A model generated the notes under the pieces. That model did not search any database. It worked only from the letters and a program-made list of their open reading frames with translations, and had not been told where the DNA came from. From Rhodoferax ferrireducens T118 (GTDB taxonomy: Bacteria > Pseudomonadota > Gammaproteobacteria > Burkholderiales > Burkholderiaceae_C): DNA of 64,000 nt. The DNA lies in the NCBI RefSeq assembly GCF_000013605.1, contig NC_007908.1:1240001-1304000 (forward strand), written 5' to 3'. Both the position numbers and the translations under genes were made by a program. This document shows positions 1-64,000 of the stretch, in pieces. Positions within the stretch are counted from its first letter, which is position 1. Each line of letters opens with the position of its first letter.

Positions 1-183
1 AGGTTGTGCGGCCGTCGAAGGATGACTCTGGGTCTGTTGAGTCAATTGACTTGACTTTCCATGACCCGGAGTGGCCTCGACACTCTGACCCTTTTGCTCG
101 CTAAGTAACCGCAATAGGTAAGTTCCTTCCGCCGCGTCAAAGACAACGGCCAACGCCAATACCAGATAGAGGAATTGTTTCAT
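1..183 (-). CDS. Small membrane or secreted protein, partial
   Basis: An open frame starts with ATG at 183 and runs off the left edge (61 codons seen). A purine-rich GAAGGGGG ribosome-binding site lies just upstream. The protein begins MKQFLYLVLALAVVFDA, a basic start followed by a hydrophobic stretch (residues 4-15), so it is either a signal peptide or one membrane anchor. The remainder is polar and rich in Gln, Ser and Thr. I do not recognise a family. The C-terminus is missing. Confidence 0.5.
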   Translation of the reverse strand, partial: MKQFLYLVLALAVVFDAAEGTYLLRLLSEQKGQSVEATPGHGKSSQLTQQTQSHPSTAAQP

Positions 184-546
184 GTGAATGCCCCCTTCAA
201 GAGCTACCATCTTGTATGCCACCAAGTAACTTTGTCCAAATGTACATCAAGGATTAAAAAGTAATAGTTGCACTTGGAAAGTTTCTTGGCTGCGTTGAAA
301 GTAGTAAAAATATTTCCGCTGATCAATGCGCGGACGCAAAAAAACGTAAGGTTTACCGCGCATTCAAGTTGAGTTTATTGAAACAAATCGCCTCGACGTA
401 GACTGATTTCCGACTTAGAGCTTCAGGTAAAAGTTAGGGTAAGCCCCGTAGATAAATAACATTTGTTGCAATATACTTGTGCAACTGTACCAGTTTAAGC
501 GGCCGGTGCAGCCAACTTGAGCTTGGGGCCCTTCGGGGCTCCTTTT
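184..546. other. Non-coding stretch with inverted repeat
   Basis: No convincing gene is seen in these 363 bases on either strand. It is AT-rich and holds an inverted repeat GTTGCA/TGCAAC (465-470 and 480-485). It ends in a plus-strand terminator at 525-548. A terminator reading rightward with no plus-strand gene before it suggests a short untranslated transcript, such as a small RNA, from this interval. That is inference only. Confidence 0.3.
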
Positions 547-548
547 TT
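525..548 (+). terminator. Rho-independent terminator
   Basis: A seven-base-pair stem GGGGCCC/GGGCTCC with one G-U pair closes a TTCG loop and is followed directly by six T residues. The T run is on the plus strand, so it ends rightward transcription. The only gene to its right, clc, is on the other strand and ends here. Confidence 0.75.
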
Positions 549-1869
549 ATGTCCGGAGCCTTGGTAAGCGTTGCAGCTGCAATTCAGCCAATGATGGATA
601 AAGGGGCGCGCTGATCAGGCGCGACACGCCGCTGGCTACCAACGCGCTAGCCATCAGACTGAGCACCAGTGCATGCCCGTCCACCATCTCCATGACAATG
701 ATGAAGGCGGTCAGTGGGGCCTGTGTGACAGCTGCCAGGAAACCTGCCATGCCCAAGGCGATGAGTGTGGGGGCATTCACATAAGCGGTCAGTTGAGCGA
801 TGTCGTTGCCCAGGGCTCCGCCAATCGCCAGGGATGGGGCAAATAGTCCGCCAGGCACGCCCGCCCACGCTGTAATCCAGGTAGCCATGAATTTGAACAA
901 CACGTACAAGGAAGAGGAATCACCGCTTCCTTCCAGCATATCGCGCGTATGGTTGTAGCCACTTCCATAGGTGTCCCCGTGACTGACTACACCCAAGATC
1001 GCCACCACCAACCCGCAAGCTGCCGCAAATAGCACAGGCGCTTTTTTGCGAAACTTACTGAATCGGTCGGCTGACTTGCCAGACAATGAGACCATCAGTA
1101 CTCGGGAAAATAGACCACCCGCTGCACCGCTGCACACGGCGACCAGCAAACCTGGCAACAGCAATCCCATGCTCAGGTTTTCGATCCGGATCACGCCGAA
1201 GTAGGTGGAATTTCCGTACACGGAAATTGCCATCAAGCCAGCCAGCACAATGGCGGCCAACAGCAAGCCGTTGCTGCGCTGTTCGGGCTTTCGTGACAAC
1301 TCTTCGATGGCAAACATCACGCCACCCAAAGGTGTATTGAAAGCCGCCGCAATACCCGCTGCACCTCCGGCGAGTATTAAACCGTGCTCTGACACCGTGG
1401 ACTTTGAGGGTAGCCATCGACGGGCATGGTGCATCACACCAGCCGCGATCTGCACTGACGGCCCTTCTCGCCCCAGGGACAGTCCGGCCAATAGACCCCA
1501 AGTCGTCAGCAGGATTTTGGAGACCGTCAACCTCAAGGACACATAGATTCGACGATGAACGGGTTGCACTTCATGCGTCAGTGCCGCCATGACCTGCGGA
1601 ATCCCCGAACCAGCCGCACCCGGCGCGTATCTTTGGGTCAGCCAGGCAATTGCCGCCGTCGAAACGGGGGTCCAGAGCAAAGGTGACCACCAGTAGCTTC
1701 TTTGCATTGAAAAAAATTGCGCCAGTGCATGGTCAGTCAACCAAGTCAAGGCAACCACCGTCAGGCCTGCCAGCGCGGCAAACGCCAGCACTATCCCACG
1801 GCCAGTCCACAGACGCCAGTCATAAAGCTCTTGGCGCAGAGCAGAAAAGACAGGGGGTTGAAGTTTCAT
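547..1869 (-). CDS. clcA: ClC-family chloride channel / H+:Cl- antiporter
   Basis: This 440-residue, many-helix membrane protein belongs to the voltage-gated chloride channel (ClC) superfamily, which moves chloride across the inner membrane as channel or Cl-/H+ exchanger. The selectivity-filter motifs are present in order: GSGIP (87-91), GREGP (133-137, with gating Glu135) and GGLFAP near residue 340. An AIEE segment follows the first filter, where the inner proton-transfer glutamate of antiporters lies, so exchange rather than pure channel function is plausible. There is no C-terminal CBS domain, so it is the short bacterial form. It is divergent from the peptidase gene at 2123 across a 250-base spacer. 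The family assignment is firm. The symbol is by family only. Confidence 0.9.
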   Translation of the reverse strand: MKLQPPVFSALRQELYDWRLWTGRGIVLAFAALAGLTVVALTWLTDHALAQFFSMQRSYWWSPLLWTPVSTAAIAWLTQRYAPGAAGSGIPQVMAALTHEVQPVHRRIYVSLRLTVSKILLTTWGLLAGLSLGREGPSVQIAAGVMHHARRWLPSKSTVSEHGLILAGGAAGIAAAFNTPLGGVMFAIEELSRKPEQRSNGLLLAAIVLAGLMAISVYGNSTYFGVIRIENLSMGLLLPGLLVAVCSGAAGGLFSRVLMVSLSGKSADRFSKFRKKAPVLFAAACGLVVAILGVVSHGDTYGSGYNHTRDMLEGSGDSSSLYVLFKFMATWITAWAGVPGGLFAPSLAIGGALGNDIAQLTAYVNAPTLIALGMAGFLAAVTQAPLTAFIIVMEMVDGHALVLSLMASALVASGVSRLISAPLYPSLAELQLQRLPRLRT

Positions 1870-2122
1870 GAGGCACTTCCGTCGTGAGCCAATTGGGAGA
1901 AGAATGCCGCGCTTTGTGACAACTTAACAGTATTTTAACAAATGCATTGTGATACATTCACACAAATATATTTCAATCAGGACATTTGACCCGTAGCGTT
2001 TGCTCCCCACCACTTCTTACTTACAAGTCAAGTGAACGGTAGATGAGACTCGAAAAAGACGATGCAGCCTTCTCCCAATTCTTCACTTAGGTTTGTATTC
2101 GCAAGCTCAAATTCCCGTTCAA

Positions 2123-2971
2123 ATGCTGAAACATCTTTTCGTGTGTCTTGCAATCTGCTCAGCAGCCAGCGCGTCCGCCATGTCGTTTGGCTCTCAGCAT
2201 GCCATCGTTGTTAATAACGAATCCGGCGAAATTTTGTTCGAAGAAAATGCGAGTTCTGTTGTTCCAATTGCTTCTTTAACCAAGTTAATGACGGCAATGG
2301 TCGTGCTGGATAGCAAGCCAGATATGGAAGAAAAAATTTCTATCCAATTAGCGGACGTCGATATGTTCAAACACAGCGCTTCGCATGTTCCTTTAGGGAC
2401 AACGTTACCTCGGAGAGAGGTTTTGCAACTAGCGCTGATGTCATCGGACAATCGCGCTGCCGCATCACTTGCACGGACCTATCCAGGCGGAAATCCGGCT
2501 TTTGTCAAAGCCGTTCATGAAAAGATCAAGTCGCTCGGAATGATCAATACGGTCATCAAAGAGCCAACGGGTCTGTCTCCCGAAAACGCCTCGACAGCAG
2601 CCGATCTCGCAAAAATGGCGTTCGCCGCGTCCCGATATCCGGTCATCGTCAATATCACAACGGATCGGTCCGACCTGATCAACATGCAGGGCCGAAGCGT
2701 GGAATTTCACAACACCAACCGACTCGTTGGCAAACGCGGGTGGGACATCCTGTTGTCCAAAACTGGGTTTACCAATGAAGCGGGACACTGCCTGATCATG
2801 CGAATCAAGCTGGCGGGAAAAAATACCACCTTGGTTTTACTGAATGCGAAGGCCAGTTCTTCAACTTTCTTTGATGCTTTGAACATACGTCGTTTTTTGG
2901 CAAAACAAACGATTCTTCAGCCCTCAATAACATCAACGCTTCATAAGCGTCATCACTTCAAGCTGTCGTAG
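2123..2971 (+). CDS. pbpG: D-alanyl-D-alanine endopeptidase (PBP7-like, S11)
   Basis: This is a peptidase S11 (low-molecular-weight penicillin-binding protein) of about 282 residues, expected to cut D-Ala-mDAP cross-links of peptidoglycan in the periplasm. The three active-site motifs are all visible: S51-L-T-K54, S108-D-N110 and K213-T-G215. The ATG at 2123 is preferred because it begins a clean signal peptide (MLKHLFVCLAICSAASASA). A TTG 30 bases upstream in the same frame would put polar residues before it. The length and lack of the long C-terminal domain of PBP5/6 fit PBP7/PbpG. It stands alone, with no obvious operon partner. Confidence 0.85.
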   Translation: MLKHLFVCLAICSAASASAMSFGSQHAIVVNNESGEILFEENASSVVPIASLTKLMTAMVVLDSKPDMEEKISIQLADVDMFKHSASHVPLGTTLPRREVLQLALMSSDNRAAASLARTYPGGNPAFVKAVHEKIKSLGMINTVIKEPTGLSPENASTAADLAKMAFAASRYPVIVNITTDRSDLINMQGRSVEFHNTNRLVGKRGWDILLSKTGFTNEAGHCLIMRIKLAGKNTTLVLLNAKASSSTFFDALNIRRFLAKQTILQPSITSTLHKRHHFKLS

Positions 2972-3145
2972 ATTCGACCCGAAGTCACGGCACTTTAACG
3001 TTCTTTTATTCAAAATTAAAACAGACGAATCGCCTGCTTCGGTCCTGAGTATTGGGCTGAGAAAGGCCAACACAACAAGGCCGTGCTTGGATGCCACCTT
3101 CCTACAAATCTACGCGGAACCCGCAACCATTCTGGAACCCCTGAA

Positions 3146-3838
3146 ATGAACCAAGACCTGTCGATCCTGCGCCTGGTGCTCAATGCCAGCGTCGTTGTGC
3201 AACTGGTGATGCTGCTGCTGGTGGTGGTCTCCATGGCCAGCTGGGCCGCTATTTTTCGCAAGCTGTTTGCCCTGAAACGGGTGAAATTGCTCAACGACAC
3301 CTTCGAGCGCGAGTTCTGGTCTGGCACCAGCCTTAATGATCTGTTCTCTGCCGCCGCCCAAAACGCCCGCGACTCCGGCCCGTTGGAACGCATTTTTGCC
3401 AGCGGCATGCGTGAATACCAAAAGCTGCGCGAGCGTCACATCACCGACGCCAGCACCCTGATGGACGGCGCCCGCCGCGCCATGCGCGCGAGCTACCAGC
3501 GCGAGCTCGATGTGGTGGAGGCCAACCTCTCGTTCCTGGCCTCGGTCGGCTCAGTCTCACCGTATCTCGGCTTGTTTGGCACCGTCTGGGGCATCATGCA
3601 CGCCTTCACCGGGCTGGCGTCCATGCAAACGGTGACCCTCGCCACGGTGGCCCCGGGCATTGCCGAGGCATTGGTGGCCACTGCCATTGGCCTGTTTGCC
3701 GCCATTCCCGCCGTGGTGGCTTACAACCGCTTCGCCCACGACATTGACCGCATCGCGATCCGGCTGGAGACCTTCATTGAAGAGTTCTCCAACATCCTGC
3801 AGCGCAACGTCAGCGCCCAGTCGGCCTCCGGTCACTGA
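3146..3838 (+). CDS. tolQ: TolQ (MotA/TolQ/ExbB proton channel)
   Basis: This 230-residue inner-membrane protein has the three-helix layout of TolQ/ExbB. Helix 1 is near residues 15-38, a long cytoplasmic loop follows, and helices 2 and 3 lie around 130-200 with the conserved PYLGLFGTVWGIMHAF segment. With TolR it forms the proton-driven motor that energises TolA during outer-membrane constriction. ATG 3146 was chosen because an earlier in-frame ATG (3083) adds an unrelated polar tail and 3146 starts at the family N-terminus. It is followed after 13 bases by tolR. TolQ rather than ExbB is called because a TolA with a long coiled coil completes the set. Confidence 0.88.
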   Translation: MNQDLSILRLVLNASVVVQLVMLLLVVVSMASWAAIFRKLFALKRVKLLNDTFEREFWSGTSLNDLFSAAAQNARDSGPLERIFASGMREYQKLRERHITDASTLMDGARRAMRASYQRELDVVEANLSFLASVGSVSPYLGLFGTVWGIMHAFTGLASMQTVTLATVAPGIAEALVATAIGLFAAIPAVVAYNRFAHDIDRIAIRLETFIEEFSNILQRNVSAQSASGH

Positions 3839-3851
3839 AAGGAGCCCCAGC

Positions 3852-4271
3852 ATGGCCTCAGTCATCAGTCGCGGGCGCGGTCGGCGCACCATCAGCGAGA
3901 TCAACATGGTGCCCTTCATCGACGTGATGCTGGTGCTGCTGATCATTTTCATGGTCACCGCGCCGCTGATCACGCCCAGCGTGATCGACCTGCCCAGCGT
4001 CGGCAAAGCCGCCCGTCAGCCCGACCAGGTGATTCAAATCATCATCGGCAAGGACGAAACACTGCAAATGAAAGTGCAAGAAAAATCCAGCCCACTGGGG
4101 CTCAAAGACCTTGCCAGCGCAGTCAAACAAGCGCAAAGCGGGGTCACCAATTCGGCGGTGGTCATCAGCGCCGACAAAAGCATCAAATACGAATCAGTCG
4201 TCAAGGTCATGGACACCCTGCAACGCGCCGGTGTGCAGCGCGTGGGCTTGTCCGTGCAACTGGCCAGTTGA
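3852..4271 (+). CDS. tolR: TolR (ExbD/TolR)
   Basis: This 139-residue protein has one membrane helix and a periplasmic domain. The segment NMVPFIDVMLVLLIIFMVT contains the invariant helix aspartate of ExbD/TolR that carries protons with TolQ. The ATG at 3852 follows an AAAGGAG ribosome-binding site. The frame is open upstream inside tolQ, but that part is a shadow. The C-terminal part (about 60-139) is the peptidoglycan-facing domain. It lies between tolQ and tolA with short spacers, consistent with one operon. Confidence 0.88.
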   Translation: MASVISRGRGRRTISEINMVPFIDVMLVLLIIFMVTAPLITPSVIDLPSVGKAARQPDQVIQIIIGKDETLQMKVQEKSSPLGLKDLASAVKQAQSGVTNSAVVISADKSIKYESVVKVMDTLQRAGVQRVGLSVQLAS

Positions 4272-4280
4272 GGTAGAGGC

Positions 4281-5294
4281 GTGCACGCGGCCACTGATCG
4301 TCTTGAGTTTGCGCCACCGCCCACGCCGGGCCTGCTGCGCTCACTGGCCTTGGCTGTGCTGGCGCACGCGTTTTTGCTGGCCGCCCTGACCTGGGGCGTG
4401 CACTGGAAGCGCGACGCCATCAGGGTGACCGCCGAGGCTGAGTTGTGGTCGGCCGTGCCGCAAGCAGCGGCGCCGAAGCTGGTCGAAGTGCCTATAGAAC
4501 CCACAGCCACACCAGTCACACCGAAACCACCGGTCGTCACGCCTGCACCCCCGACTCCACCCTCTCCGGTGCCGCAGGTTCAACCCAGCCCGCCCGACCC
4601 CAACATCGCCCTTGAGCGCGAGAAATTGCGGGAAAAAAAGGAACTGGAACTCAAAAAACAACAAGCACTGGACAAACAGCGCCTGGAAAAGCAGCGCCTT
4701 GACCAACTGAAGCGGGAAGAACTCAAGCAAGAAAAGCTGCAGCTTGAGAAAAAGCGCTTGCAAGACAAACGCGAAAGCGACAAAAAAGCCGCTGAAGACA
4801 AGAAAGCCGCTGAAGACAAGAAAAAAGCCGCTGAAGACAAGAAGAAAGCTGCTGAAGACAAGAAAAAAGCAGCCCAAGAGGCCCAGCGCAAAGAAGCAAT
4901 CCAAGCGCAAGAGGACGCCAAAAAACTGGCTGCCCAGCGCAAAGCCAATATCGAACGCATGACCGGCCTGGCAGGCGCCAGCGGCGCGCCTACGGCCAGG
5001 GGCACGCAACTGCAATCCAGCGGCCCGTCCGGCAGCTATGCCGGACGCATTCGCACCCGCATCAAACCCAACATCGTGTTCGCCGACGACATTAGCGGCA
5101 ACCCAGCCGCCGAAGTTGAAGTTCGTACCTCACCGGACGGCACCATCATCAGCCGCAAGCTCACCAAACCCAGCGGCGTCAAATCCTGGGATGAAGCCGT
5201 CTTGCGCGCCATCGACAAAACCGAAGTACTGCCGCGTGATGTCGACGGCCGCGTGCCCAGCGCTTTGGTCATCAGCTTCCGGCCAAGGGACTGA
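4281..5294 (+). CDS. tolA: TolA / TonB-like energy transducer
   Basis: This 337-residue protein begins at GTG 4281, ten bases after tolR. It has one N-terminal membrane helix (about 17-40), a Pro/Val-rich linker, then a long Lys/Glu/Ala coiled coil (about 110-225) with near-exact repeats of KKAAEDK. It ends in a TonB/TolA C-terminal fold (about 250-337, with YAGRIRTRIKPNIVF). It spans the periplasm and links the TolQR motor to outer-membrane partners. The operon ends here: tolB and pal, which normally follow, are absent from the window. The internal DNA repeats (around 4780-4870) make this gene prone to length change. Confidence 0.86.
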   Translation: MHAATDRLEFAPPPTPGLLRSLALAVLAHAFLLAALTWGVHWKRDAIRVTAEAELWSAVPQAAAPKLVEVPIEPTATPVTPKPPVVTPAPPTPPSPVPQVQPSPPDPNIALEREKLREKKELELKKQQALDKQRLEKQRLDQLKREELKQEKLQLEKKRLQDKRESDKKAAEDKKAAEDKKKAAEDKKKAAEDKKKAAQEAQRKEAIQAQEDAKKLAAQRKANIERMTGLAGASGAPTARGTQLQSSGPSGSYAGRIRTRIKPNIVFADDISGNPAAEVEVRTSPDGTIISRKLTKPSGVKSWDEAVLRAIDKTEVLPRDVDGRVPSALVISFRPRD

Positions 5295-5717
5295 GACAGT
5301 ATTCCACCCTGCCGCCCTGCAAATCTAAGGCTACGGACGGGTGCCCTCAAATCGTCAGCCGAAGCTGATGACAGCGCGATTTCTTGAAGATCGCATTGTT
5401 CCTTTTCCCATTTTGTGGCCTTTGATGCCTGCTTCTGGGACCCGTAGAGGCAGGCAAAAGGGCCCGATCGCATCGGTTTGAATTGGTGACAGCCTACTGT
5501 TCGTCAACTATTGACCAAAAAAACCTCGATCATTTCTCTGCGGTGCGTTTGATATGCATCAACTGGCGTACCTTATCGGGCACTATTCTTTGGATCTCGC
5601 GCCGGTCTCCTTCCTGCTCTGACAACGCGAGATCCGCCCGCATTGGGGCATTCATCCAGCTTGGGCGGGTAAATACACAAAAATTGCAATGCCAAATCTG
5701 CACGCAATGAAATCAGG
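5295..5717. other. Intergenic stretch after tolA
   Basis: No gene is supported here. A hairpin-capable GTCAGC-CGAA-GCTGA sequence lies near 5354-5368 without a T run, so it is at best a weak transcript end. I see no tolB or pal remnant. Confidence 0.3.
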
Positions 5718-6029
5718 ATGAGCGTCCAGCACGAACACGAGGCCGTGGGCAAGGCACTTTCCCGCTGCGAGAGCGATCCGCATACGCTGGTTCAGATCCT
5801 GCGGGAGACGCAAGAGCTGGCGGGTTGGCTGTTTCGTGCCGTGTTAGGTGTAGGGGCGCGCGAACTGACCTTGAATCTGGCCCATGTAGAAGTTGCGGTC
5901 GGCTTCTATCGCTTCTTCCATACGCGACCGGTGGGGCGATTAAGCACGCCCGACCTGAAATGGCCGAGCAGAGCGGACACTAGGTCGCAAGCGTGGCGGT
6001 TGGCAGCAGCGCCACGGCCAAGGGGCTGA
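5718..6029 (+). pseudogene. NuoE/HoxE-like [2Fe-2S] subunit fragment
   Basis: The frame encodes about 100 residues. HTLVQILRETQELAGWL, AHVEVAVGFYRFF and HTRPVGR match the N-terminal helical part of the NuoE/HoxE/FdsG thioredoxin-like subunit (NADH dehydrogenase, NAD-reducing hydrogenase, formate dehydrogenase gamma). After the PVGR segment, where the family continues into its ferredoxin fold with four cluster cysteines, the similarity stops and the reading runs into junk before atpD. No cysteine ligands are present, so it cannot bind a cluster. I read it as a truncated relic lying directly upstream of the N-ATPase operon. The match is by eye. Confidence 0.5.
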
Positions 6030-7960
<1,931 letters not shown>

Positions 7961-7968
<8 letters not shown>

Positions 7969-8296
7969 CGAACCAAAGAAACCCCCGAAAAAGGTGTCGG
8001 ACTATGTCGGGCAGGTCGGGGTAAAGGCGGCCCGCAAGCTCAAGGCACAGCGCAACACCACGCCGGGCGTCTGGTTCGGCTTGGGCATGATGGGGCTTAT
8101 CGGCTGGTCGGTGGTCATTCCGACGTTGCTCGGGGCGGCGCTTGGTCTTTGGCTGGACGAGCGCTATCCGGGAGGTCGCTCCTGGACGCTGGCGCTGTTG
8201 GTGGCGGGGCTTGCGATCGGCTGTTTCAATGCGTGGCATTGGGTCGCCAAGGAAGACAAGGCCATGCGGGAGGAGCAGGAGAATGACGATGAATGA
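7961..8296 (+). CDS. atpQ: N-ATPase AtpQ (AtpI-like) membrane protein
   Basis: This 111-residue protein has a lysine-rich N-terminus, two membrane helices (about 45-68 and 76-95) and an acidic tail (KEDKAMREEQENDDE). It matches the AtpI/AtpQ position and size in N-ATPase operons, where it is thought to help assemble or ion-load the rotor with AtpR. It overlaps atpC by eight bases and atpR by about 14. Confidence 0.82.
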
Positions 8297-8603
8297 AACG
8301 TTGACACTGGCCCTCGCGTGGGTGGCGGGCGGAGTGCTCGGGACAATTTTCTTTGGCGGCCTTTGGTGGACAGTTCGCAAGGGCGTCTCGTCCAAACAAC
8401 CGGCACTTTGGTTGTTCAGTAGCCTGCTGCTGCGGATAGGCATTGCCCTGGCTGGATTCTATTTTGTCTCGGGTGGTCATTGGGAACGGCTGCTGGCGTG
8501 TCTTCTTGGCTTTGTTGTGGCACGCCTGGTCGTGACGTGGATGACCCGCTCGTCGGGCAAAAACCAAACGCGCCCGGCACGGGAGGCTAGCCATGCGCCT
8601 TAG
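8283..8603 (+). CDS. atpR: N-ATPase AtpR membrane protein
   Basis: This roughly 106-residue, three-helix membrane protein has helices near 8-27, 42-60 and 65-85. It is specific to N-ATPase operons and always sits between atpQ and atpB. A role in rotor assembly with AtpQ is proposed for the family. Starts at 8283 or 8289 are both possible. It overlaps atpQ upstream and atpB downstream, indicating tight co-translation. Confidence 0.82.
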   Translation: MTMNETLTLALAWVAGGVLGTIFFGGLWWTVRKGVSSKQPALWLFSSLLLRIGIALAGFYFVSGGHWERLLACLLGFVVARLVVTWMTRSSGKNQTRPAREASHAP

Positions 8604-9288
8604 TCCCGATGAGATAATTTTCTGGCAACACGGATTTCTCAAGCTGAATGCCACCATTGTATTCACGTGGGGTCTGATGCTCGTGCTGGCCGTCGGCTCG
8701 AAACTCATTACGCGCAAACTCTCGACGGGTCTGAAACGGTCGCGCTGGCAGAATCTTCTGGAAATCGTCGTCACCGCCATCGAGAAACAAATCGAAGAGG
8801 TTGGTCTGCGCGACCCGAAGAAGTATCTCGGCTTTCTAGGCACGCTTTTTCTGTTCGTCGCCACAGCCAGCCTGTGCACTGTCATTCCCGGCTACGAGCC
8901 GCCGACCGGTTCGCTGTCGACGACCGCAGCGCTGGCGTTTTGCGTATTTGTGGCCGTGCCGTTTTTCGGCATCAAGGACCAGGGCTTGGGTGGCTACCTC
9001 AAGTCCTACGTCGAGCCGACGGTCATCATGCTGCCGTTTAACATCATCAGTGAAATCTCGCGCACGCTGGCCCTGGCCGTTCGCCTGTTCGGCAACATGA
9101 TGAGCGGGGCAATGATTATCGGTATTCTGCTCACTATCACGCCCTTTATCTTTCCGATCGTCATGACGGCGCTCGGCCTGCTCACCGGCATGGTGCAGGC
9201 CTATATCTTCAGCATCCTGGCCGCCGTTTACATCGCGGCCGCCACGCGGGGCCGCAAGCCAAAGCCTGAACCCGGTGAAAAACATTGA
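8593..9288 (+). CDS. atpB: N-ATPase F0 subunit a
   Basis: Subunit a (231 residues) is the stator side of the ion path. The essential arginine is R164 in LALAVRLFGNMMSG, and the C-terminal LTGMVQAYIFSILAAVYIAAA helix is well kept. Five to six membrane helices are visible. The start overlaps the end of atpR. The short basic tail RGRKPKPEPGEKH is like the Pro/Lys tails of other subunits here. Confidence 0.93.
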   Translation: MRLSPDEIIFWQHGFLKLNATIVFTWGLMLVLAVGSKLITRKLSTGLKRSRWQNLLEIVVTAIEKQIEEVGLRDPKKYLGFLGTLFLFVATASLCTVIPGYEPPTGSLSTTAALAFCVFVAVPFFGIKDQGLGGYLKSYVEPTVIMLPFNIISEISRTLALAVRLFGNMMSGAMIIGILLTITPFIFPIVMTALGLLTGMVQAYIFSILAAVYIAAATRGRKPKPEPGEKH

Positions 9289-9319
9289 AGCACGAATTAC
9301 TACGACCTAAGGAAATACT

Positions 9320-9601
9320 ATGGATAGCTTGACAATCATCGCGGTGGCATCAATTGTCATTGCCGGCATTACCACCGGTTTCGGTTGTATGGGCCCTGCG
9401 CTGGCGGAAGGGCGGGCAGTCGCGACAGCGCTAACTGCACTATCGCAGCAGCCCGACGCCTCCGCCACTATCACCCGGACCCTGTTTGTCGGTCTGGCGA
9501 TGATCGAATCCACCGCGATCTACTGCTTCGTGGTCTCGATGATTCTCATTTTCGCCAATCCGTTCTGGAATCACGTCATCGCCCAAACAGCGGGAAAGTA
9601 A
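9320..9601 (+). CDS. atpE: N-ATPase F0 rotor subunit c
   Basis: This 93-residue two-helix c subunit is slightly longer than usual. The outer helix has the ion carboxylate E63 in MIESTAIY, so the Na+-type side chains S64, T65 and Y68 are present. In the inner helix, GPALAEGRA puts a glutamate (E30) where Na+-type rings such as that of Ilyobacter have Gln32. Two carboxylates per site are known from N-ATPase rings, and ion choice (Na+ or H+) cannot be settled from sequence. The polar loop is LSQQPDAS. Confidence 0.93.
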   Translation: MDSLTIIAVASIVIAGITTGFGCMGPALAEGRAVATALTALSQQPDASATITRTLFVGLAMIESTAIYCFVVSMILIFANPFWNHVIAQTAGK

Positions 9602-9604
9602 GCC

Positions 9605-10585
9605 ATGCTGATCGATTGGTTCACGGTCGTCGCGCAGGCACTCAACTTCCTCATTCTGGTATGGTTGCTGAAGCGTTTTCTTTACCAGCCCATCCTCGAC
9701 GCCATCGACGCACGGGAAAAGCGGATCGCATTGGAACTCGCGGACGCCGATACGAAAAGGGCCGATGCGAAAAGGGAACGTGACGAGTTCCAGCAAAAGA
9801 ACGAGGTCTTCGATCAGCAGCGCGCCGCGCTTCTCGGCAAGGCAATGGAAGAAGCGAAGACTGAACGTCAGCGACTGCTCGACGACGCGCGGCACGCCGC
9901 CGACGCCTTGGCTACCAAGCGGCAGGAAGCGCTGAGAAGCGCGCAGCGGAGCATGAGCGAAGCGCTCAGCCACCGGGCGCGCGACGAGGTTTTTGCCATT
10001 GCACGCAAGGCGCTGGGCGATCTCGCTACGACGAGTCTGGAAGAACGGATGGGCGAAGTGTTCACCCGCCGCTTGCGCGAGATGGACGCCAAGGCGAAAG
10101 CAGCGCTGGGCGAGGCGCTCAAGACAGCGTCTGAACCCGCGCTCGTGCGCAGCGCGTTCGAGCTGCCCGCAGATCAACGCGCAGCGATTCAAAATGCGAT
10201 CAACGAAACCTTCTCGGCTGACATACCCCTGCACTTCGCGACCGCGCCGGAAGTGGTCTGCGGAATCGAACTTAGTACGAATGGACAAAAGGTGGGGTGG
10301 AGCATCACCGATTATCTGGCGTCGCTGGAAAAGGGTGTCGACGAACTTCTGAAAGAGAGGGACAAAGCTGAACCCCAGTCCGAGTTGACAAGGCAGATCC
10401 GCAAGCGCGCCTATGAGCTCTACGAACAGCAAGGCCGTAAGGAGGGTAGAGCAGTACAGAACTGGGATAAGGCGGAGAGCGAGATTCGGAAAGAGAATCT
10501 TAGTCCCGCCAAAACCGAGCCTCCGCCTGAAGCCAAAGCCAAACCGAAGCCTGAAGAACCTAAGCCCGAGATCGGGAGCCCATGA
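9605..10585 (+). CDS. atpF: N-ATPase peripheral-stalk subunit b, delta-like C-terminus
   Basis: This 326-residue subunit b is about twice the normal length. Residues 1-25 form the membrane helix ([21 protein letters not shown]), and about 35-175 are a long charged coiled coil. About 180-255 resemble the C-terminal part of subunit delta (for example [36 protein letters not shown]). The tail is Pro/Lys/Glu-rich. No separate atpH is present in the operon, so this b subunit probably supplies the delta function of joining the stalk to the F1 head. Its last four bases (ATGA) overlap the start of atpA. Confidence 0.9.
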
Positions 10586-12192
10586 ACATGGAACCTGCGG
10601 AGGACCTGCAAAAGGTTTTCGACAAAGCGTTCGCGGGTATGCGCGAAGCGCGGGAGGCATTCGCGCCGAGTCTTGCGCCACGGGAAGTTGGCACGATCAC
10701 CAGCATCGCCACCGGGATTGCGAAGGTGTCCGGGCTCCCCGGCGTGGGTTTTGACGAGCTGGTGAAATTTCCCGGCGATTTGTTCGGTATCGCCTTCAAC
10801 GTGGACGAGGCTGAAATCGGCGTCGTGCTGCTCGGCGAGTATTGGCATCTGCACGCAGGCGATGAAGTCGATCGCACCGGCCGGGTCATGGACGTTGCAG
10901 TGGGCGACGGGTTGCTGGGACGGGTCATCGACCCGCTCGGTCGGCCACTCGATGGACGAGGACCGGTGGCCTCCAGCCATCGCTTGCCCATCGAACGCCC
11001 CGCTTCGCCCATCATGGACCGCGCTCCGGTCACCGTGCCGCTGCAAACCGGCCTAAAGGTCATTGATGCGCTTATTCCTGTCGGGCGTGGGCAGCGCGAG
11101 TTGATTCTGGGTGACCGGCAAACAGGCAAGACCGCCATTGCTATCGATACGATTCTTAACCAGCAGGGCCAGAATGTTTTGTGCGTATATTGTGCTATCG
11201 GTCAGCGCGCTTCGGCCGTAGCGAAGGTCGTTGCCACCTTGCGGGAGAAGGGCGCGATGGATTTCACCACCGTGGTGGTTACCGAGGGCAACGACCCACC
11301 AGGTCTCGCCTACATTGCCCCGTACGCTGCGACCAGCATTGCGGAGCATTTCATGGAAGCGGGTCGGGACGTCCTGATTGTGTACGACGACCTTACGCAG
11401 CACGCCCGCGCCTATCGCGAGCTTTCCCTCCTGCTGCGCCGCCCACCCGGACGCGAAGCCTTTCCCGGCGATATTTTCTATATCCATTCGCGCCTGCTGG
11501 AGCGCGCTACCCATCTGCGCCAGGAACGCGGTGGCGGCTCGCTCACGGCTCTGCCGATCATCGAGACCCAAGCCCAGAACATTTCCGCCTATATTCCGAC
11601 CAACCTGATTTCCATCACGGATGGCCAGATCTATCTCTCGCCATCGCTGTTCGAGTTGGGGGTATTGCCCGCGGTCGATGTCGGCAAATCAGTCTCGCGC
11701 GTTGGCGGCAAGGCGCAGCGCACAGCCTACCGGGCTGTGGCCGGCGACCTCAAGCTCGCTTACGCCCAGTTCGAGGAATTGGAAACTTTTGCCCGTTTTG
11801 GTGCTCGGCTGGATGAAAACACCACCAAAATTATTGAGCACGGACGGCGCATCCGGGCCTGTCTCAAGCAGCCTGAATCCGCGCCGGTGTCGGTGGCCGC
11901 ACAAATCGCCGTATTGCTGGCCTTGAGCGCAGAACTCTTCGACGGCGTGGAGCTGAACCAAATGACCGAGGCTGAACAGGCGGTGCGCGCTGCGGCGGCG
12001 GACATGCCGGCCGAGGTGCGCGCGCGCTTCGATTCCGCCGACAAATTGAGCGACGAAGATCGGGAAGCGATTATCCAGATCGCCCGCGTAGCGCTCGCAA
12101 GCTTTCAACCCGCGCCTGAACCAGAGACAGCGCCAAAGACCAAAACGGATATCAAACCCAAACCAAAGGCGGCCGGCGGGGAATCGTCATGA
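10582..12192 (+). CDS. atpA: N-ATPase F1 alpha subunit
   Basis: This non-catalytic alpha subunit (536 residues) has Walker A GDRQTGKT near 177-184 and the conserved segments [35 protein letters not shown] and [15 protein letters not shown]-terminal Pro/Lys-rich extension (after about 510) echoes those of the beta and b subunits. It overlaps atpF (ATGA) and atpG (ATGA), so translation is probably coupled across all three. Confidence 0.95.
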
Positions 12193-13070
12193 GCGACACC
12201 ACGGCGAGCCTGCGCCGCAAGATCGGCAGTGCCGCAGACCTCCAATCGGTAGTGCGCACTATGAAGGCGATGGCCGCATCAAGCATCGGCCAGTACGAGA
12301 ACGCCGTGCGCTCTCTAGATGACTATTATCGGACGGTACAACTAGGTTTAGCGGCATGTTTTCGCCGGAATGAGCCTGCTGACGGGACCCCAGCGCACCA
12401 GAATGTAGTAGGAGCGATTGGCGCGGTCGTGTTCGGTTCCGACCAGGGCCTTGTTGGTCAGTTCAATGATGTGATGGTCGATTTTGTCGTCAAGACGTTG
12501 GGGAATTTGCCGGGTAAAAAGACAGTATGGACAGTCGGCGAACGCATTCAGTCGCGCCTCGCGGACTCCGGCTTACCTTTGGGGGAACGCTTCATCCTGC
12601 CGAATTCCATTGGCGCGATTACACCGTTGGTTGGGCAGATCGTGATCGAGATGGAAACCCGTCGCGAAAAGGGCGAGATCGCGCAGGTGTACCTGTTCCA
12701 TAACCGGCCCGAGTCCGGGTCGGTCTATACACCGGTGAGTCAACGGCTGCTGCCGCTGGACGCGGTTTGGCAGCGCGATCTGGCTACCATTAACTGGCCC
12801 ACCAAAAATATGCCTCAGGTGATGAATGACAAAGAAGCGACTCTGTTGGCGTTCGTTCGCGAATACATTTTTGTCTCGCTTTTCATGGCCTGCGCTGAAT
12901 CCCTAGCCAGTGAAAATGCCAGCCGCTTGGCTGCAATGCAACGTGCTGAAAAGAATATTGACGAACTGCTGGAGGACCTGAACCGCTCGTTTCACCGCCT
13001 ACGCCAAAGTGGTATCGACGAGGAGCTATTCGATGTCATTTCAGGCTTCGAAGCACTCACGACTTCTTAG
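12189..13070 (+). CDS. atpG: N-ATPase F1 gamma subunit
   Basis: Gamma, the central shaft (293 residues), has the N-terminal helix [30 protein letters not shown] and a well-kept C-terminal helix ([52 protein letters not shown]). It is the last gene of the N-ATPase operon. No terminator is obvious. A decayed ppk2 starts 20 bases later. Confidence 0.92.
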
Positions 13071-13090
13071 TTAAGACTGAAAGGATTGCG

Positions 13091-13330
13091 ATGAAGATCA
13101 ATTCAAAGGATTTCCGTGTGCACGAAGGCGAACAGGTGGGGGAGTTAAGCGACCTGCAACAACTCCACTGTGCGACAGAGCGGAAACAGTCTCTATGCTC
13201 AGGTCGCAACTATGCGCAGTGGTCGGACGTCAAAGGCGTTGCCAGAGCGACGGCGAGGTTTCTGGACCCGCGAAGTCTGTGCATAGTTATGGCGGATGCG
13301 ATGGAGTCAACGCGCCAGGCATCAAGGTGA
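13091..13330 (+). pseudogene. ppk2: Decayed polyphosphate kinase 2
   Basis: The start MKINSKDFRVHEGEQV is a close match to the N-terminus of PPK2 (polyphosphate:nucleotide phosphotransferase). It is followed at once by LSDLQQLHCATERKQS, which in intact PPK2 (LSxLQQLHYA) lies about 35 residues further on, so an internal deletion has occurred. After this the frame no longer encodes the Walker-type PPK2 core. Short PPK2-like pieces (GVNAPGIKVIHL) appear around 13300-13335 in another frame. The gene is broken and cannot make an enzyme. Confidence 0.6.
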
Positions 13331-13770
13331 TCCATTTGCGGGGTCGCACGTTTGGCAATCCGATGCCCGGTGAATACCATGTTGCCGTAGCGCACACATC
13401 CGCCGACGGGAAAGTGTTGGCGACCTAGCAAGGCGACCTTCAGGTGCTTGAGGATGCGCCCGCAGCCCGGCTCGCGCCGACCAACTTTCACTTACCACCT
13501 GGCACGAATGCTGATTTTCAGCGAGTGCCCCCCGGACAGATCGTGCCGTACCCTTTGGGCTTGTTATTGTGGGGTACACATGGATCAGCGCTTGACGACG
13601 TAGGTATCGCGCAGTGCCCCGAAATCTGACGCGATTCCCCCGCTATACCGGCGGTCTGCTGGTGCGGGATATGAATCACGACAAACGACTCGACCCAGCG
13701 ACTGATGAGGTAGCGGGTGGCATTATTGCCAAGCGGCCGTCGGTAAGGGGTCATTCGTGGTGGCCCGAAA
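13331..13770. other. Degraded coding-like region before the IS66 element
   Basis: Short stretches of protein-like reading are scattered over different plus-strand frames and separated by stops, for example FGNPMPGEYHVAVAHTSADG near 13350-13410 and FPRYTGGLLVRDMNHDKRLDPATDEVAGG near 13630-13720. This looks like a decayed gene of unknown identity, joined to the ppk2 relic. No intact gene is present. Confidence 0.35.
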
Positions 13771-13795
13771 GTAAGCACGCAGCGAACCCATCTTG
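13771..13795. repeat. IS66 left inverted repeat
   Basis: About 25 bp, beginning GTAAGC. It is the inverted match of 17837-17861 and follows the target copy GCCCGAAA at 13763-13770. Confidence 0.9.
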
Positions 13796-13823
13796 ACCAC
13801 AGCGCAGTGGCTGTGTCTGGGAA

Positions 13824-15347
13824 TCAAGTGAATTGAATTTGCGGCTGCCAGCGATGCGGCAACAGTTCATGAATCTGACTTGCCCGCTGCGTAGGCAACC
13901 GGGTTAGAACATCCTTGAGGTAGGCAAACGGATCATGCCCATTGAGCCTGGCACTCTGGATCAGACTCATCACAGCTGCACCGCGCTTGCCCGCACGCAG
14001 TGAACCCGCAAACAGCCAGTTGTTCCTCCCGATGGCAATCGGACGGATCTGGTTTTCGATGTGGTTGTTGTCCACCGGCAGTTGACCGTCGGAGAGGAAG
14101 CGCGTCAGCGCAGACCAGCGCCGCAGGCTGTAATCCAACGCTTTGGCCGTGGCTGAACCATCCGTGATCTTCTGGCGGTTCAGGATCATCCACTGGTGCA
14201 AGGCATCCAGCAGTGGTTTTGATTTCTCCTGGCGTATTCGTCGTCGCTCATCGGGAAGCAGTTCTTTGACTTCGCGCTCAATGTCGTAAACCCTGGCGAT
14301 TTGCTCCAGCGCACTGTGCGCAATCTGGCTCTTGTTGCTGGCATGCAGGTCAAAGAACTTGCGCCGGGCATGGGCCAGACAACCGACTTCGGTCACACCC
14401 TGGGCCATCAGTTGCTTGTAACCACTGAAGTCGTCACAGACTAGGCTACCGCGCCAGTCACCCAGAAAGGTCTTGGCATTCTCCCCGGCACGTGATTCGC
14501 AGAAGTCATAGACCACCGCCCGGGTGTCCTCGAAGGCACCGGCGGCATAGGCCCACAGGTAAGAGCGGTGTGTTTTACCGGTGCCGGGCTTGAGCATCTG
14601 CACGGGTGTCTCATCGGCATGCACTACGTTGTGCTGGAGGATCTCAGCTTTGAGTGCATCGACCAGGGGTTGCAGCTGCACACCACAGCTGCCGACCCAG
14701 GCACCCAGTGTGGAGCGAGCAATGGCCAAACCGGCACGACCAAAGATGGCCTCCTGGCGATAAAGCGGCAGATGGTCAGCGAACTTGGCCACCAGCACCT
14801 GGGCCAGCAGACCAGTGGTGGGGATGCCCTTATCAATGACATGCGCCGCCACCGGAGTCTGGATCAGGGTTTGGCACTTGGCGCAAGCCCATTTGCCGCG
14901 CACATGGCGCTCGACACTGAAGACGCCGGGCTGGTAGTCCAGCTTCTCGGCGACATCTTCGCCGATGCGCTTCATTTGGCAGCCGCAAGCGCAGGTGGTG
15001 GAATCGGGTTCGTGGTGGATCTCCACGCGGGCAAGATTCGCTGGCAATGGCTGGCGTTTGGGTTGTTCCTTCATCCGGGGTGCAGGCGCATCCGTGGGCT
15101 TGAGTTGCTCGATCTCGTCGCTCACCGCCTGCAGATCCTCATCAAGGGTTTCTTCCAGCAGGCTTCTTTGCTCGGCGCTAAAGCGCTCACTCTGGGCGGC
15201 AAACTTCAGGCGTTTGAGATAAGCATTCTCATGCGTGAGCTTGTCGATGGTGGCTTGTTTGAAGGTCAGTGTCTTGAACAGGGACTGCACCACGTCGCGC
15301 AGTTCGTCTGCACTCATGTGGGTGAGTTGTTCGGGTGCGATCACCAT
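13824..15347 (-). CDS. tnpC: IS66 family transposase TnpC
   Basis: This 507-residue TnpC is the catalytic transposase of IS66-type elements. It has an N-terminal leucine-rich coiled coil (about 10-75), a zinc-binding motif (CACGCQ...CAKCQ, about 127-170) and a DDE core with candidate residues in HADETPVQ, VCDDFSGY and NNHIENQIRPIAIGRNNWLFAG. The C-terminus QIHELLPHRWQPQI is typical. The gene is complete. Its promoter-side neighbours tnpB and tnpA are now separated from it by the nested IS110 element, which may reduce its expression. Confidence 0.93.
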   Translation of the reverse strand: MVIAPEQLTHMSADELRDVVQSLFKTLTFKQATIDKLTHENAYLKRLKFAAQSERFSAEQRSLLEETLDEDLQAVSDEIEQLKPTDAPAPRMKEQPKRQPLPANLARVEIHHEPDSTTCACGCQMKRIGEDVAEKLDYQPGVFSVERHVRGKWACAKCQTLIQTPVAAHVIDKGIPTTGLLAQVLVAKFADHLPLYRQEAIFGRAGLAIARSTLGAWVGSCGVQLQPLVDALKAEILQHNVVHADETPVQMLKPGTGKTHRSYLWAYAAGAFEDTRAVVYDFCESRAGENAKTFLGDWRGSLVCDDFSGYKQLMAQGVTEVGCLAHARRKFFDLHASNKSQIAHSALEQIARVYDIEREVKELLPDERRRIRQEKSKPLLDALHQWMILNRQKITDGSATAKALDYSLRRWSALTRFLSDGQLPVDNNHIENQIRPIAIGRNNWLFAGSLRAGKRGAAVMSLIQSARLNGHDPFAYLKDVLTRLPTQRASQIHELLPHRWQPQIQFT

Positions 15348-15465
15348 GAAACATAGTGTGCTTTTGGTGAATAAAAAGCACCATTAGATGCTATGTGGGA
15401 CTACTCAATCGGGACTGATTGAGCTAAAAAAGAGGATTTCAACTTCGTTGCAAAGGAGAACTGAA

Positions 15466-16605
15466 ATGTCTACTCCCCTCCAGACAGTGGTACAGGTCCA
15501 GGATGCGGCGATCCAGGTCGAACTGTACATGAGCATCGAGCTAAGTGACAAGAAATGGCAGCTGACGTTGAGTGATGGCCGTCGTGGCCCCAGCCGGTAC
15601 AGTGTGGAGGCTGGTGACACGGGCGCAGTTGCACAGTGTATAGCCAAGGCCAAGGAGCGCTGCAAGCTCCAGCCACAGGCCAAAGTGCATTCCTGCTACG
15701 AAGCCGGACGCGACGGCTGGTGGCTGCACCGCTGGTTAGTTGAACAGGGCATCGACAACATCGTGATCGACTCTGCCAGTATCGAAGTGAACCGGCATGC
15801 CAGGCGCGCCAAGACTGATCGGCTCGATGGGGACAAATTGCTGACGATGCTGCTTCGCCACCGCACGGGTGAGCGTGTGTGGTCGGTGCTGCACGAGCCT
15901 TCGGCTGAAGATGAAGACGCACGGCGCACACACCGCGAGCTGGCACGGCTGGCGAAGGAGCGCACCGCGCACACCAACCGCATCAGCTCGCTGCTGGTGC
16001 TGCACAACGTGCGCCCCCGCATCATCATCGGCGGGCGTGACTGGGGGCGTTGGTGGGACAACCATTGCGAGCAGGTACCACCAGCCTTGCGCGCCGAGAT
16101 CGAGCGCGAGAGCGCACGCCTGGCGCTAGTCAAGCAGCAGGTCAAGGCGCTGGAGGTCGCGCGGCTGCAGGAATTAGCCGATGGCAAGCAACCGCTGGTG
16201 GCACAACTGATCCGACTGCGTGCTATCGGGCCCAAGGGTGCCTGGATCCTGGTCAAGGAACTGTTCGGCTGGCGGCGTTTCTCCAACCGGCGCGAACTGG
16301 CCGGTTGCCTGGGGTTGGCACCCACACCCTATGCCAGTGGCGACAGCCAGATCGAACAAGGCATCAGCAAAGCCGGCAACAAGCGAGCGCGCGCCTTGCT
16401 GGTGGAGTTGTCATGGAGCTGGCTGCGCCTGCAGCCAGCCAGCGACTTGAGCCAATGGTTTAACAAGCGCTTCGCGGCTGGGGGTAAACGCATGCGCCGC
16501 GTGGGCATCGTGGCGCTGGCGCGGCGTCTGGTTATCGCCCTTTGGCGCTACCTTGAGCACGGCGAGATTCCGAACGGGGCCGTGCTCAAGCCAACCACAG
16601 CCTGA
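15466..16605 (+). CDS. IS110 family transposase (DEDD recombinase)
   Basis: This 379-residue IS110-family recombinase starts at ATG 15466 behind an AAAGGAG site. The N-terminal RuvC-like DEDD domain includes HSCYEAGRDG and the VNRHARRAKTDRLDGDKL segment. The C-terminal Tnp domain contains LRAIGPKGAWILVKELFGWRRFSNRRELAGCLGLAPTPYASG with the downstream GISKAGNKRARALLVELSW, holding the family's catalytic serine region. It looks intact. Members recombine a circular element with a target chosen by an element-encoded bridge RNA. Confidence 0.92.
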   Translation: MSTPLQTVVQVQDAAIQVELYMSIELSDKKWQLTLSDGRRGPSRYSVEAGDTGAVAQCIAKAKERCKLQPQAKVHSCYEAGRDGWWLHRWLVEQGIDNIVIDSASIEVNRHARRAKTDRLDGDKLLTMLLRHRTGERVWSVLHEPSAEDEDARRTHRELARLAKERTAHTNRISSLLVLHNVRPRIIIGGRDWGRWWDNHCEQVPPALRAEIERESARLALVKQQVKALEVARLQELADGKQPLVAQLIRLRAIGPKGAWILVKELFGWRRFSNRRELAGCLGLAPTPYASGDSQIEQGISKAGNKRARALLVELSWSWLRLQPASDLSQWFNKRFAAGGKRMRRVGIVALARRLVIALWRYLEHGEIPNGAVLKPTTA

Positions 16606-16628
16606 CGCCAACCAGCCTGAATCTAAAC

Positions 16629-16641
16629 AAACGGCTTGACA
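16629..16641 (+). repeat. 13-bp direct repeat, copy 1
   Basis: AAACGGCTTGACA occurs here and again at 16965-16977, 336 bases apart. Copy 1 lies just after the transposase stop and copy 2 just before the estimated right end. This may reflect a duplicated 3' end or an internal insertion in the IS110 element. Confidence 0.6.
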
Positions 16642-16800
16642 TGGAACGCATCATGATCAAAGGTCGACGCGCCCGCGATAAACGCGGGTCACAACACCGT
16701 GACCGTCGCATTAGATGGGGCGCGCCGATAACTGGGGTTTGCCAGCGCACTTTGTGCGCATGCTGCATTGGGTGCCGGGTAAATACCCCCTGCACGGATA
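16640..16800 (+). ncRNA. Candidate bridge RNA of the IS110/IS1111-type element
   Basis: The roughly 385 bases between the transposase stop and the element's right edge are non-coding and hold a run of hairpins. These are CCCGCG/CGCGGG near 16673-16688, GGTCAC/GTGACC (16687-16692, 16699-16704), GCGCAC-TTT-GTGCGC (16745-16759) and a GTGC..GGGT/ACCC..GCAC arm just after. IS1111-group elements encode the bridge RNA downstream of the recombinase, so position and structure fit. The RNA boundaries are estimates and the guide loops were not aligned. Confidence 0.4.
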
Positions 16801-16964
16801 GAAGTTCGTCCGAGCACTGGCTTGAACGCTCATCACACCCCGACCTTGGATTAGCATGCATCGACCACTTCGAGCCACGCAAAAACGGTCATCAAGCAAG
16901 CCCCCCAATGGGCTCCATGATCAGGGGACCATGAATTTCAACTGAAGGATGCCGTCATCAAAAA

Positions 16965-16977
16965 CGGCTTGACAAAA
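16965..16977 (+). repeat. 13-bp direct repeat, copy 2
   Basis: The second copy of AAACGGCTTGACA, followed by AAAGAGTCCCCATAG, is probably at or near the right boundary of the IS110-type element. Confidence 0.6.
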
Positions 16978-17033
16978 GAGTCCCCATAGAAGTGCTTATC
17001 CGTATTGACTTCGTTGCTATGTATTTGGATGAT

Positions 17034-17369
17034 TCAGACCATGGTGATGATGCCTGCATCACCCAAGCGCTGCCAGGGCAGTCCCAGCACCAAAGCATCG
17101 AGTTGGGCGCGGTTCAGACTCAATTGTTGCGCTGCACTGCCCAATGGCCAGACAAATTTGCCTTGGTGCAGTCGCCGCGCTGCCAGCCAGATGCCAATGC
17201 CGTCATGCACCAGAACCTTCAAACGGTTTGCTCGCTTGTTGGCGAATAGGTAGGCCGTGTGCGGATGGGCAGAACCAAACACCGACACAACCTTGGCCAA
17301 GGCGGTGTCGGTGCCAGCTCGCATGTCCATGGGGGTGGTGGCCAGCCAGATGGCATCGATGCGGATCAC
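17034..17369 (-). CDS. tnpB: IS66 accessory protein TnpB
   Basis: This 111-residue IS66 Orf2-type protein shows the standard pattern: WLATTPMDMRAGTDTALAKV near the start, AYLFANKRANRLKVLVHDGIGIWLAARRLHQGKFVWP in the middle and LDALVLGLPWQRLG at the end. It is needed for IS66 transposition but its biochemical role is unclear. It lies eight bases after tnpA, and the IS110-type element begins directly after its stop. Confidence 0.92.
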   Translation of the reverse strand: MIRIDAIWLATTPMDMRAGTDTALAKVVSVFGSAHPHTAYLFANKRANRLKVLVHDGIGIWLAARRLHQGKFVWPLGSAAQQLSLNRAQLDALVLGLPWQRLGDAGIITMV

Positions 17370-17377
17370 TTGAAGGA

Positions 17378-17809
17378 CTACTTGAGAATGGCCCGGGTCC
17401 AGTGCACCAAGTCGGCAGCGGCACTGGCGGGCCAGGTGAGGATCATCGAGACTGCGCCTTTGCGAAGTTCTACCTTGATGTCGCAGGCAGTGGGCTCAAG
17501 CATGCTGGTGGGTAGCTTTAAAGGGATGAATGCGGGGACAGGTGTAGCGGGGACAGCGACACCCAACGGATCTGGCCCGATAAGTCGGTGGCGCCCGTCA
17601 CGCTCATGTTCCTTGAGCCAGCGGTGCAGCACGTTGGCGTTCATGCCGTGTTGCAGGGCTATTGCCGCAATGGACGCGCCCGGCTGCTGGCAGGCCACTA
17701 CCAATTCGGCCTTGAACTGGCGCGTGTAGGTGCGGTGGGTAGGCCGACTCGAATATCTCGCAAGGTCTGGTTCTTTGAGCATGGTGTACACGGTGGGTTG
17801 CGTGCACAC
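17378..17809 (-). CDS. tnpA: IS66 accessory protein TnpA
   Basis: This protein is up to 143 residues. It has a helix-turn-helix of the IS3/IS66 OrfA type (TRQFKAELVVACQQPGASIAAIALQHGMNANVLHRWLKEHE, about 28-70) and a variable C-terminal part. It probably binds the element ends. A start at 17782 (MLKEPDLARY) is also possible. It is the first gene of the IS66 operon, just inside the right inverted repeat. Confidence 0.88.
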   Translation of the reverse strand: MCTQPTVYTMLKEPDLARYSSRPTHRTYTRQFKAELVVACQQPGASIAAIALQHGMNANVLHRWLKEHERDGRHRLIGPDPLGVAVPATPVPAFIPLKLPTSMLEPTACDIKVELRKGAVSMILTWPASAAADLVHWTRAILK

Positions 17810-17836
17810 GATCTTGCAAGATGGGAGGGTTCAATT

Positions 17837-17861
17837 CAAGATGGGTTCACCGCGCGCTTAC
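17837..17861. repeat. IS66 right inverted repeat
   Basis: About 25 bp, ending GCGCTTAC at 17861. It is the inverted match of 13771-13795 and is followed by the second target copy GCCCGAAA (17862-17869). Confidence 0.9.
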
Positions 17862-18109
17862 GCCCGAAAGCGCGCAAGTTGTTGGCTTCAGGAGGAGGAC
17901 TTGTTGTGGACTTTTGGAGCCAGTGATGCAAACTCGCAAACGAGTGGGTTTGGAGTTTGGCCGGGCATATGCCGTGTGTGGTGCCAGAAGAATGACTTCG
18001 TGATCGATTTGATATCAATCTTCCGGCCCTTTCATACCGGGGGCCACGGACATGATAAGGGTTCACGTCCTGTCATGAGTCAACAAGGGGTGTTTAGCTG
18101 CCGACTACT

Positions 18110-18919
18110 TCAAGTTTTCCGCTTTGCGTAAAAGTCGCTGACCATCGTCATTGGCAAAATTGGATCTCGCGTTATTGATTCGTAGCGGGTTCGCAGGTCC
18201 ATTTCAGAGGATCCCCCCCCTCTAGCACCAAAACAAATATCTTCAAGTGCAAGCTGGTAATAGTCCATAGCCTCCTGCCACCCAAATCGCGGAGAAAAGA
18301 AGAGCTCTAGGGACTCGTCCAGATGAGACCTCAGTATTTCTGTCATTTCCAAATTCCCAGACATATCTGCTTGCCTATTCAGCAAAACCAGACCGGTCAA
18401 TCGGTCCAAAACGACAAGTTTTTGAAAGGAAGTTTTCAAACAGTGACTGAAGCAACTGTGTTCATCCGGTCTTTCACCGCTCATCGTTGTGATCGCTTGC
18501 TTCGCGTCATGCCATGTAATTCTCTCCAGTTGGTGCTTAGTAAGAAAGACTTGGACCATCTTGTTCGCTTGGGACAAGGTCGTTGGAAGTTCCTTAATGA
18601 CGCGCCAAAAATCCGCTTCATAGAGACGGATGGTTGACTCAAGCCCCGGGTGATTTGCCACGCGGGCGACGATGTCCGAGGGCTTTCTCCAATGGTTTCC
18701 ACGACTGGGAATTCTGTTCTTCTTCCGGATTTCCTCAAACAGCCTCGGCCGATCTGCGCTGCTTGGCGTTTCACCCAGAGAGAATCCGAAGCGCATGTCC
18801 AATTCATAATCTGACACGCCACTCAAGTCAGAGACGGACAAGTACCAAAGTTTGACTCGCAGAATATCGGACCAATGTTTCGTTGGGCGCCCTTTTTTTG
18901 ATGTTTTTTGCGGTGTCAT
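18110..18919 (-). CDS. Unknown 269-residue protein
   Basis: I do not recognise this protein. It begins MTPQKTSKKGRPTKHWSDILRVKLWYLSV, a basic head that could bind DNA, and continues as a mostly helical soluble protein with no clear catalytic motif. A glycine/serine patch (FGARGGGSSE) lies near residue 235. It is divergent from the small helix-turn-helix gene at 19044, so the two may share a control region at about 18920-19043. Its place beside the Tn7-like module suggests it belongs to that element or its regulation, but this is only context. Confidence 0.6.
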   Translation of the reverse strand: MTPQKTSKKGRPTKHWSDILRVKLWYLSVSDLSGVSDYELDMRFGFSLGETPSSADRPRLFEEIRKKNRIPSRGNHWRKPSDIVARVANHPGLESTIRLYEADFWRVIKELPTTLSQANKMVQVFLTKHQLERITWHDAKQAITTMSGERPDEHSCFSHCLKTSFQKLVVLDRLTGLVLLNRQADMSGNLEMTEILRSHLDESLELFFSPRFGWQEAMDYYQLALEDICFGARGGGSSEMDLRTRYESITRDPILPMTMVSDFYAKRKT

Positions 18920-19043
18920 TTCGTGGTGTGTTGAAAAGCCACATTATTCAACAACTAGCTTCGAACGTCTGGAGTTGAGAGGATGTGTGACCACATCGTA
19001 CATGCCCATATTGCGTCCAGCACTTTCAACGATTTCCCCTCGC

Positions 19044-19241
19044 ATGAACAATCCTCTTTCAACCCCGAACAGATTGAACCTTGACAAAGGGACGGACTTT
19101 CGCGCCCACGGCATCAATTTGGCGGCATGGGCAAGAGAAAAAGGCTTCAACCCGCAGCTTGTCTATTTGGTTGCAAGAGGCGAGCGCAAGTGCCTCCGGG
19201 GCCAAAGCCACATCATTGCCAAGGAGTTGGGCATGAAATAG
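19044..19241 (+). CDS. BcepMu gp16-like small DNA-binding protein
   Basis: This 65-residue protein contains NLAAWAREKGFNPQLVYLVARGERKCLRGQSHIIAKELGMK. It fits the pattern of the small phage-associated gp16-like helix-turn-helix family (WAxxxGFNPxLVYxVLxGxRKxxRGQSHxIAxxLG) known from Mu-like phages. Such proteins act as regulators. It sits about 240 bases before tnsA on the same strand, so control of the transposition genes is a reasonable guess. The start is the ATG that gives the family length; longer in-frame readings are non-conserved. Confidence 0.65.
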   Translation: MNNPLSTPNRLNLDKGTDFRAHGINLAAWAREKGFNPQLVYLVARGERKCLRGQSHIIAKELGMK

Positions 19242-19306
19242 CGCACAGCAACTAACTCACTCAAACATTGATCCCTCTGTCAGGCGTATCCGCGTCTGAA
19301 TAAACA

Positions 19307-19340
19307 AAGGGTTGATGGGCCTGCCAGTCCATCAACCCTT
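19307..19340 (+). terminator. Perfect 12-bp stem-loop between gp16-like gene and tnsA
   Basis: AAGGGTTGATGG and CCATCAACCCTT form a perfect 12-base-pair stem around a ten-base loop. No T run follows, so it may be a weak terminator, an RNA processing site or a protein-binding site. It separates the regulator gene from tnsA. Confidence 0.5.
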
Positions 19341-19479
19341 GAACCTACCGGGTAGTTACAAGTCGCTCATTCACAGCGCCACTTTAGCCCCCTTGATCTG
19401 GGGCGTCAACTCCCCGTTTGTATGTTTTTGTGCACATCCATTACGCACGGCATGAGCTTGCGCAAAAAAGGGGAAATCC

Positions 19480-20403
19480 ATGACTATGAGAATGAGCTTA
19501 AGCATTCTGGCGACGTACATTAGAGCCGGCTTCGGGTCGGGCCGCCTGCACAACTATCGACCGTGGCTGCGAATTCGCAGGCGGGCGTCGTCACCAGTCA
19601 GCAAGCAGGTCTTCTGTAATTTGACGCTCCGCCCTACGAACCATCACCTTCTGTCTGGACTGGAATACAAGACGGCACTTCTGAACTCGTGGCTAGGACC
19701 CAAGGAACTCCGTGAGTGCCTACCACTGTGGCCTGACGCACACCCTCATCCCCAAACAGGGCTGAACAGCGACATCGACGGCCTGCTGGACGAGTCGCCA
19801 GGTCTTTTAGAAATTGCGCGCGATGCAGGTATCGAACATGGGGTCTTTCCTGGTACGAAGGTTCCCTACGTCGCGAGTTGTGATCTGGTATTCTGGCTTC
19901 CGAGCAAGGGCGCATTCGAAACGCAGTTGGTATACATCAGCTGCAAACCCCTCAGTGAAATAAGGAAGCGTCAACGGGCGCGTGAACGCCTTGAACTTGA
20001 GCGCCGGTACGCGAAGGCCAATGGCGGCAGGCATGTCATCGAAACCGGTGAAAGCCTTCCTCACAAACTAATAGACAACCTGGATTGGTTGCTGCCCATG
20101 CGGCACGAAGCGCAGGAACTCAGAGTGTCATCGCAGCACAGCGACTTTTGCTCATTACTGATGGAACTGACAAAAAGCACCCCGCTGGGGGCTGCCGTCA
20201 ATCAAGCCAGTGAGGCCTTTCACATTCCTGTGGCTGATGGTTTTAAGTATTTTCGGGTGGGCGTCTGGTTGCACAGGATTGACATTGATTTGAATCTGCC
20301 CGTGGTCATGTCCAAGATGATGCACCGCGACTATGGAAAGACACTAGGCCGTTGGCGCGCTCACTTCTGGGGAACAGTTGGAGTACAAAATGCAGGCCGG
20401 TGA
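19480..20403 (+). CDS. tnsA: TnsA-like transposon endonuclease
   Basis: TnsA (307 residues) cuts the 5' ends of Tn7-like elements, turning TnsB strand transfer into cut-and-paste. The restriction-enzyme-like core is visible: E62 (SGLEYKTALL), D135 (VASCDLVFW), K156 (YISCKP) and the ERLELERRY stretch after it. The residue two before the lysine, Gln in Tn7 TnsA (Q-x-K), is Ser154 here, which could alter metal binding. The C-terminal half is the TnsC-contacting domain. ATG 19480 has a good AGGGGAAA site. It overlaps tnsB. The DNA is visibly richer in A+T than the ATPase region, which fits transfer. Confidence 0.83.
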   Translation: MTMRMSLSILATYIRAGFGSGRLHNYRPWLRIRRRASSPVSKQVFCNLTLRPTNHHLLSGLEYKTALLNSWLGPKELRECLPLWPDAHPHPQTGLNSDIDGLLDESPGLLEIARDAGIEHGVFPGTKVPYVASCDLVFWLPSKGAFETQLVYISCKPLSEIRKRQRARERLELERRYAKANGGRHVIETGESLPHKLIDNLDWLLPMRHEAQELRVSSQHSDFCSLLMELTKSTPLGAAVNQASEAFHIPVADGFKYFRVGVWLHRIDIDLNLPVVMSKMMHRDYGKTLGRWRAHFWGTVGVQNAGR

Positions 20404-22636
20404 TCTCATCGTCGAACATGACGCCTGCGGCGCATCGAACCAGCGAATCATTTTCTTTGACGAAGTCACTGACACAATCTGGAAAGGAAGCATCGCTTTC
20501 ATTACAGAACAGGGCCAGTCACGCCGTGCCTATTGCCCCCAGCCAAAAATTGAATCTCTGAGGGTGTTTCAGAAAAAAATCGCAGAGAATTTATTGAGTT
20601 GTGTGCCGTTCAACGTCCCGGGGGAATGGAGCTGGACCAATAAGGACTTCGAAGCTCGCGACCTCTCGATCCTCAGACGTGAAAGACGGCAGCGGTTGAA
20701 ATGGAAGGCCCGCCGAGACCAAGCATTCGAACTCATTAAGCCGCTGGTCACAAAGTACACGATAGACGATATTTTGCACCAGTCTCTGCACTTGAGTTGG
20801 CCGGCACGAAGAGCACGTGAACTGGGCATGAGGTCCAGCCGGGACATTTATTGTGCATTACATAAATATCTGACGGGACTCGGCAACAAAAATGCATTGT
20901 TGCCAGCCTACGGTAATTGTGGTGGGGCCGGGAAGCAGAAATTCTTCACCACCCCTCCAGGGAAAATATCTGGAGAAATTATTAATGGCTTCAATTCGGA
21001 TAAGTTGGCCCGGATCCGAATGGGCTTGGGCTGGAAAAAGCACAAGAAAGAGGGTGTTTCAGTTCGGGTGGCTTATGACAGGTTTTTGAATGAGTTTTAC
21101 GCCTCGCAGGTATGTTGGAAGGATTCCATGATGAAGGTCATCCTCCTGCCGCCAGACCAATACCCCAGCGAGTATCAGTTTGCAGAATGGGGACCTCGCT
21201 ACGAGGGCAACATGAGTGCCAAATCGGTGAACGATGGCGAGACATCTCACAGAAAAAAAGTGGCACTCCGCTCCGGACAATCACGAACATCAGTTATAAG
21301 CGCTGGTCTTCTTGGACAGATTGACACCACTCCGTGTGATCAAAATCTTGTCAGCGAGTCTTCGCGCTTAAAGATTCTCAGAACGCCATATAAGGCTGAA
21401 TTAGCTGATTCATTTCTCGGATACATCTATGGAATTCACGTTGGCTTTGAGCATCCTTGCACAACAACAAATCTTCTTGCCATACTCAACGGCGCCAGCT
21501 CTAAAGTCGAATTTTGTGCGCGATACGGGATCAACATCCGAGAGCATGAGTGGATATCACTAACGCCCCGTCGAATTTTGGGTGATAACGGTGAAATGAA
21601 ATCAGAAACCGGGTTGATTTCAATTGAAGAAATGGAGGCCTCAATTGAGTTTTGTGAAAGTTATTTTGGCGAACGAAAGGCTGTTCTTGAATCATCCAAC
21701 CATCGTGGCCATGTTCACAACGATCACTTGATCCCAGGGTCCAATAAGGGACGTCAGACAAAGCGCGGAGAAAAACCACCAGGACTTGACGCATGTTTCA
21801 CTTTTCAGGAATACATGCCACTGCTAATTCAATCAATTCTGTACCGCAACAATGAAGAAATCATTCCGTACCCGTTGATCGAAATGAGAAAAGACGGTGT
21901 TCGACCGGTGCGGATTGAAATGATGAAGTGGTGCATTGAGAAGGGATACGTAGCGTCCACGCCAACCGACATCGATGCGCTTCGAGTGCGCTGTTTGCCA
22001 CGGCTGAAGGCCGTTTTGCATGCTGATGGCGTACATCTATTCGACCCGACAAGTGCGTATGAATGCTTGATTCCATCTCTCAGATATTCTAGCCAATGGC
22101 TTCACCAAAGTGGGGCGTTGGAGCGGGCACATACGCGTCGGCGACGCCTTGAAGTCCACGTCAACCCCTCAAATCTGCAGGAAATATGGCTAAATTTGGA
22201 CGGCTTGAGGCCGCTACAAATCCAAACTCGTGATCCATATATGGCCCAGGTCACTCTATATGACTGGCTAAGCATTTCAAGTGATGACAAAGTGAAGAAC
22301 TTGCTGTCGCGCCAGGAGCATCGTGAGTACCATGTCGGCCGCATAGCTACGATTGATCATGTGGCCAAAAAGGCGAGAAAGGAGAAAAAACAAGAATTTG
22401 ACGCGCTCGACAAAAAGCCCTCCAAAGCCAGTCAATTGAAAGGAAAACGCCAGAACACCCACGCGGAAATGCTTGCGCAGGGTTTGTTTCCAAAACCAAT
22501 GGCTAGCCAGCAGCTGAATAACATGAAGAACGAGCAGGTTGTTCCTGCGACGTTATCGGCGCAGTCCATTTCTAACCCGTCACCGAATCCAGTTCGGGAT
22601 CTTCTTAGACAACTACGCCGAGGTCACCAATCATGA
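20390..22636 (+). CDS. tnsB: TnsB-like DDE transposase
   Basis: TnsB (748 residues from ATG 20390, which has GGAG eight bases upstream; a TTG at 20378 is an alternative) is the retroviral-type transposase that joins 3' ends. The catalytic triad is D312 (GQIDTTPCD), D399 (RRILGDNGEM) and E434 (KAVLESSN), with the usual 35-residue D-E step. Next to it come the family segments VEFCARYGI and the basic IPGSNKGRQTKRGEK. The N-terminal third has HTH-like DNA-binding segments for the end repeats. The C-terminal tail after about 660 is basic and probably contacts TnsC. It overlaps tnsA and tnsC. Confidence 0.88.
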   Translation: MQAGDLIVEHDACGASNQRIIFFDEVTDTIWKGSIAFITEQGQSRRAYCPQPKIESLRVFQKKIAENLLSCVPFNVPGEWSWTNKDFEARDLSILRRERRQRLKWKARRDQAFELIKPLVTKYTIDDILHQSLHLSWPARRARELGMRSSRDIYCALHKYLTGLGNKNALLPAYGNCGGAGKQKFFTTPPGKISGEIINGFNSDKLARIRMGLGWKKHKKEGVSVRVAYDRFLNEFYASQVCWKDSMMKVILLPPDQYPSEYQFAEWGPRYEGNMSAKSVNDGETSHRKKVALRSGQSRTSVISAGLLGQIDTTPCDQNLVSESSRLKILRTPYKAELADSFLGYIYGIHVGFEHPCTTTNLLAILNGASSKVEFCARYGINIREHEWISLTPRRILGDNGEMKSETGLISIEEMEASIEFCESYFGERKAVLESSNHRGHVHNDHLIPGSNKGRQTKRGEKPPGLDACFTFQEYMPLLIQSILYRNNEEIIPYPLIEMRKDGVRPVRIEMMKWCIEKGYVASTPTDIDALRVRCLPRLKAVLHADGVHLFDPTSAYECLIPSLRYSSQWLHQSGALERAHTRRRRLEVHVNPSNLQEIWLNLDGLRPLQIQTRDPYMAQVTLYDWLSISSDDKVKNLLSRQEHREYHVGRIATIDHVAKKARKEKKQEFDALDKKPSKASQLKGKRQNTHAEMLAQGLFPKPMASQQLNNMKNEQVVPATLSAQSISNPSPNPVRDLLRQLRRGHQS

Positions 22637-24090
22637 AAAGGAATGCCGCGGATCTATTGTCGATCGCACTCGACAATCCTCTTGTGAAGAACTTGCCGCC
22701 ATTCATGAGCAATTCCCAATTGGCGGAGAAGCTTGCGAATGATCCTTTCGCCCATATCGACTGGACCTCTGTCTCGTTGGCGGATCGTGCAGTTTTATTG
22801 AACCAACTCAAGACGACGTTTTGTGTAACCGAGACATCACTTCGAATTGCAGTGGCGCTTCAGGCACTCCTGTGGGATGGATTACTGGCGCGAGACCCTT
22901 GTCAGCCTGATCAGCGTCGGATAATTTATGAAATTGCAGAATATGACTTCAAGCAGATAAAGGTGCAGCCTTGGCGACATGAGTTCATAGGTGGCATCAT
23001 CATCCGTGGAATCACGGGGGTCGGCAAGTCTGCCGCAGTCAATCGATTCCTGTCGCTGTTTCCGCAAGTTATTCAACATGGAAGAAATGAATCTGCGCAG
23101 TGGGTCGAATTTCGTCAATTGGTATACCTCAAGGTCCCGATGTCCTCGGATGGCAGCCGAGGGGGGTTTCTCCAAAACTGTCTGCGAGAACTGGATGCTG
23201 CGCTGAAGACAGACTACTTTTCCAGGCATCAAGGCAAGCAATGGACTGTAGAAAGGTTGCTAGTCAATGTTCTTCACTACTTGGCCCTTCATAGATGTGG
23301 ACTTTTGATCATCGAGGAAGCGCAAGAACGCAATTTGGCGGAATCCCAATTTTCACGTGATTTTCTAACCTTTTTTTTACGCTTGCTAAATCACAGCATT
23401 CCGGTTGTCATCATTGGCAATCCCTTGGCGTTTTCCATTCTTGATTCGTTTAGCCAAGATCAGAGTAGGTTTTCCGAATACGGCGACTTCAAGATCGAGC
23501 CAATATTTGATTTCAACGATGAAGAATGGAGTGACGAATGGATGGGGCATGTTTGGGGTGCGTCTATGTTGGACCAAGAAGATGAGCCAATCGAGAATCT
23601 TGCCGAACTGATCTGGGCATACACGGGTGGTTTCCCCCGAATTTTGGCAAGGTTACGGCGTGAGACCATAAATGCTGCTATTCAAACCGGTAGCACTCGT
23701 GTTTGCCGAGAACATATTGAAATCGCTAACAGGACACCATCTATGGTTGGTGCCAACAAGCTGATTTCGGCCTTCACAAATCGGAACTGGCGGGACCTTG
23801 AGCAGTTTCGGGACATTCCCATTCCAGACATGAGGCATAGGTGGGAGCAAATGAAGTTGAGCAATGCAAATCTGGATCCCTCCTCGGAAGGAAATTCGCA
23901 AGTGACTAAGGAACCGGCCAAGGTGAATGACATGCCACCGACACGCATCAGGCGAAAGAATGGAAAAAAAATTCCTCAAAAGAATCGCACTGAGTCGGTC
24001 AATGCCGTTGCTTTGGGTCAACAGTTCGAAGCCGACGACATTCGCAGCCAAGAATATGTCGACAGGCTGGGCAGGCCGGAAACAGAATGA
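22633..24090 (+). CDS. tnsC: TnsC-like AAA+ regulator
   Basis: This 485-residue AAA+ ATPase of the TnsC/TniB type passes the target signal from TniQ/TnsD to TnsB. Walker A is GITGVGKS (126-133) and Walker B is CGLLIIEEAQE (222-232). A sensor-1 type VVIIGNPLAF follows. The start overlaps the tnsB stop (ATGA), and its own end overlaps the tniQ start (ATGA). Residues after about 400 are basic and low-complexity (RIRRKNGKKIPQKNR) and may bind DNA. Confidence 0.88.
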   Translation: MKRNAADLLSIALDNPLVKNLPPFMSNSQLAEKLANDPFAHIDWTSVSLADRAVLLNQLKTTFCVTETSLRIAVALQALLWDGLLARDPCQPDQRRIIYEIAEYDFKQIKVQPWRHEFIGGIIIRGITGVGKSAAVNRFLSLFPQVIQHGRNESAQWVEFRQLVYLKVPMSSDGSRGGFLQNCLRELDAALKTDYFSRHQGKQWTVERLLVNVLHYLALHRCGLLIIEEAQERNLAESQFSRDFLTFFLRLLNHSIPVVIIGNPLAFSILDSFSQDQSRFSEYGDFKIEPIFDFNDEEWSDEWMGHVWGASMLDQEDEPIENLAELIWAYTGGFPRILARLRRETINAAIQTGSTRVCREHIEIANRTPSMVGANKLISAFTNRNWRDLEQFRDIPIPDMRHRWEQMKLSNANLDPSSEGNSQVTKEPAKVNDMPPTRIRRKNGKKIPQKNRTESVNAVALGQQFEADDIRSQEYVDRLGRPETE

Positions 24091-25172
24091 AAGCTTCCGC
24101 CTCTTTTCCTGCAGGGGTGCCTCTTCCATTTCTTCCGATGTGGATTGAAGGCGAGACCCTATATTCTTGGGCTGCCCGCTTTCACGAACTCCAGGGAAGA
24201 ACCTCAAGTAGGCAGACTGGAATTACCCTATTTGGACGAAGCCACGCTGCGGCGGACTATGCGATTCCATTAGGTGTCGCGCATTTCGCGGCGTTGACGC
24301 GTGGGCAACTCGGGTCTCCTTCCGAAATCCTTATGAAGCGGACGGCGTTGTGTGAGTTGCGACCGTTTCTTTCCATCTCATGCTGGGATTCAATGCTTAA
24401 ACGATTTGTCGATACTCTGAGAAGTGAGAATACTCGACCGACTGTGGGAATTCGAGCGGGAGGCATTGGGGAACGATGCCCGCTTCGCTATTGCGGTGAC
24501 TGCATCAAGGATGAACTCGCAGAGTTGGGAACGTCGTATTGGCACCTACAGCATCAATTGCAGTGCAGTGTTACATGCCTCAAACACCAAAAGCCACTTG
24601 AGTTCCCCGAGCGTCGACGAACCACTTGGTCTCTTCCTCATCACGCTAATTCATTCGCCAAATCTGCATCAGTCTCGGACAGATTTCTTGCGTCGGCATT
24701 GCTGCTCAGTCGCATTTCGGAGGTTTGTACGCAGTTGAATCCAATACACATACCGACTTTTGCGGACGCTGCGACTCGGTCCCTTCTGAATCAGGATGTC
24801 GCGACGACCGTGCCCCGACGCTGTGGGGATGCACTGTCGGCTTGGTTTTCTCAAACGCAATCAAGCCAAGTTGCCAGGGTCTACTATCCAGATCACGCAG
24901 ATCTGATTTCTGGAAGGTGGATTGTTCAGTTGCTTCGGTCCCGGTGCTCAATTAAGCCAATTCACTGGCTGCTGCTGTGGGCCGCCATCCTTGAGAACGT
25001 ACCGGAGGAGTTGGCCTTAAAGCAATTTGGGCTGGCCGTGAACTGCCAAGCCGTCGACTCCGAGCTGGCAGATCACTGGTCTGAATTGTCTAATCACATG
25101 CTCTATAGATTCGTGCACGCCAGGCACAGGGCATCAAATGCTTCACAAGAAGAAAGGCATGGAATTCAATGA
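24087..25172 (+). CDS. tniQ: TniQ-family target-selection protein
   Basis: This 361-residue TniQ protein has the N-terminal signature PMWIEGETLYSWAARFHELQG (about 17-37) and a zinc-finger-like segment RYCGDCIKDELAELGTSYWHLQHQLQCSVTCLKHQ (about 137-170), both diagnostic of TniQ/TnsD. It links a DNA target to TnsC. The second half has no recognisable DNA-binding extension of the long TnsD kind, so it resembles the short TniQ proteins. It closes the tnsABC-tniQ operon. A longer TniQ protein is encoded at 59750. Confidence 0.88.
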   Translation: MKASASFPAGVPLPFLPMWIEGETLYSWAARFHELQGRTSSRQTGITLFGRSHAAADYAIPLGVAHFAALTRGQLGSPSEILMKRTALCELRPFLSISCWDSMLKRFVDTLRSENTRPTVGIRAGGIGERCPLRYCGDCIKDELAELGTSYWHLQHQLQCSVTCLKHQKPLEFPERRRTTWSLPHHANSFAKSASVSDRFLASALLLSRISEVCTQLNPIHIPTFADAATRSLLNQDVATTVPRRCGDALSAWFSQTQSSQVARVYYPDHADLISGRWIVQLLRSRCSIKPIHWLLLWAAILENVPEELALKQFGLAVNCQAVDSELADHWSELSNHMLYRFVHARHRASNASQEERHGIQ

Positions 25173-25283
25173 GCTTGAGAGCACTCATAAAGGCGAGCTT
25201 GCCTGGCGCGGACGCTTCGTTCGATGAAATGCTGTAAGAAATCCGATTCGACGCCCTTTCGAATTGAGTTCGAAGGAATGAAC

Positions 25284-25517
25284 ATGACATCCCAAGGCCG
25301 CAACCAACTGACGACAGCACGCAGGTCAACGCTTGCGGTACACGCCAGCGTCCTCGCGGCGGGTAGCCGCGAACTCTACGTCGAACTCGCAGTGCCGTCC
25401 CATTTCACTGGCTCCTCAAGCTACGTGTCGGACACCGTAGCATCGCTGTTCGGTTTAATGCCGCAAGTAGTGCGATGGACCAGGGCCAATGCCTATGTTT
25501 CTGCAATTACTCGATAG
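25284..25517 (+). CDS. Small unknown protein (77 residues)
   Basis: The ATG at 25284 has a GAAGGA site seven bases upstream. The reading TSQGRNQLTTARRSTLAVHASVLAAGSRELYVELAVPSHFTGSSSYVSDTVASLFG looks like a real small soluble protein, but I do not recognise it. It lies 111 bases after tniQ and before the HAD gene on the same strand, so it may be the first cargo gene. Confidence 0.45.
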   Translation: MTSQGRNQLTTARRSTLAVHASVLAAGSRELYVELAVPSHFTGSSSYVSDTVASLFGLMPQVVRWTRANAYVSAITR

Positions 25518-25547
25518 CCCAAACAATCAGACTTAAAGGTTTTGACC

Positions 25548-26147
25548 ATGACAAAAATCATCGCTTTGGACTGTGATGGCGTGTTGCTCGATTACAACCT
25601 CGCCTACGCCAAGGCTTGGGGACGATTTTCCGGCGCCCATCCGGCCGAACGGGATCCGAAGGCCTACTGGCACATCGACCGATGGGACGTTGAAAGGCTC
25701 GCGGGTGAGCGTCTGGCCCAGTTCCGAGTGCTCTTTGATGAGGACTTTTGGACCAGCGTTCCGCCGATCGCTGGTGCAGTTGAGGCCTGCCTGCGCCTGC
25801 ATGACCATGGCTTCGAACTGGTCTGTGTTAGTGCGATCGATGAACATTTCGTCGGAGCTCGCCTGAAGAATCTGCGCGACCATGGCTTTCCGATCGAGCG
25901 AGTGTTTGGGACTGGAAATCAGCCAGGTCAACAAAGTCCGAAGGCTCAAGTCATTGACAAAATCAAGCCGCTGGCATTTGTCGATGATTACCTGCCGTAT
26001 ATGCGTGGAATCCGGAGTGAAACGCACACGGCGCTGATTTTGCGTGGACCCAACGGCAGCCCAAATATTGGGCCCGGGCTCTCGGCGGTGAGTTCCACTC
26101 ATGCAGATCTCGCTGCATTTAGCGAGTGGTGGTTGGCGCAAGCGTAA
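25548..26147 (+). CDS. HAD-superfamily hydrolase-like protein
   Basis: This protein of about 199 residues has the HAD nucleophile motif LDCDGVLLD near its start (residues 6-14). A later VCVSAIDEH could hold motif II, a lysine lies in SPKAQVIDKIKP (motif III), and the acidic motif IV is FVDDYLPYM. It is likely a cytoplasmic phosphatase of unknown substrate. ATG 25548 is preferred to the TTG at 25542. It is followed by unrelated small genes, so context gives no substrate clue. Confidence 0.75.
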   Translation: MTKIIALDCDGVLLDYNLAYAKAWGRFSGAHPAERDPKAYWHIDRWDVERLAGERLAQFRVLFDEDFWTSVPPIAGAVEACLRLHDHGFELVCVSAIDEHFVGARLKNLRDHGFPIERVFGTGNQPGQQSPKAQVIDKIKPLAFVDDYLPYMRGIRSETHTALILRGPNGSPNIGPGLSAVSSTHADLAAFSEWWLAQA

Positions 26148-26283
26148 TCTGAGCTTTATCCTTATATTGGAGCGCCCCTTGCCGAACCTTTGCATTGGTT
26201 TTTGTGGAAATCCTCTTCTGCATACGACGGACATTCTGTTCATAGTAATCATCACGATCGTGATCGTGGTCGGTGGGTTCTGG

Positions 26284-26508
26284 ATGGCCTTACGCCCCAC
26301 GAAACCCCCGCAAAACAGAATCAACAGGCGGAAGACGTGGCCAGCGCGAACAGCAAAAATGAGGTATTGGGGACGTAGCAGGGTCAGGGCGCGTCGTTCA
26401 AGTTACCTTGGGCGCGTAAAAGACAAATCCATTCTTGATTTGAAGGGGATGTTTAGACCGCCAAATGGGACGCACGTTTCAATTGAGGATATGAATCCTT
26501 GGAAGTGA
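26284..26508 (+). CDS. Possible antitoxin fragment
   Basis: The C-terminal part of this 74-residue frame reads KDKSILDLKGMFRPPNGTHVSIEDMNPWK. This resembles the toxin-binding tails of AbrB/MazE-type antitoxins (an IMDLKG-x-PxxPVSIEDM pattern). The N-terminal half is basic and has no clear swapped-hairpin domain, and no toxin gene follows. It may be a worn remnant or a misread open frame. The match is by eye only. Confidence 0.25.
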   Translation: MALRPTKPPQNRINRRKTWPARTAKMRYWGRSRVRARRSSYLGRVKDKSILDLKGMFRPPNGTHVSIEDMNPWK

Positions 26509-26576
26509 TAGGCCACCATCGGAACGATGTACAGGGCCGACGATGTGAACTAGCCTCTACCTGGCAGAAAGGACGT

Positions 26577-26930
26577 ATGGGCACTCGAACTAACAAGCAG
26601 CGAATTTGCCGATTGTTCCATGGCCGCTTCCATGGAAGATTTCTTTGGAGATCCGCTGAAGAGCAAGCCTGGCTTGACTTGGCGCCAGTGGGCCGGGAAT
26701 TTGGTAGCCCGGACTATGAACGGCTTGAACAACTGGACAGCTGCCCGTTTGACGTTTTTGGGGACATGATGCTGATCTACGAATGGCTTTTCACTCCGCA
26801 TCCAACACTTGACGGAATGACGCCTGATGACTGCGCCCGCAGTGAGGCGGGTCTGCAAAAGGCGCTGGACCTTCTGGCTGGACTCAAGCTTGGTGCCGCC
26901 GCTGGGCTGGCGATCACATCAAAAAATTAG
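26577..26930 (+). CDS. Unknown protein, possibly ParS/MbcA-like
   Basis: This 117-residue protein starts at ATG 26577 behind AGAAAGGA. The C-terminal half (FGDMMLIYEWLFTPHPTLDGMTPDDCARSEAGLQKALDLLAGLK) has the WL-x-TPHPxLxGxTP layout of the Xre/MbcA/ParS toxin-binding domain. No RES-type toxin is adjacent, and the next gene is an unrelated larger protein. Function unknown. Confidence 0.45.
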   Translation: MGTRTNKQRICRLFHGRFHGRFLWRSAEEQAWLDLAPVGREFGSPDYERLEQLDSCPFDVFGDMMLIYEWLFTPHPTLDGMTPDDCARSEAGLQKALDLLAGLKLGAAAGLAITSKN

Positions 26931-26939
26931 GGGTAACTT

Positions 26940-27764
26940 GTGCCAATACGCTACACAACACGGACACCGTTTCAGTTGCGCTCTCGCGGCAATAAGAAAA
27001 GAGCATTCAACCGGGTGCGAAACCGCATAAAAAGGGCAGCGCCAGTGTTGGGCGGGAAATTCACAACCGACAGCTATATTCACGGTCAGAATGGTTGGAT
27101 TGATGCCCACTTCCTCGGCACCAAGCCGCCCATTTCTTACTGTCTGGCATTGCAGACAACCACCTGTGAATATAGGGAGTTGGTCCAAAGTCGAGCGTGG
27201 GATATGTCATATGAGCTAGCCCCCGAACGGGAACTACCCCTGTTTGACAGCGCGGCAAAAGATCCAAAGACTGGACATATCGTTAGACTTCGCAGTGAAC
27301 CGCTCCTGTACCCTGAGCTTGAGAATATGACGCGGCTGCAGTGGTCAAAGGCACAACACCGAAAAATTGCGGATAGCGGCGATATTCAGGTATTTGAGAA
27401 ATGGACCTTGCAGCATGACTATCACCGCGGTGTTGGTCTGCACGCCACCATTGATGTCCCGTTCCTGACCATTGAAGTCATCAATGCATTCATCGACCGA
27501 TTTTTGATGACCGAGACGAATTTCTATGATCCAACTCCGCACACTTATCGGTACGAACAAGTTTCGCATTGGGGTCTGGAATCCAACGCACTGATTGATC
27601 CGTTGGAGTGGGATGCTGCGCTCAAGCGTCAGGCATCTCAAGACGCGAAGGCGGTACACGATGACGCCACCCGCACTGTCGGTGCCCGTGGAGGGTTGAC
27701 ACGGCGACTCTTCAGCGGAATGCATGCGGTGGCTGCATTCCGGTCAGATGTCGGCCAAGCGTGA
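26940..27764 (+). CDS. Unknown 274-residue protein
   Basis: It starts with GTG at 26940, nine bases after the preceding gene, and ends with GTGA overlapping the start of the next. The protein is soluble, begins with a basic segment (RSRGNKKRAFNRVRNRIKRAAP) and has many aromatic residues. No motif is recognised. Tight spacing puts it in an operon from 26577 to 28266. Confidence 0.5.
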   Translation: MPIRYTTRTPFQLRSRGNKKRAFNRVRNRIKRAAPVLGGKFTTDSYIHGQNGWIDAHFLGTKPPISYCLALQTTTCEYRELVQSRAWDMSYELAPERELPLFDSAAKDPKTGHIVRLRSEPLLYPELENMTRLQWSKAQHRKIADSGDIQVFEKWTLQHDYHRGVGLHATIDVPFLTIEVINAFIDRFLMTETNFYDPTPHTYRYEQVSHWGLESNALIDPLEWDAALKRQASQDAKAVHDDATRTVGARGGLTRRLFSGMHAVAAFRSDVGQA

Positions 27765-28018
27765 ATTCCCCCAAGGGCACGGCGTCGCCCCATGACGCAG
27801 CCTTCGACACCTTGCTGGCTATTGCGCACCAGATGTTGCAAGACAACGCTGATGCGCAGGCAATGGATTTTGACGTAGTCACATGGTTGACAACGTGGAT
27901 CGAGCAGCCCTTGCCTGCGCTGGGAGGGGTGACCCCTGCATCTCTGATGGTCACTCAGGCGGGGGTCGAGCTGGTTTCCGATGTATTGAAATCGATGGCA
28001 TCGGGCGCGTACCGGTGA
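27761..28018 (+). CDS. ParS/MbcA-like small protein
   Basis: This 85-residue protein starts at GTG 27761 inside the stop of its upstream neighbour. The C-terminal WIEQPLPALGGVTPASLMVTQAGVELVSDVLKSMASGAYR matches the toxin-binding half (W-x-PxPALGG-x-P-x-L-x-T-x-x-G) of Xre/MbcA/ParS-type antitoxins. The usual RES-domain toxin does not follow. It could neutralise a toxin encoded elsewhere or have another role. Confidence 0.55.
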   Translation: MNSPKGTASPHDAAFDTLLAIAHQMLQDNADAQAMDFDVVTWLTTWIEQPLPALGGVTPASLMVTQAGVELVSDVLKSMASGAYR

Positions 28019-28266
28019 CAGGAGGACGATGTGGACACGGTTTTGCCCGAATGTCACTGCTGACCGACACGGCCAGGAACACGTTTCTCAGCCTGGGCAT
28101 TACTGGGGATCACGTGCTTATGCAGGGCTACTGGGGCTTGACTGGGGTTGAGGCGGCGCTGACAGGGCCAGAAGCGGTCTGGGTTGTCCACCGAGTTGCT
28201 GAATTGCTGCAATGGTCACAGATGACAGCCCTGCGGACCAAAAAATATCACTTAAGGGGTATCTGA
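28015..28266 (+). CDS. Small unknown protein
   Basis: The frame opens at GTG 28015, overlapping the previous stop (GTGA). An ATG at 28051 would give 71 residues beginning MSLLTDTARNTFLSLGITGDHVLMQGYWGL. The C-terminal part (GPEAVWVVHRVAELLQW) is helical. No family recognised. It ends the run of overlapping genes, and a 227-base control region follows. Confidence 0.4.
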   Translation: MTGGRCGHGFARMSLLTDTARNTFLSLGITGDHVLMQGYWGLTGVEAALTGPEAVWVVHRVAELLQWSQMTALRTKKYHLRGI

Positions 28267-28438
28267 GTTGATCCTCTTATTGGGGATAACCCTAGGGTCC
28301 GACTTGCCCGCTTACGTTCACTTCGCCTGCAACTTGTCCCCAGCAGCGGTGAATTACTTTGTGGATAACTTGATCATTTGTCCTTGATGGGGGTGTAGCT
28401 ATTGGCTTTGCCTGAACTGCTCACGAAATAGGCAGCGG

Positions 28439-28482
28439 TTGCCACCCTGTCAAAAGCGCCTATACTGGACAAATAAACAGTA
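28439..28482 (+). promoter_or_regulatory. Promoter with LexA-type SOS box
   Basis: A 20-base operator TACTGGACAAATAAACAGTA (28463-28482) matches the LexA consensus frame TACTG-N10-CAGTA, with CTGG in place of CTGT on one side. It overlaps a -10 hexamer TATACT (28461-28466), which lies 16 bases after a -35-like TTGCCA (28439-28444). LexA bound here would block the promoter. The gene at 28494 starts 11 bases after the box. Confidence 0.65.
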
Positions 28483-28493
28483 TCGAGGGCAGC

Positions 28494-28895
28494 ATGAGAC
28501 AAGAGGAATTGTGGGAATGGCGCATCAAGTGGCTGGGTCAGTGGACTAGCACGATAAACGGAGTGACCGAAGCGGAAATCCGCAAGATTCATCCCGAGGC
28601 GATCCGCGTTTTGGGATCCCGCTGTGTGCGCCAGATTGCAGAGACTCCTGATGATTTGAAACTTCTCATGGGTCCTGCCACAAATGCCAGGCTGTTGGGT
28701 GTGCTGAAAAATTGTGAGGTCTGCGAGCACTTTGGCGGCTGGCATCCGATTCGCGTGGGTGAAAAGATCAGCTACCGAACGCACGGTGGGTGCCTGCGAC
28801 ACGGCGCGCCCAAAACCATTGCGCAGCCTGAGCAGGGCTGCGCGTATTGGTCACAGAAAGGGGAGCCCGTTCAGCCTGTGGGTGCAATCGCCTGA
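28494..28895 (+). CDS. Unknown protein under a LexA-type box
   Basis: This 133-residue protein starts at ATG 28494, close behind a LexA-type operator, with a GAGGG ribosome-binding site. The C-terminal half has Cys/His pairs that could bind zinc: NCEVCEHF (about 74-81), HGGCLRHG (about 97-104) and QGCAYW. I do not recognise the family. Its promoter suggests induction on DNA damage, and it begins a run that reaches the SRAP-type gene at 29396. Confidence 0.6.
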   Translation: MRQEELWEWRIKWLGQWTSTINGVTEAEIRKIHPEAIRVLGSRCVRQIAETPDDLKLLMGPATNARLLGVLKNCEVCEHFGGWHPIRVGEKISYRTHGGCLRHGAPKTIAQPEQGCAYWSQKGEPVQPVGAIA

Positions 28896-28984
28896 CCAAT
28901 TGAACCCTGGCCACGACAGAGGTACAGTGATCCGGCTGCGCTCACTGCCAGAGTTTGAACGACAAAGATGCAAGGACGTAAGAC

Positions 28985-29389
28985 ATGACCACCTTACAAC
29001 AGGAATTTGTAAACATCGATCGGCATGACGAGCCACCAGGACTTCGCCTGACGCTGGAACTCGATGGTGCAACGCAACAGGACATCGAGCGCGGCATCAA
29101 TGCCGCCAAAGGAGTCTTTGCACTGGCGCAAGTCAGTTCCTATGCAGCGGCAATCGCGGCCGATTATCAGGCGTTGGAGGACCCTGAACTGCTGCTGACA
29201 GCCGAGCAGCATGAATGGGCCGGCATTTGGTGGGATGCGCAGGAGGCGGCAGTAGCGGCGGCGTGCAGTGAACTGCCGGCAGGAGAGAAAACGTTTCTCT
29301 TCAGCCAGACCTGGGACGACGCGCCAGAACCCATTTCCGGCAATTGCATTCGCGGCACAACCTGGCTGGGTAAAGAAACACAGGAATGA
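28985..29389 (+). CDS. Unknown acidic protein (134 residues)
   Basis: ATG 28985 has an AAGGA site. The protein is acidic and mostly helical (MTTLQQEFVNIDRHDEPPGLRLTLELDGATQQDIERGINAAKGVFALAQVSSYAAA...), with no signal peptide, membrane segment or known motif. It sits six bases before the SRAP-type gene, and co-expression with it is likely. Confidence 0.55.
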   Translation: MTTLQQEFVNIDRHDEPPGLRLTLELDGATQQDIERGINAAKGVFALAQVSSYAAAIAADYQALEDPELLLTAEQHEWAGIWWDAQEAAVAAACSELPAGEKTFLFSQTWDDAPEPISGNCIRGTTWLGKETQE

Positions 29390-29395
29390 TCAGCC

Positions 29396-30343
29396 ATGTG
29401 CTACTCCGCTCAAATCTGGGCTGAACACAGAAAGTACGTCAGGGCGTTCGGCGTCGAGATCGACATCAAGGAATATGTCAAACTTTTCTGGCAGCGAAAT
29501 GAAAACGACCGCATCAAGGTTCCCAAAGCGATGGAGGAGTCGTTTACCGCCCCGCAAGGTGAAGACGAAGCGGCCATCAAGAGCTTGACTGACGCGTACA
29601 AGGTTCAGCAAGCCGACAAACTGGCGCAGGAGTTGTTCAAGCAACGCAAGCGACTGGCTGATGCTCAGCGCAGCCTGACGGCCAAGACCACAAAGGCGGC
29701 GACCGAGGCCACGCGAATCGCCAGCACCAAAATTGAATGGCTCTTGGCAAAATTGGCAGACTCCAGGCGCACCGAGCTGAAGGACAGCGATTCAAGAATT
29801 TATCCTGGCTACTTCGCGCCGGTGCTGATTGTGGAAAACGGCAAACGCCTTGTCCGCCCCATGCGCTACCAGTGCCGCCCGGCTGGAAAGCCAGCGGCCT
29901 ACGACACCAGGTATCCGGGCACCTATAACGCAAGAAGGGACAGCCTGGAGGGCTTCTGGAAGAACCAGTTCGGCTACACACACGGGCTCATGGTCGTCAA
30001 TGCGTTCTTTGAGCATGTTTCCAAGCCATTGAAGAACGCAAGTGGCGCGCAAACAGAGAGCGTGATCCTGGAGTTCAAGCCACGACCAGTACAGGACATG
30101 TTGGTCGCCTGCCTGTGGTCGCACTGGACAGGAGACGCAGGGGATGACCTTTACTCCTTCGCTGCCATCACGGATGAGCCACCAGAAGAGGTTGCAGCCG
30201 CTGGTCACGACCGCTGCATCATTCCGATCAAGCCTGAAAACATCGACGCCTGGTTGAATCCAGACCCCACCAATCTCGCGGCACTCTACGCCATCCTGGA
30301 TGACAGGGAGCGTCCTTACTATGAGCACCGGCTGGCCGCATAG
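29396..30343 (+). CDS. SOS response-associated peptidase (SRAP/HMCES-like)
   Basis: This 315-residue SRAP-domain protein is of the YedK/HMCES family, which bonds covalently to abasic sites in single-stranded DNA through its N-terminal cysteine. Cys2 follows the start directly (MCYSAQIW), NARRDS (about residue 182) is the second core motif, an FFEH stands where the family has YEWK, and GHDRCIIPI holds the conserved histidine near the end. An insertion of about 100 charged residues (about 50-140, coiled coil) makes it longer than YedK. The upstream LexA-type box and the damage-tolerance role agree. Confidence 0.85.
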   Translation: MCYSAQIWAEHRKYVRAFGVEIDIKEYVKLFWQRNENDRIKVPKAMEESFTAPQGEDEAAIKSLTDAYKVQQADKLAQELFKQRKRLADAQRSLTAKTTKAATEATRIASTKIEWLLAKLADSRRTELKDSDSRIYPGYFAPVLIVENGKRLVRPMRYQCRPAGKPAAYDTRYPGTYNARRDSLEGFWKNQFGYTHGLMVVNAFFEHVSKPLKNASGAQTESVILEFKPRPVQDMLVACLWSHWTGDAGDDLYSFAAITDEPPEEVAAAGHDRCIIPIKPENIDAWLNPDPTNLAALYAILDDRERPYYEHRLAA

Positions 30344-30358
30344 CGAATCGCTGGAACG

Positions 30359-31102
30359 ATGATGGAGCCAGTGATTCCAATGATCGGGCGCATTCACACT
30401 CGCCGACTGCGAGAGGTCTACCGCTCGGCCGGCTGGCCCTGGCAGGATGTGGTCGAGATTGAACTGCTGGCGGCCGGTTTGCTCGAACGGGTTGCAGCAA
30501 TCAGTGGTCATGAGTTGGTGCGAGTCACTGATGCGGGCATCAGTTGCATGGCAAGCGCGCTGCACGACAATCGGCGAGCCTTCTCCGCGCATGAGTCTCT
30601 GGTTAACCTGGTGGCGCAAGCCATGGTCCGCGACGGTCGCGTTGTCTGGACAACTCTGGAAGTGTGGGCCAGACTGCCGGCAACTCCAGAGCATTCAAGT
30701 CGCTGGAAGATCTGCAAACCCGATGTCTTCTCGATCAGAAACAGCTCGCGCCAAGAATACCTTGAACCCATCGTGCACGAAATCAAGGTCAGTCGTGCCG
30801 ATTTGCTCGGTGACCTCAAGCGCATGGACAAGAGAAATGCCTACCTCGATGTCGGTGGTCAGTGCTGGTACGTGCTGGGCTGTGATGCCAAAGGCAAGGC
30901 CATCGGCGAGCCCGACGAGATTCCCATGGAGTGCGGCGTTATGGTGTGCAAGCGTAACAAACTGGAAGTCGTTCGGATGGCCCCGAAACGTCCCTCACCC
31001 CAACTGCCGTTTGGTGTCTGGATGGCACTGGCCAAGGCGACACCGGTGCAGGTCTGGACCCTGGGCGAGGATGAAACAGTTGATCAGGCATCGCTGGCAT
31101 AA
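30359..31102 (+). CDS. MmcB-like PD-(D/E)XK protein
   Basis: This 247-residue protein has a C-terminal nuclease-like core. D in KICKPDVFSI (about 122) and E-x-K in IVHEIKVSRADLLGDLKRMDKRNAYL (about 141-166) are arranged as in the MmcB family of DNA-repair-associated PD-(D/E)XK proteins, followed by CWYVLGC. The N-terminal 100 residues look like a winged-helix region. It is the last gene of the run begun by the LexA-type promoter, 15 bases after the SRAP gene, consistent with a DNA-damage role. No activity can be claimed. Confidence 0.6.
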   Translation: MMEPVIPMIGRIHTRRLREVYRSAGWPWQDVVEIELLAAGLLERVAAISGHELVRVTDAGISCMASALHDNRRAFSAHESLVNLVAQAMVRDGRVVWTTLEVWARLPATPEHSSRWKICKPDVFSIRNSSRQEYLEPIVHEIKVSRADLLGDLKRMDKRNAYLDVGGQCWYVLGCDAKGKAIGEPDEIPMECGVMVCKRNKLEVVRMAPKRPSPQLPFGVWMALAKATPVQVWTLGEDETVDQASLA

Positions 31103-31190
31103 AGTTTCAAAAAAGTCCGCCGAGAAGTCTTATTTTGCGGTGCGATGTCACAGGCAACATCGGCGAACTTCCGCTCAACAAAAGGCATTT

Positions 31191-32399
31191 ATGGCTACAG
31201 CAATCACAAGATCAGAACTTTTTGAACTGGTTTGGTCCGAGCCGCGGACAACCTTGGCCAAGCGATTCAAACTGTCCGATGTGGCCATTGGGAAGCACTG
31301 TCGGAAGGCGAACATTCCAATGCCACCTCCAGGCTATTGGGCACGCAAGCTTGCCGGGAAGTCTTCAACCCGGCCACCACTTCCGCTACGCCTGCCAGGA
31401 CAAAGAGATCAGGTGTTTTCAAGCGAAGAAGATCGTTATGGATACTTCAACCGCACAGAAGACTTGGAAGAGATATTGCTGCCTCCAGTCTTTCCTGAGT
31501 CCGCACAGCTATTGGTCGCTGACGCGGCGAATCGAATTGGCAACATTCGGGCCTGCCGGGACCTAAGCAATCCCCATCCGGGCCTAAAACGGGTACTGGC
31601 CGACGAGAATCGCCGACGCGAGGCTTGGGCGGCCCAGAAATATGCGGACTATTACAAGCCGTATTTTGATGCGCCAAATTTTCAGCGGCAACTCCGCCTC
31701 ATCAACAGCATTCTTTGGGGATTTGATCGCATCGATTGCAAAGGCGAGGCCTACATCACTGAGGAATGGGTACAGGGCACAGGTCATTTGCACCTCCTTC
31801 ATTGCCGCATCTGCATCGGCACCACCACTGTGGGATTTGAGTTCCTGGAGCCCACAACCCCTAAGTCGCTCAAAAAAGCGCCGCCTAGCGGCACAACTAC
31901 TTTGCGAATAGCAGCGCATCCAAGCGGGCAGTCGGACTGGAGTGATCAAGCTGATTGCAAAATTGAGAAGCAACTTACATCAATCGGCGTCGCGATGTTC
32001 GAGTTGGCGGAAAATCGCTTGCGCAACTGCGCCACTCAGGCCTATGAGCGGCGACTACAGCGGCGACAAGAATTGTTGGATGCAATTGCCAGGAAAATGG
32101 CCGACGACGAGAGGAAACGGCTCGAAGCCATTGCCAAGCATCACCAAGCCAACCGTGACAATTTACGGAAAATGGCGAGGGAACATCAATCCGCTCGTGA
32201 AGTGCGCAATTTTGTCGACGCAGTACGCCAACATCCAGAATGCACCGGCGCCAATTTGAGCGCATTTTCAGAATGGGAGCGAAAAGTATTGGAGTTCGCC
32301 GACTCCATGGATCCCTTGAGTCAACCTATCGCAAACATCTTGAATTCTTTTGCGGAGCCTCCAGAAGCGGTTTTGGCAAATGGTTCAATTCTTCAATGA
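31191..32399 (+). CDS. Unknown protein with N-terminal HTH-like domain
   Basis: ATG 31191 gives 402 residues. Residues 1-65 (SELFELVWSEPRTTLAKRFKLSDVAIGKHCRKANIPMPPPGYWARKLAGK) match a common bacterial N-terminal module that resembles a helix-turn-helix. The middle is unknown, and about 285-360 form a charged coiled coil (ERRLQRRQELLDAIARKMADDERKRLEAIAKHHQ). Proteins of this layout are frequent on mobile elements, but their job is not known to me. The earlier open frame is a shadow. Confidence 0.65.
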   Translation: MATAITRSELFELVWSEPRTTLAKRFKLSDVAIGKHCRKANIPMPPPGYWARKLAGKSSTRPPLPLRLPGQRDQVFSSEEDRYGYFNRTEDLEEILLPPVFPESAQLLVADAANRIGNIRACRDLSNPHPGLKRVLADENRRREAWAAQKYADYYKPYFDAPNFQRQLRLINSILWGFDRIDCKGEAYITEEWVQGTGHLHLLHCRICIGTTTVGFEFLEPTTPKSLKKAPPSGTTTLRIAAHPSGQSDWSDQADCKIEKQLTSIGVAMFELAENRLRNCATQAYERRLQRRQELLDAIARKMADDERKRLEAIAKHHQANRDNLRKMAREHQSAREVRNFVDAVRQHPECTGANLSAFSEWERKVLEFADSMDPLSQPIANILNSFAEPPEAVLANGSILQ

Positions 32400-32567
32400 G
32401 TCATTCGCCTTGAACGTGCTATTCGCGACCCCTCCATGACGACCGATCATGCAGTAGGAAAACAGAGTTTTCTTGGCCGAGGCGATGGTCTCTGCACCAG
32501 CCAGCCTGCCATCTGGAATTGACCCGCTTTCACTCGATTAACATTTATCCTCAATCAGAGGCTTCCA

Positions 32568-32981
32568 GTGACCCCCTTGGCATACCCCAAGTCAAAGTTC
32601 GAACCCGGCGACGTGACGTACTTGAGCGCGAAAGTGGAGCGTGCGCGGTTGTCGCCCTCGGCTCTCAATGGATTTTTCAACGTGACAAGAAGGTGGAGGC
32701 TCAAAAGTGACGTAGCGCGAGAGTTGCTTGGGGGCATTTCCAGAAGCACTTTTTACGATTCGAAGAGAAGCCCCGACCGGTTGCCCCCCTGTGTCAGACT
32801 AGTTGTCGCCCCTAGAATTTATTTTTTGATTGGGATCTACAAAGCGCTTCACGGTCTATACGGCGACAAGCTGGCCGATGAGTGGGTTCTGCTGCCGAAC
32901 AGAAATGTACTCTTTGGCGGTCACCCACCTCTTCAGTACATGGTTTTGCGCGGCCTGATCGGAATGCAAACGGTGCTCTGA
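32568..32981 (+). CDS. Xre/MbcA/ParS-type antitoxin, orphan
   Basis: This 137-residue protein starts at GTG 32568. The second half is a clear ParS/MbcA toxin-binding domain: YFLIGIYKALHGLYGDKLADEWVLLPNRNVLFGGHPPLQYMVLRGLIGMQTVL. The first half holds an HTH-like region (RELLGGISRSTFYDSKR). Such antitoxins normally precede a RES-domain NAD+-degrading toxin. Here the C-terminus stops soon after MQTVL, a little short, and no RES frame follows, so the pair has lost its toxin. Confidence 0.78.
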   Translation: MTPLAYPKSKFEPGDVTYLSAKVERARLSPSALNGFFNVTRRWRLKSDVARELLGGISRSTFYDSKRSPDRLPPCVRLVVAPRIYFLIGIYKALHGLYGDKLADEWVLLPNRNVLFGGHPPLQYMVLRGLIGMQTVL

Positions 32982-33687
32982 CTTCTCCGTGCCCGGGGCG
33001 CTGAGACGTGAGCCAGCACTATTCCCACCAAGTTCCGAACTTTCTGCGTGCATACAACAGCAATGCGATTTGCACCAGACCGGCAAGCGGAGTGGGGTGT
33101 ACTGCCCACCGCCGTCTGAGTGGTGGAGGTCCAATTGCTTGAATTGGTCCAGAGGAATTGTGGATGCTCAGTTGTTTCAACTGACTGACTGACCCGACAG
33201 CCGACAGCCGCCATTCGCGAGGAGCCGCAAGGTGCCCATAGCCGCCGGCCACGGAAAGACAGAGCTGACATTCATTTTCGAGTTGGGAAAGAGACAGCGG
33301 ACATTCGAGGACCAGGCATCAACTTTCGGTTTGGCTGTCTCTGAAGCAGCGGACGTTCAACGATGTCCCCCAAATGGGGGATATACAAACACTTTCTCGA
33401 CCGTCAGAATCGCAGCGTAACCAGAGATTCGAGGGCGTGGTCTACTGGGCTATAGTCGGGCAACAGTGACAGAATTTCACCAGGATAGGCGACACTGTTC
33501 AAATGGGACGGAAATGACTTCAATATCTATCGCAGTTGGCGCAAACCTAGGCCCCATGCGCCTCACCGCGTTGTTGGTCAACGGCGTCCTCAGTGGGCAT
33601 CCCCGGATATCCCGTCATCTAGTATGGGAACGCCAAGATAGGCGCTCGGCTACATCACGTTAGTCGTCTGCCCCTCTAAGTACACCC
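32982..33687. other. Gene-poor stretch between orphan antitoxin and cassettes
   Basis: No intact gene is seen over about 700 bases. No RES toxin motif was found in either strand. Imperfect repeats of a GAGCTGACATTCATT / AGCGGACATTCGAGG kind (33255-33360) recall dispersed intergenic sequences common in Comamonadaceae. Near 33654 a GTTAGTC sequence could be a worn attC core (one mismatch) in front of the first cassette gene. Confidence 0.35.
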
Positions 33688-34374
33688 ATGGACATTAAAC
33701 AAGTTCTACAGGCACGCGCAAACAGACGCACTCGCGTCGAGCGGCCATTCGCGAACTTCTTTGAGATGGTTCAACAATGCGTCGCCGCTGGTCACTTGAT
33801 CCTCAGCGGCTCCCTAGATCCAAAGATCACCACTCTTATCGAAAGGTCGGCTGTGATCTCAACCGTCACGGCGATAGAGGTCTACTACCGGGATATCCTT
33901 GATTTCATTTTTCGGTACTGCACGACCACGTTCTTTGAGCCGCATCTCAAGCAACTCTTCCCGGAAAAGTTTGATATTTCAGATCTTCTGGAGGTCTACC
34001 GTCACCAAGTTCATCCGTTGGAACTCGTCGCAGCAGCCCAGTCGTTTCAGAACGCCGATCGAATTGACAAGGTCTTCTCGAAGTTTCTTAGCAAAGGGGG
34101 CTTATGGGAAAGCGTCCTCCAACTTCAAGTTCGAGTAAAGGGCGATCCAGCCACGGAAAGCTCATTCACTCGCGACGAATTAGTTGCGCTCAGGCGAGTG
34201 TTCGATCTACGGCACGAGTTGGTGCACGACCCCGCGCGTCGCTCCTTCTTCACCGAACAGACAGTGGAGGATCTTTGGGCTGCGACTCATATGATCTTTG
34301 GCTCGGACATCGTGCTCACACAAGTCATACAAGCCAATCGCGATCCTGCACTAGCCAATGACGCAGACACCTAG
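33688..34374 (+). CDS. HEPN-like protein in a gene cassette
   Basis: This 228-residue helical protein has a conserved RHELVH (R-x4-H) near residue 175, the catalytic pair of HEPN RNases. It follows a segment TVTAIEVYYRDILDFIFRY similar to the RiboL-PSP-HEPN type. Such proteins cut RNA in defence or toxin systems. No antitoxin gene accompanies it. It is followed directly by an attC-like site whose first base overlaps the stop, as in integron cassettes where one gene and one attC make a unit. Confidence 0.6.
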   Translation: MDIKQVLQARANRRTRVERPFANFFEMVQQCVAAGHLILSGSLDPKITTLIERSAVISTVTAIEVYYRDILDFIFRYCTTTFFEPHLKQLFPEKFDISDLLEVYRHQVHPLELVAAAQSFQNADRIDKVFSKFLSKGGLWESVLQLQVRVKGDPATESSFTRDELVALRRVFDLRHELVHDPARRSFFTEQTVEDLWAATHMIFGSDIVLTQVIQANRDPALANDADT

Positions 34375-34446
34375 CCATTCCGTCGAGAGGGGCCGCAACC
34401 TTCGCAGCTTCGCCGCTACGGCGGCCCCTCACGTCAGACGTTGGGC
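34369..34446 (+). repeat. attC-like recombination site 1
   Basis: This 78-base imperfect palindrome follows the HEPN gene. The right core GTTGGGC (34440-34446) fits GTTRRRY. The left core ACCTAGC is degenerate. Inside, GAGGGGCCGC pairs exactly with GCGGCCCCTC to form the extra-helical-base stem typical of attC. Confidence 0.6.
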
Positions 34447-34501
34447 CGCATAGCCAACAACTACGCCCGCGAGATATCTTAGGGTTAAGGAACAGACTGA
34501 A

Positions 34502-35542
34502 ATGAATAGCAAGACATCTTTACTCGCGGCGCGGATTCGCCAGTTCGGCCAGCGCTTGGGCAGAGTTTTGTCACGCCTTGTCGAAGGCTTTTGGTGGCCG
34601 CCAGCGGCTCTACTTGTGGTGGCTATCTACTGGTTTTCGGTCGCGAGCGGTATTCCTACACCTGTCGAACAGACTGTGGAAAAGTACGGGGTATATGGTG
34701 ACAGCTTTGGGCGACTCACGTCACTCTTCACAGCGCTCGGTTTTGGCGGCCTAATCATCACGCTGTTGCTACAGCAGCGGCAAATTCGTAAGCAGGAAGA
34801 GGCTGTCAAGCACAACCGGCAGAAGGAGGAGAAGGGTCGCTATGAAGAGATCTTGTTCAGGCTGTTGGATATTTACCGCCAGACCCTCTCGGAGGTTCGT
34901 GTAGGGGAGGCAACGGGTCGCGATGTTCTGCGAAAGGCCTTGGACAGGGTAGATGCTGGTGTCGTGGAGGAGGGTGTGAACGGTATGTCGCGAGACCTGC
35001 ATGGCAGATGGGATAGCGGATCTCTCACAGAGAACGACATGCAACGCATCGACTACCTGCACTTCCGAAACTTCAAAATTGTGGGGGCAGAGATACATCC
35101 TCAAGCCCGCTTAGTCGACACTTTCGAGGTTCTGCTTGAGCACATGGTGCGTGGAGCACCGGATCATTTTCTGATTACCGCCTACAAGGAATTGGTATTC
35201 GCTCAAGTCACCTTCCTCGAATGCCGCTATTTTTTCTTGGTGGCACTCTCCCACCCCAGCAGAGCCCGTCTTCGGGACCTCCTGGCCAGAACAGGCTTCT
35301 TTGATCGAATTTCCCGATCTCAGATTCATCGGATTCACCGTGATATGTATAAGAAGTACTGGGGTCAAGCGATAGAGCAGCGCGAATTGCCGGCAAGTAT
35401 TCCGATGCCTCCCGGACGCATCAAACGTGCTCTGCGTGCACACAAAGCTGCAGGGGGCGTGCCGAAGATTACTTACACGCCCCTGGGTGTCCGTCAATCG
35501 CAAAGGGCGGTGGAGAAGGATGTCAAAGATGGTCTCCAGTGA
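34502..35542 (+). CDS. putAbiC-like phage abortive-infection protein
   Basis: This 346-residue protein has two N-terminal membrane helices (about 32-50 and 75-92) joined by GVYGDSFGRLTSLFTALGFGGLIITLLLQQRQIRKQEEAV, and a large cytoplasmic helical domain. This layout, with the GDSFG-x-LxxLFxALxFxGLIxTxxLQ block followed by a charged coil and a Phe/Leu-rich LFRLLDIY, fits the putative phage abortive-infection (putAbiC) family. It lies between two attC-like sites, as a second single-gene cassette. Confidence 0.7.
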   Translation: MNSKTSLLAARIRQFGQRLGRVLSRLVEGFWWPPAALLVVAIYWFSVASGIPTPVEQTVEKYGVYGDSFGRLTSLFTALGFGGLIITLLLQQRQIRKQEEAVKHNRQKEEKGRYEEILFRLLDIYRQTLSEVRVGEATGRDVLRKALDRVDAGVVEEGVNGMSRDLHGRWDSGSLTENDMQRIDYLHFRNFKIVGAEIHPQARLVDTFEVLLEHMVRGAPDHFLITAYKELVFAQVTFLECRYFFLVALSHPSRARLRDLLARTGFFDRISRSQIHRIHRDMYKKYWGQAIEQRELPASIPMPPGRIKRALRAHKAAGGVPKITYTPLGVRQSQRAVEKDVKDGLQ

Positions 35543-35552
35543 AGTCGGTACC

Positions 35553-35592
35553 GCCTAACAGGTCGATCGACGCGGACGTCCTGTCGTTGGAC
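35553..35592 (+). repeat. attC-like recombination site 2
   Basis: GCCTAAC (35553-35559, fits RYYYAAC) and GTTGGAC (35586-35592, fits GTTRRRY) flank a hairpin built on GGACGTCC. At 40 bases it is shorter than normal attC sites, so it may be trimmed. It lies just after the putAbiC-like gene. Confidence 0.5.
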
Positions 35593-35669
35593 TTCGCCCG
35601 CCTAGAGTCCGCCGATCATCTCCGACGTTGAATGTCTGCAGTCTGGAAATTTGAAAGTCGGCTTTGGGT

Positions 35670-36898
35670 CTTGGATTCAACCGGTCGATGCAACACTCTA
35701 GAAATTGCATAAGCAGAAGGAGTGTTGCAGATGAAGCAAAGACCCAGGATTTACTACTCTGATAGCCAGAAGGCTCTGATGTGGGAACGCTGGAAGAAGG
35801 GTGAATCCCTTCAACAGATTGCCCAGTTATTTGATAGAAACCACTCATCTATCAGCCGCATCCTGGGTGAGACTGGTGGCATACGTCCGGCGCAGCGTTG
35901 TCGTTCCCAATTTGCTTTGAGCCTGGCTGAACGCGAAGAGATATCTCGCGCGCTGGCGGCGGGACGCTCGATCCGGTCAATTGCTTGCCTGCTTGGACGT
36001 GCGCCATCAACCGTCAGCCGTGAGATCCAGCGCAACGGTGGCCAGGGCTGCTACCGCGCGACCCTGGCCGACCAGGCTGCCTGGGATCGTGCGTGTCGCC
36101 CCAAGACCTGCAAACTGGTGGAGAAGCGAAAGCTGGCGAGCCTCGTGGCTGGTAAGCTCCAATTGCAATGGTCACCACAGCAAATTGCCGGATGGTTAAA
36201 GCAGGCTTATGCGGACGACGAGAACTATCAGGTGTCACACGAAACCATCTATCGAAGTCTCTTCATACGGGCCCGTGGTGCCCTGAAGAAAGAGCTGCTG
36301 CAACATTTGAGACGCACCAGGGCCATGCGCCGTTCGCGCCAACACATCCAAAAGACAGACAACCACGGCAAAATCACCAACGCCGTGTCCATCAGCGAGC
36401 GTCCAGCCTCTGTGCAGGATCGGGCCGTACCGGGCCACTGGGAAGGCGATTTGCTGTTTGGCAGCCTCAACAACCAGATTGCGACACTGGTTGAGCGTCA
36501 GACGCGTTACGTGATGCTGGTGAAGGTTGCCCACAAAGATACCCAGACGGTCATCAATGCACTGATCAAAAACGCTCGCAAGCTGCCCCAGGAACTCTAC
36601 AAGTCGCTGACCTGGGATCGGGGTCATGAAATGGCTGACCACAAGCGCTTCACACTGGCCACAGACATCAGTGTTTACTTCTGTGATCCCCAGAGTCCCT
36701 GGCAGCGTGGGAGCAATGAAAATACGAACGGACTATTGCGGCAGTATTTCCCCAAGGGAATCGATATCTCGAATTACTCACAGGCACAGCTCAATGCAGT
36801 GGCGAGAAAACTGAACGAGCGCCCAAGGAAAACTCTAAACTACGAAACGCCCGCTGAACGATTTAGCCAACTTGTTGCATCGACCGATTGAATCCAAG
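35670..36898 (+). mobile_element. IS30-family insertion sequence
   Basis: The 24-bp ends are inverted copies with a single mismatch. The left end starts CTTGGATTCAACCGGTCGAT at 35670. The right end, read inward from 36898, starts CTTGGATTCAATCGGTCGAT. The right repeat overlaps the end of the transposase gene. I could not assign a clear 2-3 bp target duplication. It lies inside the cassette region after attC-like site 2. Confidence 0.88.
35731..36891 (+). CDS. IS30 family transposase
   Basis: This 386-residue IS30-type DDE transposase has ATG 35731 behind AAGGAG. N-terminal HTH segments (SLQQIAQLFDRNHSSISRIL and RSIRSIACLLGRAPSTVSREIQRNGG) bind the ends. The catalytic D is in GHWEGDLLFG, the second in LTWDRGHEM and the E in GSNENTNGLLRQYFPKG, all standard. 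It appears complete and functional. Confidence 0.95.
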   Translation: MKQRPRIYYSDSQKALMWERWKKGESLQQIAQLFDRNHSSISRILGETGGIRPAQRCRSQFALSLAEREEISRALAAGRSIRSIACLLGRAPSTVSREIQRNGGQGCYRATLADQAAWDRACRPKTCKLVEKRKLASLVAGKLQLQWSPQQIAGWLKQAYADDENYQVSHETIYRSLFIRARGALKKELLQHLRRTRAMRRSRQHIQKTDNHGKITNAVSISERPASVQDRAVPGHWEGDLLFGSLNNQIATLVERQTRYVMLVKVAHKDTQTVINALIKNARKLPQELYKSLTWDRGHEMADHKRFTLATDISVYFCDPQSPWQRGSNENTNGLLRQYFPKGIDISNYSQAQLNAVARKLNERPRKTLNYETPAERFSQLVASTD

Positions 36899-37198
36899 GT
36901 CTGTTCTTGACGATGGCGGCTGTCCCGAACAGTTTTCCAGGCCAATACGGCTTCAGACCCGTTGCCGACTTTCAGGTTTCCAACATGACGGGCAGGTCCC
37001 GATCCATAGCGGTCCTAACAAGGCGCAAATGCGCTGCCGCCTAGCTGCCATTCAGTAAAAACCAAACAAAGGCGTCTGCCTGCTTTCATAAGAGTAGCGA
37101 GCAATCCGGAGCCAAATGCCGACAGGGCGTTGAATGAAATTCAGCCTTTTCGACTGCGATGCATAAAATGATATTTAAGATTCAAATCGGAAAAAGCG
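36899..37198. other. Intercassette stretch with possible attC cores
   Basis: No gene. A TCCTAAC sequence (near 37014) and GTTGAAT (37129-37135, fits GTTRRRY) about 115 bases apart could be the cores of a third, weak attC before the HNH gene, but the arms between them do not pair well by eye. Confidence 0.3.
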
Positions 37199-38314
37199 AT
37201 GACCACAGAAGACTTCCTGCTAGGCATGGGTGCCGACACATCATCGGCACAGAACCTGTCCATGCGACTGAGCACGGCGGACATAGAAGCCATGAACACG
37301 GGCATGCTCGAGGAACTGGGCCTAACCAAGCGCGCAACTCAGGCCATTAAAAACAAGCGGCCGCCGATCCCTGTAAAAAACCTGAGATCGGTTCTCGACG
37401 CAAACTTCTACGTATGTTGTGTCTGCAAAGACCGGAACCGCAATGTTGTTGTGCACCATATCCAACCATACGCTCAATCGAAGGATCATGCTTGCTCGAA
37501 TCTGGCTGTGCTTTGCCTCATGCATCATTCGGAAGAGCACCTGACGCGCGATCAAACCCAGAACCTGACCTCGGACAAGATCGCGTCCTGCAAGAAGTCC
37601 TGGGAAGCAGAAACCATTCGAATAAAGGCAGACATTGCGACGGCGCAGCGGGAGCGTCCGTGGAATGAACCTTGTAGGTGGGATTGGGTTAACTTTCCTC
37701 GCGTGGTCGACACCCTTAGGCTCAAAGGGTTGAAGGCTGCCGATGGCTACGGCTACGACGAGTTATTCAAAAGCGGAATTGTCGACAAGTCCGGAGGATT
37801 CGTCGGTACCGATTGGCAGAATGTGAAAGTCAAGGACAACGACTATTTCAGCGCGGGCAAGCAGCAGCTTGAGATTGCTGCTCACGTGGGGCAAATGCTC
37901 GAGCTAATCGGACAGGCGGTGCCCATTTTCGATTTAACCTCTTGGCTGTCGATATGTCCCAGTTTCATTCGAGGCTGTCTAGTCGAAGGTGACTTCATCT
38001 CCGTGAAGGCGTCGTTTGTCTATCACAAAGCCTTCGACGGCGCGATGATCGCAACCGCCGAAACGGAAGCTTGGCGCATCTCGTTCGAGTTCGATCCATG
38101 GTACTGCCTCAGCAGCACCTCCCGGCTCAACTACTACACTACAACGCCTGTGAACCAATCCCTGTTCGGAATCGTTCGGTCAGTGGTATCCCAGGGCGGC
38201 AAGCAAGTTCTCAGCATTTCTCCGCTGGGCACAAGCCCAACTTTCGCGCCGCATAGGCCAAGATTCGGAGATTGGATCGATGGAACTCGGCCGACCGCAG
38301 ACGGTGGGACGTAA
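37199..38314 (+). CDS. HNH endonuclease-domain protein
   Basis: This 371-residue protein has an HNH nuclease motif at about 70-120: YVCCVCKDRNRNVVVHHIQPYAQ...DHACSNLAVLCLMHHSEEH, with the cysteine pair, HH and the final N/H residues. The 250 residues after it are unknown (mixed beta, many aromatics) and may be a sensor or target-binding part. It follows the possible third attC-like cores, so it may be another cassette gene. A defence role is plausible but unproven. Confidence 0.7.
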   Translation: MTTEDFLLGMGADTSSAQNLSMRLSTADIEAMNTGMLEELGLTKRATQAIKNKRPPIPVKNLRSVLDANFYVCCVCKDRNRNVVVHHIQPYAQSKDHACSNLAVLCLMHHSEEHLTRDQTQNLTSDKIASCKKSWEAETIRIKADIATAQRERPWNEPCRWDWVNFPRVVDTLRLKGLKAADGYGYDELFKSGIVDKSGGFVGTDWQNVKVKDNDYFSAGKQQLEIAAHVGQMLELIGQAVPIFDLTSWLSICPSFIRGCLVEGDFISVKASFVYHKAFDGAMIATAETEAWRISFEFDPWYCLSSTSRLNYYTTTPVNQSLFGIVRSVVSQGGKQVLSISPLGTSPTFAPHRPRFGDWIDGTRPTADGGT

Positions 38315-38410
38315 TAACCATCAGCGACGCGCAGTCAAACCGCACAACTTGACGTCCTAAACCCGAGGCTGCGCTCTGACCGGTGAAACACTGAGAGGCT
38401 CAGCTTGCTG

Positions 38411-38445
38411 AAAGCTGACGTTTGGGAACATCCGCAACTGGCCCA
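38411..38445. repeat. Dispersed 35-bp repeat, copy A
   Basis: AAAGCTGACGTTTGGGAACA begins a 35-base sequence found again at 40096-40130 with five differences. The core CCGCAACTGGCCCA is identical. The two copies bracket the alkD/thioredoxin pair. Confidence 0.6.
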
Positions 38446-38578
38446 CTGCAGTCTCATACGCGTCCATCGTCAATGGCTGCAATGGGCACCTTGGAGGCTC
38501 CCACCGATGACCGCAGTCGGAAAGGCTAACTTTTATGTCGGTTTGTGGTTTGTCAATCAGCACCGGTAATTGCAAGAC

Positions 38579-39285
38579 TCAAACTGCAGCCGATCCGCCT
38601 AGGTGTTTTCCCGCCTCTCGGCGCGTCAAGCCCGAAAGGCGCTGCGCATGCTGCGACAAAAAGGCGCGCACGGCCTCAGGCCGGGTGCGGGCGTGGTCGC
38701 GTAGCGCCCAGCCTGTGGCCTTTCGGATGAAGAAATCCGTTTCGGGGGCCAACGCCAGTGCGTAATGAAGCAGTTGCGCCTCGTCGGTCTGCGCCTTCCA
38801 GCCTAGCTGGTGAAGCATGGCCACGCGGCGCACCCACAGGTTCGAATGGCTCAGCCACATATCCATGTGGCGCTGCACATCACACTGGCCCGTCCGCGCC
38901 CGCAGCAAGATGTCTCCCACCACACCAGCCAGACCATCGACCGTGTCCCACCACGATTGGCGCTGCACCAGTTGCAGCAAGCGCGCCAGGCTGTCCAGAT
39001 CAAGCTGCCGGTGGTATTTGATCAGCAAGTCCACCGCCCGTAGTGGAACTCGCGCTCGGGCAGCTCCCACAGGGCTTCGGCCAGCACCAGCAGTTCGGGG
39101 GCAGTCCAGGTGTTCAACCGGGGCAAGGCGCGCAGGGCCAGGCGGCGCGGGGTGGCGCGGACGCCCAAAAACGCAAACTGGTCAAGCATGTAGGCGCGCA
39201 TGGGCGCGGCCTGCAGCGCATCGGCCAGCGGGCGCAGTGCGGCTTCGATCTGCGAGAGCAGCGCTGCCACGGCTGGTGTTGTCAT
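38579..39285 (-). pseudogene. alkD: Frameshifted AlkD-like DNA glycosylase
   Basis: Two overlapping minus-strand frames make one HEAT-repeat DNA-alkylation-repair protein. The first part (from 39285) ends ELPEREFHYG, and the second resumes AVDLLIKYHRQLDLDSLARLLQLVQRQSWWDTVDGLAGVVG near 39040. In the family HYxAVDLL is continuous, so one base is lost, or two gained, between TAC and GTG around 39036-39044. The key residues SWWDTVD (tryptophan and catalytic aspartate) and LWVRR are kept in the second part. It could be a true mutation or a sequencing error. It begins inside the stop of the upstream thioredoxin gene. Confidence 0.75.
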
Positions 39286-39608
39286 GCGATGTTCAGCGCG
39301 GCCGAGATGTAAGCGGCTTGCGTGGGGCGCACCAGGCGCGCTACTTCCTGCCCGTCATGCAGCAGCACCAGCGTGGGCCAGAGCTTGACGCGGTAGCTGC
39401 GCCCAAGCGGGCGACCTGGTCCATCTTCAACCTTGAGGTGGCGCCACTGCGGGTGTTGTGGCAGCACCTCGGCCAGTGCAGGCTGGGCGGCGCGGCAATG
39501 GCCGCACCAGTCGGTGCCGAATTCGAGCAGGGTCAAGCCCGGCAGGGCATCGACTTCGGCACGCGCCGGGGCTTCGGTTTCGCTGAGGTAGGGTGTGGGC
39601 GTGCTCAT
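39282..39608 (-). CDS. Thioredoxin-like protein
   Basis: This 108-residue thioredoxin fold has the redox site WCGHC (about 34-38; GTDWCGHCRAAQP) and the cis-proline segment LWPTLVLL (about 77-84). It has no signal peptide, so it acts in the cytoplasm. Its stop overlaps the start of the alkD frame, forming a two-gene operon, as seen in some relatives where thioredoxin and AlkD-like genes neighbour each other. Confidence 0.85.
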   Translation of the reverse strand: MSTPTPYLSETEAPARAEVDALPGLTLLEFGTDWCGHCRAAQPALAEVLPQHPQWRHLKVEDGPGRPLGRSYRVKLWPTLVLLHDGQEVARLVRPTQAAYISAALNIA

Positions 39609-39781
39609 GCCCGGATTGTGGCTCAGGTGCTTGCAAAGGAGCGCAGGGTGTCGGGGTTGGTCAGTTGCACCATGAGCCGGTGACCAATGTCAGCCGTGCG
39701 GAATTTCCACAGCCGAAATGCCTTCAAGGGCTATCAGCGTGAAAAAGCGCAGAAAATAGCAGATTAGCCATTGAGCCGTTT

Positions 39782-39991
39782 TTGAATCAATACCTTGCCC
39801 ATGCCGAACTCATCGCCACTTTCAGAAGGGCGCAGGTAGATGCTGCTCACAAATTCGGATTGATCAAAGCTGTTGGGGGAAAAGGGCCCAAGGCCGTCCA
39901 GGCGGCCGTCGAGACCGCTGCAAAGGCAGCTAAACGCAGGGATGCGTATGCAAAAAAGCTGAAGATCCTGGGGGTGAGCCTCAAGGATTGA
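39782..39991 (+). CDS. Possible small unknown protein
   Basis: A 69-codon frame starts with TTG. The reading (FRRAQVDAAHKFGLIKAVGGKGPKAVQAAVETAAKAAKRRDAYAKKLKILGVSLKD) has a plausible protein composition, but there is no good ribosome site and no family recognised. It could be the tail of a decayed gene. Confidence 0.25.
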   Translation: MNQYLAHAELIATFRRAQVDAAHKFGLIKAVGGKGPKAVQAAVETAAKAAKRRDAYAKKLKILGVSLKD

Positions 39992-40529
39992 GCGGGGATC
40001 AGTACGGCCGGCTATCGTCTGTTGGCCTGACAGCACTACAGCCCGCCATGAAGGACGGATCCCAGACAGGAAATTCTTGGGAATTGAACTTCCACAAAGC
40101 TGCCGTTCGCGAACGACCGCAACTGGCCCAGAACCGGGTGCTCATGTTTTTCAAGTGACCGACAGCTCCCGTTTAGGGTTGTAGGATGCCCGCCCGCGGC
40201 GGCGAGCCGTTGTCGCCCCGATCAGCAACAAAGGGAGGGCGTCGTACAAGCCGCGAGGGAGGAAACCGCGGCGAGTACCGCGGCTGTCGGAGTGATCTAC
40301 ACAGCTATGGGGATTTGAAGAACCACAGTGCGGTTTGATGTCGCGATTGTGGCGCTCAATCTAGCGACCAGATTGCTCAGATGACGCGCGCCAGCGTTGA
40401 TACGCCAGCTTCTTTGATGGTGCGTTGAACAGGTGACTTTGGTTTCGCTCGCTGTAGCAAAGCTTACCCACGCCGACTCTGACGGATGCCGAGTCGGCAG
40501 GCGGTTTGACCATATCGAAGTTCTTGCGC
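39992..40529. other. Intergenic stretch upstream edge of IS91-type element
   Basis: No gene is supported. It contains dispersed repeat copy B (40096-40130) and, near 40190-40290, GC-rich sequence with GCCGCGAGG / ACCGCGGC inverted pieces that could be one end of the IS91-type element, whose boundaries I cannot fix. Confidence 0.3.
40096..40130. repeat. Dispersed 35-bp repeat, copy B
   Basis: The counterpart of 38411-38445, beginning AAAGCTGCCGTTCGCGAACG and sharing the CCGCAACTGGCCCA core. Confidence 0.6.
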
Positions 40530-41726
40530 TCATGGTGCAGCCTGTTCATAAGGCGGTGCCCGAATGGCCTGGCCGCGCATAAACGTTTGAACGATGATCA
40601 TTGGCGCGCCGCAGCGCGCGCAGACGAAGGTCGGTCGCACAAGTTCAACTGGCTCGTCGGTGTTCTTCGCGTCGGCAACTGCAACAGGTGCGACATCGAG
40701 CAACTCACGGGCGCGTGCCAGGTTCTCTTTGCGAGCGTTGTTGGCAATAAATCCATAGTGGCGAATGCGGTGAAAGCCGGTGGGTAGAACATGCAGCAGG
40801 AAGCGGCGCATGAACTCGTCTGGCTCAAGGGTCATGGTCTTGTGCCGCGTCTTGCCCTTGTCCCGGTAATCCTTCCAGCGAAACGTGACACCGCGCTCGT
40901 CCATCGATACCAGTCGAGAGTTGGCGATGGCGACCCGGTGGGTGTAGCGCGACAAATAGGCCAGCACAGCCTGTGGACCAGCAAACGGGCGTTTGGCATA
41001 GACCACCCATTCGCAGCGTCGCATCGGTGCCAGCCATTTGGCAAATGCGCTCGCGTCGCTTAGCGCGGCGTACTCGCCGAAGAACTGCAACTGGCCGGCT
41101 TGATGCGCCTGGTCGAGTTCTTCGAGGAAGCGCCGGCGAAACAGCCGAGAGAGCACGCGCACTGACAGGAAGAAGCCCGGTTTGCACGCGACCCAACTCT
41201 GGCTGTCCTTGGTCAGACCGCCGCCGGGCACGATGCCGTGCACATGCGGGTGGTGCGTCAGTGCCGATCCCCAGGTGTGCAGCACCAGCGTTGCTGCGAT
41301 CTGCGCGCCCAGATGCTTGGGGTCGGCTGCGATGGTGATCAGGGTTTCTGCTGCCACCTCAAACAACAGCCGGTAGATCACGGCCTTGTTGTAGTACGCA
41401 ATGGCGCTGAGGGGTGCGGGCAAGGTGAAGACCACATGGTAGTAGTCCACTGGCAGCAGTTCGGCCTGGCGTTCTTCCAGCCAACGCTTGGCCGCACTGG
41501 CCTGGCACTTGGGGCAGTGCCGGTTGCGGCACGAATTGTACGCAATCTCGCCGTGCTCGCACGCCTGGCAGTGCAACAGGTGTCCCCCCAGCGCCGCGCT
41601 GCGGCACTGTTCGATGGCCGACATGACCTTGAGTTGACCCAGGCTCAGGTGCCCCTGCTGGCCATTACGCCAAGCCGGGCCGTGGGTACGAAAGATGTCG
41701 GCGACCTCCAGGGCGAGGCGCCCCAC
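40530..41726 (-). CDS. IS91 family transposase (Y2/HUH)
   Basis: This 398-residue IS91-type rolling-circle transposase has an N-terminal zinc-binding module (HCQACEHGEIAYNSCRNRHCPKCQ, about 50-78), the HUH motif HPHVHGIVPGGG (about 157-168) and the tyrosine-bearing AYLSRYTHRVAIAN (about 260-273). A further CARCG zinc knuckle lies in the C-terminal part. It appears complete. Confidence 0.93.
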   Translation of the reverse strand: MGRLALEVADIFRTHGPAWRNGQQGHLSLGQLKVMSAIEQCRSAALGGHLLHCQACEHGEIAYNSCRNRHCPKCQASAAKRWLEERQAELLPVDYYHVVFTLPAPLSAIAYYNKAVIYRLLFEVAAETLITIAADPKHLGAQIAATLVLHTWGSALTHHPHVHGIVPGGGLTKDSQSWVACKPGFFLSVRVLSRLFRRRFLEELDQAHQAGQLQFFGEYAALSDASAFAKWLAPMRRCEWVVYAKRPFAGPQAVLAYLSRYTHRVAIANSRLVSMDERGVTFRWKDYRDKGKTRHKTMTLEPDEFMRRFLLHVLPTGFHRIRHYGFIANNARKENLARARELLDVAPVAVADAKNTDEPVELVRPTFVCARCGAPMIIVQTFMRGQAIRAPPYEQAAP

Positions 41727-41735
41727 GGAAGGTCC

Positions 41736-42611
41736 CTACGCGGGCTCTAAAGTCTCCAGTGGGCTGATCACTTCGCGCAGGATGTCTGTGGCCACCTGGA
41801 CGTACTGCGCCGTAGTGTCGAGCCGGTTGTGTCCGAGCAATACCTGTATCACCCGGATGTCCACTTTCTGCTCCAGTAGGTGCGTGGCAAAGCTGTGGCG
41901 CAGCGTGTGCATGGAGACGCGCTTGTCTATTCTTGCCACCAGGGCTGCTTCGTGAATGGCTCGATTGAGTTGGCGCGTGCCCAGCGACTCGATGGGATTG
42001 AGCCCCGGAAACAGCCAGCCACCGTCGAGCATCTTGCCTTGTGCACGTGCCACACGCCACCAGCAACGCAGCCGCTCCAGCAGTACGGGTGAGAGCATGG
42101 CGTAGCGATCCTTGCGTCCCTTGCCTTGTTCCACGCGCAGCGTCATGCGTTGACTGTCAATGTCGCTCACTTTGAGCGCGACCACTTCGCCGACTCGCAG
42201 CCCGGTGCCGTAGGCCAATGAAAGGGCTGTCTGGTGCTTGATATGCCCAACTGCAGCAAGCAATCTGGCCACCTCTTCCTTGCTCAACACCACGGGCAGT
42301 CGATGCGGCACGCGCACCGACTGCATCTTGGCCATGACCTCTTCACGGCCCAGCGTGATACTGAAGAAGAAATTCAAGCCAACGATGGTCGCGTTGAGCG
42401 TGATGGGCGAGGCTCCTGAATCAACCATATGCAACTGGAAGCGGCGCAAATCCTCTGCGCTGGCAGTATCGGGCGACCTGCCGATAAATCCCGCAAGCTT
42501 GCGCACGGCTCGAACGTATGCCGATTGCGTCTTGGGCGCCAGCTTGCGCAGTCGCATGTCCTCGATCATGCGTTGACGTAGTGGCGAGACGGCTTGACTT
42601 GATGACTCCAT
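41736..42611 (-). CDS. Tyrosine recombinase of the IS91-type element
   Basis: This 291-residue site-specific recombinase has an N-terminal SAM-like domain (RMIEDMRLRKLAPKTQSAYVRAVRKLAGF) and a catalytic domain with R (TGLRVGEVVAL), HxxR (HTLRHSFATHLL), the late H (LLGHNRLDTTAQY) and the nucleophilic tyrosine in TTAQYVQV. ATG 42611 follows an AGGAG site. It is not an integron IntI: it lacks the extra IntI patch and belongs with the IS91-type partner gene downstream. Confidence 0.9.
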   Translation of the reverse strand: MESSSQAVSPLRQRMIEDMRLRKLAPKTQSAYVRAVRKLAGFIGRSPDTASAEDLRRFQLHMVDSGASPITLNATIVGLNFFFSITLGREEVMAKMQSVRVPHRLPVVLSKEEVARLLAAVGHIKHQTALSLAYGTGLRVGEVVALKVSDIDSQRMTLRVEQGKGRKDRYAMLSPVLLERLRCWWRVARAQGKMLDGGWLFPGLNPIESLGTRQLNRAIHEAALVARIDKRVSMHTLRHSFATHLLEQKVDIRVIQVLLGHNRLDTTAQYVQVATDILREVISPLETLEPA

Positions 42612-43386
42612 GGTTGTGCTCCTGTGGTGAACGAGGCGGAATGCCTCGATTCACAACATAGCCGCGGACTCGCCCTGCCGCAAACACCAACAAAGTCCCG
42701 AAGCACCTTACCGCGCTAGCGGTTTAGTCCATCGCTGCTCAAGAGCCGGCCACCGGCAGAGCTTGATTTTTTGGCTGAACGACCGGTATGGAGACTTCGG
42801 TTCGGCCAATGGCCGTTATGGAGCAGCAACCCGGAATACCCGCTCTTGGTCGGCAAGAGCCTACGGGCACCTTAAAGCGCTCGCCCGAAAGTTGACGCTC
42901 GGGGATTCATCAAATCAGGTTGCCGCACAACTGCCGGTCGTGGCCGCGAACAAAGTGCCCATAGTGGATGTTCGAATTCCTGCAAACCGGACGTTCAGAT
43001 GACAGTGTTCAATCCCGGCGGGCTGGTCTGCGTATGTCGGTGATTTCTTGGCGGGTGACCGCTTGTGGAGTCGTCGGTGGTCGCCAAAAGGCTGGCTTTG
43101 CACTCACGCTCAAAGGACTATTTTCGGCTGGACAACGCTATCTCGGCAGCCCGTCCTCATGCCACATTGCCTCGCCATGAGCAAGCTGCTTTTGCTGAAC
43201 AGGGCTAATTCCGGCGCGACCTTCATAATGGCGGGGAAGGCCCGGGGTGGCACCAGTGTGCGTCTGCAGCTCCGTGAGGCGGCGGTGGTCGCAGTCCATG
43301 ATGCTCTGCGGTTACTGTATGCACATAGGCAAGTCCTTTGTGCTCCATGAACGCGAACATCCAACGGGGTTTGCGGAGAACCTTCG
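42612..43386. other. Gene-poor stretch with decayed repeats
   Basis: No intact gene is supported in these 775 bases. Fragments of the AACGACCGGTATGGAGACTTCGG kind of intergenic sequence, common in Comamonadaceae, occur at 42778-42830 and 42965-43030. The right end of the IS91-type element should fall near 42700. Confidence 0.3.
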
Positions 43387-43701
43387 CTATGCCAAAAGGC
43401 GCTTCGAACGCCTTGCAGCCATCGTCACCGTGAGGCCAAAAAGCGTCAACGCCGCTCCCGCCGCGTAACCGAGCGCCGACTCCGGCACCCACCACGTCAG
43501 TAGCGTCGGGTAAATGTCCGCCAGGCTGCGCTCGACGCCCTGGCGGCCACCCAGCGACCCGATTACCGCGATGCTGACCCTGGCTGCTCGGCCGATGAGG
43601 CCAGCGACGATGAGGAACGAGCCCGTACGACACAGCGCTTTGCCGAGCGTAACGATGCGGCGTGGGTCGCGGATTATGAAGTCGAGCAACACTGAAAACA
43701 T
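43387..43701 (-). CDS. Small membrane protein of unknown function
   Basis: This 104-residue protein starts at 43701 behind an AAAGGA site. Two hydrophobic helices (about 24-48 and 76-98) are separated by a polar loop (GSLGGRQGVERSLADIYPTLLTWW), with a basic C-terminus. It lies 68 bases downstream of the E1-like gene on the same strand, so it may be the last gene of the ubiquitin-like operon, but no link in function is known. Confidence 0.6.
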   Translation of the reverse strand: MFSVLLDFIIRDPRRIVTLGKALCRTGSFLIVAGLIGRAARVSIAVIGSLGGRQGVERSLADIYPTLLTWWVPESALGYAAGAALTLFGLTVTMAARRSKRLLA

Positions 43702-43769
43702 GATGTGGTCCTTTTGGATGTGGTTGAAGAAGATGATGCGGGGATACTGATGAACTGCGACGGCAAGCG

Positions 43770-45062
43770 CTATGCGCCGAGCAAGGCTTCCAGCCCGCCC
43801 GGGTCTCGGAGATTCAGGTCTACGACGGAACAGGCATCGCCGCCGAGCTGTCTACGCAGCAACTCGGCGATAGCGTAGCCCGCAGCAACGCAGCCGACGA
43901 ACGGCGCGCCGACTGCGCGGCTTGCGAGGGTCGTGACACCACAGGGGTCGGCACCACCTGCAATTAGCGCCTGATAGGCGGGAGCCTGGGCCATGTCCGG
44001 GTTGACGGTATCTGCGGCCCACAGTGCGGCCGCGGACGACGGGCCGGGGAAGGTGCGCACGCGCATGGCGCGGAAGTCTCTGAAGCCCGAACCCAGCCCA
44101 GCATCGACGACCGTGCTGAAGCCGGCGCCCTCCACAACCCGTCGCGCCGCGGCGTTGTCGACGCCGAACAGGGCCAGCCGCGGCTCTGTCGGGTGCACGC
44201 GCTGCGTTTCGTCGAAGCGCCGCTCGACGATAGCGGTCGCATAGCCTCGTGCTTCGAGCCAGGATGCAGCCACTCGCGTCTTCCTGTGACCCATCTCCGC
44301 TGCAGTCGACAACATCGACGTCGATAGCGTGGACTTGGAAATAATGTCGACGTCTTGAAGGACGAGTGTCGCATTCGCCTCTGGCTTCATAAAGCCAAGC
44401 GTCCAGGCGTAGGCCTGACCTAGGTGCCCCAGACCCACCAGCCAAACTCCAGGCACCTTCACCCCGGCCATGGGCGGTGGGGTACCGTTTTCAAGACAAC
44501 TTGGTGACCACAGCGACAGCGTTACCGCGCGGCGGCCCGCATAGGGGTTGTCGCACCGCAGGATGGAAAAGGCTTCGCTGACGGCGAGCCCAGCTGCTGC
44601 CACACACGCCGGCGCGAAGAAGCCGCCCGCGCCCGAAGACTTTGGACCAACGCCGTAGCGCCAACCGTCAGCCCACGGTTGAATCGCACGGTCATCGGCG
44701 ACGGCCCCGACGGTAGTGTTGGCTGTAATGACAATCGCTGGCCATGCCTGTGCCTGCTCGCGCGAGACTGCCGTGACACCTACCCAAGCCGAAAACTCGC
44801 CCAGCATGAGACCAAGGAATCCAGGTGCGCGAAGGACCATGTCGCGAGGTGCGTCTATGTAAACGTTGCCCAGGAAGCTGCGCGAGGCCGCGTTGATGGC
44901 GGTGAGCGCGATGACCTGTGCCGAGACATCATCGACCACGCTTTGGTCCAGAACGATGCGAACACCGTATGCCGAGAACTTGGCTTGCGCTGCCTCGATT
45001 GTTACTGCCTCGCCGCTGTCGGCCAGCACCTTTGCCAACCGGTGAAATGAATCCGCATCCAT
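43770..45062 (-). CDS. E1-like ThiF-family activating enzyme
   Basis: This 430-residue protein has an N-terminal domain of unknown type (1-200) and a ThiF/E1 adenylation domain. The nucleotide loop is VWLVGLGHLGQAYAW (207-220), the acidic adenylation strand is VLQDVDIISKSTLS (234-247) and C374 in GGADPCGVTTLASRAVGAPFVG is the likely thioester cysteine. It would adenylate the C-terminus of the ubiquitin-like protein at 45991 and pass it to the E2-like protein. The long N-terminal extension resembles E1s of bacterial Bil/Bub-type operons. It lies ten bases after the JAB gene. Confidence 0.8.
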   Translation of the reverse strand: MDADSFHRLAKVLADSGEAVTIEAAQAKFSAYGVRIVLDQSVVDDVSAQVIALTAINAASRSFLGNVYIDAPRDMVLRAPGFLGLMLGEFSAWVGVTAVSREQAQAWPAIVITANTTVGAVADDRAIQPWADGWRYGVGPKSSGAGGFFAPACVAAAGLAVSEAFSILRCDNPYAGRRAVTLSLWSPSCLENGTPPPMAGVKVPGVWLVGLGHLGQAYAWTLGFMKPEANATLVLQDVDIISKSTLSTSMLSTAAEMGHRKTRVAASWLEARGYATAIVERRFDETQRVHPTEPRLALFGVDNAAARRVVEGAGFSTVVDAGLGSGFRDFRAMRVRTFPGPSSAAALWAADTVNPDMAQAPAYQALIAGGADPCGVTTLASRAVGAPFVGCVAAGYAIAELLRRQLGGDACSVVDLNLRDPGGLEALLGA

Positions 45063-45072
45063 CTTGTCGCTC

Positions 45073-45540
45073 CTAGAGAATCTTGATGAGCGCAGCGGCG
45101 TCGCTGCGGTAGTATGAATGCCAACGGCCCTCGCCTTGGTAAACGTTGAAGCTGATGTCTTTCGGCATCACCGGCCCCCGCGCGAAATTCGGTGCGATGA
45201 GCGCGATGTGGCCGGTCAAGGCAATCATTGGGTAAGCCCGGTCGGAGCGGCTTTGAGCCGGTCCATGCGGGTGCGTGTGGATGTCGGCTACGACTTCCAG
45301 CTGCCGGGTGGCGCAGCCTTCCCATAGGTGCGCGAACGCGCTGGAGTCGAGTCGCACGATGGGGTACTTCAGCGACTGCGGGTCAAGCTCGTCGTAAGTT
45401 AGCCAGTCGTAGACGACCTTTGCCGTGTCAGTCACACGCCCTAACAGGAAGGCACCCGACTCGCGGCGGCCTTGTCCGCGGTGATGCAGGTCACCCATCA
45501 GCGCGGACCACAGGCCGACCCCGAACTCAAGCGACTTCAT
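45073..45540 (-). CDS. JAB/JAMM-domain isopeptidase
   Basis: This protein of about 155 residues carries the JAMM zinc motif: E27 (RESGAFLLG), H88-T-H90 (ADIHTHPHGPA), S97 and D100 (SRSD). It is expected to cut isopeptide bonds or trim the ubiquitin-like protein, as BilD-type deubiquitinases do. The start at 45540 (MKSLEFGVG) overlaps the E2 stop by 14 bases. A start at 45552 is possible. The motif is complete, so activity is likely. Confidence 0.82.
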   Translation of the reverse strand: MKSLEFGVGLWSALMGDLHHRGQGRRESGAFLLGRVTDTAKVVYDWLTYDELDPQSLKYPIVRLDSSAFAHLWEGCATRQLEVVADIHTHPHGPAQSRSDRAYPMIALTGHIALIAPNFARGPVMPKDISFNVYQGEGRWHSYYRSDAAALIKIL

Positions 45541-45982
45541 AGGCGAGCTCATGGCTTTGCAGCACTTCGCAGACCGCTTCGATGTATTGCAGCAGTCCAC
45601 GCGAGGGATTCCAGATGAGCCAAGGGTGCTCGGTCAGCCAGTTCGAATGTCCGGGAATGCTCTCCCGGTCACACGGCAGGTAGAGTGCCGCGCCGCCCTT
45701 CCAGCCAGGGTTGAAGACCTGCGATACACGGCCTCCACGCGGCCACAGTGCAGCCGGCAACTGCTGCTGCGACCCCGAATCCCAAAGAGTTGCACTGGGT
45801 GCAGCCTCGGGGTATCCGGTGCACTCGAAGCGCAGCGTGAAACGCCGTCCATCGCGCGCGCCGACCTCTATGTAGACCAGCGGCCACTGCACTTGGACGA
45901 GCCGCCAGCGACACTTTGCCGCCCCGGCCAGGAACCGGCCGGAGCACAGGTGCGTGTCAAGAGCTTCCTTGTCTCGCATCAT
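45527..45982 (-). CDS. E2-like ubiquitin-conjugating protein
   Basis: This 151-residue protein has the layout of bacterial E2-like proteins: beta strands with FECTGYPEAAP (about 53-62, the E2 YPxxP turn) and the active-site region GGAALYLPCDRESIPGHSNW (97-116) with candidate catalytic C104. Trp-rich helices (WLTEHPWLIWNPSRGLLQYIEAVCEVL) follow. It should accept the ubiquitin-like protein from the E1. The start at 45982 follows AGGGGCGAG; an ATG three bases later is equivalent. It overlaps the JAB gene and lies eight bases after the ubiquitin-like gene. Confidence 0.75.
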   Translation of the reverse strand: MMRDKEALDTHLCSGRFLAGAAKCRWRLVQVQWPLVYIEVGARDGRRFTLRFECTGYPEAAPSATLWDSGSQQQLPAALWPRGGRVSQVFNPGWKGGAALYLPCDRESIPGHSNWLTEHPWLIWNPSRGLLQYIEAVCEVLQSHELAYEVA

Positions 45983-45990
45983 CTCGCCCC

Positions 45991-46473
45991 TTAGCCGTTC
46001 ACGCGGGGTGACGGGACCAAGTCGAATACGACACGATGCTGTGGCGCCTCGACCAAGGTGCCGATGTGCGTGTCGGCGTCTGGTCGGTTGTCGGTTCCGT
46101 GCACCTGCAGCATCATTTCCGTAGCGTCGGTCGGCGCGATGCCCAGCTCTTCCGTCGCCCAACGCTTGACGCGGCCTATAGTGGTGCTCGGGCGGAACGA
46201 ACGGCGCACGTCACGGCCTGCGTACCGCACGATGACGTCGACTCCCTTGAGGCGGTGCAAGTGCACCCGCAGGCCCTCGGGGATGTGGGGCAACTTTTCA
46301 AACGACCGCTCGTCGTCCTCGTCTTCGACGAAGAGGAAAAACTCTTCGCCGCGACCTTCGCCCAGCTTGAGCAGGCATGCCTCATGAAGCTTGGCGTGGC
46401 CCGCATCCGACTCGATTTCAACGACCTCGATGTCACGCAGCAACTCTGACTGCAGAAAAACATTAACCTTCAT
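45991..46473 (-). CDS. Ubiquitin-like protein with two beta-grasp regions
   Basis: This 160-residue protein is placed first before E2, JAB and E1. Residues 78-153 form a ubiquitin-like beta-grasp (VDVIVRYAGRDVRRSFRPSTTIGRVKRWATEELGI ... MLQVHGTDNRPDADTHIGTLVEAPQHRVVFDLV), and residues 1-75 may be a second, diverged one. Two tandem domains would resemble BilA/ISG15. The protein ends in RVNG, so a free C-terminal glycine (G160) is ready for adenylation without trimming. The mRNA leader can fold over its ribosome site. Confidence 0.72.
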   Translation of the reverse strand: MKVNVFLQSELLRDIEVVEIESDAGHAKLHEACLLKLGEGRGEEFFLFVEDEDDERSFEKLPHIPEGLRVHLHRLKGVDVIVRYAGRDVRRSFRPSTTIGRVKRWATEELGIAPTDATEMMLQVHGTDNRPDADTHIGTLVEAPQHRVVFDLVPSPRVNG

Positions 46474-46542
46474 GATGAAGTCCTTTTCTCGGTGACCGCG
46501 GGAATCGCGGCCTTCTACTGCTTAAACCGAGGTGACTTCATC
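46474..46542 (-). promoter_or_regulatory. Inverted repeat over the ubiquitin-like gene's RBS
   Basis: On the minus strand, GATGAAGTC (46542-46534) is complementary to GACTTCATC (46482-46474), which lies between the AGGA site and the ATG at 46473. Inside the loop CCGCG-ATTCC-CGCGG (46510-46496) forms a second stem. Pairing would hide the ribosome-binding site of the ubiquitin-like gene. It may be a translational switch, or a protein-binding site at a promoter in the 122-base gap. Confidence 0.45.
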
Positions 46543-46595
46543 AAAAAGAAAGGCGTCGACTCAAAAACTCTTTGAAGGCTTGATAGATGGTGTGC

Positions 46596-49500
46596 CTACA
46601 TCGACGGCCGAGTCGGGCAGAACGTCATATAGGCGCAACGCTTACAGTGTCTGCCGACCTTTGGCTCCCGATTGCCCGCGAAGAACCGCTGTACCGCGGC
46701 GAATGCCGCAGTTTTTTCGATTGCACCGCTCGGCTCGAACGATTCCTTCTTGGCACCCAACAGGCTGTGAATAGTCACGCCGCGGGCCCTGACGGGCTGA
46801 AGGTCGTTGAGCATGGGGCGGAGCAACTGGGCTGCCTTTGTCAGGTCACTGCCAGAGAATCTAATTAGTTCCAGGGCGGGCCGCCCCGCTGATGCATTGA
46901 GCAGCATCCAGTTCAGGCGAATCGTCAAACCGTTAATCGATGTAACCGGCTCTACGAATGCACCCGCGGAGGCCTTGATGATGGCCAATCCATCCCAGAA
47001 CACCGCGGTGGCATGCGTCCATAGCTGCAAGTCTTCTGTATGAGAAGGAAGCTTGCGACTCTCCCATTCCGCCATGAATGCCTCTTTGGGTGAAGAGCCT
47101 GGCTTCTGCGCAAGCGCCTTAAGGGCAGCCATGACAGCCCATCGCGCCTTTATTGCAATGTCTACCCCTTGCTCGCCGGCGAGCCGCAGCTCAAAGCGAT
47201 ACCAGTGCTGCAGGGGACATCGCACGAACGTCTCGAATTCGTCAAATGGCAACGGCTCCGTTAGTGGGGGCCGCGGAATGGGTGCCTGTCCAGCTGGGGC
47301 TGTCACTGTCCCATTAAACGAAAGTGCCCTGACCGGAGCTGATGGAGGGCTCAGCTGTGGTGCCCCCTTGCGAGTGTCCTCGCCGTTCTGGTACATAAAC
47401 AGACGTTTGCGAGCTCGCGACAGCGCGACGTAGAGCAAGTTATTCCGCTCGACCGTTGCCTCGAAGTTCCAGGTCTCCTGGGAGCTGCGCAAGACCTCGG
47501 GAGGAACGAGCCGTGAGGCCTCGGACGGTGATTCCCAGTAGCGACCCTTTGGGCCATAGTCGTCCGTATTCACGTTGTTCACGTGGACGGAATCAAATTC
47601 GAGGCCCTTGCTGCCGTGAATCGAGAGTAGTCGCACGGCATCAATTGCAGCGACCTCTGCAGGCAGCTCGCGCTCGGAATAGGTTTCACCGATGCGCTGC
47701 CGCAGTTGCTGACGTAACAGGAACCTAGGCAGGGTCGGGAATTTACGCTCACCGTCGCCTGTCCGCGTGGCATACGCGAATTGCCAGAGAGCGATTCGCA
47801 AGGAGTGCGCCTCGATGGATACATCCGCGCGGGGTGGATAACCGAAGCGATGCTCCAGCAGCAAGTCGCAAACGAAGCCCCATGGGTTGGACCGTCGCCA
47901 TTGACCATTCAATAGCCTGGCAATCGTCACAAGCACCGACCGTGATTGTGGTGAGAGGTCCTCCGGCAAATCGTCGAGCCATGCCCCACGTTGCAGCAAG
48001 GGGTCTTCCTCGCACAGCTCCATCAGCTTCTGGAAGTCTTCGAAATCGACGGCGAGGCGCGCGTCCCCCATCAGCCCCACAAGCGCCCGCGGCAATCGCT
48101 CCACCATAAGCTGCATCAAGCACAGTAGCGTCTTCACCTCGGGGCGCTGAGCCAGTTCGCCAATGTGCAGGACCGGGATGCCGACCCTGCGGAGTCCGGC
48201 TGCCACCATGCCGAGCTCGTAGTTCCAGCGGTTGAGTACAGCCTGCTTGCCGAAAGGCACTCCTTCAGAATGAAGCTCATGTATCCCCGCCGCGATTGCA
48301 TCTGGCATGGAGACGAACGGAAAGCATGACACCAGGGTGGGGGGATGTCCATTCGGTCCTGAAGTGGCCGTCGTATTCTCCAGCTTGAGCGACGTGGTTT
48401 CGAGGATATGCCGCTTCCCGGCCTGCTTCACGAGCTCCAGGATTTCACTGGAGCTACGCCGATTGAAGGCCAGCGGATACGTTTTAATCTTACCGCTACC
48501 AGCCTGCGCTTCGAAGCGTTCGTTGAACTTCGTCAAACTGTGCACGGAAGCGCCGCGCCAATGATGAATCGCCTGACGCACATCGCCGACGACCCAGAGC
48601 GACTTGGCGTTTTTCGCCAACTGCGAGATGAGCTCGACCATCGCATGCGTGACATCCTGATACTCGTCGACCAGTACGTGTTGGAACTTGTCTGCAAGCT
48701 CGCTGTACTGCGGACGGTCTTGCTCAATGGCCTTGGCAGGCTTTGCGACCAAGTCGACGAAATCCACCATTTTCCGTTCGCGTAGCGCTCGCTCGTAGCA
48801 TTCGTAGAGACTCGCGACATCTTCGCGGCATTCTCTTCGACCCGGCTCGGCAGTCGGTAGACCTTGAATGGCTAGTCGATACGCCTCCGGCGAGACCATC
48901 TCTTCCTTCAACCGCTTGATGCTATTGACGACATCTGGCAGCCAGTCATAGGGGTCCTGGACGCGCCGGTAGTGGGTGAGCTCAACCTTGGGCAGCTCCT
49001 GGTTGAGTATCGTGATTGCATTGAGCCTGTCCGCCACCTTGAGGTCGGACTCCAAGCCGAAGCACTGGTGGTACTTACGCAGGAAATCCAGTCCGAACGC
49101 ATGGAAAGTGCCGGCCCACACGTCCGATGCGCGATGGATATTCGCGTCGCGCAACCTGTCGACGAGCTCGAACGCCGCCTTGTTGGTGAACGTTAGAACG
49201 AGGATGTGGCTCGGGTCGACAGCTTTTTCATCAATCAGGTAGCGAATCCGGTGAACCAGCGTCGACGTCTTGCCGGAACCAGGCCCGGCAACGACGTTGA
49301 CATAGCGCTCAGGCGCCTGAATGGCAAGCAGCTGGTCCAGACTGGGAGGATGCTGGGTCCTTGCCTCGGGCGCCAACACAACATTCGGCAGCATGACCGC
49401 GTCCAGCATCTGCTGACGCACGATTTCGAGGTGGATGCCCAAGTCGCGTGCGGCCTTCCGGGGTCCGACACCGGCGTCATGTAGCACGCGCGCAACCTCA

Positions 49501-49934
49501 CGCGGAAGCATAAGCTCGCGCGCAAAGACGTTCGCTCTGAGCTCCAACCGTTCGCGCGCCCCATAGGCTTCGACTGAGATAACTGCCGGTGTGCCCTCAG
49601 CGTCGGTCAGCGAGCTCAACGAGGCTATTGCGACTTCTTCCTGCGACTCGTCGAGAATAAAGTGGCCAAGCTCATGAGCGACTAGGTAAGCCTGCTCAGC
49701 TACACCGATATCCTTACGGACGTAGATATAGTCTTCCTTGCGTCTGAGGATGGCATCCCCGTTCGAGAGTTCCGCAGCGCCTTTCGGAACATATTCGACT
49801 CCCAGGGAAAGCTTCGCCGCAATTGGGTCGGGCGTCAGGAACTCACTGACGTGCACTGCCTCACCCGCACGGTCGTCGAGGAGCTTCCTTCGCAGAGCGA
49901 CTGCTTGCTCTCGTGCACGCTGAAAGGGATTCAT
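46596..49934 (-). CDS. ImmA/IrrE protease-UvrD helicase-Fe-S fusion protein
   Basis: This 1112-residue protein has three parts. Residues 1-190 are an ImmA/IrrE metallopeptidase (H87-E-L-G-H91, with a third ligand in ELRANVFARELMLP). Residues about 197-840 are a UvrD/Rep-type superfamily 1 helicase: GPGSGKT (217-223), DEYQDVTHA, VGDVRQAIHHWRGA, SIHGSKGLEFDSV and LLYVALSRARKRLF. The C-terminal part resembles AddB/Cas4-type PD-(D/E)XK proteins, with FETFVRCPLQHWYRF near 880 and C1097-x2-C1100-x5-C1106 as a likely Fe-S site. I cannot place the nuclease aspartate and lysine with certainty. It lies one base after the 204-residue protein gene and 122 bases before the ubiquitin-like gene, all one direction. 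Confidence 0.85.
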   Translation of the reverse strand: MNPFQRAREQAVALRRKLLDDRAGEAVHVSEFLTPDPIAAKLSLGVEYVPKGAAELSNGDAILRRKEDYIYVRKDIGVAEQAYLVAHELGHFILDESQEEVAIASLSSLTDAEGTPAVISVEAYGARERLELRANVFARELMLPREVARVLHDAGVGPRKAARDLGIHLEIVRQQMLDAVMLPNVVLAPEARTQHPPSLDQLLAIQAPERYVNVVAGPGSGKTSTLVHRIRYLIDEKAVDPSHILVLTFTNKAAFELVDRLRDANIHRASDVWAGTFHAFGLDFLRKYHQCFGLESDLKVADRLNAITILNQELPKVELTHYRRVQDPYDWLPDVVNSIKRLKEEMVSPEAYRLAIQGLPTAEPGRRECREDVASLYECYERALRERKMVDFVDLVAKPAKAIEQDRPQYSELADKFQHVLVDEYQDVTHAMVELISQLAKNAKSLWVVGDVRQAIHHWRGASVHSLTKFNERFEAQAGSGKIKTYPLAFNRRSSSEILELVKQAGKRHILETTSLKLENTTATSGPNGHPPTLVSCFPFVSMPDAIAAGIHELHSEGVPFGKQAVLNRWNYELGMVAAGLRRVGIPVLHIGELAQRPEVKTLLCLMQLMVERLPRALVGLMGDARLAVDFEDFQKLMELCEEDPLLQRGAWLDDLPEDLSPQSRSVLVTIARLLNGQWRRSNPWGFVCDLLLEHRFGYPPRADVSIEAHSLRIALWQFAYATRTGDGERKFPTLPRFLLRQQLRQRIGETYSERELPAEVAAIDAVRLLSIHGSKGLEFDSVHVNNVNTDDYGPKGRYWESPSEASRLVPPEVLRSSQETWNFEATVERNNLLYVALSRARKRLFMYQNGEDTRKGAPQLSPPSAPVRALSFNGTVTAPAGQAPIPRPPLTEPLPFDEFETFVRCPLQHWYRFELRLAGEQGVDIAIKARWAVMAALKALAQKPGSSPKEAFMAEWESRKLPSHTEDLQLWTHATAVFWDGLAIIKASAGAFVEPVTSINGLTIRLNWMLLNASAGRPALELIRFSGSDLTKAAQLLRPMLNDLQPVRARGVTIHSLLGAKKESFEPSGAIEKTAAFAAVQRFFAGNREPKVGRHCKRCAYMTFCPTRPSM

Positions 49935-49935
49935 G

Positions 49936-50550
49936 TCATTTCTCGTCAGCGAACTTCAAGAGTCTTGCCGTTTCCTCTGCTGAGAGGTCCTGCTCTCGAA
50001 CTGATTCCTCCCATGTGTTCGGCTGTGTCGCAAGCTTTGGTTTGCCGTGACCAGCCTTGAATGCTGGTACCGGTGTCGTAGCGAAATTTCGTCTGAAAAC
50101 CTCTGCCAACGCGGTAGCTGGCTCCTCAAAGAATGCAGACAATGCGTCCAACAACTTGCCAGGTGCTTTCGTGCGACCCGACAGGACTCCATTGAGCAGC
50201 GTCGCGTAGGGACCTATGCCAATCTTCTGCGCTGCCCCTTTTCTGGCCGCGCCCTTGAGCGAGTTCACCTTCTGCTGGGCTGATTCAAGGCTATGGCTGG
50301 GTACCTGATGGAACCTGCTCAGTGCCTTGCTGACCGTGCGGCTCGCCAATTCGGCATCGAACACATAGTCCTCATCGGAAGCGTCGGCCGCATCGCCGGC
50401 CATGCGCACTATTGCCGCATCGGCGATGTTCGAAGCGTGTTGCGGGTATTTGTTCACCAGCGCCTTCCAGTCTTTGGTGGTCGGGTGTTCGTGTTCGCTC
50501 AGGAACTGAGCGATAAGGCGTTCGGCCTCGTTCTTGTTGATGTCGGTCAT
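49936..50550 (-). CDS. Unknown regulator-like protein next to sigma factor
   Basis: This 204-residue protein (ATG 50550 behind GGAGAA) overlaps the sigma-factor stop and ends one base before the ImmA-helicase gene. The N-terminal part (AERLIAQFLSEHEHPTTKDWKALVNKYPQHASNIADAAIVRMAG) and the middle (GIGPYATLLNGVLSGRTKAPGKLLDALSAFFE, HTH-like) suggest a regulator or anti-sigma-like partner. ImmA-type proteases cleave such repressors in other mobile elements (ImmR of ICEBs1). The idea that this is the protease target is inference from order alone. Confidence 0.6.
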   Translation of the reverse strand: MTDINKNEAERLIAQFLSEHEHPTTKDWKALVNKYPQHASNIADAAIVRMAGDAADASDEDYVFDAELASRTVSKALSRFHQVPSHSLESAQQKVNSLKGAARKGAAQKIGIGPYATLLNGVLSGRTKAPGKLLDALSAFFEEPATALAEVFRRNFATTPVPAFKAGHGKPKLATQPNTWEESVREQDLSAEETARLLKFADEK

Positions 50551-51263
50551 TCCAGTTCTCCGAGGAGCTTCGTCAAAGCTCGCTGATGATGTTGATTGGC
50601 TGTTGGGATGGAGCAGCCGAGCAGTTCTGCGACCTTCCTCCATTCGTACTTGCACTCAGTTCGGAAGTAGAAGGCATCACGCTCCTTGCGGGGCAGTGCC
50701 ATCAGCGCGACCCGCACTCTTGCGGTCGTCTGAGTCCGAATTGCGGCTTCTTCTGGCGTTTCGGCTCCTGTGTCCTCCTCCGCAGCGATGGCAGGGTCCT
50801 CTCCCTGTTCGTCGGTCACTGTCATGGCGTCGACCGATTGCATGCTGTTCTTCAGCCGCAGTTGATGTCGCATGAAGTCATCGACCCGGTCGCGCACGAA
50901 GACTGCGAAGCGCACCTCACAGTTCGACACAGGGCTAGTGTCGGCGAGCAGGCTCTCCCACACGTAATCAATGGTGTCTGCGACCATGGTACTGCCGCGC
51001 TTGACCACATCGCCCCAGGCGCTCATACCCCGCAAACGTTTCCCGGCGAGAATTTGGATGCGACGGTTCAGTTCGGCCACGGCTTCGTCCACCACGCGCT
51101 CCGTTTCTCGGTACCGAGTTCGGATAAGCGTTGCCAGCACCTCGGAAGCAAGGTGATTCGCATGTTCATGATTTCCGATGCCGATGCGACGCTTCAGCTC
51201 GGCGGCGTCAAGGCCATGGACGATTTTCAGCTGCTGTTCATGGTCCGGGTCGCGTGCTCGCAT
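50547..51263 (-). CDS. Sigma-70 family (ECF-like) sigma factor
   Basis: About 238 residues. The C-terminal region (VALMALPRKERDAFYFRTECKYEWRKVAELLGCSIPTANQHHQRALTKLLGEL, about 185-238) is a region-4 helix-turn-helix. Residues about 35-150 (ASEVLATLIRTRYRETERVVDEAVAELNRRIQ ... VRFAVFVRDRVDDFMRHQLR) can be region 2. The start at 51263 is chosen by the family-like N-terminus; the frame is open further up but reads as junk. It is the first gene of the seven-gene minus-strand series and probably directs transcription of a promoter upstream of it or of the ubiquitin-like gene. Confidence 0.72.
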   Translation of the reverse strand: MRARDPDHEQQLKIVHGLDAAELKRRIGIGNHEHANHLASEVLATLIRTRYRETERVVDEAVAELNRRIQILAGKRLRGMSAWGDVVKRGSTMVADTIDYVWESLLADTSPVSNCEVRFAVFVRDRVDDFMRHQLRLKNSMQSVDAMTVTDEQGEDPAIAAEEDTGAETPEEAAIRTQTTARVRVALMALPRKERDAFYFRTECKYEWRKVAELLGCSIPTANQHHQRALTKLLGELE

Positions 51264-51958
51264 GCAAATCTCGCTTTCAGGAAACGGTTCATGTTTTCTC
51301 TCCCACGCTTTCAAAACCGATGTGAGCGCGGGAAAAAGAAAATCCCATGATTGAAGAATGGGTATTGTCCATCGAACGGACCACGTACGCAGTCTAGCAA
51401 GTGAGTATCGTGAACCAGTCAGTTTCGTATACCGGTGCGGCCCTTTTCGGACGCCCCAAGGCTCAGCTGCTCTTGCGGCAATCCCCTCCAATAGCGTACA
51501 TGATGAGCTGTACTTTGCCCGGCTGGGAATTTCACAGGTAGGACAACAAACGGGGTCGGCCAACGTCTGCTGTTGGTCGAGTCCGGGTACTCCTTTGATT
51601 GAAATCAGGGCCATAAAGTTGACAGTTGGTCTACCGACGCCGATGTCAGGTATCGGTCAGGCAATTTGAATTTCTGTGGACTCGCTACCGCTGTTTTGCG
51701 GGTGCCCGGTTCAGACCCTCTGCCAATCGTCGACTTTCGGTACTACCTCCTCCAAACGGCCTTGGCATATGTCGGTCGACTGTCGGCAAAGTGGCATTAA
51801 TTCACTCCAAATCTATTTGACTATGACCATTGGTTGTGTTCAAAACCGCAGGACTGCATGGACTTCATGCGCCAGTACCCTTCGGATCGGCTGCAGGCAG
51901 AGGCAAAGTTGCCCAATGAACATACTCTGATTAGCTGAGAGCGAGCTACCCATTCATC
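51264..51958. other. Upstream region of the sigma-factor operon
   Basis: No gene is convincing in these 695 bases on either strand. It should contain the promoter of the minus-strand series. I did not find a clear repeat or operator. Confidence 0.3.
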
Positions 51959-52285
51959 ATGACCCGGCGAAAGCACTATCACGTCTACGTGGTTGAACTG
52001 TCCAAGGATGTGCTGTTGAACGCCCGGTTTATGCGATCCAACCCCAACTATCTTCACGGCAAGCCCTGTGTCTATGTCGGCATGACAGGTCTGGATCCGG
52101 ATGTACGTTTTGACAAACACAAAGCAGGAATCCAGGCCAACCGCTTTGTTCAGGAGTTCGGCCTGCGCTTAGTGCCGGAGCTTTACACGCTGTACAACCC
52201 GTTGACTTATGACGAAGCCAAGAGTCTCGAAGTCGAACTGGGCATTGATCTGCGTGAGGGTGGCTATGGGGTCTGGCAGGCGTGA
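51959..52285 (+). CDS. GIY-YIG-like small protein
   Basis: This 108-residue protein reads HVYVVELSKDVL...KPCVYVGMTGLDPDVRFDKHKAGIQANRFVQEFGLRL. VYV and CVYVGMTG replace the GIY and YIG signatures, followed by the arginine and histidine of the nuclease core. The fold is probably GIY-YIG, but the second tyrosine and the late glutamate need checking. It is alone on this strand with its own start. Role unknown. Confidence 0.6.
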   Translation: MTRRKHYHVYVVELSKDVLLNARFMRSNPNYLHGKPCVYVGMTGLDPDVRFDKHKAGIQANRFVQEFGLRLVPELYTLYNPLTYDEAKSLEVELGIDLREGGYGVWQA

Positions 52286-52341
52286 TGCTTGCTTAACTTT
52301 GGATAACTGATCAACCAACTGCGCCTCCGTTAAGCTAACCC

Positions 52342-53568
52342 ATGTCCAAAAGAAGCGTCCGCAGGTTATTTGCCCACCGTCAATTCATGCGCTTTTGGTT
52401 CTCCAGACTTGCCGGCGTGAGCGCCAATCAAATGTTGATGGTGGGGGTGGCCTGGCACATGTATGACATCACCTCCAGTGCCTGGGATCTCGGTTTGGTG
52501 GGATTGTTTCAGTTTGTACCTGCCCTTGTTCTGATGCTGCCTGCAGGGCACACTGCCGACCGATTTCATCGAGGTCGCATCTTTGCGGCCTGCATGGGCA
52601 TTCAGGCGGTGGTGGCGTTGGCGCTGATCTTCGCCACCCAGTTCCACTTTGCCTCACGCGAGTTGATTCTTGGCATTTCGGTGTTGTTGGGGGTGGCTCG
52701 TGCCTTCCAGATGCCAGCACAACAGGCATTGACCCCTCAGCTTGTGCCGCAGGACATGCTGCAAAGTGCGCTAGCTTTGAGCTCCAGCGGCATGCAGGTG
52801 GCCATCATTGGTGGACCAGCACTTGGCGGCATGCTGTACACGACAGGGGCCACAACCGTCTATGTCACTTGCGCTCTCCTGCTTCTGGTGTCTGCCATGC
52901 TGGCCTTGCTGGTGCGCTACCAGCACCAGCAAGCCCATCTGGCCGCCACCTGGCAGACTGTTCTCGCTGGATTCACCTTTGTCTGGCACCGCAAGGTCTT
53001 GCTGGGTGCAACTTCACTGGACTTGTTTGCGGTGCTGCTCGGTGGTGCCACGGCCTTGCTGCCGATTTATGCACGGGACATCCTGCATACCGGGCCAATC
53101 GGGCTAGGGGTGTTGCGATCTGCTCCGGCCGTGGGTGCACTGATGATGTCGCTGGCGATCATGCGCTGGCCGCTGACCAGACACGTGGGGCGCCGGCTGT
53201 TGGCGGCTGTTGCCATTTTTGGCGTGGCCACCATTGTCTTTGGACTATCCAGCCATTTTGGGCTGTCGCTGGTGGCACTGGCGATTGCCGGGGCCGCCGA
53301 CAGCATCAGCGTGGTGACGCGATCAACCCTGGTTCAGTTGGAAACACCCAACGAGATGCGGGGCCGGGTGTCGGCGGTCAACTCGATGTTCATTGGTGCC
53401 TCCAACCAGTTGGGGGAATTCGAGTCGGGAGCCACTGCAGCCCTGTTTGGCGCGGTGGGCTCTGTGGTCATTGGAGGTGTCGGTACGGTATTGATTGCTG
53501 CGGGATGGTTCAGGCTGTTTCCGGCGCTGGCAAGGCGGGATCGGATGGGGCCGACGGTTGCTGCTTGA
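52342..53568 (+). CDS. MFS transporter (EntS/MFS_3-like exporter)
   Basis: This 408-residue major facilitator protein has about twelve membrane helices and a start typical of the EntS-like group (FAHRQFMRFWFSRLAGVSANQMLMVGVAWHMYDITSSAWDLGLVGLFQFVPALVLMLPAGHTADRFHRGRI). The loop GHTADRFHRGR carries the MFS signature. The later VTRSTLVQLETPNEMRGRVSAVNSMFIGASNQLGEFESG is also typical of the group. Substrate unknown. No regulator lies beside it. Confidence 0.85.
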   Translation: MSKRSVRRLFAHRQFMRFWFSRLAGVSANQMLMVGVAWHMYDITSSAWDLGLVGLFQFVPALVLMLPAGHTADRFHRGRIFAACMGIQAVVALALIFATQFHFASRELILGISVLLGVARAFQMPAQQALTPQLVPQDMLQSALALSSSGMQVAIIGGPALGGMLYTTGATTVYVTCALLLLVSAMLALLVRYQHQQAHLAATWQTVLAGFTFVWHRKVLLGATSLDLFAVLLGGATALLPIYARDILHTGPIGLGVLRSAPAVGALMMSLAIMRWPLTRHVGRRLLAAVAIFGVATIVFGLSSHFGLSLVALAIAGAADSISVVTRSTLVQLETPNEMRGRVSAVNSMFIGASNQLGEFESGATAALFGAVGSVVIGGVGTVLIAAGWFRLFPALARRDRMGPTVAA

Positions 53569-53946
53569 AGGAGGCAGATACATGGATGTCTGCTTTCGGG
53601 TACCAAATTCGCCGTCCACTATGACTGCCTTGGGCACGTAGTTCACGGCCACGACCGACGGCTGTATGGTCGCCCAATTTGATCAAAGTCCCAACGTCAG
53701 TTCTGGGGCGAGCATTTTGAGCCGATGGTCGGCTTGTGACGCTGCACTGCAGAAGTACACTCGGCTCAGAAGTGGTTATTGATTTTGCCGGTCTGAGTTG
53801 ATGTGGGTGGGCAACAGGTCGTTAATCTTCGTTGCCCATGATATCCATCACCGAACGTGAAAATCAGTCGATCAAATTCGCTGACCATACTCACCTGCTT
53901 CTGGAGAATGCCTGGCTTGTTTGGAGAAAAGCAAAGAACAACCCAT
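53569..53946. other. Intergenic stretch
   Basis: No gene is supported in these 378 bases between two convergent genes, and no clear terminator was found. On the minus strand, near 53800-53835, NDLLPTHINSD-like reading recalls the C-terminal ends of some transposases, but it is too short to call. Confidence 0.25.
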
Positions 53947-54552
53947 TCACCTCGACCGCAGCACCATCTGGTTCTTGTTCATTGAGATGTCAAATTTCGA
54001 CAGGAACGACTGACCCAATAGAGCCTCGTCTTCATTGCCAAGGCTCAGGCCAACGCCTACTTTGACGTTGGTGACGTTTACAGGTCCCACGGACACGCCC
54101 ACACCCTCCACAACGCGCCCGCGTCGATCACCATTTGCCGTTTTGAATGTAGTGGGCACGCCGCCGAGAATGAACGCCTTCTGGGCAAACTTTTCACTCA
54201 CACTCACCAGGGATGCCCCGGTATCAACCATGAACTTGACCTCTTTGCCGTTGATGATGCCCGCGGTGTAGAAATGGCCGTCCTGTGACCTGTTGATCAC
54301 CAAATCACCGTTGGCCAGCACCTGCGCTTGCTTGGGCTTTAGATAGTGCGTCATCAACACGTACAAAAGCCCCATGACCGCAAACCAAAAGATCATCATC
54401 GGAATGAGCCCGGTCTTTGTCGGTGACGCGGCTTTTGAAGTCATATTTTTGCGCGAAAACGTAGAGAATTTGGCCCGCGTTTCGTCAATCTGACGCTGCT
54501 TCTCCCGCTCACGCTGTGCTTCTCGATACCAGTCCCTGTCTTCCATTCCCAT
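53947..54552 (-). CDS. Retropepsin-like aspartic protease, membrane-anchored
   Basis: This 201-residue clan-AA protein has a charged cytoplasmic head, one membrane helix (about 49-67) and a retropepsin domain: FMVDTGASLVSVSEKFA holds the catalytic D-T-G, with GVGLSLGNEDEALLGQSFLSKFD near the end. It is of the TIGR02281 type found in many proteobacteria. Probable dimer, function not known. It may start at 54552 or 54546. Confidence 0.85.
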   Translation of the reverse strand: MGMEDRDWYREAQREREKQRQIDETRAKFSTFSRKNMTSKAASPTKTGLIPMMIFWFAVMGLLYVLMTHYLKPKQAQVLANGDLVINRSQDGHFYTAGIINGKEVKFMVDTGASLVSVSEKFAQKAFILGGVPTTFKTANGDRRGRVVEGVGVSVGPVNVTNVKVGVGLSLGNEDEALLGQSFLSKFDISMNKNQMVLRSR

Positions 54553-54782
54553 GACTATTTCTCTATCCGTATTTGTTTATTAGGGGGGCAGCTATTCTTG
54601 CCAGTTTCGTCATTAGGCGCCTTTTCATCAGCGCGACGCTCCGCCAGTTTCGCAGCAAGGGAAAACATGGCGTCACCGGTGCCCAATGACCTTAATCAAG
54701 GTAGTTAATTCGAAAAATTGGATCCCAATATCTCTCCTGCGCACCCACTTCTCATGGCCGATTGGAGCCATCGGCCTGCAAG

Positions 54783-55841
54783 TCAAGCCGTGAAATAACC
54801 GCTGTAACTCTGATCAATAGGTTCGTACTTGGAAGGTGCAAGCCAGGCATGTCCACCCTGTGTCAGGGCGCTCGTATAGCCCCAGGCCGCAATTTGACGG
54901 CTGACCTGAACATCTGCAATCATTCCCGCAGCCTGCCCAATCTCGGTAAGCGAATCGGCATGGTGCCCGAGCCGATCCAGCCACCGCTCCAGGAGCGGCC
55001 CCGCCGCCAGGGTGTCCGATTTGCTTCTATTGCAAGCCGGATGGGCCAGCACAAAATTGTGCGCCAGGTCCCGCGGATATTGCGAAAACGGAACGAAGTG
55101 GTCGACATCTGCATTGGTCAAGATGGTCCCACAGTAGAAGCATTTTTCCCCATCAAGTTTGCGCAGCCCTGAAGCCATGGCCAGCAGCGACTGGCGGGAG
55201 GCGGCGAAGAGAAAGTCTTCAAGGTCATCAGCTTGCCCAAGAATGCTGATGTTTCTGCGGTTGCTTTTGATGTGGTTGACCCAGTGCGAGCGCGCCAGTT
55301 GTTGCACCAAAGGCTGGAAGCGTCGCAGACAGTACATAACCCCTGGTTTGAGTTTTACCTTGCCGAGTCCGGCGCGCTCAAAAAGGAACACGTCAGTCAT
55401 GCCACCGAAATTCTGCAGGTAATTAAGTGGTTGTGCCGATACTGTCTGCGCCACCGAACCCAGAAGCGCCTGGTACTCAGGCAAAGCGCGTGCAAGTTGG
55501 GGGGTGCCGACGCCATGCTTCATGCGAAAGGCGGCAATTGCTGAAATCACGGCGGCCTGTGTGCCGTTATTTTGAATCAGTATGCCCGGTGTGGCGTTAA
55601 CCAGCCCGGTTCCGTAGGGCAGGGCCTGGCGCCAGTAAATCTGAATAAACCGCTCGCCAATCTGGCGGGTTGAGAGTGCGAGTTCACCACCGTCATCCGC
55701 CCCCAACTCAACCGCCAAGTCGGCCAGCGCAATCAGCAGCGCGAATTTGTAGGTTGCTGTGAAATCGCTTTCGCTGAATAGCCGCTGGAGCTTCGACAGG
55801 AACAGCAGTTGGCCCTCAGCGGACGGGAGCTGATGCAGCAC
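54783..55841 (-). CDS. HNH endonuclease in DUF3883-HIT-HNH operon
   Basis: This 352-residue protein has a C-terminal HNH motif: KCFYCGTILTNADVDHFVPFSQYPRDLAHNFVLAHPACNRSKSD (about 233-276), with two C-x2-C-type zinc pairs, DH and the N. The N-terminal 230 residues have no match by eye. It is last of a three-gene operon, four bases after the HIT gene. The pairing of an HNH nuclease with a HIT protein and DUF3883 protein suggests a DNA-restriction or defence set. Confidence 0.8.
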   Translation of the reverse strand: MLHQLPSAEGQLLFLSKLQRLFSESDFTATYKFALLIALADLAVELGADDGGELALSTRQIGERFIQIYWRQALPYGTGLVNATPGILIQNNGTQAAVISAIAAFRMKHGVGTPQLARALPEYQALLGSVAQTVSAQPLNYLQNFGGMTDVFLFERAGLGKVKLKPGVMYCLRRFQPLVQQLARSHWVNHIKSNRRNISILGQADDLEDFLFAASRQSLLAMASGLRKLDGEKCFYCGTILTNADVDHFVPFSQYPRDLAHNFVLAHPACNRSKSDTLAAGPLLERWLDRLGHHADSLTEIGQAAGMIADVQVSRQIAAWGYTSALTQGGHAWLAPSKYEPIDQSYSGYFTA

Positions 55842-55845
55842 AGGG

Positions 55846-56241
55846 TTACCTCTGCGTCCAGTAGTCAGCCTTGTCGGGAATCACCCAGCGTACGCCACCA
55901 CGCGGGTCGACCAGGTCGCCGTCATACCTTGGAATGAGATGAATATGCAGGTGTGGGACCGTCTGCCCCGCTGCTGCGCCATCATTGATGCCGATGTTGT
56001 AGCCATCTGGCTGGTGCACGTTTGACACCAGGTCCTTCGCCCGATCGAGTAACTTGAAAAGGGCCGCACGCTCAATGTCCGTTATCTCGAAGAAGGAGGC
56101 GACGTGTCGCTTTGGAATGACCAGGCTGTGGCCAGGGGACACTGGGAAACCATCCAGAATCAATATGGCGTGTTCATTTTCTTCGACGATTCGGCTGTCA
56201 GGAAGCGTGCAAAAGGGACATGGCTTGGGCGTGGCAGTCAT
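55846..56241 (-). CDS. HIT-family protein
   Basis: This 131-residue histidine-triad protein has the HLHIH motif (about 96-100, QTVPHLHIHLIPRY) and an N-terminal CPFC zinc-like pair. HIT proteins hydrolyse or transfer nucleotidyl groups. The gene begins with ATGA overlapping the DUF3883 stop and ends four bases before the HNH gene. It could deadenylate a nucleotide intermediate made in the system, but nothing in the sequence shows the substrate. Confidence 0.9.
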   Translation of the reverse strand: MTATPKPCPFCTLPDSRIVEENEHAILILDGFPVSPGHSLVIPKRHVASFFEITDIERAALFKLLDRAKDLVSNVHQPDGYNIGINDGAAAGQTVPHLHIHLIPRYDGDLVDPRGGVRWVIPDKADYWTQR

Positions 56242-57425
56242 GAAGAAATTTTCCGAAATGAGGCGCGAAAGTCGATGGGTTCAAGATTGAGTTGCTTCGA
56301 GACATCGCCTCGCAGCATGTACAACAAGGGGGTCGTGCGGAACTGGAAAACTCGGTACAGATGAAATGCATCCCCGGTTTCCTGGGAGAAGTCGAGCTCA
56401 TTGCGACTGATGATGAACGCAGAGGTGTGGGCCCCATTGGTCGTCTTGACCTCAATGTACCGCGCTTGGTCGCTCGAGTCATACGAAAGAATGTCGTAAC
56501 CGGCACCATCACCCAAGCGGTCCGATATCCAGTCAACCCGCTGGAACAGCTCTGGCATGCCAGCCTCCTGCAGGCGCTGCTGCTCAAATCCCAGCACCCA
56601 TTGTTCCCCTGTTCGCCCGAGCTTGCGATTTGATTCGTCGCGTGCAGCAAAATCAACTTTGCGAGGCAGGCGTATTTTCGGAGCCGACGGGACAAGCTGC
56701 ACCACGGCACTCATCGCCGGCGCATCCACAACCACGGCCTTGAATTGCATGTCAGCGGGTGATTTCACATCTTCCAGGCCGTCAACGACATGGCTTACCA
56801 GGTCGGCCTTGTCGAGGATGAACTTTTGAACTGCCTTTCGCAGCAGGAGCTGGCTGTTGTCTCGGGGCTTGTAACCCGAAATAAAAGGAAGGTCCATGCC
56901 GTGCAGCACCGCGCTGACGTTCTGGTGCTTGAGTTCAACCGAGGCCTTGCTACGCGCTTTTAGAACCTGGCGCAATGTGGCGTTTCGTTCAGTTTTGCTG
57001 TATTTCTCCTGTCTGGCTTCGAGCAGCAGCATGTCGAAATAGGCCGCCACGGTGGCGTCCACCTCTTGCTGCGACCAGTCCTCCCCAATGCGCACCACCT
57101 CGAAGCCCAAGCTTTGAAGCTTCGGGGTCACTGTCGCCTCCCCACCCGAAAAATCTGCGGGTTTTAAGGGCCCTTGTGCGGGATGCTGAAATCCAAAGGC
57201 GGCGCCAACAATGGCTTTCGAGTCACACAACTCACCGTTTGCTGGATTTCGAACCATGAAGTCACGCGACTTGCCGAACCCATACCGAAGGAGAAAAGCG
57301 GTACGACCAAGTTGACTGAACTCATCAAGCGCAGATTGAACCGCTGACGGGCTTTGGAGGCGGGAAAGTTCAGAGGCCACGGTCGGCTCCCTTGTGCTCT
57401 TCCCACCTGATGTTCCCCATGTCAT
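56238..57425 (-). CDS. DUF3883-domain protein (PD-(D/E)XK-like)
   Basis: This 395-residue protein has a C-terminal DUF3883 domain: KLGRTGEQWVLGFEQQRL, then DRLGDGAGYDILSYDSSDQARYIEVKTTNG (about 303-335), placing D and E-x-K as in restriction-type nucleases. The N-terminal part (VQSALDEFSQLGRTAFLLRYGFGKSRDFMV) resembles ScoMcrA-type DNA-binding (SBD) domains. It is the first gene of the operon with HIT and HNH genes. It looks like a recognition and cleavage protein of a type IV-like restriction system, by inference. Confidence 0.75.
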   Translation of the reverse strand: MTWGTSGGKSTREPTVASELSRLQSPSAVQSALDEFSQLGRTAFLLRYGFGKSRDFMVRNPANGELCDSKAIVGAAFGFQHPAQGPLKPADFSGGEATVTPKLQSLGFEVVRIGEDWSQQEVDATVAAYFDMLLLEARQEKYSKTERNATLRQVLKARSKASVELKHQNVSAVLHGMDLPFISGYKPRDNSQLLLRKAVQKFILDKADLVSHVVDGLEDVKSPADMQFKAVVVDAPAMSAVVQLVPSAPKIRLPRKVDFAARDESNRKLGRTGEQWVLGFEQQRLQEAGMPELFQRVDWISDRLGDGAGYDILSYDSSDQARYIEVKTTNGAHTSAFIISRNELDFSQETGDAFHLYRVFQFRTTPLLYMLRGDVSKQLNLEPIDFRASFRKISS

Positions 57426-57544
57426 CTGAGGTGCTCATCAACTTCTCCCTTTTGTAAACGTATGGCGTTCATGACGCCAGAAGACACATTAACACGGTGA
57501 GCGTTGGACGGATGACTAGGGCGCAGTCTATAGTCGATGCCACC

Positions 57545-57880
57545 ATGCAGACCGACCTCACTGATCAGCAAATTGAACACTTGAAAACGACTCAAGCGGT
57601 TCTTTTACTGTTTGGTGGACCCCAGTGCGCCGTGTGCCAGGCCATCAAGCCCAAGCTTGAAAACCTGATGACACAACGACATCCCGAGATTGCTTTGGTC
57701 TATGTCGACTGTGTGACCAGTTCAGCCATTTGCGCCCAGCACGGCGTTTTCACGCTACCAGTGGTGCAGTTTTATATCGAAGGGCGTTTGTACCTGGAGC
57801 GCGGCAGAAGTTTTAGTCTGGTCGAATTGAGCGACCAAATAGAGCGCCTAGTTCTTTTGTGGAAAGCTGCTGCGGGGTAG
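57545..57880 (+). CDS. Thioredoxin-like protein
   Basis: This 111-residue thioredoxin fold has CAVC (FGGPQCAVCQAIKPKL, about 30-33) and the cis-proline segment VFTLPVVQFYIEGR. It has no signal peptide with ATG 57545; a GTG at 57497 would add 16 residues. It is divergent from the DUF3883 operon. Confidence 0.8.
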   Translation: MQTDLTDQQIEHLKTTQAVLLLFGGPQCAVCQAIKPKLENLMTQRHPEIALVYVDCVTSSAICAQHGVFTLPVVQFYIEGRLYLERGRSFSLVELSDQIERLVLLWKAAAG

Positions 57881-57900
57881 CTTTAAGACCCTGGCTGAAA

Positions 57901-58884
57901 TCAACTTCTTGGATGCACCCCTGGCAAAAACTCAATGCCAGTTCTGCGCACCAACTCGTCATAGCTGATGGGCGCACTCACCCGTGCCCAGTCGGTATTT
58001 TCAAGCCAGTGTGCCCAAGCCCGCTGGGTGGTTGGGTCGTAAACCAGCTTGAAAAGATGACTGGGCACTGCCACACCGGCGCCAACGGTGCACGCCTGAG
58101 CGTCGTAACTGCGCGGCGCCAGGAATCCGGCCGTCTCGACCGCTTGCGAGACGATTTGTGAATTGGAGGCTGGAATTGCGAGGTTTTGCTCAGCCAGCAT
58201 CCGCTTCGCCGCCAGTACAAACGGGCAGGATTGGGGCATGTACGCGGGGCCGGTGATGACGTAAACATTGCCCTTGGCACGGTGCGCGTAGGCCCGAGTC
58301 GCCTTTTCCAGCCCAGCCCAAGTCTTTGAATTGTTGACTGGTGACTGCGGCACCATGTTGGCCAGGCTGAAGCTCTGCGCCATCGAGTCTTCGTTTTCAG
58401 CGTCGGCGGCGGCGAATTGGTGACCGCGTTGAAAGGTGCTGCCTTGGTAGTCATCGAGGGTCGCCTTCTCAGCGCCAGGCAGTCGCGCATCGGCGAAGAA
58501 TTTATTGGTGCGCTTCAGACCCTTGGAAGCATCAATGCGCTCCCGACTCAAAACTTCAGCCGAGTAAACCGGCGTCTTGGTCATGCCGGAATGCAGAACT
58601 GCAAACCCTGTGAAGCACAGAGCGCGCGCACGCTGCTCCTTTAGATTCGGAACAATAGGTGATTCGCCGTTGGCGAAGTTCTCTCTGCACTCTCCAAAAT
58701 TTCCCGTAGCGGCGGGTAAAGCAACATCAGAATGCGGAGCCGTCTTACGGGCTCCAGCTGCCTTGTCTGGATTGAGAGCGTACGACTCAAGAGCCTTGAG
58801 AACCTGGGTGGGCAGGTCAAAACCGTGGCTCTGCGGGGCCAACGAAACGGCGGCCAGCAGCAGTGCGGCCTTGAAGATTTGCAT
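57901..58884 (-). CDS. Secreted endonuclease-G-like nuclease
   Basis: This 327-residue protein has a signal peptide (MQIFKAALLLAAVSLAPQSHG; start at 58884 chosen for this) and a beta-beta-alpha metal DNA/RNA nuclease domain of the NUC1/EndoG type. The usual DRGH is QRGH here (residues 152-155, GSTFQRGHQFAAAD). The general-base histidine is kept, and the metal-binding asparagine is in SFSLANMVPQ. It is likely periplasmic or exported, degrading nucleic acid. The Asp-to-Gln change may affect activity. Confidence 0.8.
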   Translation of the reverse strand: MQIFKAALLLAAVSLAPQSHGFDLPTQVLKALESYALNPDKAAGARKTAPHSDVALPAATGNFGECRENFANGESPIVPNLKEQRARALCFTGFAVLHSGMTKTPVYSAEVLSRERIDASKGLKRTNKFFADARLPGAEKATLDDYQGSTFQRGHQFAAADAENEDSMAQSFSLANMVPQSPVNNSKTWAGLEKATRAYAHRAKGNVYVITGPAYMPQSCPFVLAAKRMLAEQNLAIPASNSQIVSQAVETAGFLAPRSYDAQACTVGAGVAVPSHLFKLVYDPTTQRAWAHWLENTDWARVSAPISYDELVRRTGIEFLPGVHPRS

Positions 58885-59390
58885 GCGGTTTTTACGGGGC
58901 TTAGTTGTACACTGGATAAATGTACAGCATCGAATCACGTATTTCATTAAACACACGACCTATTGCGGTCACGGCAGCGTCCCCTGCCTGGGCGCAATCA
59001 GTGCTCAATTCGGTCTAAGCTGGATTCCAATCGCCAGCAGAAGACCACGCCAGCGAGCGTGTCGACCTCACCAAAATTCTGATCAAGCACCCAATAGCGA
59101 CGTACTTGATGCGTGTGCGTTGCGCCTCCATGCGTGAAGCAGGCATCGACGTCGGCGATGTGGTGCTGGTTTGTTGGCTCCGATGTCGTCGTGACCAATT
59201 TTCGCTGGCTGTGCGGATCATGGACTGACGAGGCATTCATTGGGGGATCACGCGTCAAACTGAAATCGGCCCACCCCCACCTAGTCAAATCCGCGTCGGC
59301 GCCAACAGTGTTGCTTTTATTAGCGTTGATTGTCTCGCTGTTTCGATTAAACAAACTTTATGCATTTATGCTTTATGGTATGCTTAAAGC
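58885..59390. other. Region before the XRE-TniQ pair
   Basis: No gene is supported in these 506 bases; a minus-strand frame at 58998-59354 has no protein-like features. The last 40 bases form the control region of the XRE gene. Confidence 0.3.
59352..59390 (+). promoter_or_regulatory. AT-rich palindromic operator before XRE gene
   Basis: Overlapping short inverted repeats lie directly before the ATG at 59391: TATGCATTTATG (59360-59370) and the near-palindrome ATGCTTAAAGCAT (59380-59392). This is where an XRE-type protein would bind to control itself and the tniQ gene. Confidence 0.5.
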
Positions 59391-59753
59391 ATGAAAAATG
59401 CGGAATTATTAGCTCGTACAGAGCGGGCACGACGTATCTGTAAGACCCGTGGAGTCACACAGGCGCAAATTGCTGATGATTTGGGGGCTAGCCAGTCCCA
59501 AGTCAGCCGAATTCTCAAGGGTCAGGGTTTACGCGCGTCACGCCTCGCAGAGGAGGTTTGCTTATATGTCGAGAAATTTGAGGGCGGTGTAACTGCTGAT
59601 TCGGTAAGAGGTAACGAAGAGCTAGTGAACGCGCTGGCGGTCACTTGGAACGGTTCTGCTACGCACGCCCGAGCGTTGTCATCCGTGATTCGCTCTTTGT
59701 GCGCATTGGGTCCAAGCAATTCCAAAATTTCATCGGAAGGAACTACGGTATGA
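59391..59753 (+). CDS. XRE-family helix-turn-helix regulator
   Basis: This 120-residue protein has an N-terminal HTH (RARRICKTRGVTQAQIADDLGASQSQVSRILKGQG, about 11-46) and a helical tail that may dimerise. Its stop overlaps the start of the tniQ gene (ATGA). It is expected to repress this two-gene operon through the palindromes at its start. XRE regulators often accompany Tn7-like target-selection genes. Confidence 0.85.
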   Translation: MKNAELLARTERARRICKTRGVTQAQIADDLGASQSQVSRILKGQGLRASRLAEEVCLYVEKFEGGVTADSVRGNEELVNALAVTWNGSATHARALSSVIRSLCALGPSNSKISSEGTTV

Positions 59754-61132
59754 CTATGCTGTTCAGGCCAACGCCATTGCCCGAAGAATTGGATCGAGGT
59801 TATCTGGGTCGCATCAAGCGGATAAATGGCTTTCAATCCGAAAAAGAAACCGTCGCAGCCATGATCAGTCAATTCGGGATGCAGCTCATTTCTCGGCGTG
59901 AGCTCTCATGTTTGGAGTTACTCAGTTTGATGGCAAACCAGCCGCTAGAGCAGTTCGCTAGGTATCACTCAACCATTCCGATCAGGCGCGCTATCACGTC
60001 CTCTTTGCCGGATCTCCCGCATGGGAGCACGACACGACGTTCGCTTTTATGTAACTTCGGTATGGTCGCCGTTCGCCCTGGAGCATATTTTTGCACCAAG
60101 TGTGTGTCCGAAGATGTGGCGTTCCATGGTGTTAGCTATTGGCGTCGCGACCATCAGGTACCCGGTCAGCTTTGGTGCCCTAAGCACGTAATACCCCTCA
60201 ACTATCTGGAAAACGATGAAGCCTTTCTACGGTCTCCGTCAAACTGTATTGCAGATGCTGAAACCGTCCCAGCGGCGTGGGTTGACGGGGCTCGGGACAA
60301 CGAGCATGTGAGTAGGTTCACTGGCATAGCGTCCGGGTTGTTCGAGCGCACATCTCCGCTTGACGTCAAATTCGTGGCGCTTGCGTTGCGCAAGCGAGCG
60401 ATGAGCCTGGGATTAAATACCGTCGCGACCCCAGTTAAAAATAAACCGTTGCTGAGTGACCTCATTCGAGATTCGTTCCCAGCTCCTTGGCTGGCGACGG
60501 TATTCCCGAGCCTCGTAGACAAAGTCAAAGGGCAGATTCTGAACCGGGTTGACGGTGTTCTCTATATGGCCACCTCCGCGTCATCGGTTTGGTCATATAT
60601 TCTGGCCGCATCAGTTTTGTATGCATCGGCCGACGAAGCGCTAAATGGCCTCTTTTCAGCTCGCAAGGACTTTATCGATGAGCCAAAGCGGAAGAGGAGC
60701 GCGCGCGGTACTTTAGATAGACAAGTGCTTGTTACTGCGTACATCGAGTGCAAAGGTCGCCAAGTCCTTGTGGCCGAGCGCTTGGCATTGCCTCTTCATC
60801 AGGCAGTTTCTATGCTTCGTGAGGCGGGGCTTCCGAACCTGGTTCTCGGTCGCTCCGACGGGAAAAATTCGACAGCTGCTGCCGATGCGTTTTACCTTGA
60901 TGAAAAGTCGTTCGACGAAAGCGCACGTGCTGGGGGCTTGACGGCCTCTGAAATGGCGGCACTTGTTCGATGTTCCGGTGTGGATTTCAAATCGACGCTG
61001 TCAGCGATGGCCGGGCAGCGGTCAACGCGAGGTACCGGCGTAAGGCGTACAAGAGGGTTAATGCCGCAGGAAGCGAGAAATTACTTCGAAAAATCCACAG
61101 GGGAAACTGGACACCCGTCCGGATCAGTCTGA
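59750..61132 (+). CDS. TniQ/TnsD-like target-selection protein, long form
   Basis: This 460-residue TniQ-family protein has the N-terminal RPTPLPEELDRGYLGRIKRINGF and a zinc-binding segment FCTKCVSEDVAFHGVSYWRRDHQVPGQLWCPKHVIPL (about 121-157). It then continues with about 300 residues including HTH-like DNA-binding stretches (CKGRQVLVAERLALPLHQAVSMLREAGL). It is longer than the TniQ at 24087, as TnsD proteins are longer than short TniQ. It would choose a fixed chromosomal site for the element. It lies right beside the repeats at 61211-61405. Confidence 0.85.
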   Translation: MTMLFRPTPLPEELDRGYLGRIKRINGFQSEKETVAAMISQFGMQLISRRELSCLELLSLMANQPLEQFARYHSTIPIRRAITSSLPDLPHGSTTRRSLLCNFGMVAVRPGAYFCTKCVSEDVAFHGVSYWRRDHQVPGQLWCPKHVIPLNYLENDEAFLRSPSNCIADAETVPAAWVDGARDNEHVSRFTGIASGLFERTSPLDVKFVALALRKRAMSLGLNTVATPVKNKPLLSDLIRDSFPAPWLATVFPSLVDKVKGQILNRVDGVLYMATSASSVWSYILAASVLYASADEALNGLFSARKDFIDEPKRKRSARGTLDRQVLVTAYIECKGRQVLVAERLALPLHQAVSMLREAGLPNLVLGRSDGKNSTAAADAFYLDEKSFDESARAGGLTASEMAALVRCSGVDFKSTLSAMAGQRSTRGTGVRRTRGLMPQEARNYFEKSTGETGHPSGSV

Positions 61133-61210
61133 CTCAGAATTAGACGCAGTTACGATGGGGTTAGCGAAATTTGAAACCGCTAAAGCTATCGTCATTGACG
61201 AAACGCGTAC

Positions 61211-61405
61211 AGTTTCAAAAAAGTCTGTTGGTCGAGGATAGCCTTTGTCAATGCGAATCCGCAGTCATTTTCAAACCGTGACACTGTAAATTTGACGACT
61301 ACTCGATGGAGAATGCATCATTTTTCAAACTTTGACACGAACAACGGCCACGGCAAACGAATGTAACCTATTGATTCGTAATAACCACCTTTCCAAACAT
61401 TGACA
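61211..61405. repeat. Probable transposon right end with TnsB-site-like repeats
   Basis: Four similar sequences point the same way. They are CAGTTTCAAAAAAGTCTG (about 61210), CATTTTCAAACCGTGACAC (about 61266), TTTTTCAAACTTTGACAC (61321) and CTTTCCAAACATTGACA (61389-61405). The pattern T-T-T-(C)-CAAAC-NN-TGACA, spaced 50-70 bases, ending in TGACA (read inward: TGTCA), is what a Tn7-like end looks like. The last copy gives the likely terminus at 61405. The following 5 bases are CCGAC. Confidence 0.6.
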
Positions 61406-61451
61406 CCGACTGCCTAGCGCCACTTGTCGGACTTCAGGCTCCAGCCCCAGC

Positions 61452-61976
61452 CTATTCAAACACTTGCGGTTTCTCCGGTGCGCCAGCACCTGCGGTGGCG
61501 GGCGTGGTGGACGGCAGTTCAACATGCCTGACCGGCTGGCTCTGAGCACCAATGAAGGATTCAAGCGATCTGAACAGATCGTCAAAAATGTCCGGGCCGA
61601 CAGCCTCCTCCATAAGCTGGTACTGCAAATCGATTAACGGCGCCATTTCGCGCACCAGTTGATCTCCTTTCGCTGCCAACCGGACCCCAACCCGCCTTTG
61701 ATCACCTGCCACCCGGCTGCGTTGAATCAGCTCCAGCGCTTCCATGCGCGCCAATACACCCGCCATGCTGGCGCTATGGATCTGGCACAGACTGCATATT
61801 TCACGGGGTTCAAGCTGATCATGCTCATCCAGGGAGCGCAGGATTCGCCACTGCTGATCGGTCAGGCCGTAGTGATTGAGGATCGGACGGAAATGCGCCA
61901 TCAGGCACTCCCGCGCTTTCAGAAAGAGCTGGGGCAGGTTGCGGTACGCAATTCGAGGCTTCAAACGGGACTCCAT
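61452..61976 (-). CDS. MarR-family regulator (HpaR/HpcR-like)
   Basis: This 174-residue MarR protein has the winged-helix core FRPILNHYGLTDQQWRILRSLDEHDQLEPREICSLCQIHSASMAGVLARMEALELIQRSRVAGDQRRVGVRLAAKGDQLV (about 29-108). The order RxLxEHxxLxPxEICxLCQI is like HpaR, the repressor of homoprotocatechuate genes. It is divergent from the acyl-CoA hydrolase gene. Two palindromes just before its start are good operators. It is probably an aromatic-acid-responsive repressor, but the ligand is unknown. Confidence 0.85.
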   Translation of the reverse strand: MESRLKPRIAYRNLPQLFLKARECLMAHFRPILNHYGLTDQQWRILRSLDEHDQLEPREICSLCQIHSASMAGVLARMEALELIQRSRVAGDQRRVGVRLAAKGDQLVREMAPLIDLQYQLMEEAVGPDIFDDLFRSLESFIGAQSQPVRHVELPSTTPATAGAGAPEKPQVFE

Positions 61977-61990
61977 GACGCATCTTTGCT

Positions 61991-62031
61991 TACTAATATA
62001 TTAGTGATTAAACTACTAACATGTTAGTAAG
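61991..62031. promoter_or_regulatory. Two palindromic MarR operators
   Basis: TTACTAATATATTAGTGA (61991-62008) and TACTAACATGTTAGTAA (62015-62031) are two close palindromes on the shared pattern ACTAAYATRTTAGT, six bases apart. They lie 15 bases before the MarR start and upstream of the CoA-transferase gene. A MarR dimer on each would block transcription of the regulator and probably the divergent gene. Confidence 0.7.
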
Positions 62032-62253
62032 TTTTTTCAGTAGCCGGATCCGAACAGAGGGCGCGGGCAGGATGCTCAGAGATCGGTCATGCGCGCTCAA
62101 GACCTTCCTGCTGCGGCGGCGCTCCATTCTTTTGCGGATTCTGCCATTGTTGAACGGGGACGCGGTGCTTGCCACCTGGCCTCCTGCGGTGCTGGCGCCA
62201 ATCAACCATCGCCTGACCTAAGGGCAAAAAATCAACTAAAGAGGAACGAAAAA

Positions 62254-63807
62254 ATGCACAGAAATATGGACAGCCGCATCCGCTTGCCGTTTTTGAAAGA
62301 GCGCGTGACCAGCGCCGCCAAGGCAGCCGAATGGATACAGGACGGCATGACGATAGGCATGAGCGGCTTTACCCGCGCGGGCGACGCCAAGGTCGTGCCC
62401 CTGGCGCTGGCCGAACGGGCGCGCCATGAAAAGCTGAAAATCACATTGATGACCGGTGCCTCCCTGGGCAGTGATGTCGACAGGACGCTGACCGAAGCGG
62501 GTGTGCTGGCCCGGCGTATCCCGTTCCAGGCCGATCCGGTGTTGCGCGCCGCCATCAACCGGGGTGAGGTGATGTATGTCGATCAGCACTTGTCGGAAAC
62601 GGTTGAACTGCTGCGCACCCGGCAGATGGCACCGATCGACATCGCCATCATCGAGGCCATCGCCATCACCGAGAGCGGCGCCATCATCCCGACCACGTCG
62701 GTCGGCAACAGTGCCAGTTTTGCGATTCTGGCGGACAAGGTGATTGTTGAAATCAACCTCACCCAGTCGCTGGAACTCGAAGGCTTGCACGACATCTTCA
62801 TCCCCAAGCACCGCCCGCGGCGCGAACCGATGCCTTTGATGACGCCGTATGACCGCATCGGCAGCACCGCGATCGAGATTCCGCCCGAAAAAATCGTGGC
62901 CATCGTCTTCACGGAAAAGCTCGACAGTTCCTCCACCATCCTGCCGCCCGACACGGAGACGGCGGCCATCGCGGCGCATCTGGTGAATTTTTTCAAGGAA
63001 GAAGTGGCACAAGGGCGCTTGAGCGAGAGCTTGCTGCCCATGCAGGCCGGCATCGGCACCATTGCCAACGCGGTGATGGCAGGGTTTATTGACAGCCCGT
63101 TCAAGCGCCTGACGATGTATTCCGAGGTGTTGCAAGACTCCACCTTTGACCTGTTCGATGCCGGCAAGCTCGACTTTGCGTCCGGCTCCTCGATCACCTT
63201 GTCGGCGGAAAAAAGCCGGCAAGTGTTCAACGACATCGGCAAGTACAAGGACCGGCTGGTGTTGCGTCCGCAAGAAGTCAGCAACCACCCCGAAATCATC
63301 CGGCGCCTGGGGCTCATCGCGATCAACACCGCGCTGGAAGCCGACATCTATGGCAACGTCAACTCCACCCATGTGCTGGGCACGCACATGATGAACGGCA
63401 TTGGCGGCTCGGGCGACTTTGCGCGCAACGCCTACCTGTCGGTGTTTGCGACCAAGTCGATTGCCAAGGGCGGCAAGATATCGAGCATCGTGCCGATGGT
63501 GTCGCATGTGGACCATACCGAACACGACGTGGACATCATCGTCACCGAAGTCGGCCTGGCCGATCTGCGTGGTCTGGCACCGCGCGAGCGTGCCGACATC
63601 ATCATTGACCGATGCGTGGCACAACCCTACCGGCAAATGTTGCAGGCTTACGTGGCGCGCGCGAAACAGCGTGGCGGCCACACGCCCCATATTCTGGAGG
63701 AAGCGCTCTCGTGGCATACCCGCTACCGCGACACGGGCTCCATGCTGACCAGCCAGATCACGCCCGATATCGGTTCTTACGAGAAAAGTGTTTCGCTATC
63801 TATTTAA
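62254..63807 (+). CDS. Acetyl-CoA hydrolase / CoA-transferase family protein
   Basis: This 517-residue enzyme is of the acetyl-CoA hydrolase/transferase family, similar to succinyl-CoA:acetate CoA-transferases that use a glutamyl-CoA intermediate. Landmarks are GMSGFTRAGDAKVVPLALAERA (about 34-55), IIEAIAITESGAIIPTTSVGNS (about 143-164, with a candidate Glu) and GGSGDFARNAYLSVFATKSIAKGGKISSIVPMVSHVDHTEHDVDIIVTEVGLADLRGLAPRERA (about 385-448). ATG 62254 has an AGAGGA site; a longer in-frame reading is unlikely. It is divergent from the MarR gene and probably under its control. Confidence 0.88.
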   Translation: MHRNMDSRIRLPFLKERVTSAAKAAEWIQDGMTIGMSGFTRAGDAKVVPLALAERARHEKLKITLMTGASLGSDVDRTLTEAGVLARRIPFQADPVLRAAINRGEVMYVDQHLSETVELLRTRQMAPIDIAIIEAIAITESGAIIPTTSVGNSASFAILADKVIVEINLTQSLELEGLHDIFIPKHRPRREPMPLMTPYDRIGSTAIEIPPEKIVAIVFTEKLDSSSTILPPDTETAAIAAHLVNFFKEEVAQGRLSESLLPMQAGIGTIANAVMAGFIDSPFKRLTMYSEVLQDSTFDLFDAGKLDFASGSSITLSAEKSRQVFNDIGKYKDRLVLRPQEVSNHPEIIRRLGLIAINTALEADIYGNVNSTHVLGTHMMNGIGGSGDFARNAYLSVFATKSIAKGGKISSIVPMVSHVDHTEHDVDIIVTEVGLADLRGLAPRERADIIIDRCVAQPYRQMLQAYVARAKQRGGHTPHILEEALSWHTRYRDTGSMLTSQITPDIGSYEKSVSLSI

Positions 63808-63887
63808 TAGCGTTTAAACTAATAAACACGGGGGCTGGTGGCTGATTCATTATAAATTCACAATGAACTCAGATGCCTGCCCAGTGC

Positions 63888-64000
63888 TCAAGTCAGTAAT
63901 TTGACCAGCATGTCCGGATGGATATGCAAGCCGGCGAGCCCTGCCACGCCCATGACAACGCCGAACGCCGTGGGCACCAAAGCGGCCCAGTACAGCGGCC
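63888..64000 (-). CDS. Membrane protein C-terminus, partial
   Basis: Only the end of the gene is in the window. The frame closing at TGA (63888-63890) reads AALVPTAFGVVMGVAGLAGLHIHPDMLVKLLT, a hydrophobic helix then a short tail. A second frame in the same span stops at 63893 but reads less like a membrane segment. The start lies beyond 64000. No family named. Confidence 0.4.
   Translation of the reverse strand, partial: PLYWAALVPTAFGVVMGVAGLAGLHIHPDMLVKLLT

Follow-up and report, generated by a model that had tools for sequence, protein, structure and literature searches.

The locus described here lies within a 64,000-nt stretch of DNA from Rhodoferax ferrireducens T118, to which we refer as the window. 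Seven genes, all on the minus strand, run from 51263 to 43770 in the order given by the initial annotation and, as stated there, nearly without gaps. The first encodes an ECF-like sigma factor of 238 aa (50547..51263), with sigma2 and sigma4 domains separated by a flexible linker, and is preceded by a promoter-like site, P1 (51314..51341, minus strand). The sigma gene overlaps by 4 bp with the gene of a 204-aa partner protein (49936..50550), which is the proposed sigma inhibitor and the proposed substrate of the ImmA domain. After a spacing of 1 nt follows the gene of a 1112-aa fusion protein (46596..49934), assigned with Pfam, that joins an ImmA/IrrE (M78) protease, a UvrD helicase and a C-terminal Fe-S-type cysteine domain. 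The sole real gap of the operon, 122 nt from the helicase stop to bilA (46474-46595), holds a second promoter-like site, P2 (46524..46551, minus strand). The conjugation genes follow: bilA, for an ISG15-like ubiquitin-like protein of 160 aa (45991..46473); bilB, for the E2 (45527..45982), whose ATG at 45982 lies after 8 nt; bilC, for a JAB/JAMM isopeptidase (45073..45540), which starts at an ATG at 45540 and overlaps bilB by 14 nt; and, after another 10 nt, bilD, for the E1 (43770..45062). An integrase and an IS91-type transposase adjoin the operon.

Judged by their sequences, the last four genes are a Bil system, since all four PADLOC profiles were matched (BilA 2.5e-51, BilB 2.9e-55, BilC 1.8e-60, BilD 8.6e-148). 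The initial annotation had left the choice between Bil and Bub types, and PADLOC decides for Bil. Pfam adds DUF7665 for BilB (1.6e-66), Prok-JAB for BilC (2.6e-6) and ThiF for BilD (5.6e-6, below the gathering score). Gene order and predicted enzymes are those of Bil. All residues pointed out earlier are present in the window proteins: the catalytic cysteines C104 of the E2 and C374 of the E1, the JAMM ligands E27, H88, H90 and D100, and the C-terminal glycine of BilA, which ends in RVNG with Gly160 as last residue. Phmmer searches of the PDB returned no chain for BilB at 0.01 and none for BilD at 0.001, and a BilD profile found general E1/ThiF-type chains only (best E 1.7e-4).

Bil loci carrying the sigma factor, the small protein and the ImmA-UvrD fusion (the trio) differ from Bil loci lacking it. 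The trio-type BilD proteins form a group of their own in the tree, together with BilD of locus L145 (support 94/95). The aligned catalytic position of BilB holds a cysteine in 18 of 19 sigma-bearing loci (leucine in L015), whereas the six trio-less BilB proteins examined have no cysteine there. Both HxH histidines of BilC are found in 25/25 sequences, and the BilD cysteine in 26/26 rows, trio-less loci included. A matured BilA C-terminus was considered as a further trait of the trio type and was not cleanly borne out: 13 of 18 trio-type proteins end in glycine and five are short-tailed, while four of the six trio-less proteins are tailed (L016, which is broken, and L145, which lacks the helicase, are not counted).

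The sigma factor matches Sigma70_r4_2 in Pfam (8.3e-9), and its sigma2 domain was assigned mainly by structure. The 204-aa protein consists of an N-terminal helical part, a putative XRE-like HTH at about residues 89-151 and, at about 160-186, a conserved linker (VPAFKxGxxKP) with a (T/S)WEEAV-like stretch. A profile search of the PDB with this protein gave nothing significant (best E 0.049). In the fusion protein, Pfam recognizes UvrD (7.8e-62) and Peptidase_M78 (2.7e-7), and a PDDEXK_1 match at the helicase C-terminus (0.0012) stays below the cut-off. Forty-seven family members were aligned, with two truncated ones excluded. Of these, 46 retain HExxH, a Glu downstream of it, the Lys of Walker A and the Glu of DExQ without change, while L158, which is broken, has gaps there; four C-terminal cysteines are invariant in all 47. 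Positions H87, E88, H91, E131, K222, E424, C906, C1097, C1100 and C1106 are unchanged wherever letters exist.

A neighbourhood search, proposed in the initial annotation as a check on whether the two halves occur together only here, found them together elsewhere. Sigma factor and small protein lie upstream of ImmA-UvrD in 48 of 49 collected family loci, and a ubiquitin-like gene comes next in all 46 trio loci with a readable downstream side. Nineteen of these are Bil and 27 multiubiquitin; that the trio also heads this second ubiquitin-like class is a point absent from the earlier description. Thirty-eight of the 46 loci were reached through the helicase, a query that does not presuppose a ubiquitin-like gene. 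From a genome-contig scan with generic helicase words, the first nine (L018-L026) of 80 loci were used; the other 71 mostly match the UvrD part only. Trio loci of the Bil type are spread over Alpha-, Beta- and Gammaproteobacteria, and one Chloroflexota bin has such a locus as well. Moreover, the distances of helicase and BilD correlate (r=0.94, n=17), as do those of all seven genes (r 0.67-0.94, p=0.0005 each, n=17). One could assume that two independent defence-island systems became neighbours by chance; the mobile elements next door, the trio-less Bil operons (six in our set) and one helicase without Bil (L136) would fit such an origin. However, the 46/46 recurrence, the correlated divergence and the twin promoter-like sites speak against it, and we reject this extremely improbable explanation. 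Because of the 48/49 and 46/46 counts the presence of the trio is not accidental, and the idea that trio and ubiquitin-like half form one recurrent unit is supported.

P1 and P2 share the sequence TTTCTTTTT-N12-TCGGTTT and each lies 50 nt before an ATG, that of the sigma gene and that of bilA, respectively. Their similarity within the locus is p=0.015 against dinucleotide shuffles. The exact pattern, with a spacer of 11-12, occurs only at these two places in the 4.97-Mb genome of the window. Counting this genome, there are three in which the locus's own motif form has exactly two genomic matches, one before the sigma gene and one before bilA; four further genomes gave no match with the form searched, their own motif forms being different and one of them (G119) not being an intended trio genome. 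Of 46 trio loci, 35 have a two-block promoter-like motif ahead of their ubiquitin-like gene, versus none of six trio-less Bil loci; the window's own gap scores below the family-motif threshold of this count. L145, a Bil locus with sigma factor and small protein that lacks the helicase and may be decayed, carries both sites, and the motif therefore tracks the sigma factor. A leave-one-out matrix recovered 29/38 gaps and 11/38 sigma upstream regions at p<=0.01 against mononucleotide shuffles. A blind pairwise test reached p<=0.01 in 9/38 loci, and in many multiubiquitin loci its best pair differs from the expected motif. A housekeeping promoter for bilA was rejected on the basis of a sigma70-type promoter scan of 43500-52000, which found none versus 2.4 in shuffles.

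We consider it very probable that the sigma factor drives P2. Co-occurrence, correlated divergence and a paired motif confined to two sites in three genomes make it most likely that this factor activates the regulator genes as well as the conjugation genes, much as the initial annotation had supposed for the conjugation genes and the helicase. Expression of the ubiquitin-like part from its own promoter, together with independent function, had been named there as an argument against coupling. This argument is half true: bilA has a promoter-like site of its own, but this site is the twin of the one at the sigma gene.

The 204-aa protein likely acts as an inhibitor of the sigma factor. Pfam recognizes no anti-sigma domain in it, and its 89-151 segment, with no Pfam match, has weak structural matches to DdrO, LexA-HTH and 434 Cro/repressor. 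These matches would also suit a protein of XRE type that binds DNA, represses P1 and P2 and is removed by ImmA as in CapH systems, leaving the sigma factor as a constitutive reader only. Such a repressor is further suggested by the HTH and ImmA pairs beside bilA in at least three of the six trio-less Bil loci (L144 by Pfam, L148 and L152 by annotation). It would also agree with L136, where a helicase without sigma or ubiquitin-like genes has a neighbour protein related to the small protein in its C-terminal part (profile E 2e-7). However, the N-terminus of this neighbour is different where sigma is absent, which in this one case matches an anti-sigma role better, and so does the overlap of sigma and small genes, which amounts to 4 bp in 30 and to 1 bp in another six of the 49 loci (36/49 in total). 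If the single case of L136 is a guide, the C-terminal part of the small protein would belong to the protease-helicase and its N-terminus to sigma. We therefore regard repression of the CapH kind as possible and rather unlikely, and prefer inhibition of sigma by the 204-aa protein.

Cleavage of this inhibitor by the ImmA domain is reasonably probable. The invariant protease residues, the conserved tail of the small protein and the HTH and ImmA pairs at three trio-less Bil operons lead us to infer that it would occur after DNA damage. We give similar credence to DNA, or damage to it, being the activating signal. PprI is activated by ssDNA (PMC10904395), and CapP likewise (PMC13373217). Alternatively, ImmA-UvrD might mainly be an effector or targeting arm, in which the helicase directs BilA conjugation to DNA that is damaged or being replicated, or itself attacks such DNA, with regulation being secondary. 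The shared operon, the invariant ATPase residues and the matches of the helicase part to the PADLOC UvrD models of Gabija would be in line with this; the Gabija partner GajA is absent among the PADLOC families listed for the seven proteins (best 25 of 59 for the helicase). Such a role seems improbable, however, as ImmA-UvrD pairs with two different conjugation types like a regulator, as Bil loci without it exist, and as L145, a locus that may be decayed, has the sigma pair along with Bil but lacks ImmA-UvrD. Taken together, the comparative facts favour an ImmA domain that senses DNA damage or phage and cuts the 204-aa protein, and a 204-aa protein that binds sigma.

The whole may thus be a phage-defence operon of the Bil type, controlled by a sigma switch that amplifies itself. 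In the resting state, the sigma factor would be kept inactive by the 204-aa protein. Phage infection or damage would expose ssDNA, and engagement of it by the UvrD/Fe-S part would turn on the attached ImmA protease, by analogy with PprI and CapP; the protease would then cut the conserved linker. Freed sigma is expected to transcribe from both P1, which would raise the levels of sigma, partner and protease-helicase, and P2, which would yield BilABCD; this expectation builds on the two sites being twins, unique in the genome and found along with sigma genes. BilABCD would then attach BilA to targets, in analogy to characterised Bil systems. We give all these steps together an even chance. Equally balanced is our view of a portable immune switch, made of ECF-like sigma, cleavable partner and helicase-gated ImmA protease, that has come to precede two or more distinct types of conjugation system, Bil and multiubiquitin among them, and could convert a DNA event, via sigma-dependent promoters, into a burst of protein tagging that is all-or-none.

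Bacterial ubiquitin-like tagging relatives of the Bil type fight phages, and attachment of BilA to phage proteins is a hallmark of this protection. In distant bacteria, the dedicated trio precedes Bil and multiubiquitin operons alike. ECF sigma/anti-sigma pairs such as AlgU-MucA and sigma-E-RseA share with the window the sigma fold, the overlapping downstream gene and a promoter-like site at both sigma gene and target. They use membrane proteolysis, whereas the proposed protease here is an M78-helicase fusion, and no anti-sigma domain is recognised in the candidate for that role. To our knowledge, the PprI(IrrE)-DdrO system of Deinococcus comprises no helicase fusion, sigma factor or conjugation genes, unlike the window. 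In CapH+CapP, as in the window, an immune operon is preceded by genes for an M78 peptidase and its putative substrate, and pairs of this kind also adjoin Bil in L144, L148 and L152. However, the window peptidase is fused to a UvrD helicase and a Cys domain instead of standing alone, its candidate substrate has 204 aa and is not a short XRE protein, and a sigma factor and twin promoter-like sites are added. The ssDNA-activated M78 protease PprI with its cleaved repressor DdrO resembles the proposed switch (PMC10904395). CapK+CapS and CapW are dedicated regulators adjoining Bub, Bil and CBASS operons and in this resemble the trio, but they are kinase/STAS or WYL repressors, and the accessible part of the source does not describe sigma, helicase or protease as their parts (PMC13373217). 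Pfam lists no GHKL kinase or STAS-wHTH domain for the three upstream window proteins.

If true, the proposed switch would explain how an expensive ubiquitin-like defence is kept off until infection, would tie bacterial ubiquitin-like defence to DNA sensing, and would be a sigma-based, helicase-coupled counterpart of CapH/CapP, CapW and CapK/CapS. Release of a sigma factor via a helicase-linked protease was not met in the surveyed part of the Bil/Bub literature. The trio ahead of multiubiquitin operons offers a way into the function of this second class, and the twin promoter-like sites, whose sequence is known, lend themselves readily to tests, as do the conserved catalytic residues and the region where cleavage is predicted. 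Viral contigs scanned with the sigma alignment and with the helicase contained no relative, and no phage match to the L008 helicase was obtained by tblastn at 1e-50. The window sigma had no tblastn match on plasmids at 0.01; by profile search, trio sigmas were detected on plasmids.

The seven co-directional genes described in the initial annotation are present on the minus strand (51263-43770), joined by junctions of 4 bp, 1 nt, 8 nt, an overlap and 10 nt, with a single larger gap of 122 nt before bilA. Among the window proteins Pfam recognises sigma region 4, M78 peptidase, UvrD and JAB, while the ThiF match stays under the cut-off. The assignment of a ubiquitin-like system was borne out by PADLOC, which matched BilA (ubiquitin-like protein), BilB (E2), BilC (JAB isopeptidase) and BilD (E1) at 2.5e-51 or better, and the catalytic residues were named correctly. 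The neighbourhood search that had been proposed finds the ImmA-UvrD fusion ahead of ubiquitin-like genes well beyond this genome. All collected loci were profiled with HMMs built from the window and plasmid loci. Of 49 helicase-family loci, 48 carry upstream the ECF-like sigma factor and the small partner (238 and 204 aa in the window), which with the helicase form a trio; the exception is L136. Two loci (L022, L025) end before the next gene, and in the remaining 46 of 46 a ubiquitin-like gene follows directly, 19 of the Bil type (counting L016, where bilA alone is left) and 27 of the multiubiquitin type. Of the 49 loci, 41 were reached, or also reached, via the helicase, a route that presupposes no ubiquitin-like gene, and among these 38 of 38 readable trio loci carry such a gene.

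On plasmids, tblastn gave 88 records with a helicase match (1e-60) and 36 with a BilD match, 21 of them with coverage of at least 80%. Fifteen of these 21 were examined, the other six being from the same species or genus with the same identity as examined ones. The trio stands ahead of BilABCD in 11 of the 15, including L015, in which IS256 interrupts the sigma gene. One record (L145) has the sigma and small genes without the helicase, and three (L144, L148, L152) are without the trio and have an HTH and ImmA pair beside bilA (tested with Pfam for L144, by annotation for the other two). At the limits used, and with the window's own genome counted in each, 397 genomes of the phylum contain the helicase in seven and BilD in five cases; the 20-kb stretches around the four other BilD genes (L109-L112, the last a broken fragment) hold no trio. 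The helicase was found in 7 of 399 genomes of the order, own genome included; for another order the figure was 8 of 200.

The genes also appear to have diverged together. For every pair of the seven genes, distances between loci correlate (r 0.67-0.94, permutation p 0.0005 each), with helicase and BilD at r 0.94; the comparison covers 17 complete Bil loci, L015 excluded. A BilD tree of 25 rows places the trio-type rows and L145 in one group, apart from six trio-less rows, with support of 94/95, just short of the tree tool's star. The subgroups L008/L010, L143/L011/L147 and L012/L024/L141 are repeated in a helicase tree made by a quick method, where the window helicase sits with metagenomic relatives and L136 on a divergent branch at which, as a warning, long branches meet. 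Ten longest-contig sizes are common to the match lists of the three trio proteins, a hint that linkage may also hold among the trio's close relatives. At the position of the catalytic cysteine of trio-type BilB, six trio-less loci (L109-L111, L144, L148, L152) have Trp or Tyr; E2 chemistry may differ between the two Bil groups, or the trio-less cysteine may sit elsewhere.

Reading the gaps between helicase and ubiquitin-like genes revealed a recurrent promoter-like block pair, about TTTCCGGTT-N12-TGCGATTAA. By leave-one-out matrix (p<=0.01) it is found in 29 of 38 gaps and 11 of 38 sigma upstream regions. When more loci are included, 35 of the 46 gaps (12/19 Bil, 23/27 multiubiquitin) score above a threshold, namely the 99% quantile that 1380 control windows from coding sequence give. 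Upstream of sigma it occurs in 11 of 19 Bil against 3 of 27 multiubiquitin loci (300-bp stretches, compared with 130-bp controls), and the same matrix scan found it in none of six trio-less Bil loci. L145 has it both before sigma and before bilA. The window carries a diverged form, read in the sequence as TTTCTTTTT-N12-TCGGTTT, before sigma (P1, 51314-51341) and before bilA (P2, 46524-46551), each 50 nt from the start codon; under the family matrix P2 scores 8.5, where the threshold is 12.7. In its exact form (spacer 11-12) the pattern matches the 4.97 Mb at P1 and P2 alone and its reversed control nowhere. Allowing up to two mismatches gives 4 matches, and 5 for the control. A Chloroflexota bin (L023) and a Caulobacter (L024) each have exactly two matches to their own form (at most one mismatch), at the same two spots. 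Because the patterns derive from the sites themselves, what is informative is that the spacing is equal, where the sites lie and that no further matches exist.

The best-supported part of the mechanism that we propose is that the sigma factor would transcribe from P2 and, where the locus is of the Bil type, from P1 as well. The 204-aa protein would restrain sigma, and the M78 domain would cut it once the helicase meets DNA. These two steps draw on the logic of CapH/CapP (PMC13373217) and PprI/DdrO (PMC10904395), on the overlap of the sigma and small genes (4 bp in 30 of 49 loci, 1 bp in 6 more) and on L136. In that locus (8934-13336) a helicase-family member with 48% identity to that of the window lies beside a 357-aa protein, without sigma or ubiquitin-like genes. 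This protein and the 204-aa protein have related C-termini (profile E 2e-7) and different N-termini, and the locus resembles a two-gene version of the pair formed by protease-helicase and substrate. For the full mechanism, all steps taken jointly, we consider the chances evenly balanced, a slightly lowered estimate, because fewer members fit a strict tail pattern than reading by eye had indicated.

We regard this as a conjugation system of a known kind whose mode of control is new. No description of a sigma/ImmA-UvrD module beside ubiquitin-like genes was found at title and abstract level. The text of PMC1779556 has no mention of "sigma factor", "helicase" or "UvrD", and that of PMC13373217 none of "ImmA" or "helicase"; passages of the latter with "uvrD" concern host repair. 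The novelty is argued short of proof, since the main Bil, Bub and CapH/CapP papers lay outside the literature search.

Beyond the end of bilD, at 40530-42611, lie genes for an IS91-type (Y2) transposase and a tyrosine recombinase, which suggests a mobile setting for the operon. The adjoining stretch at 52100-53578, with a 108-aa small ORF and what by eye is an MFS-like transporter, exists in three copies in the genome at 98% identity. At 20378-25172, ORFs of 752, 485 and 361 aa follow in succession, which we take to resemble TniA/TniB/TniQ-sort transposition genes.

The multiubiquitin class is marked by PF14452 (1.4e-50 in L017; 1.3e-25 in L135, where it is fused to Prok-E2_E). Downstream of its gene come a ThiF-type E1, whose N-terminus looks JAB-like to the eye in several loci, and DUF6527 or a similar small protein. 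DUF6088 and AbiEii/AbiGii-type genes lie close to the sigma gene in the multiubiquitin plasmid loci L155, L156 (on the opposite strand) and L157, and by position in L154. Near eight trio/ubiquitin-like loci (L011, L012, L014, L015, L021, L139, L151, L153), annotation or ORF reading identified a pair of an SbcD-like exonuclease and a large SMC/AAA-type ATPase.
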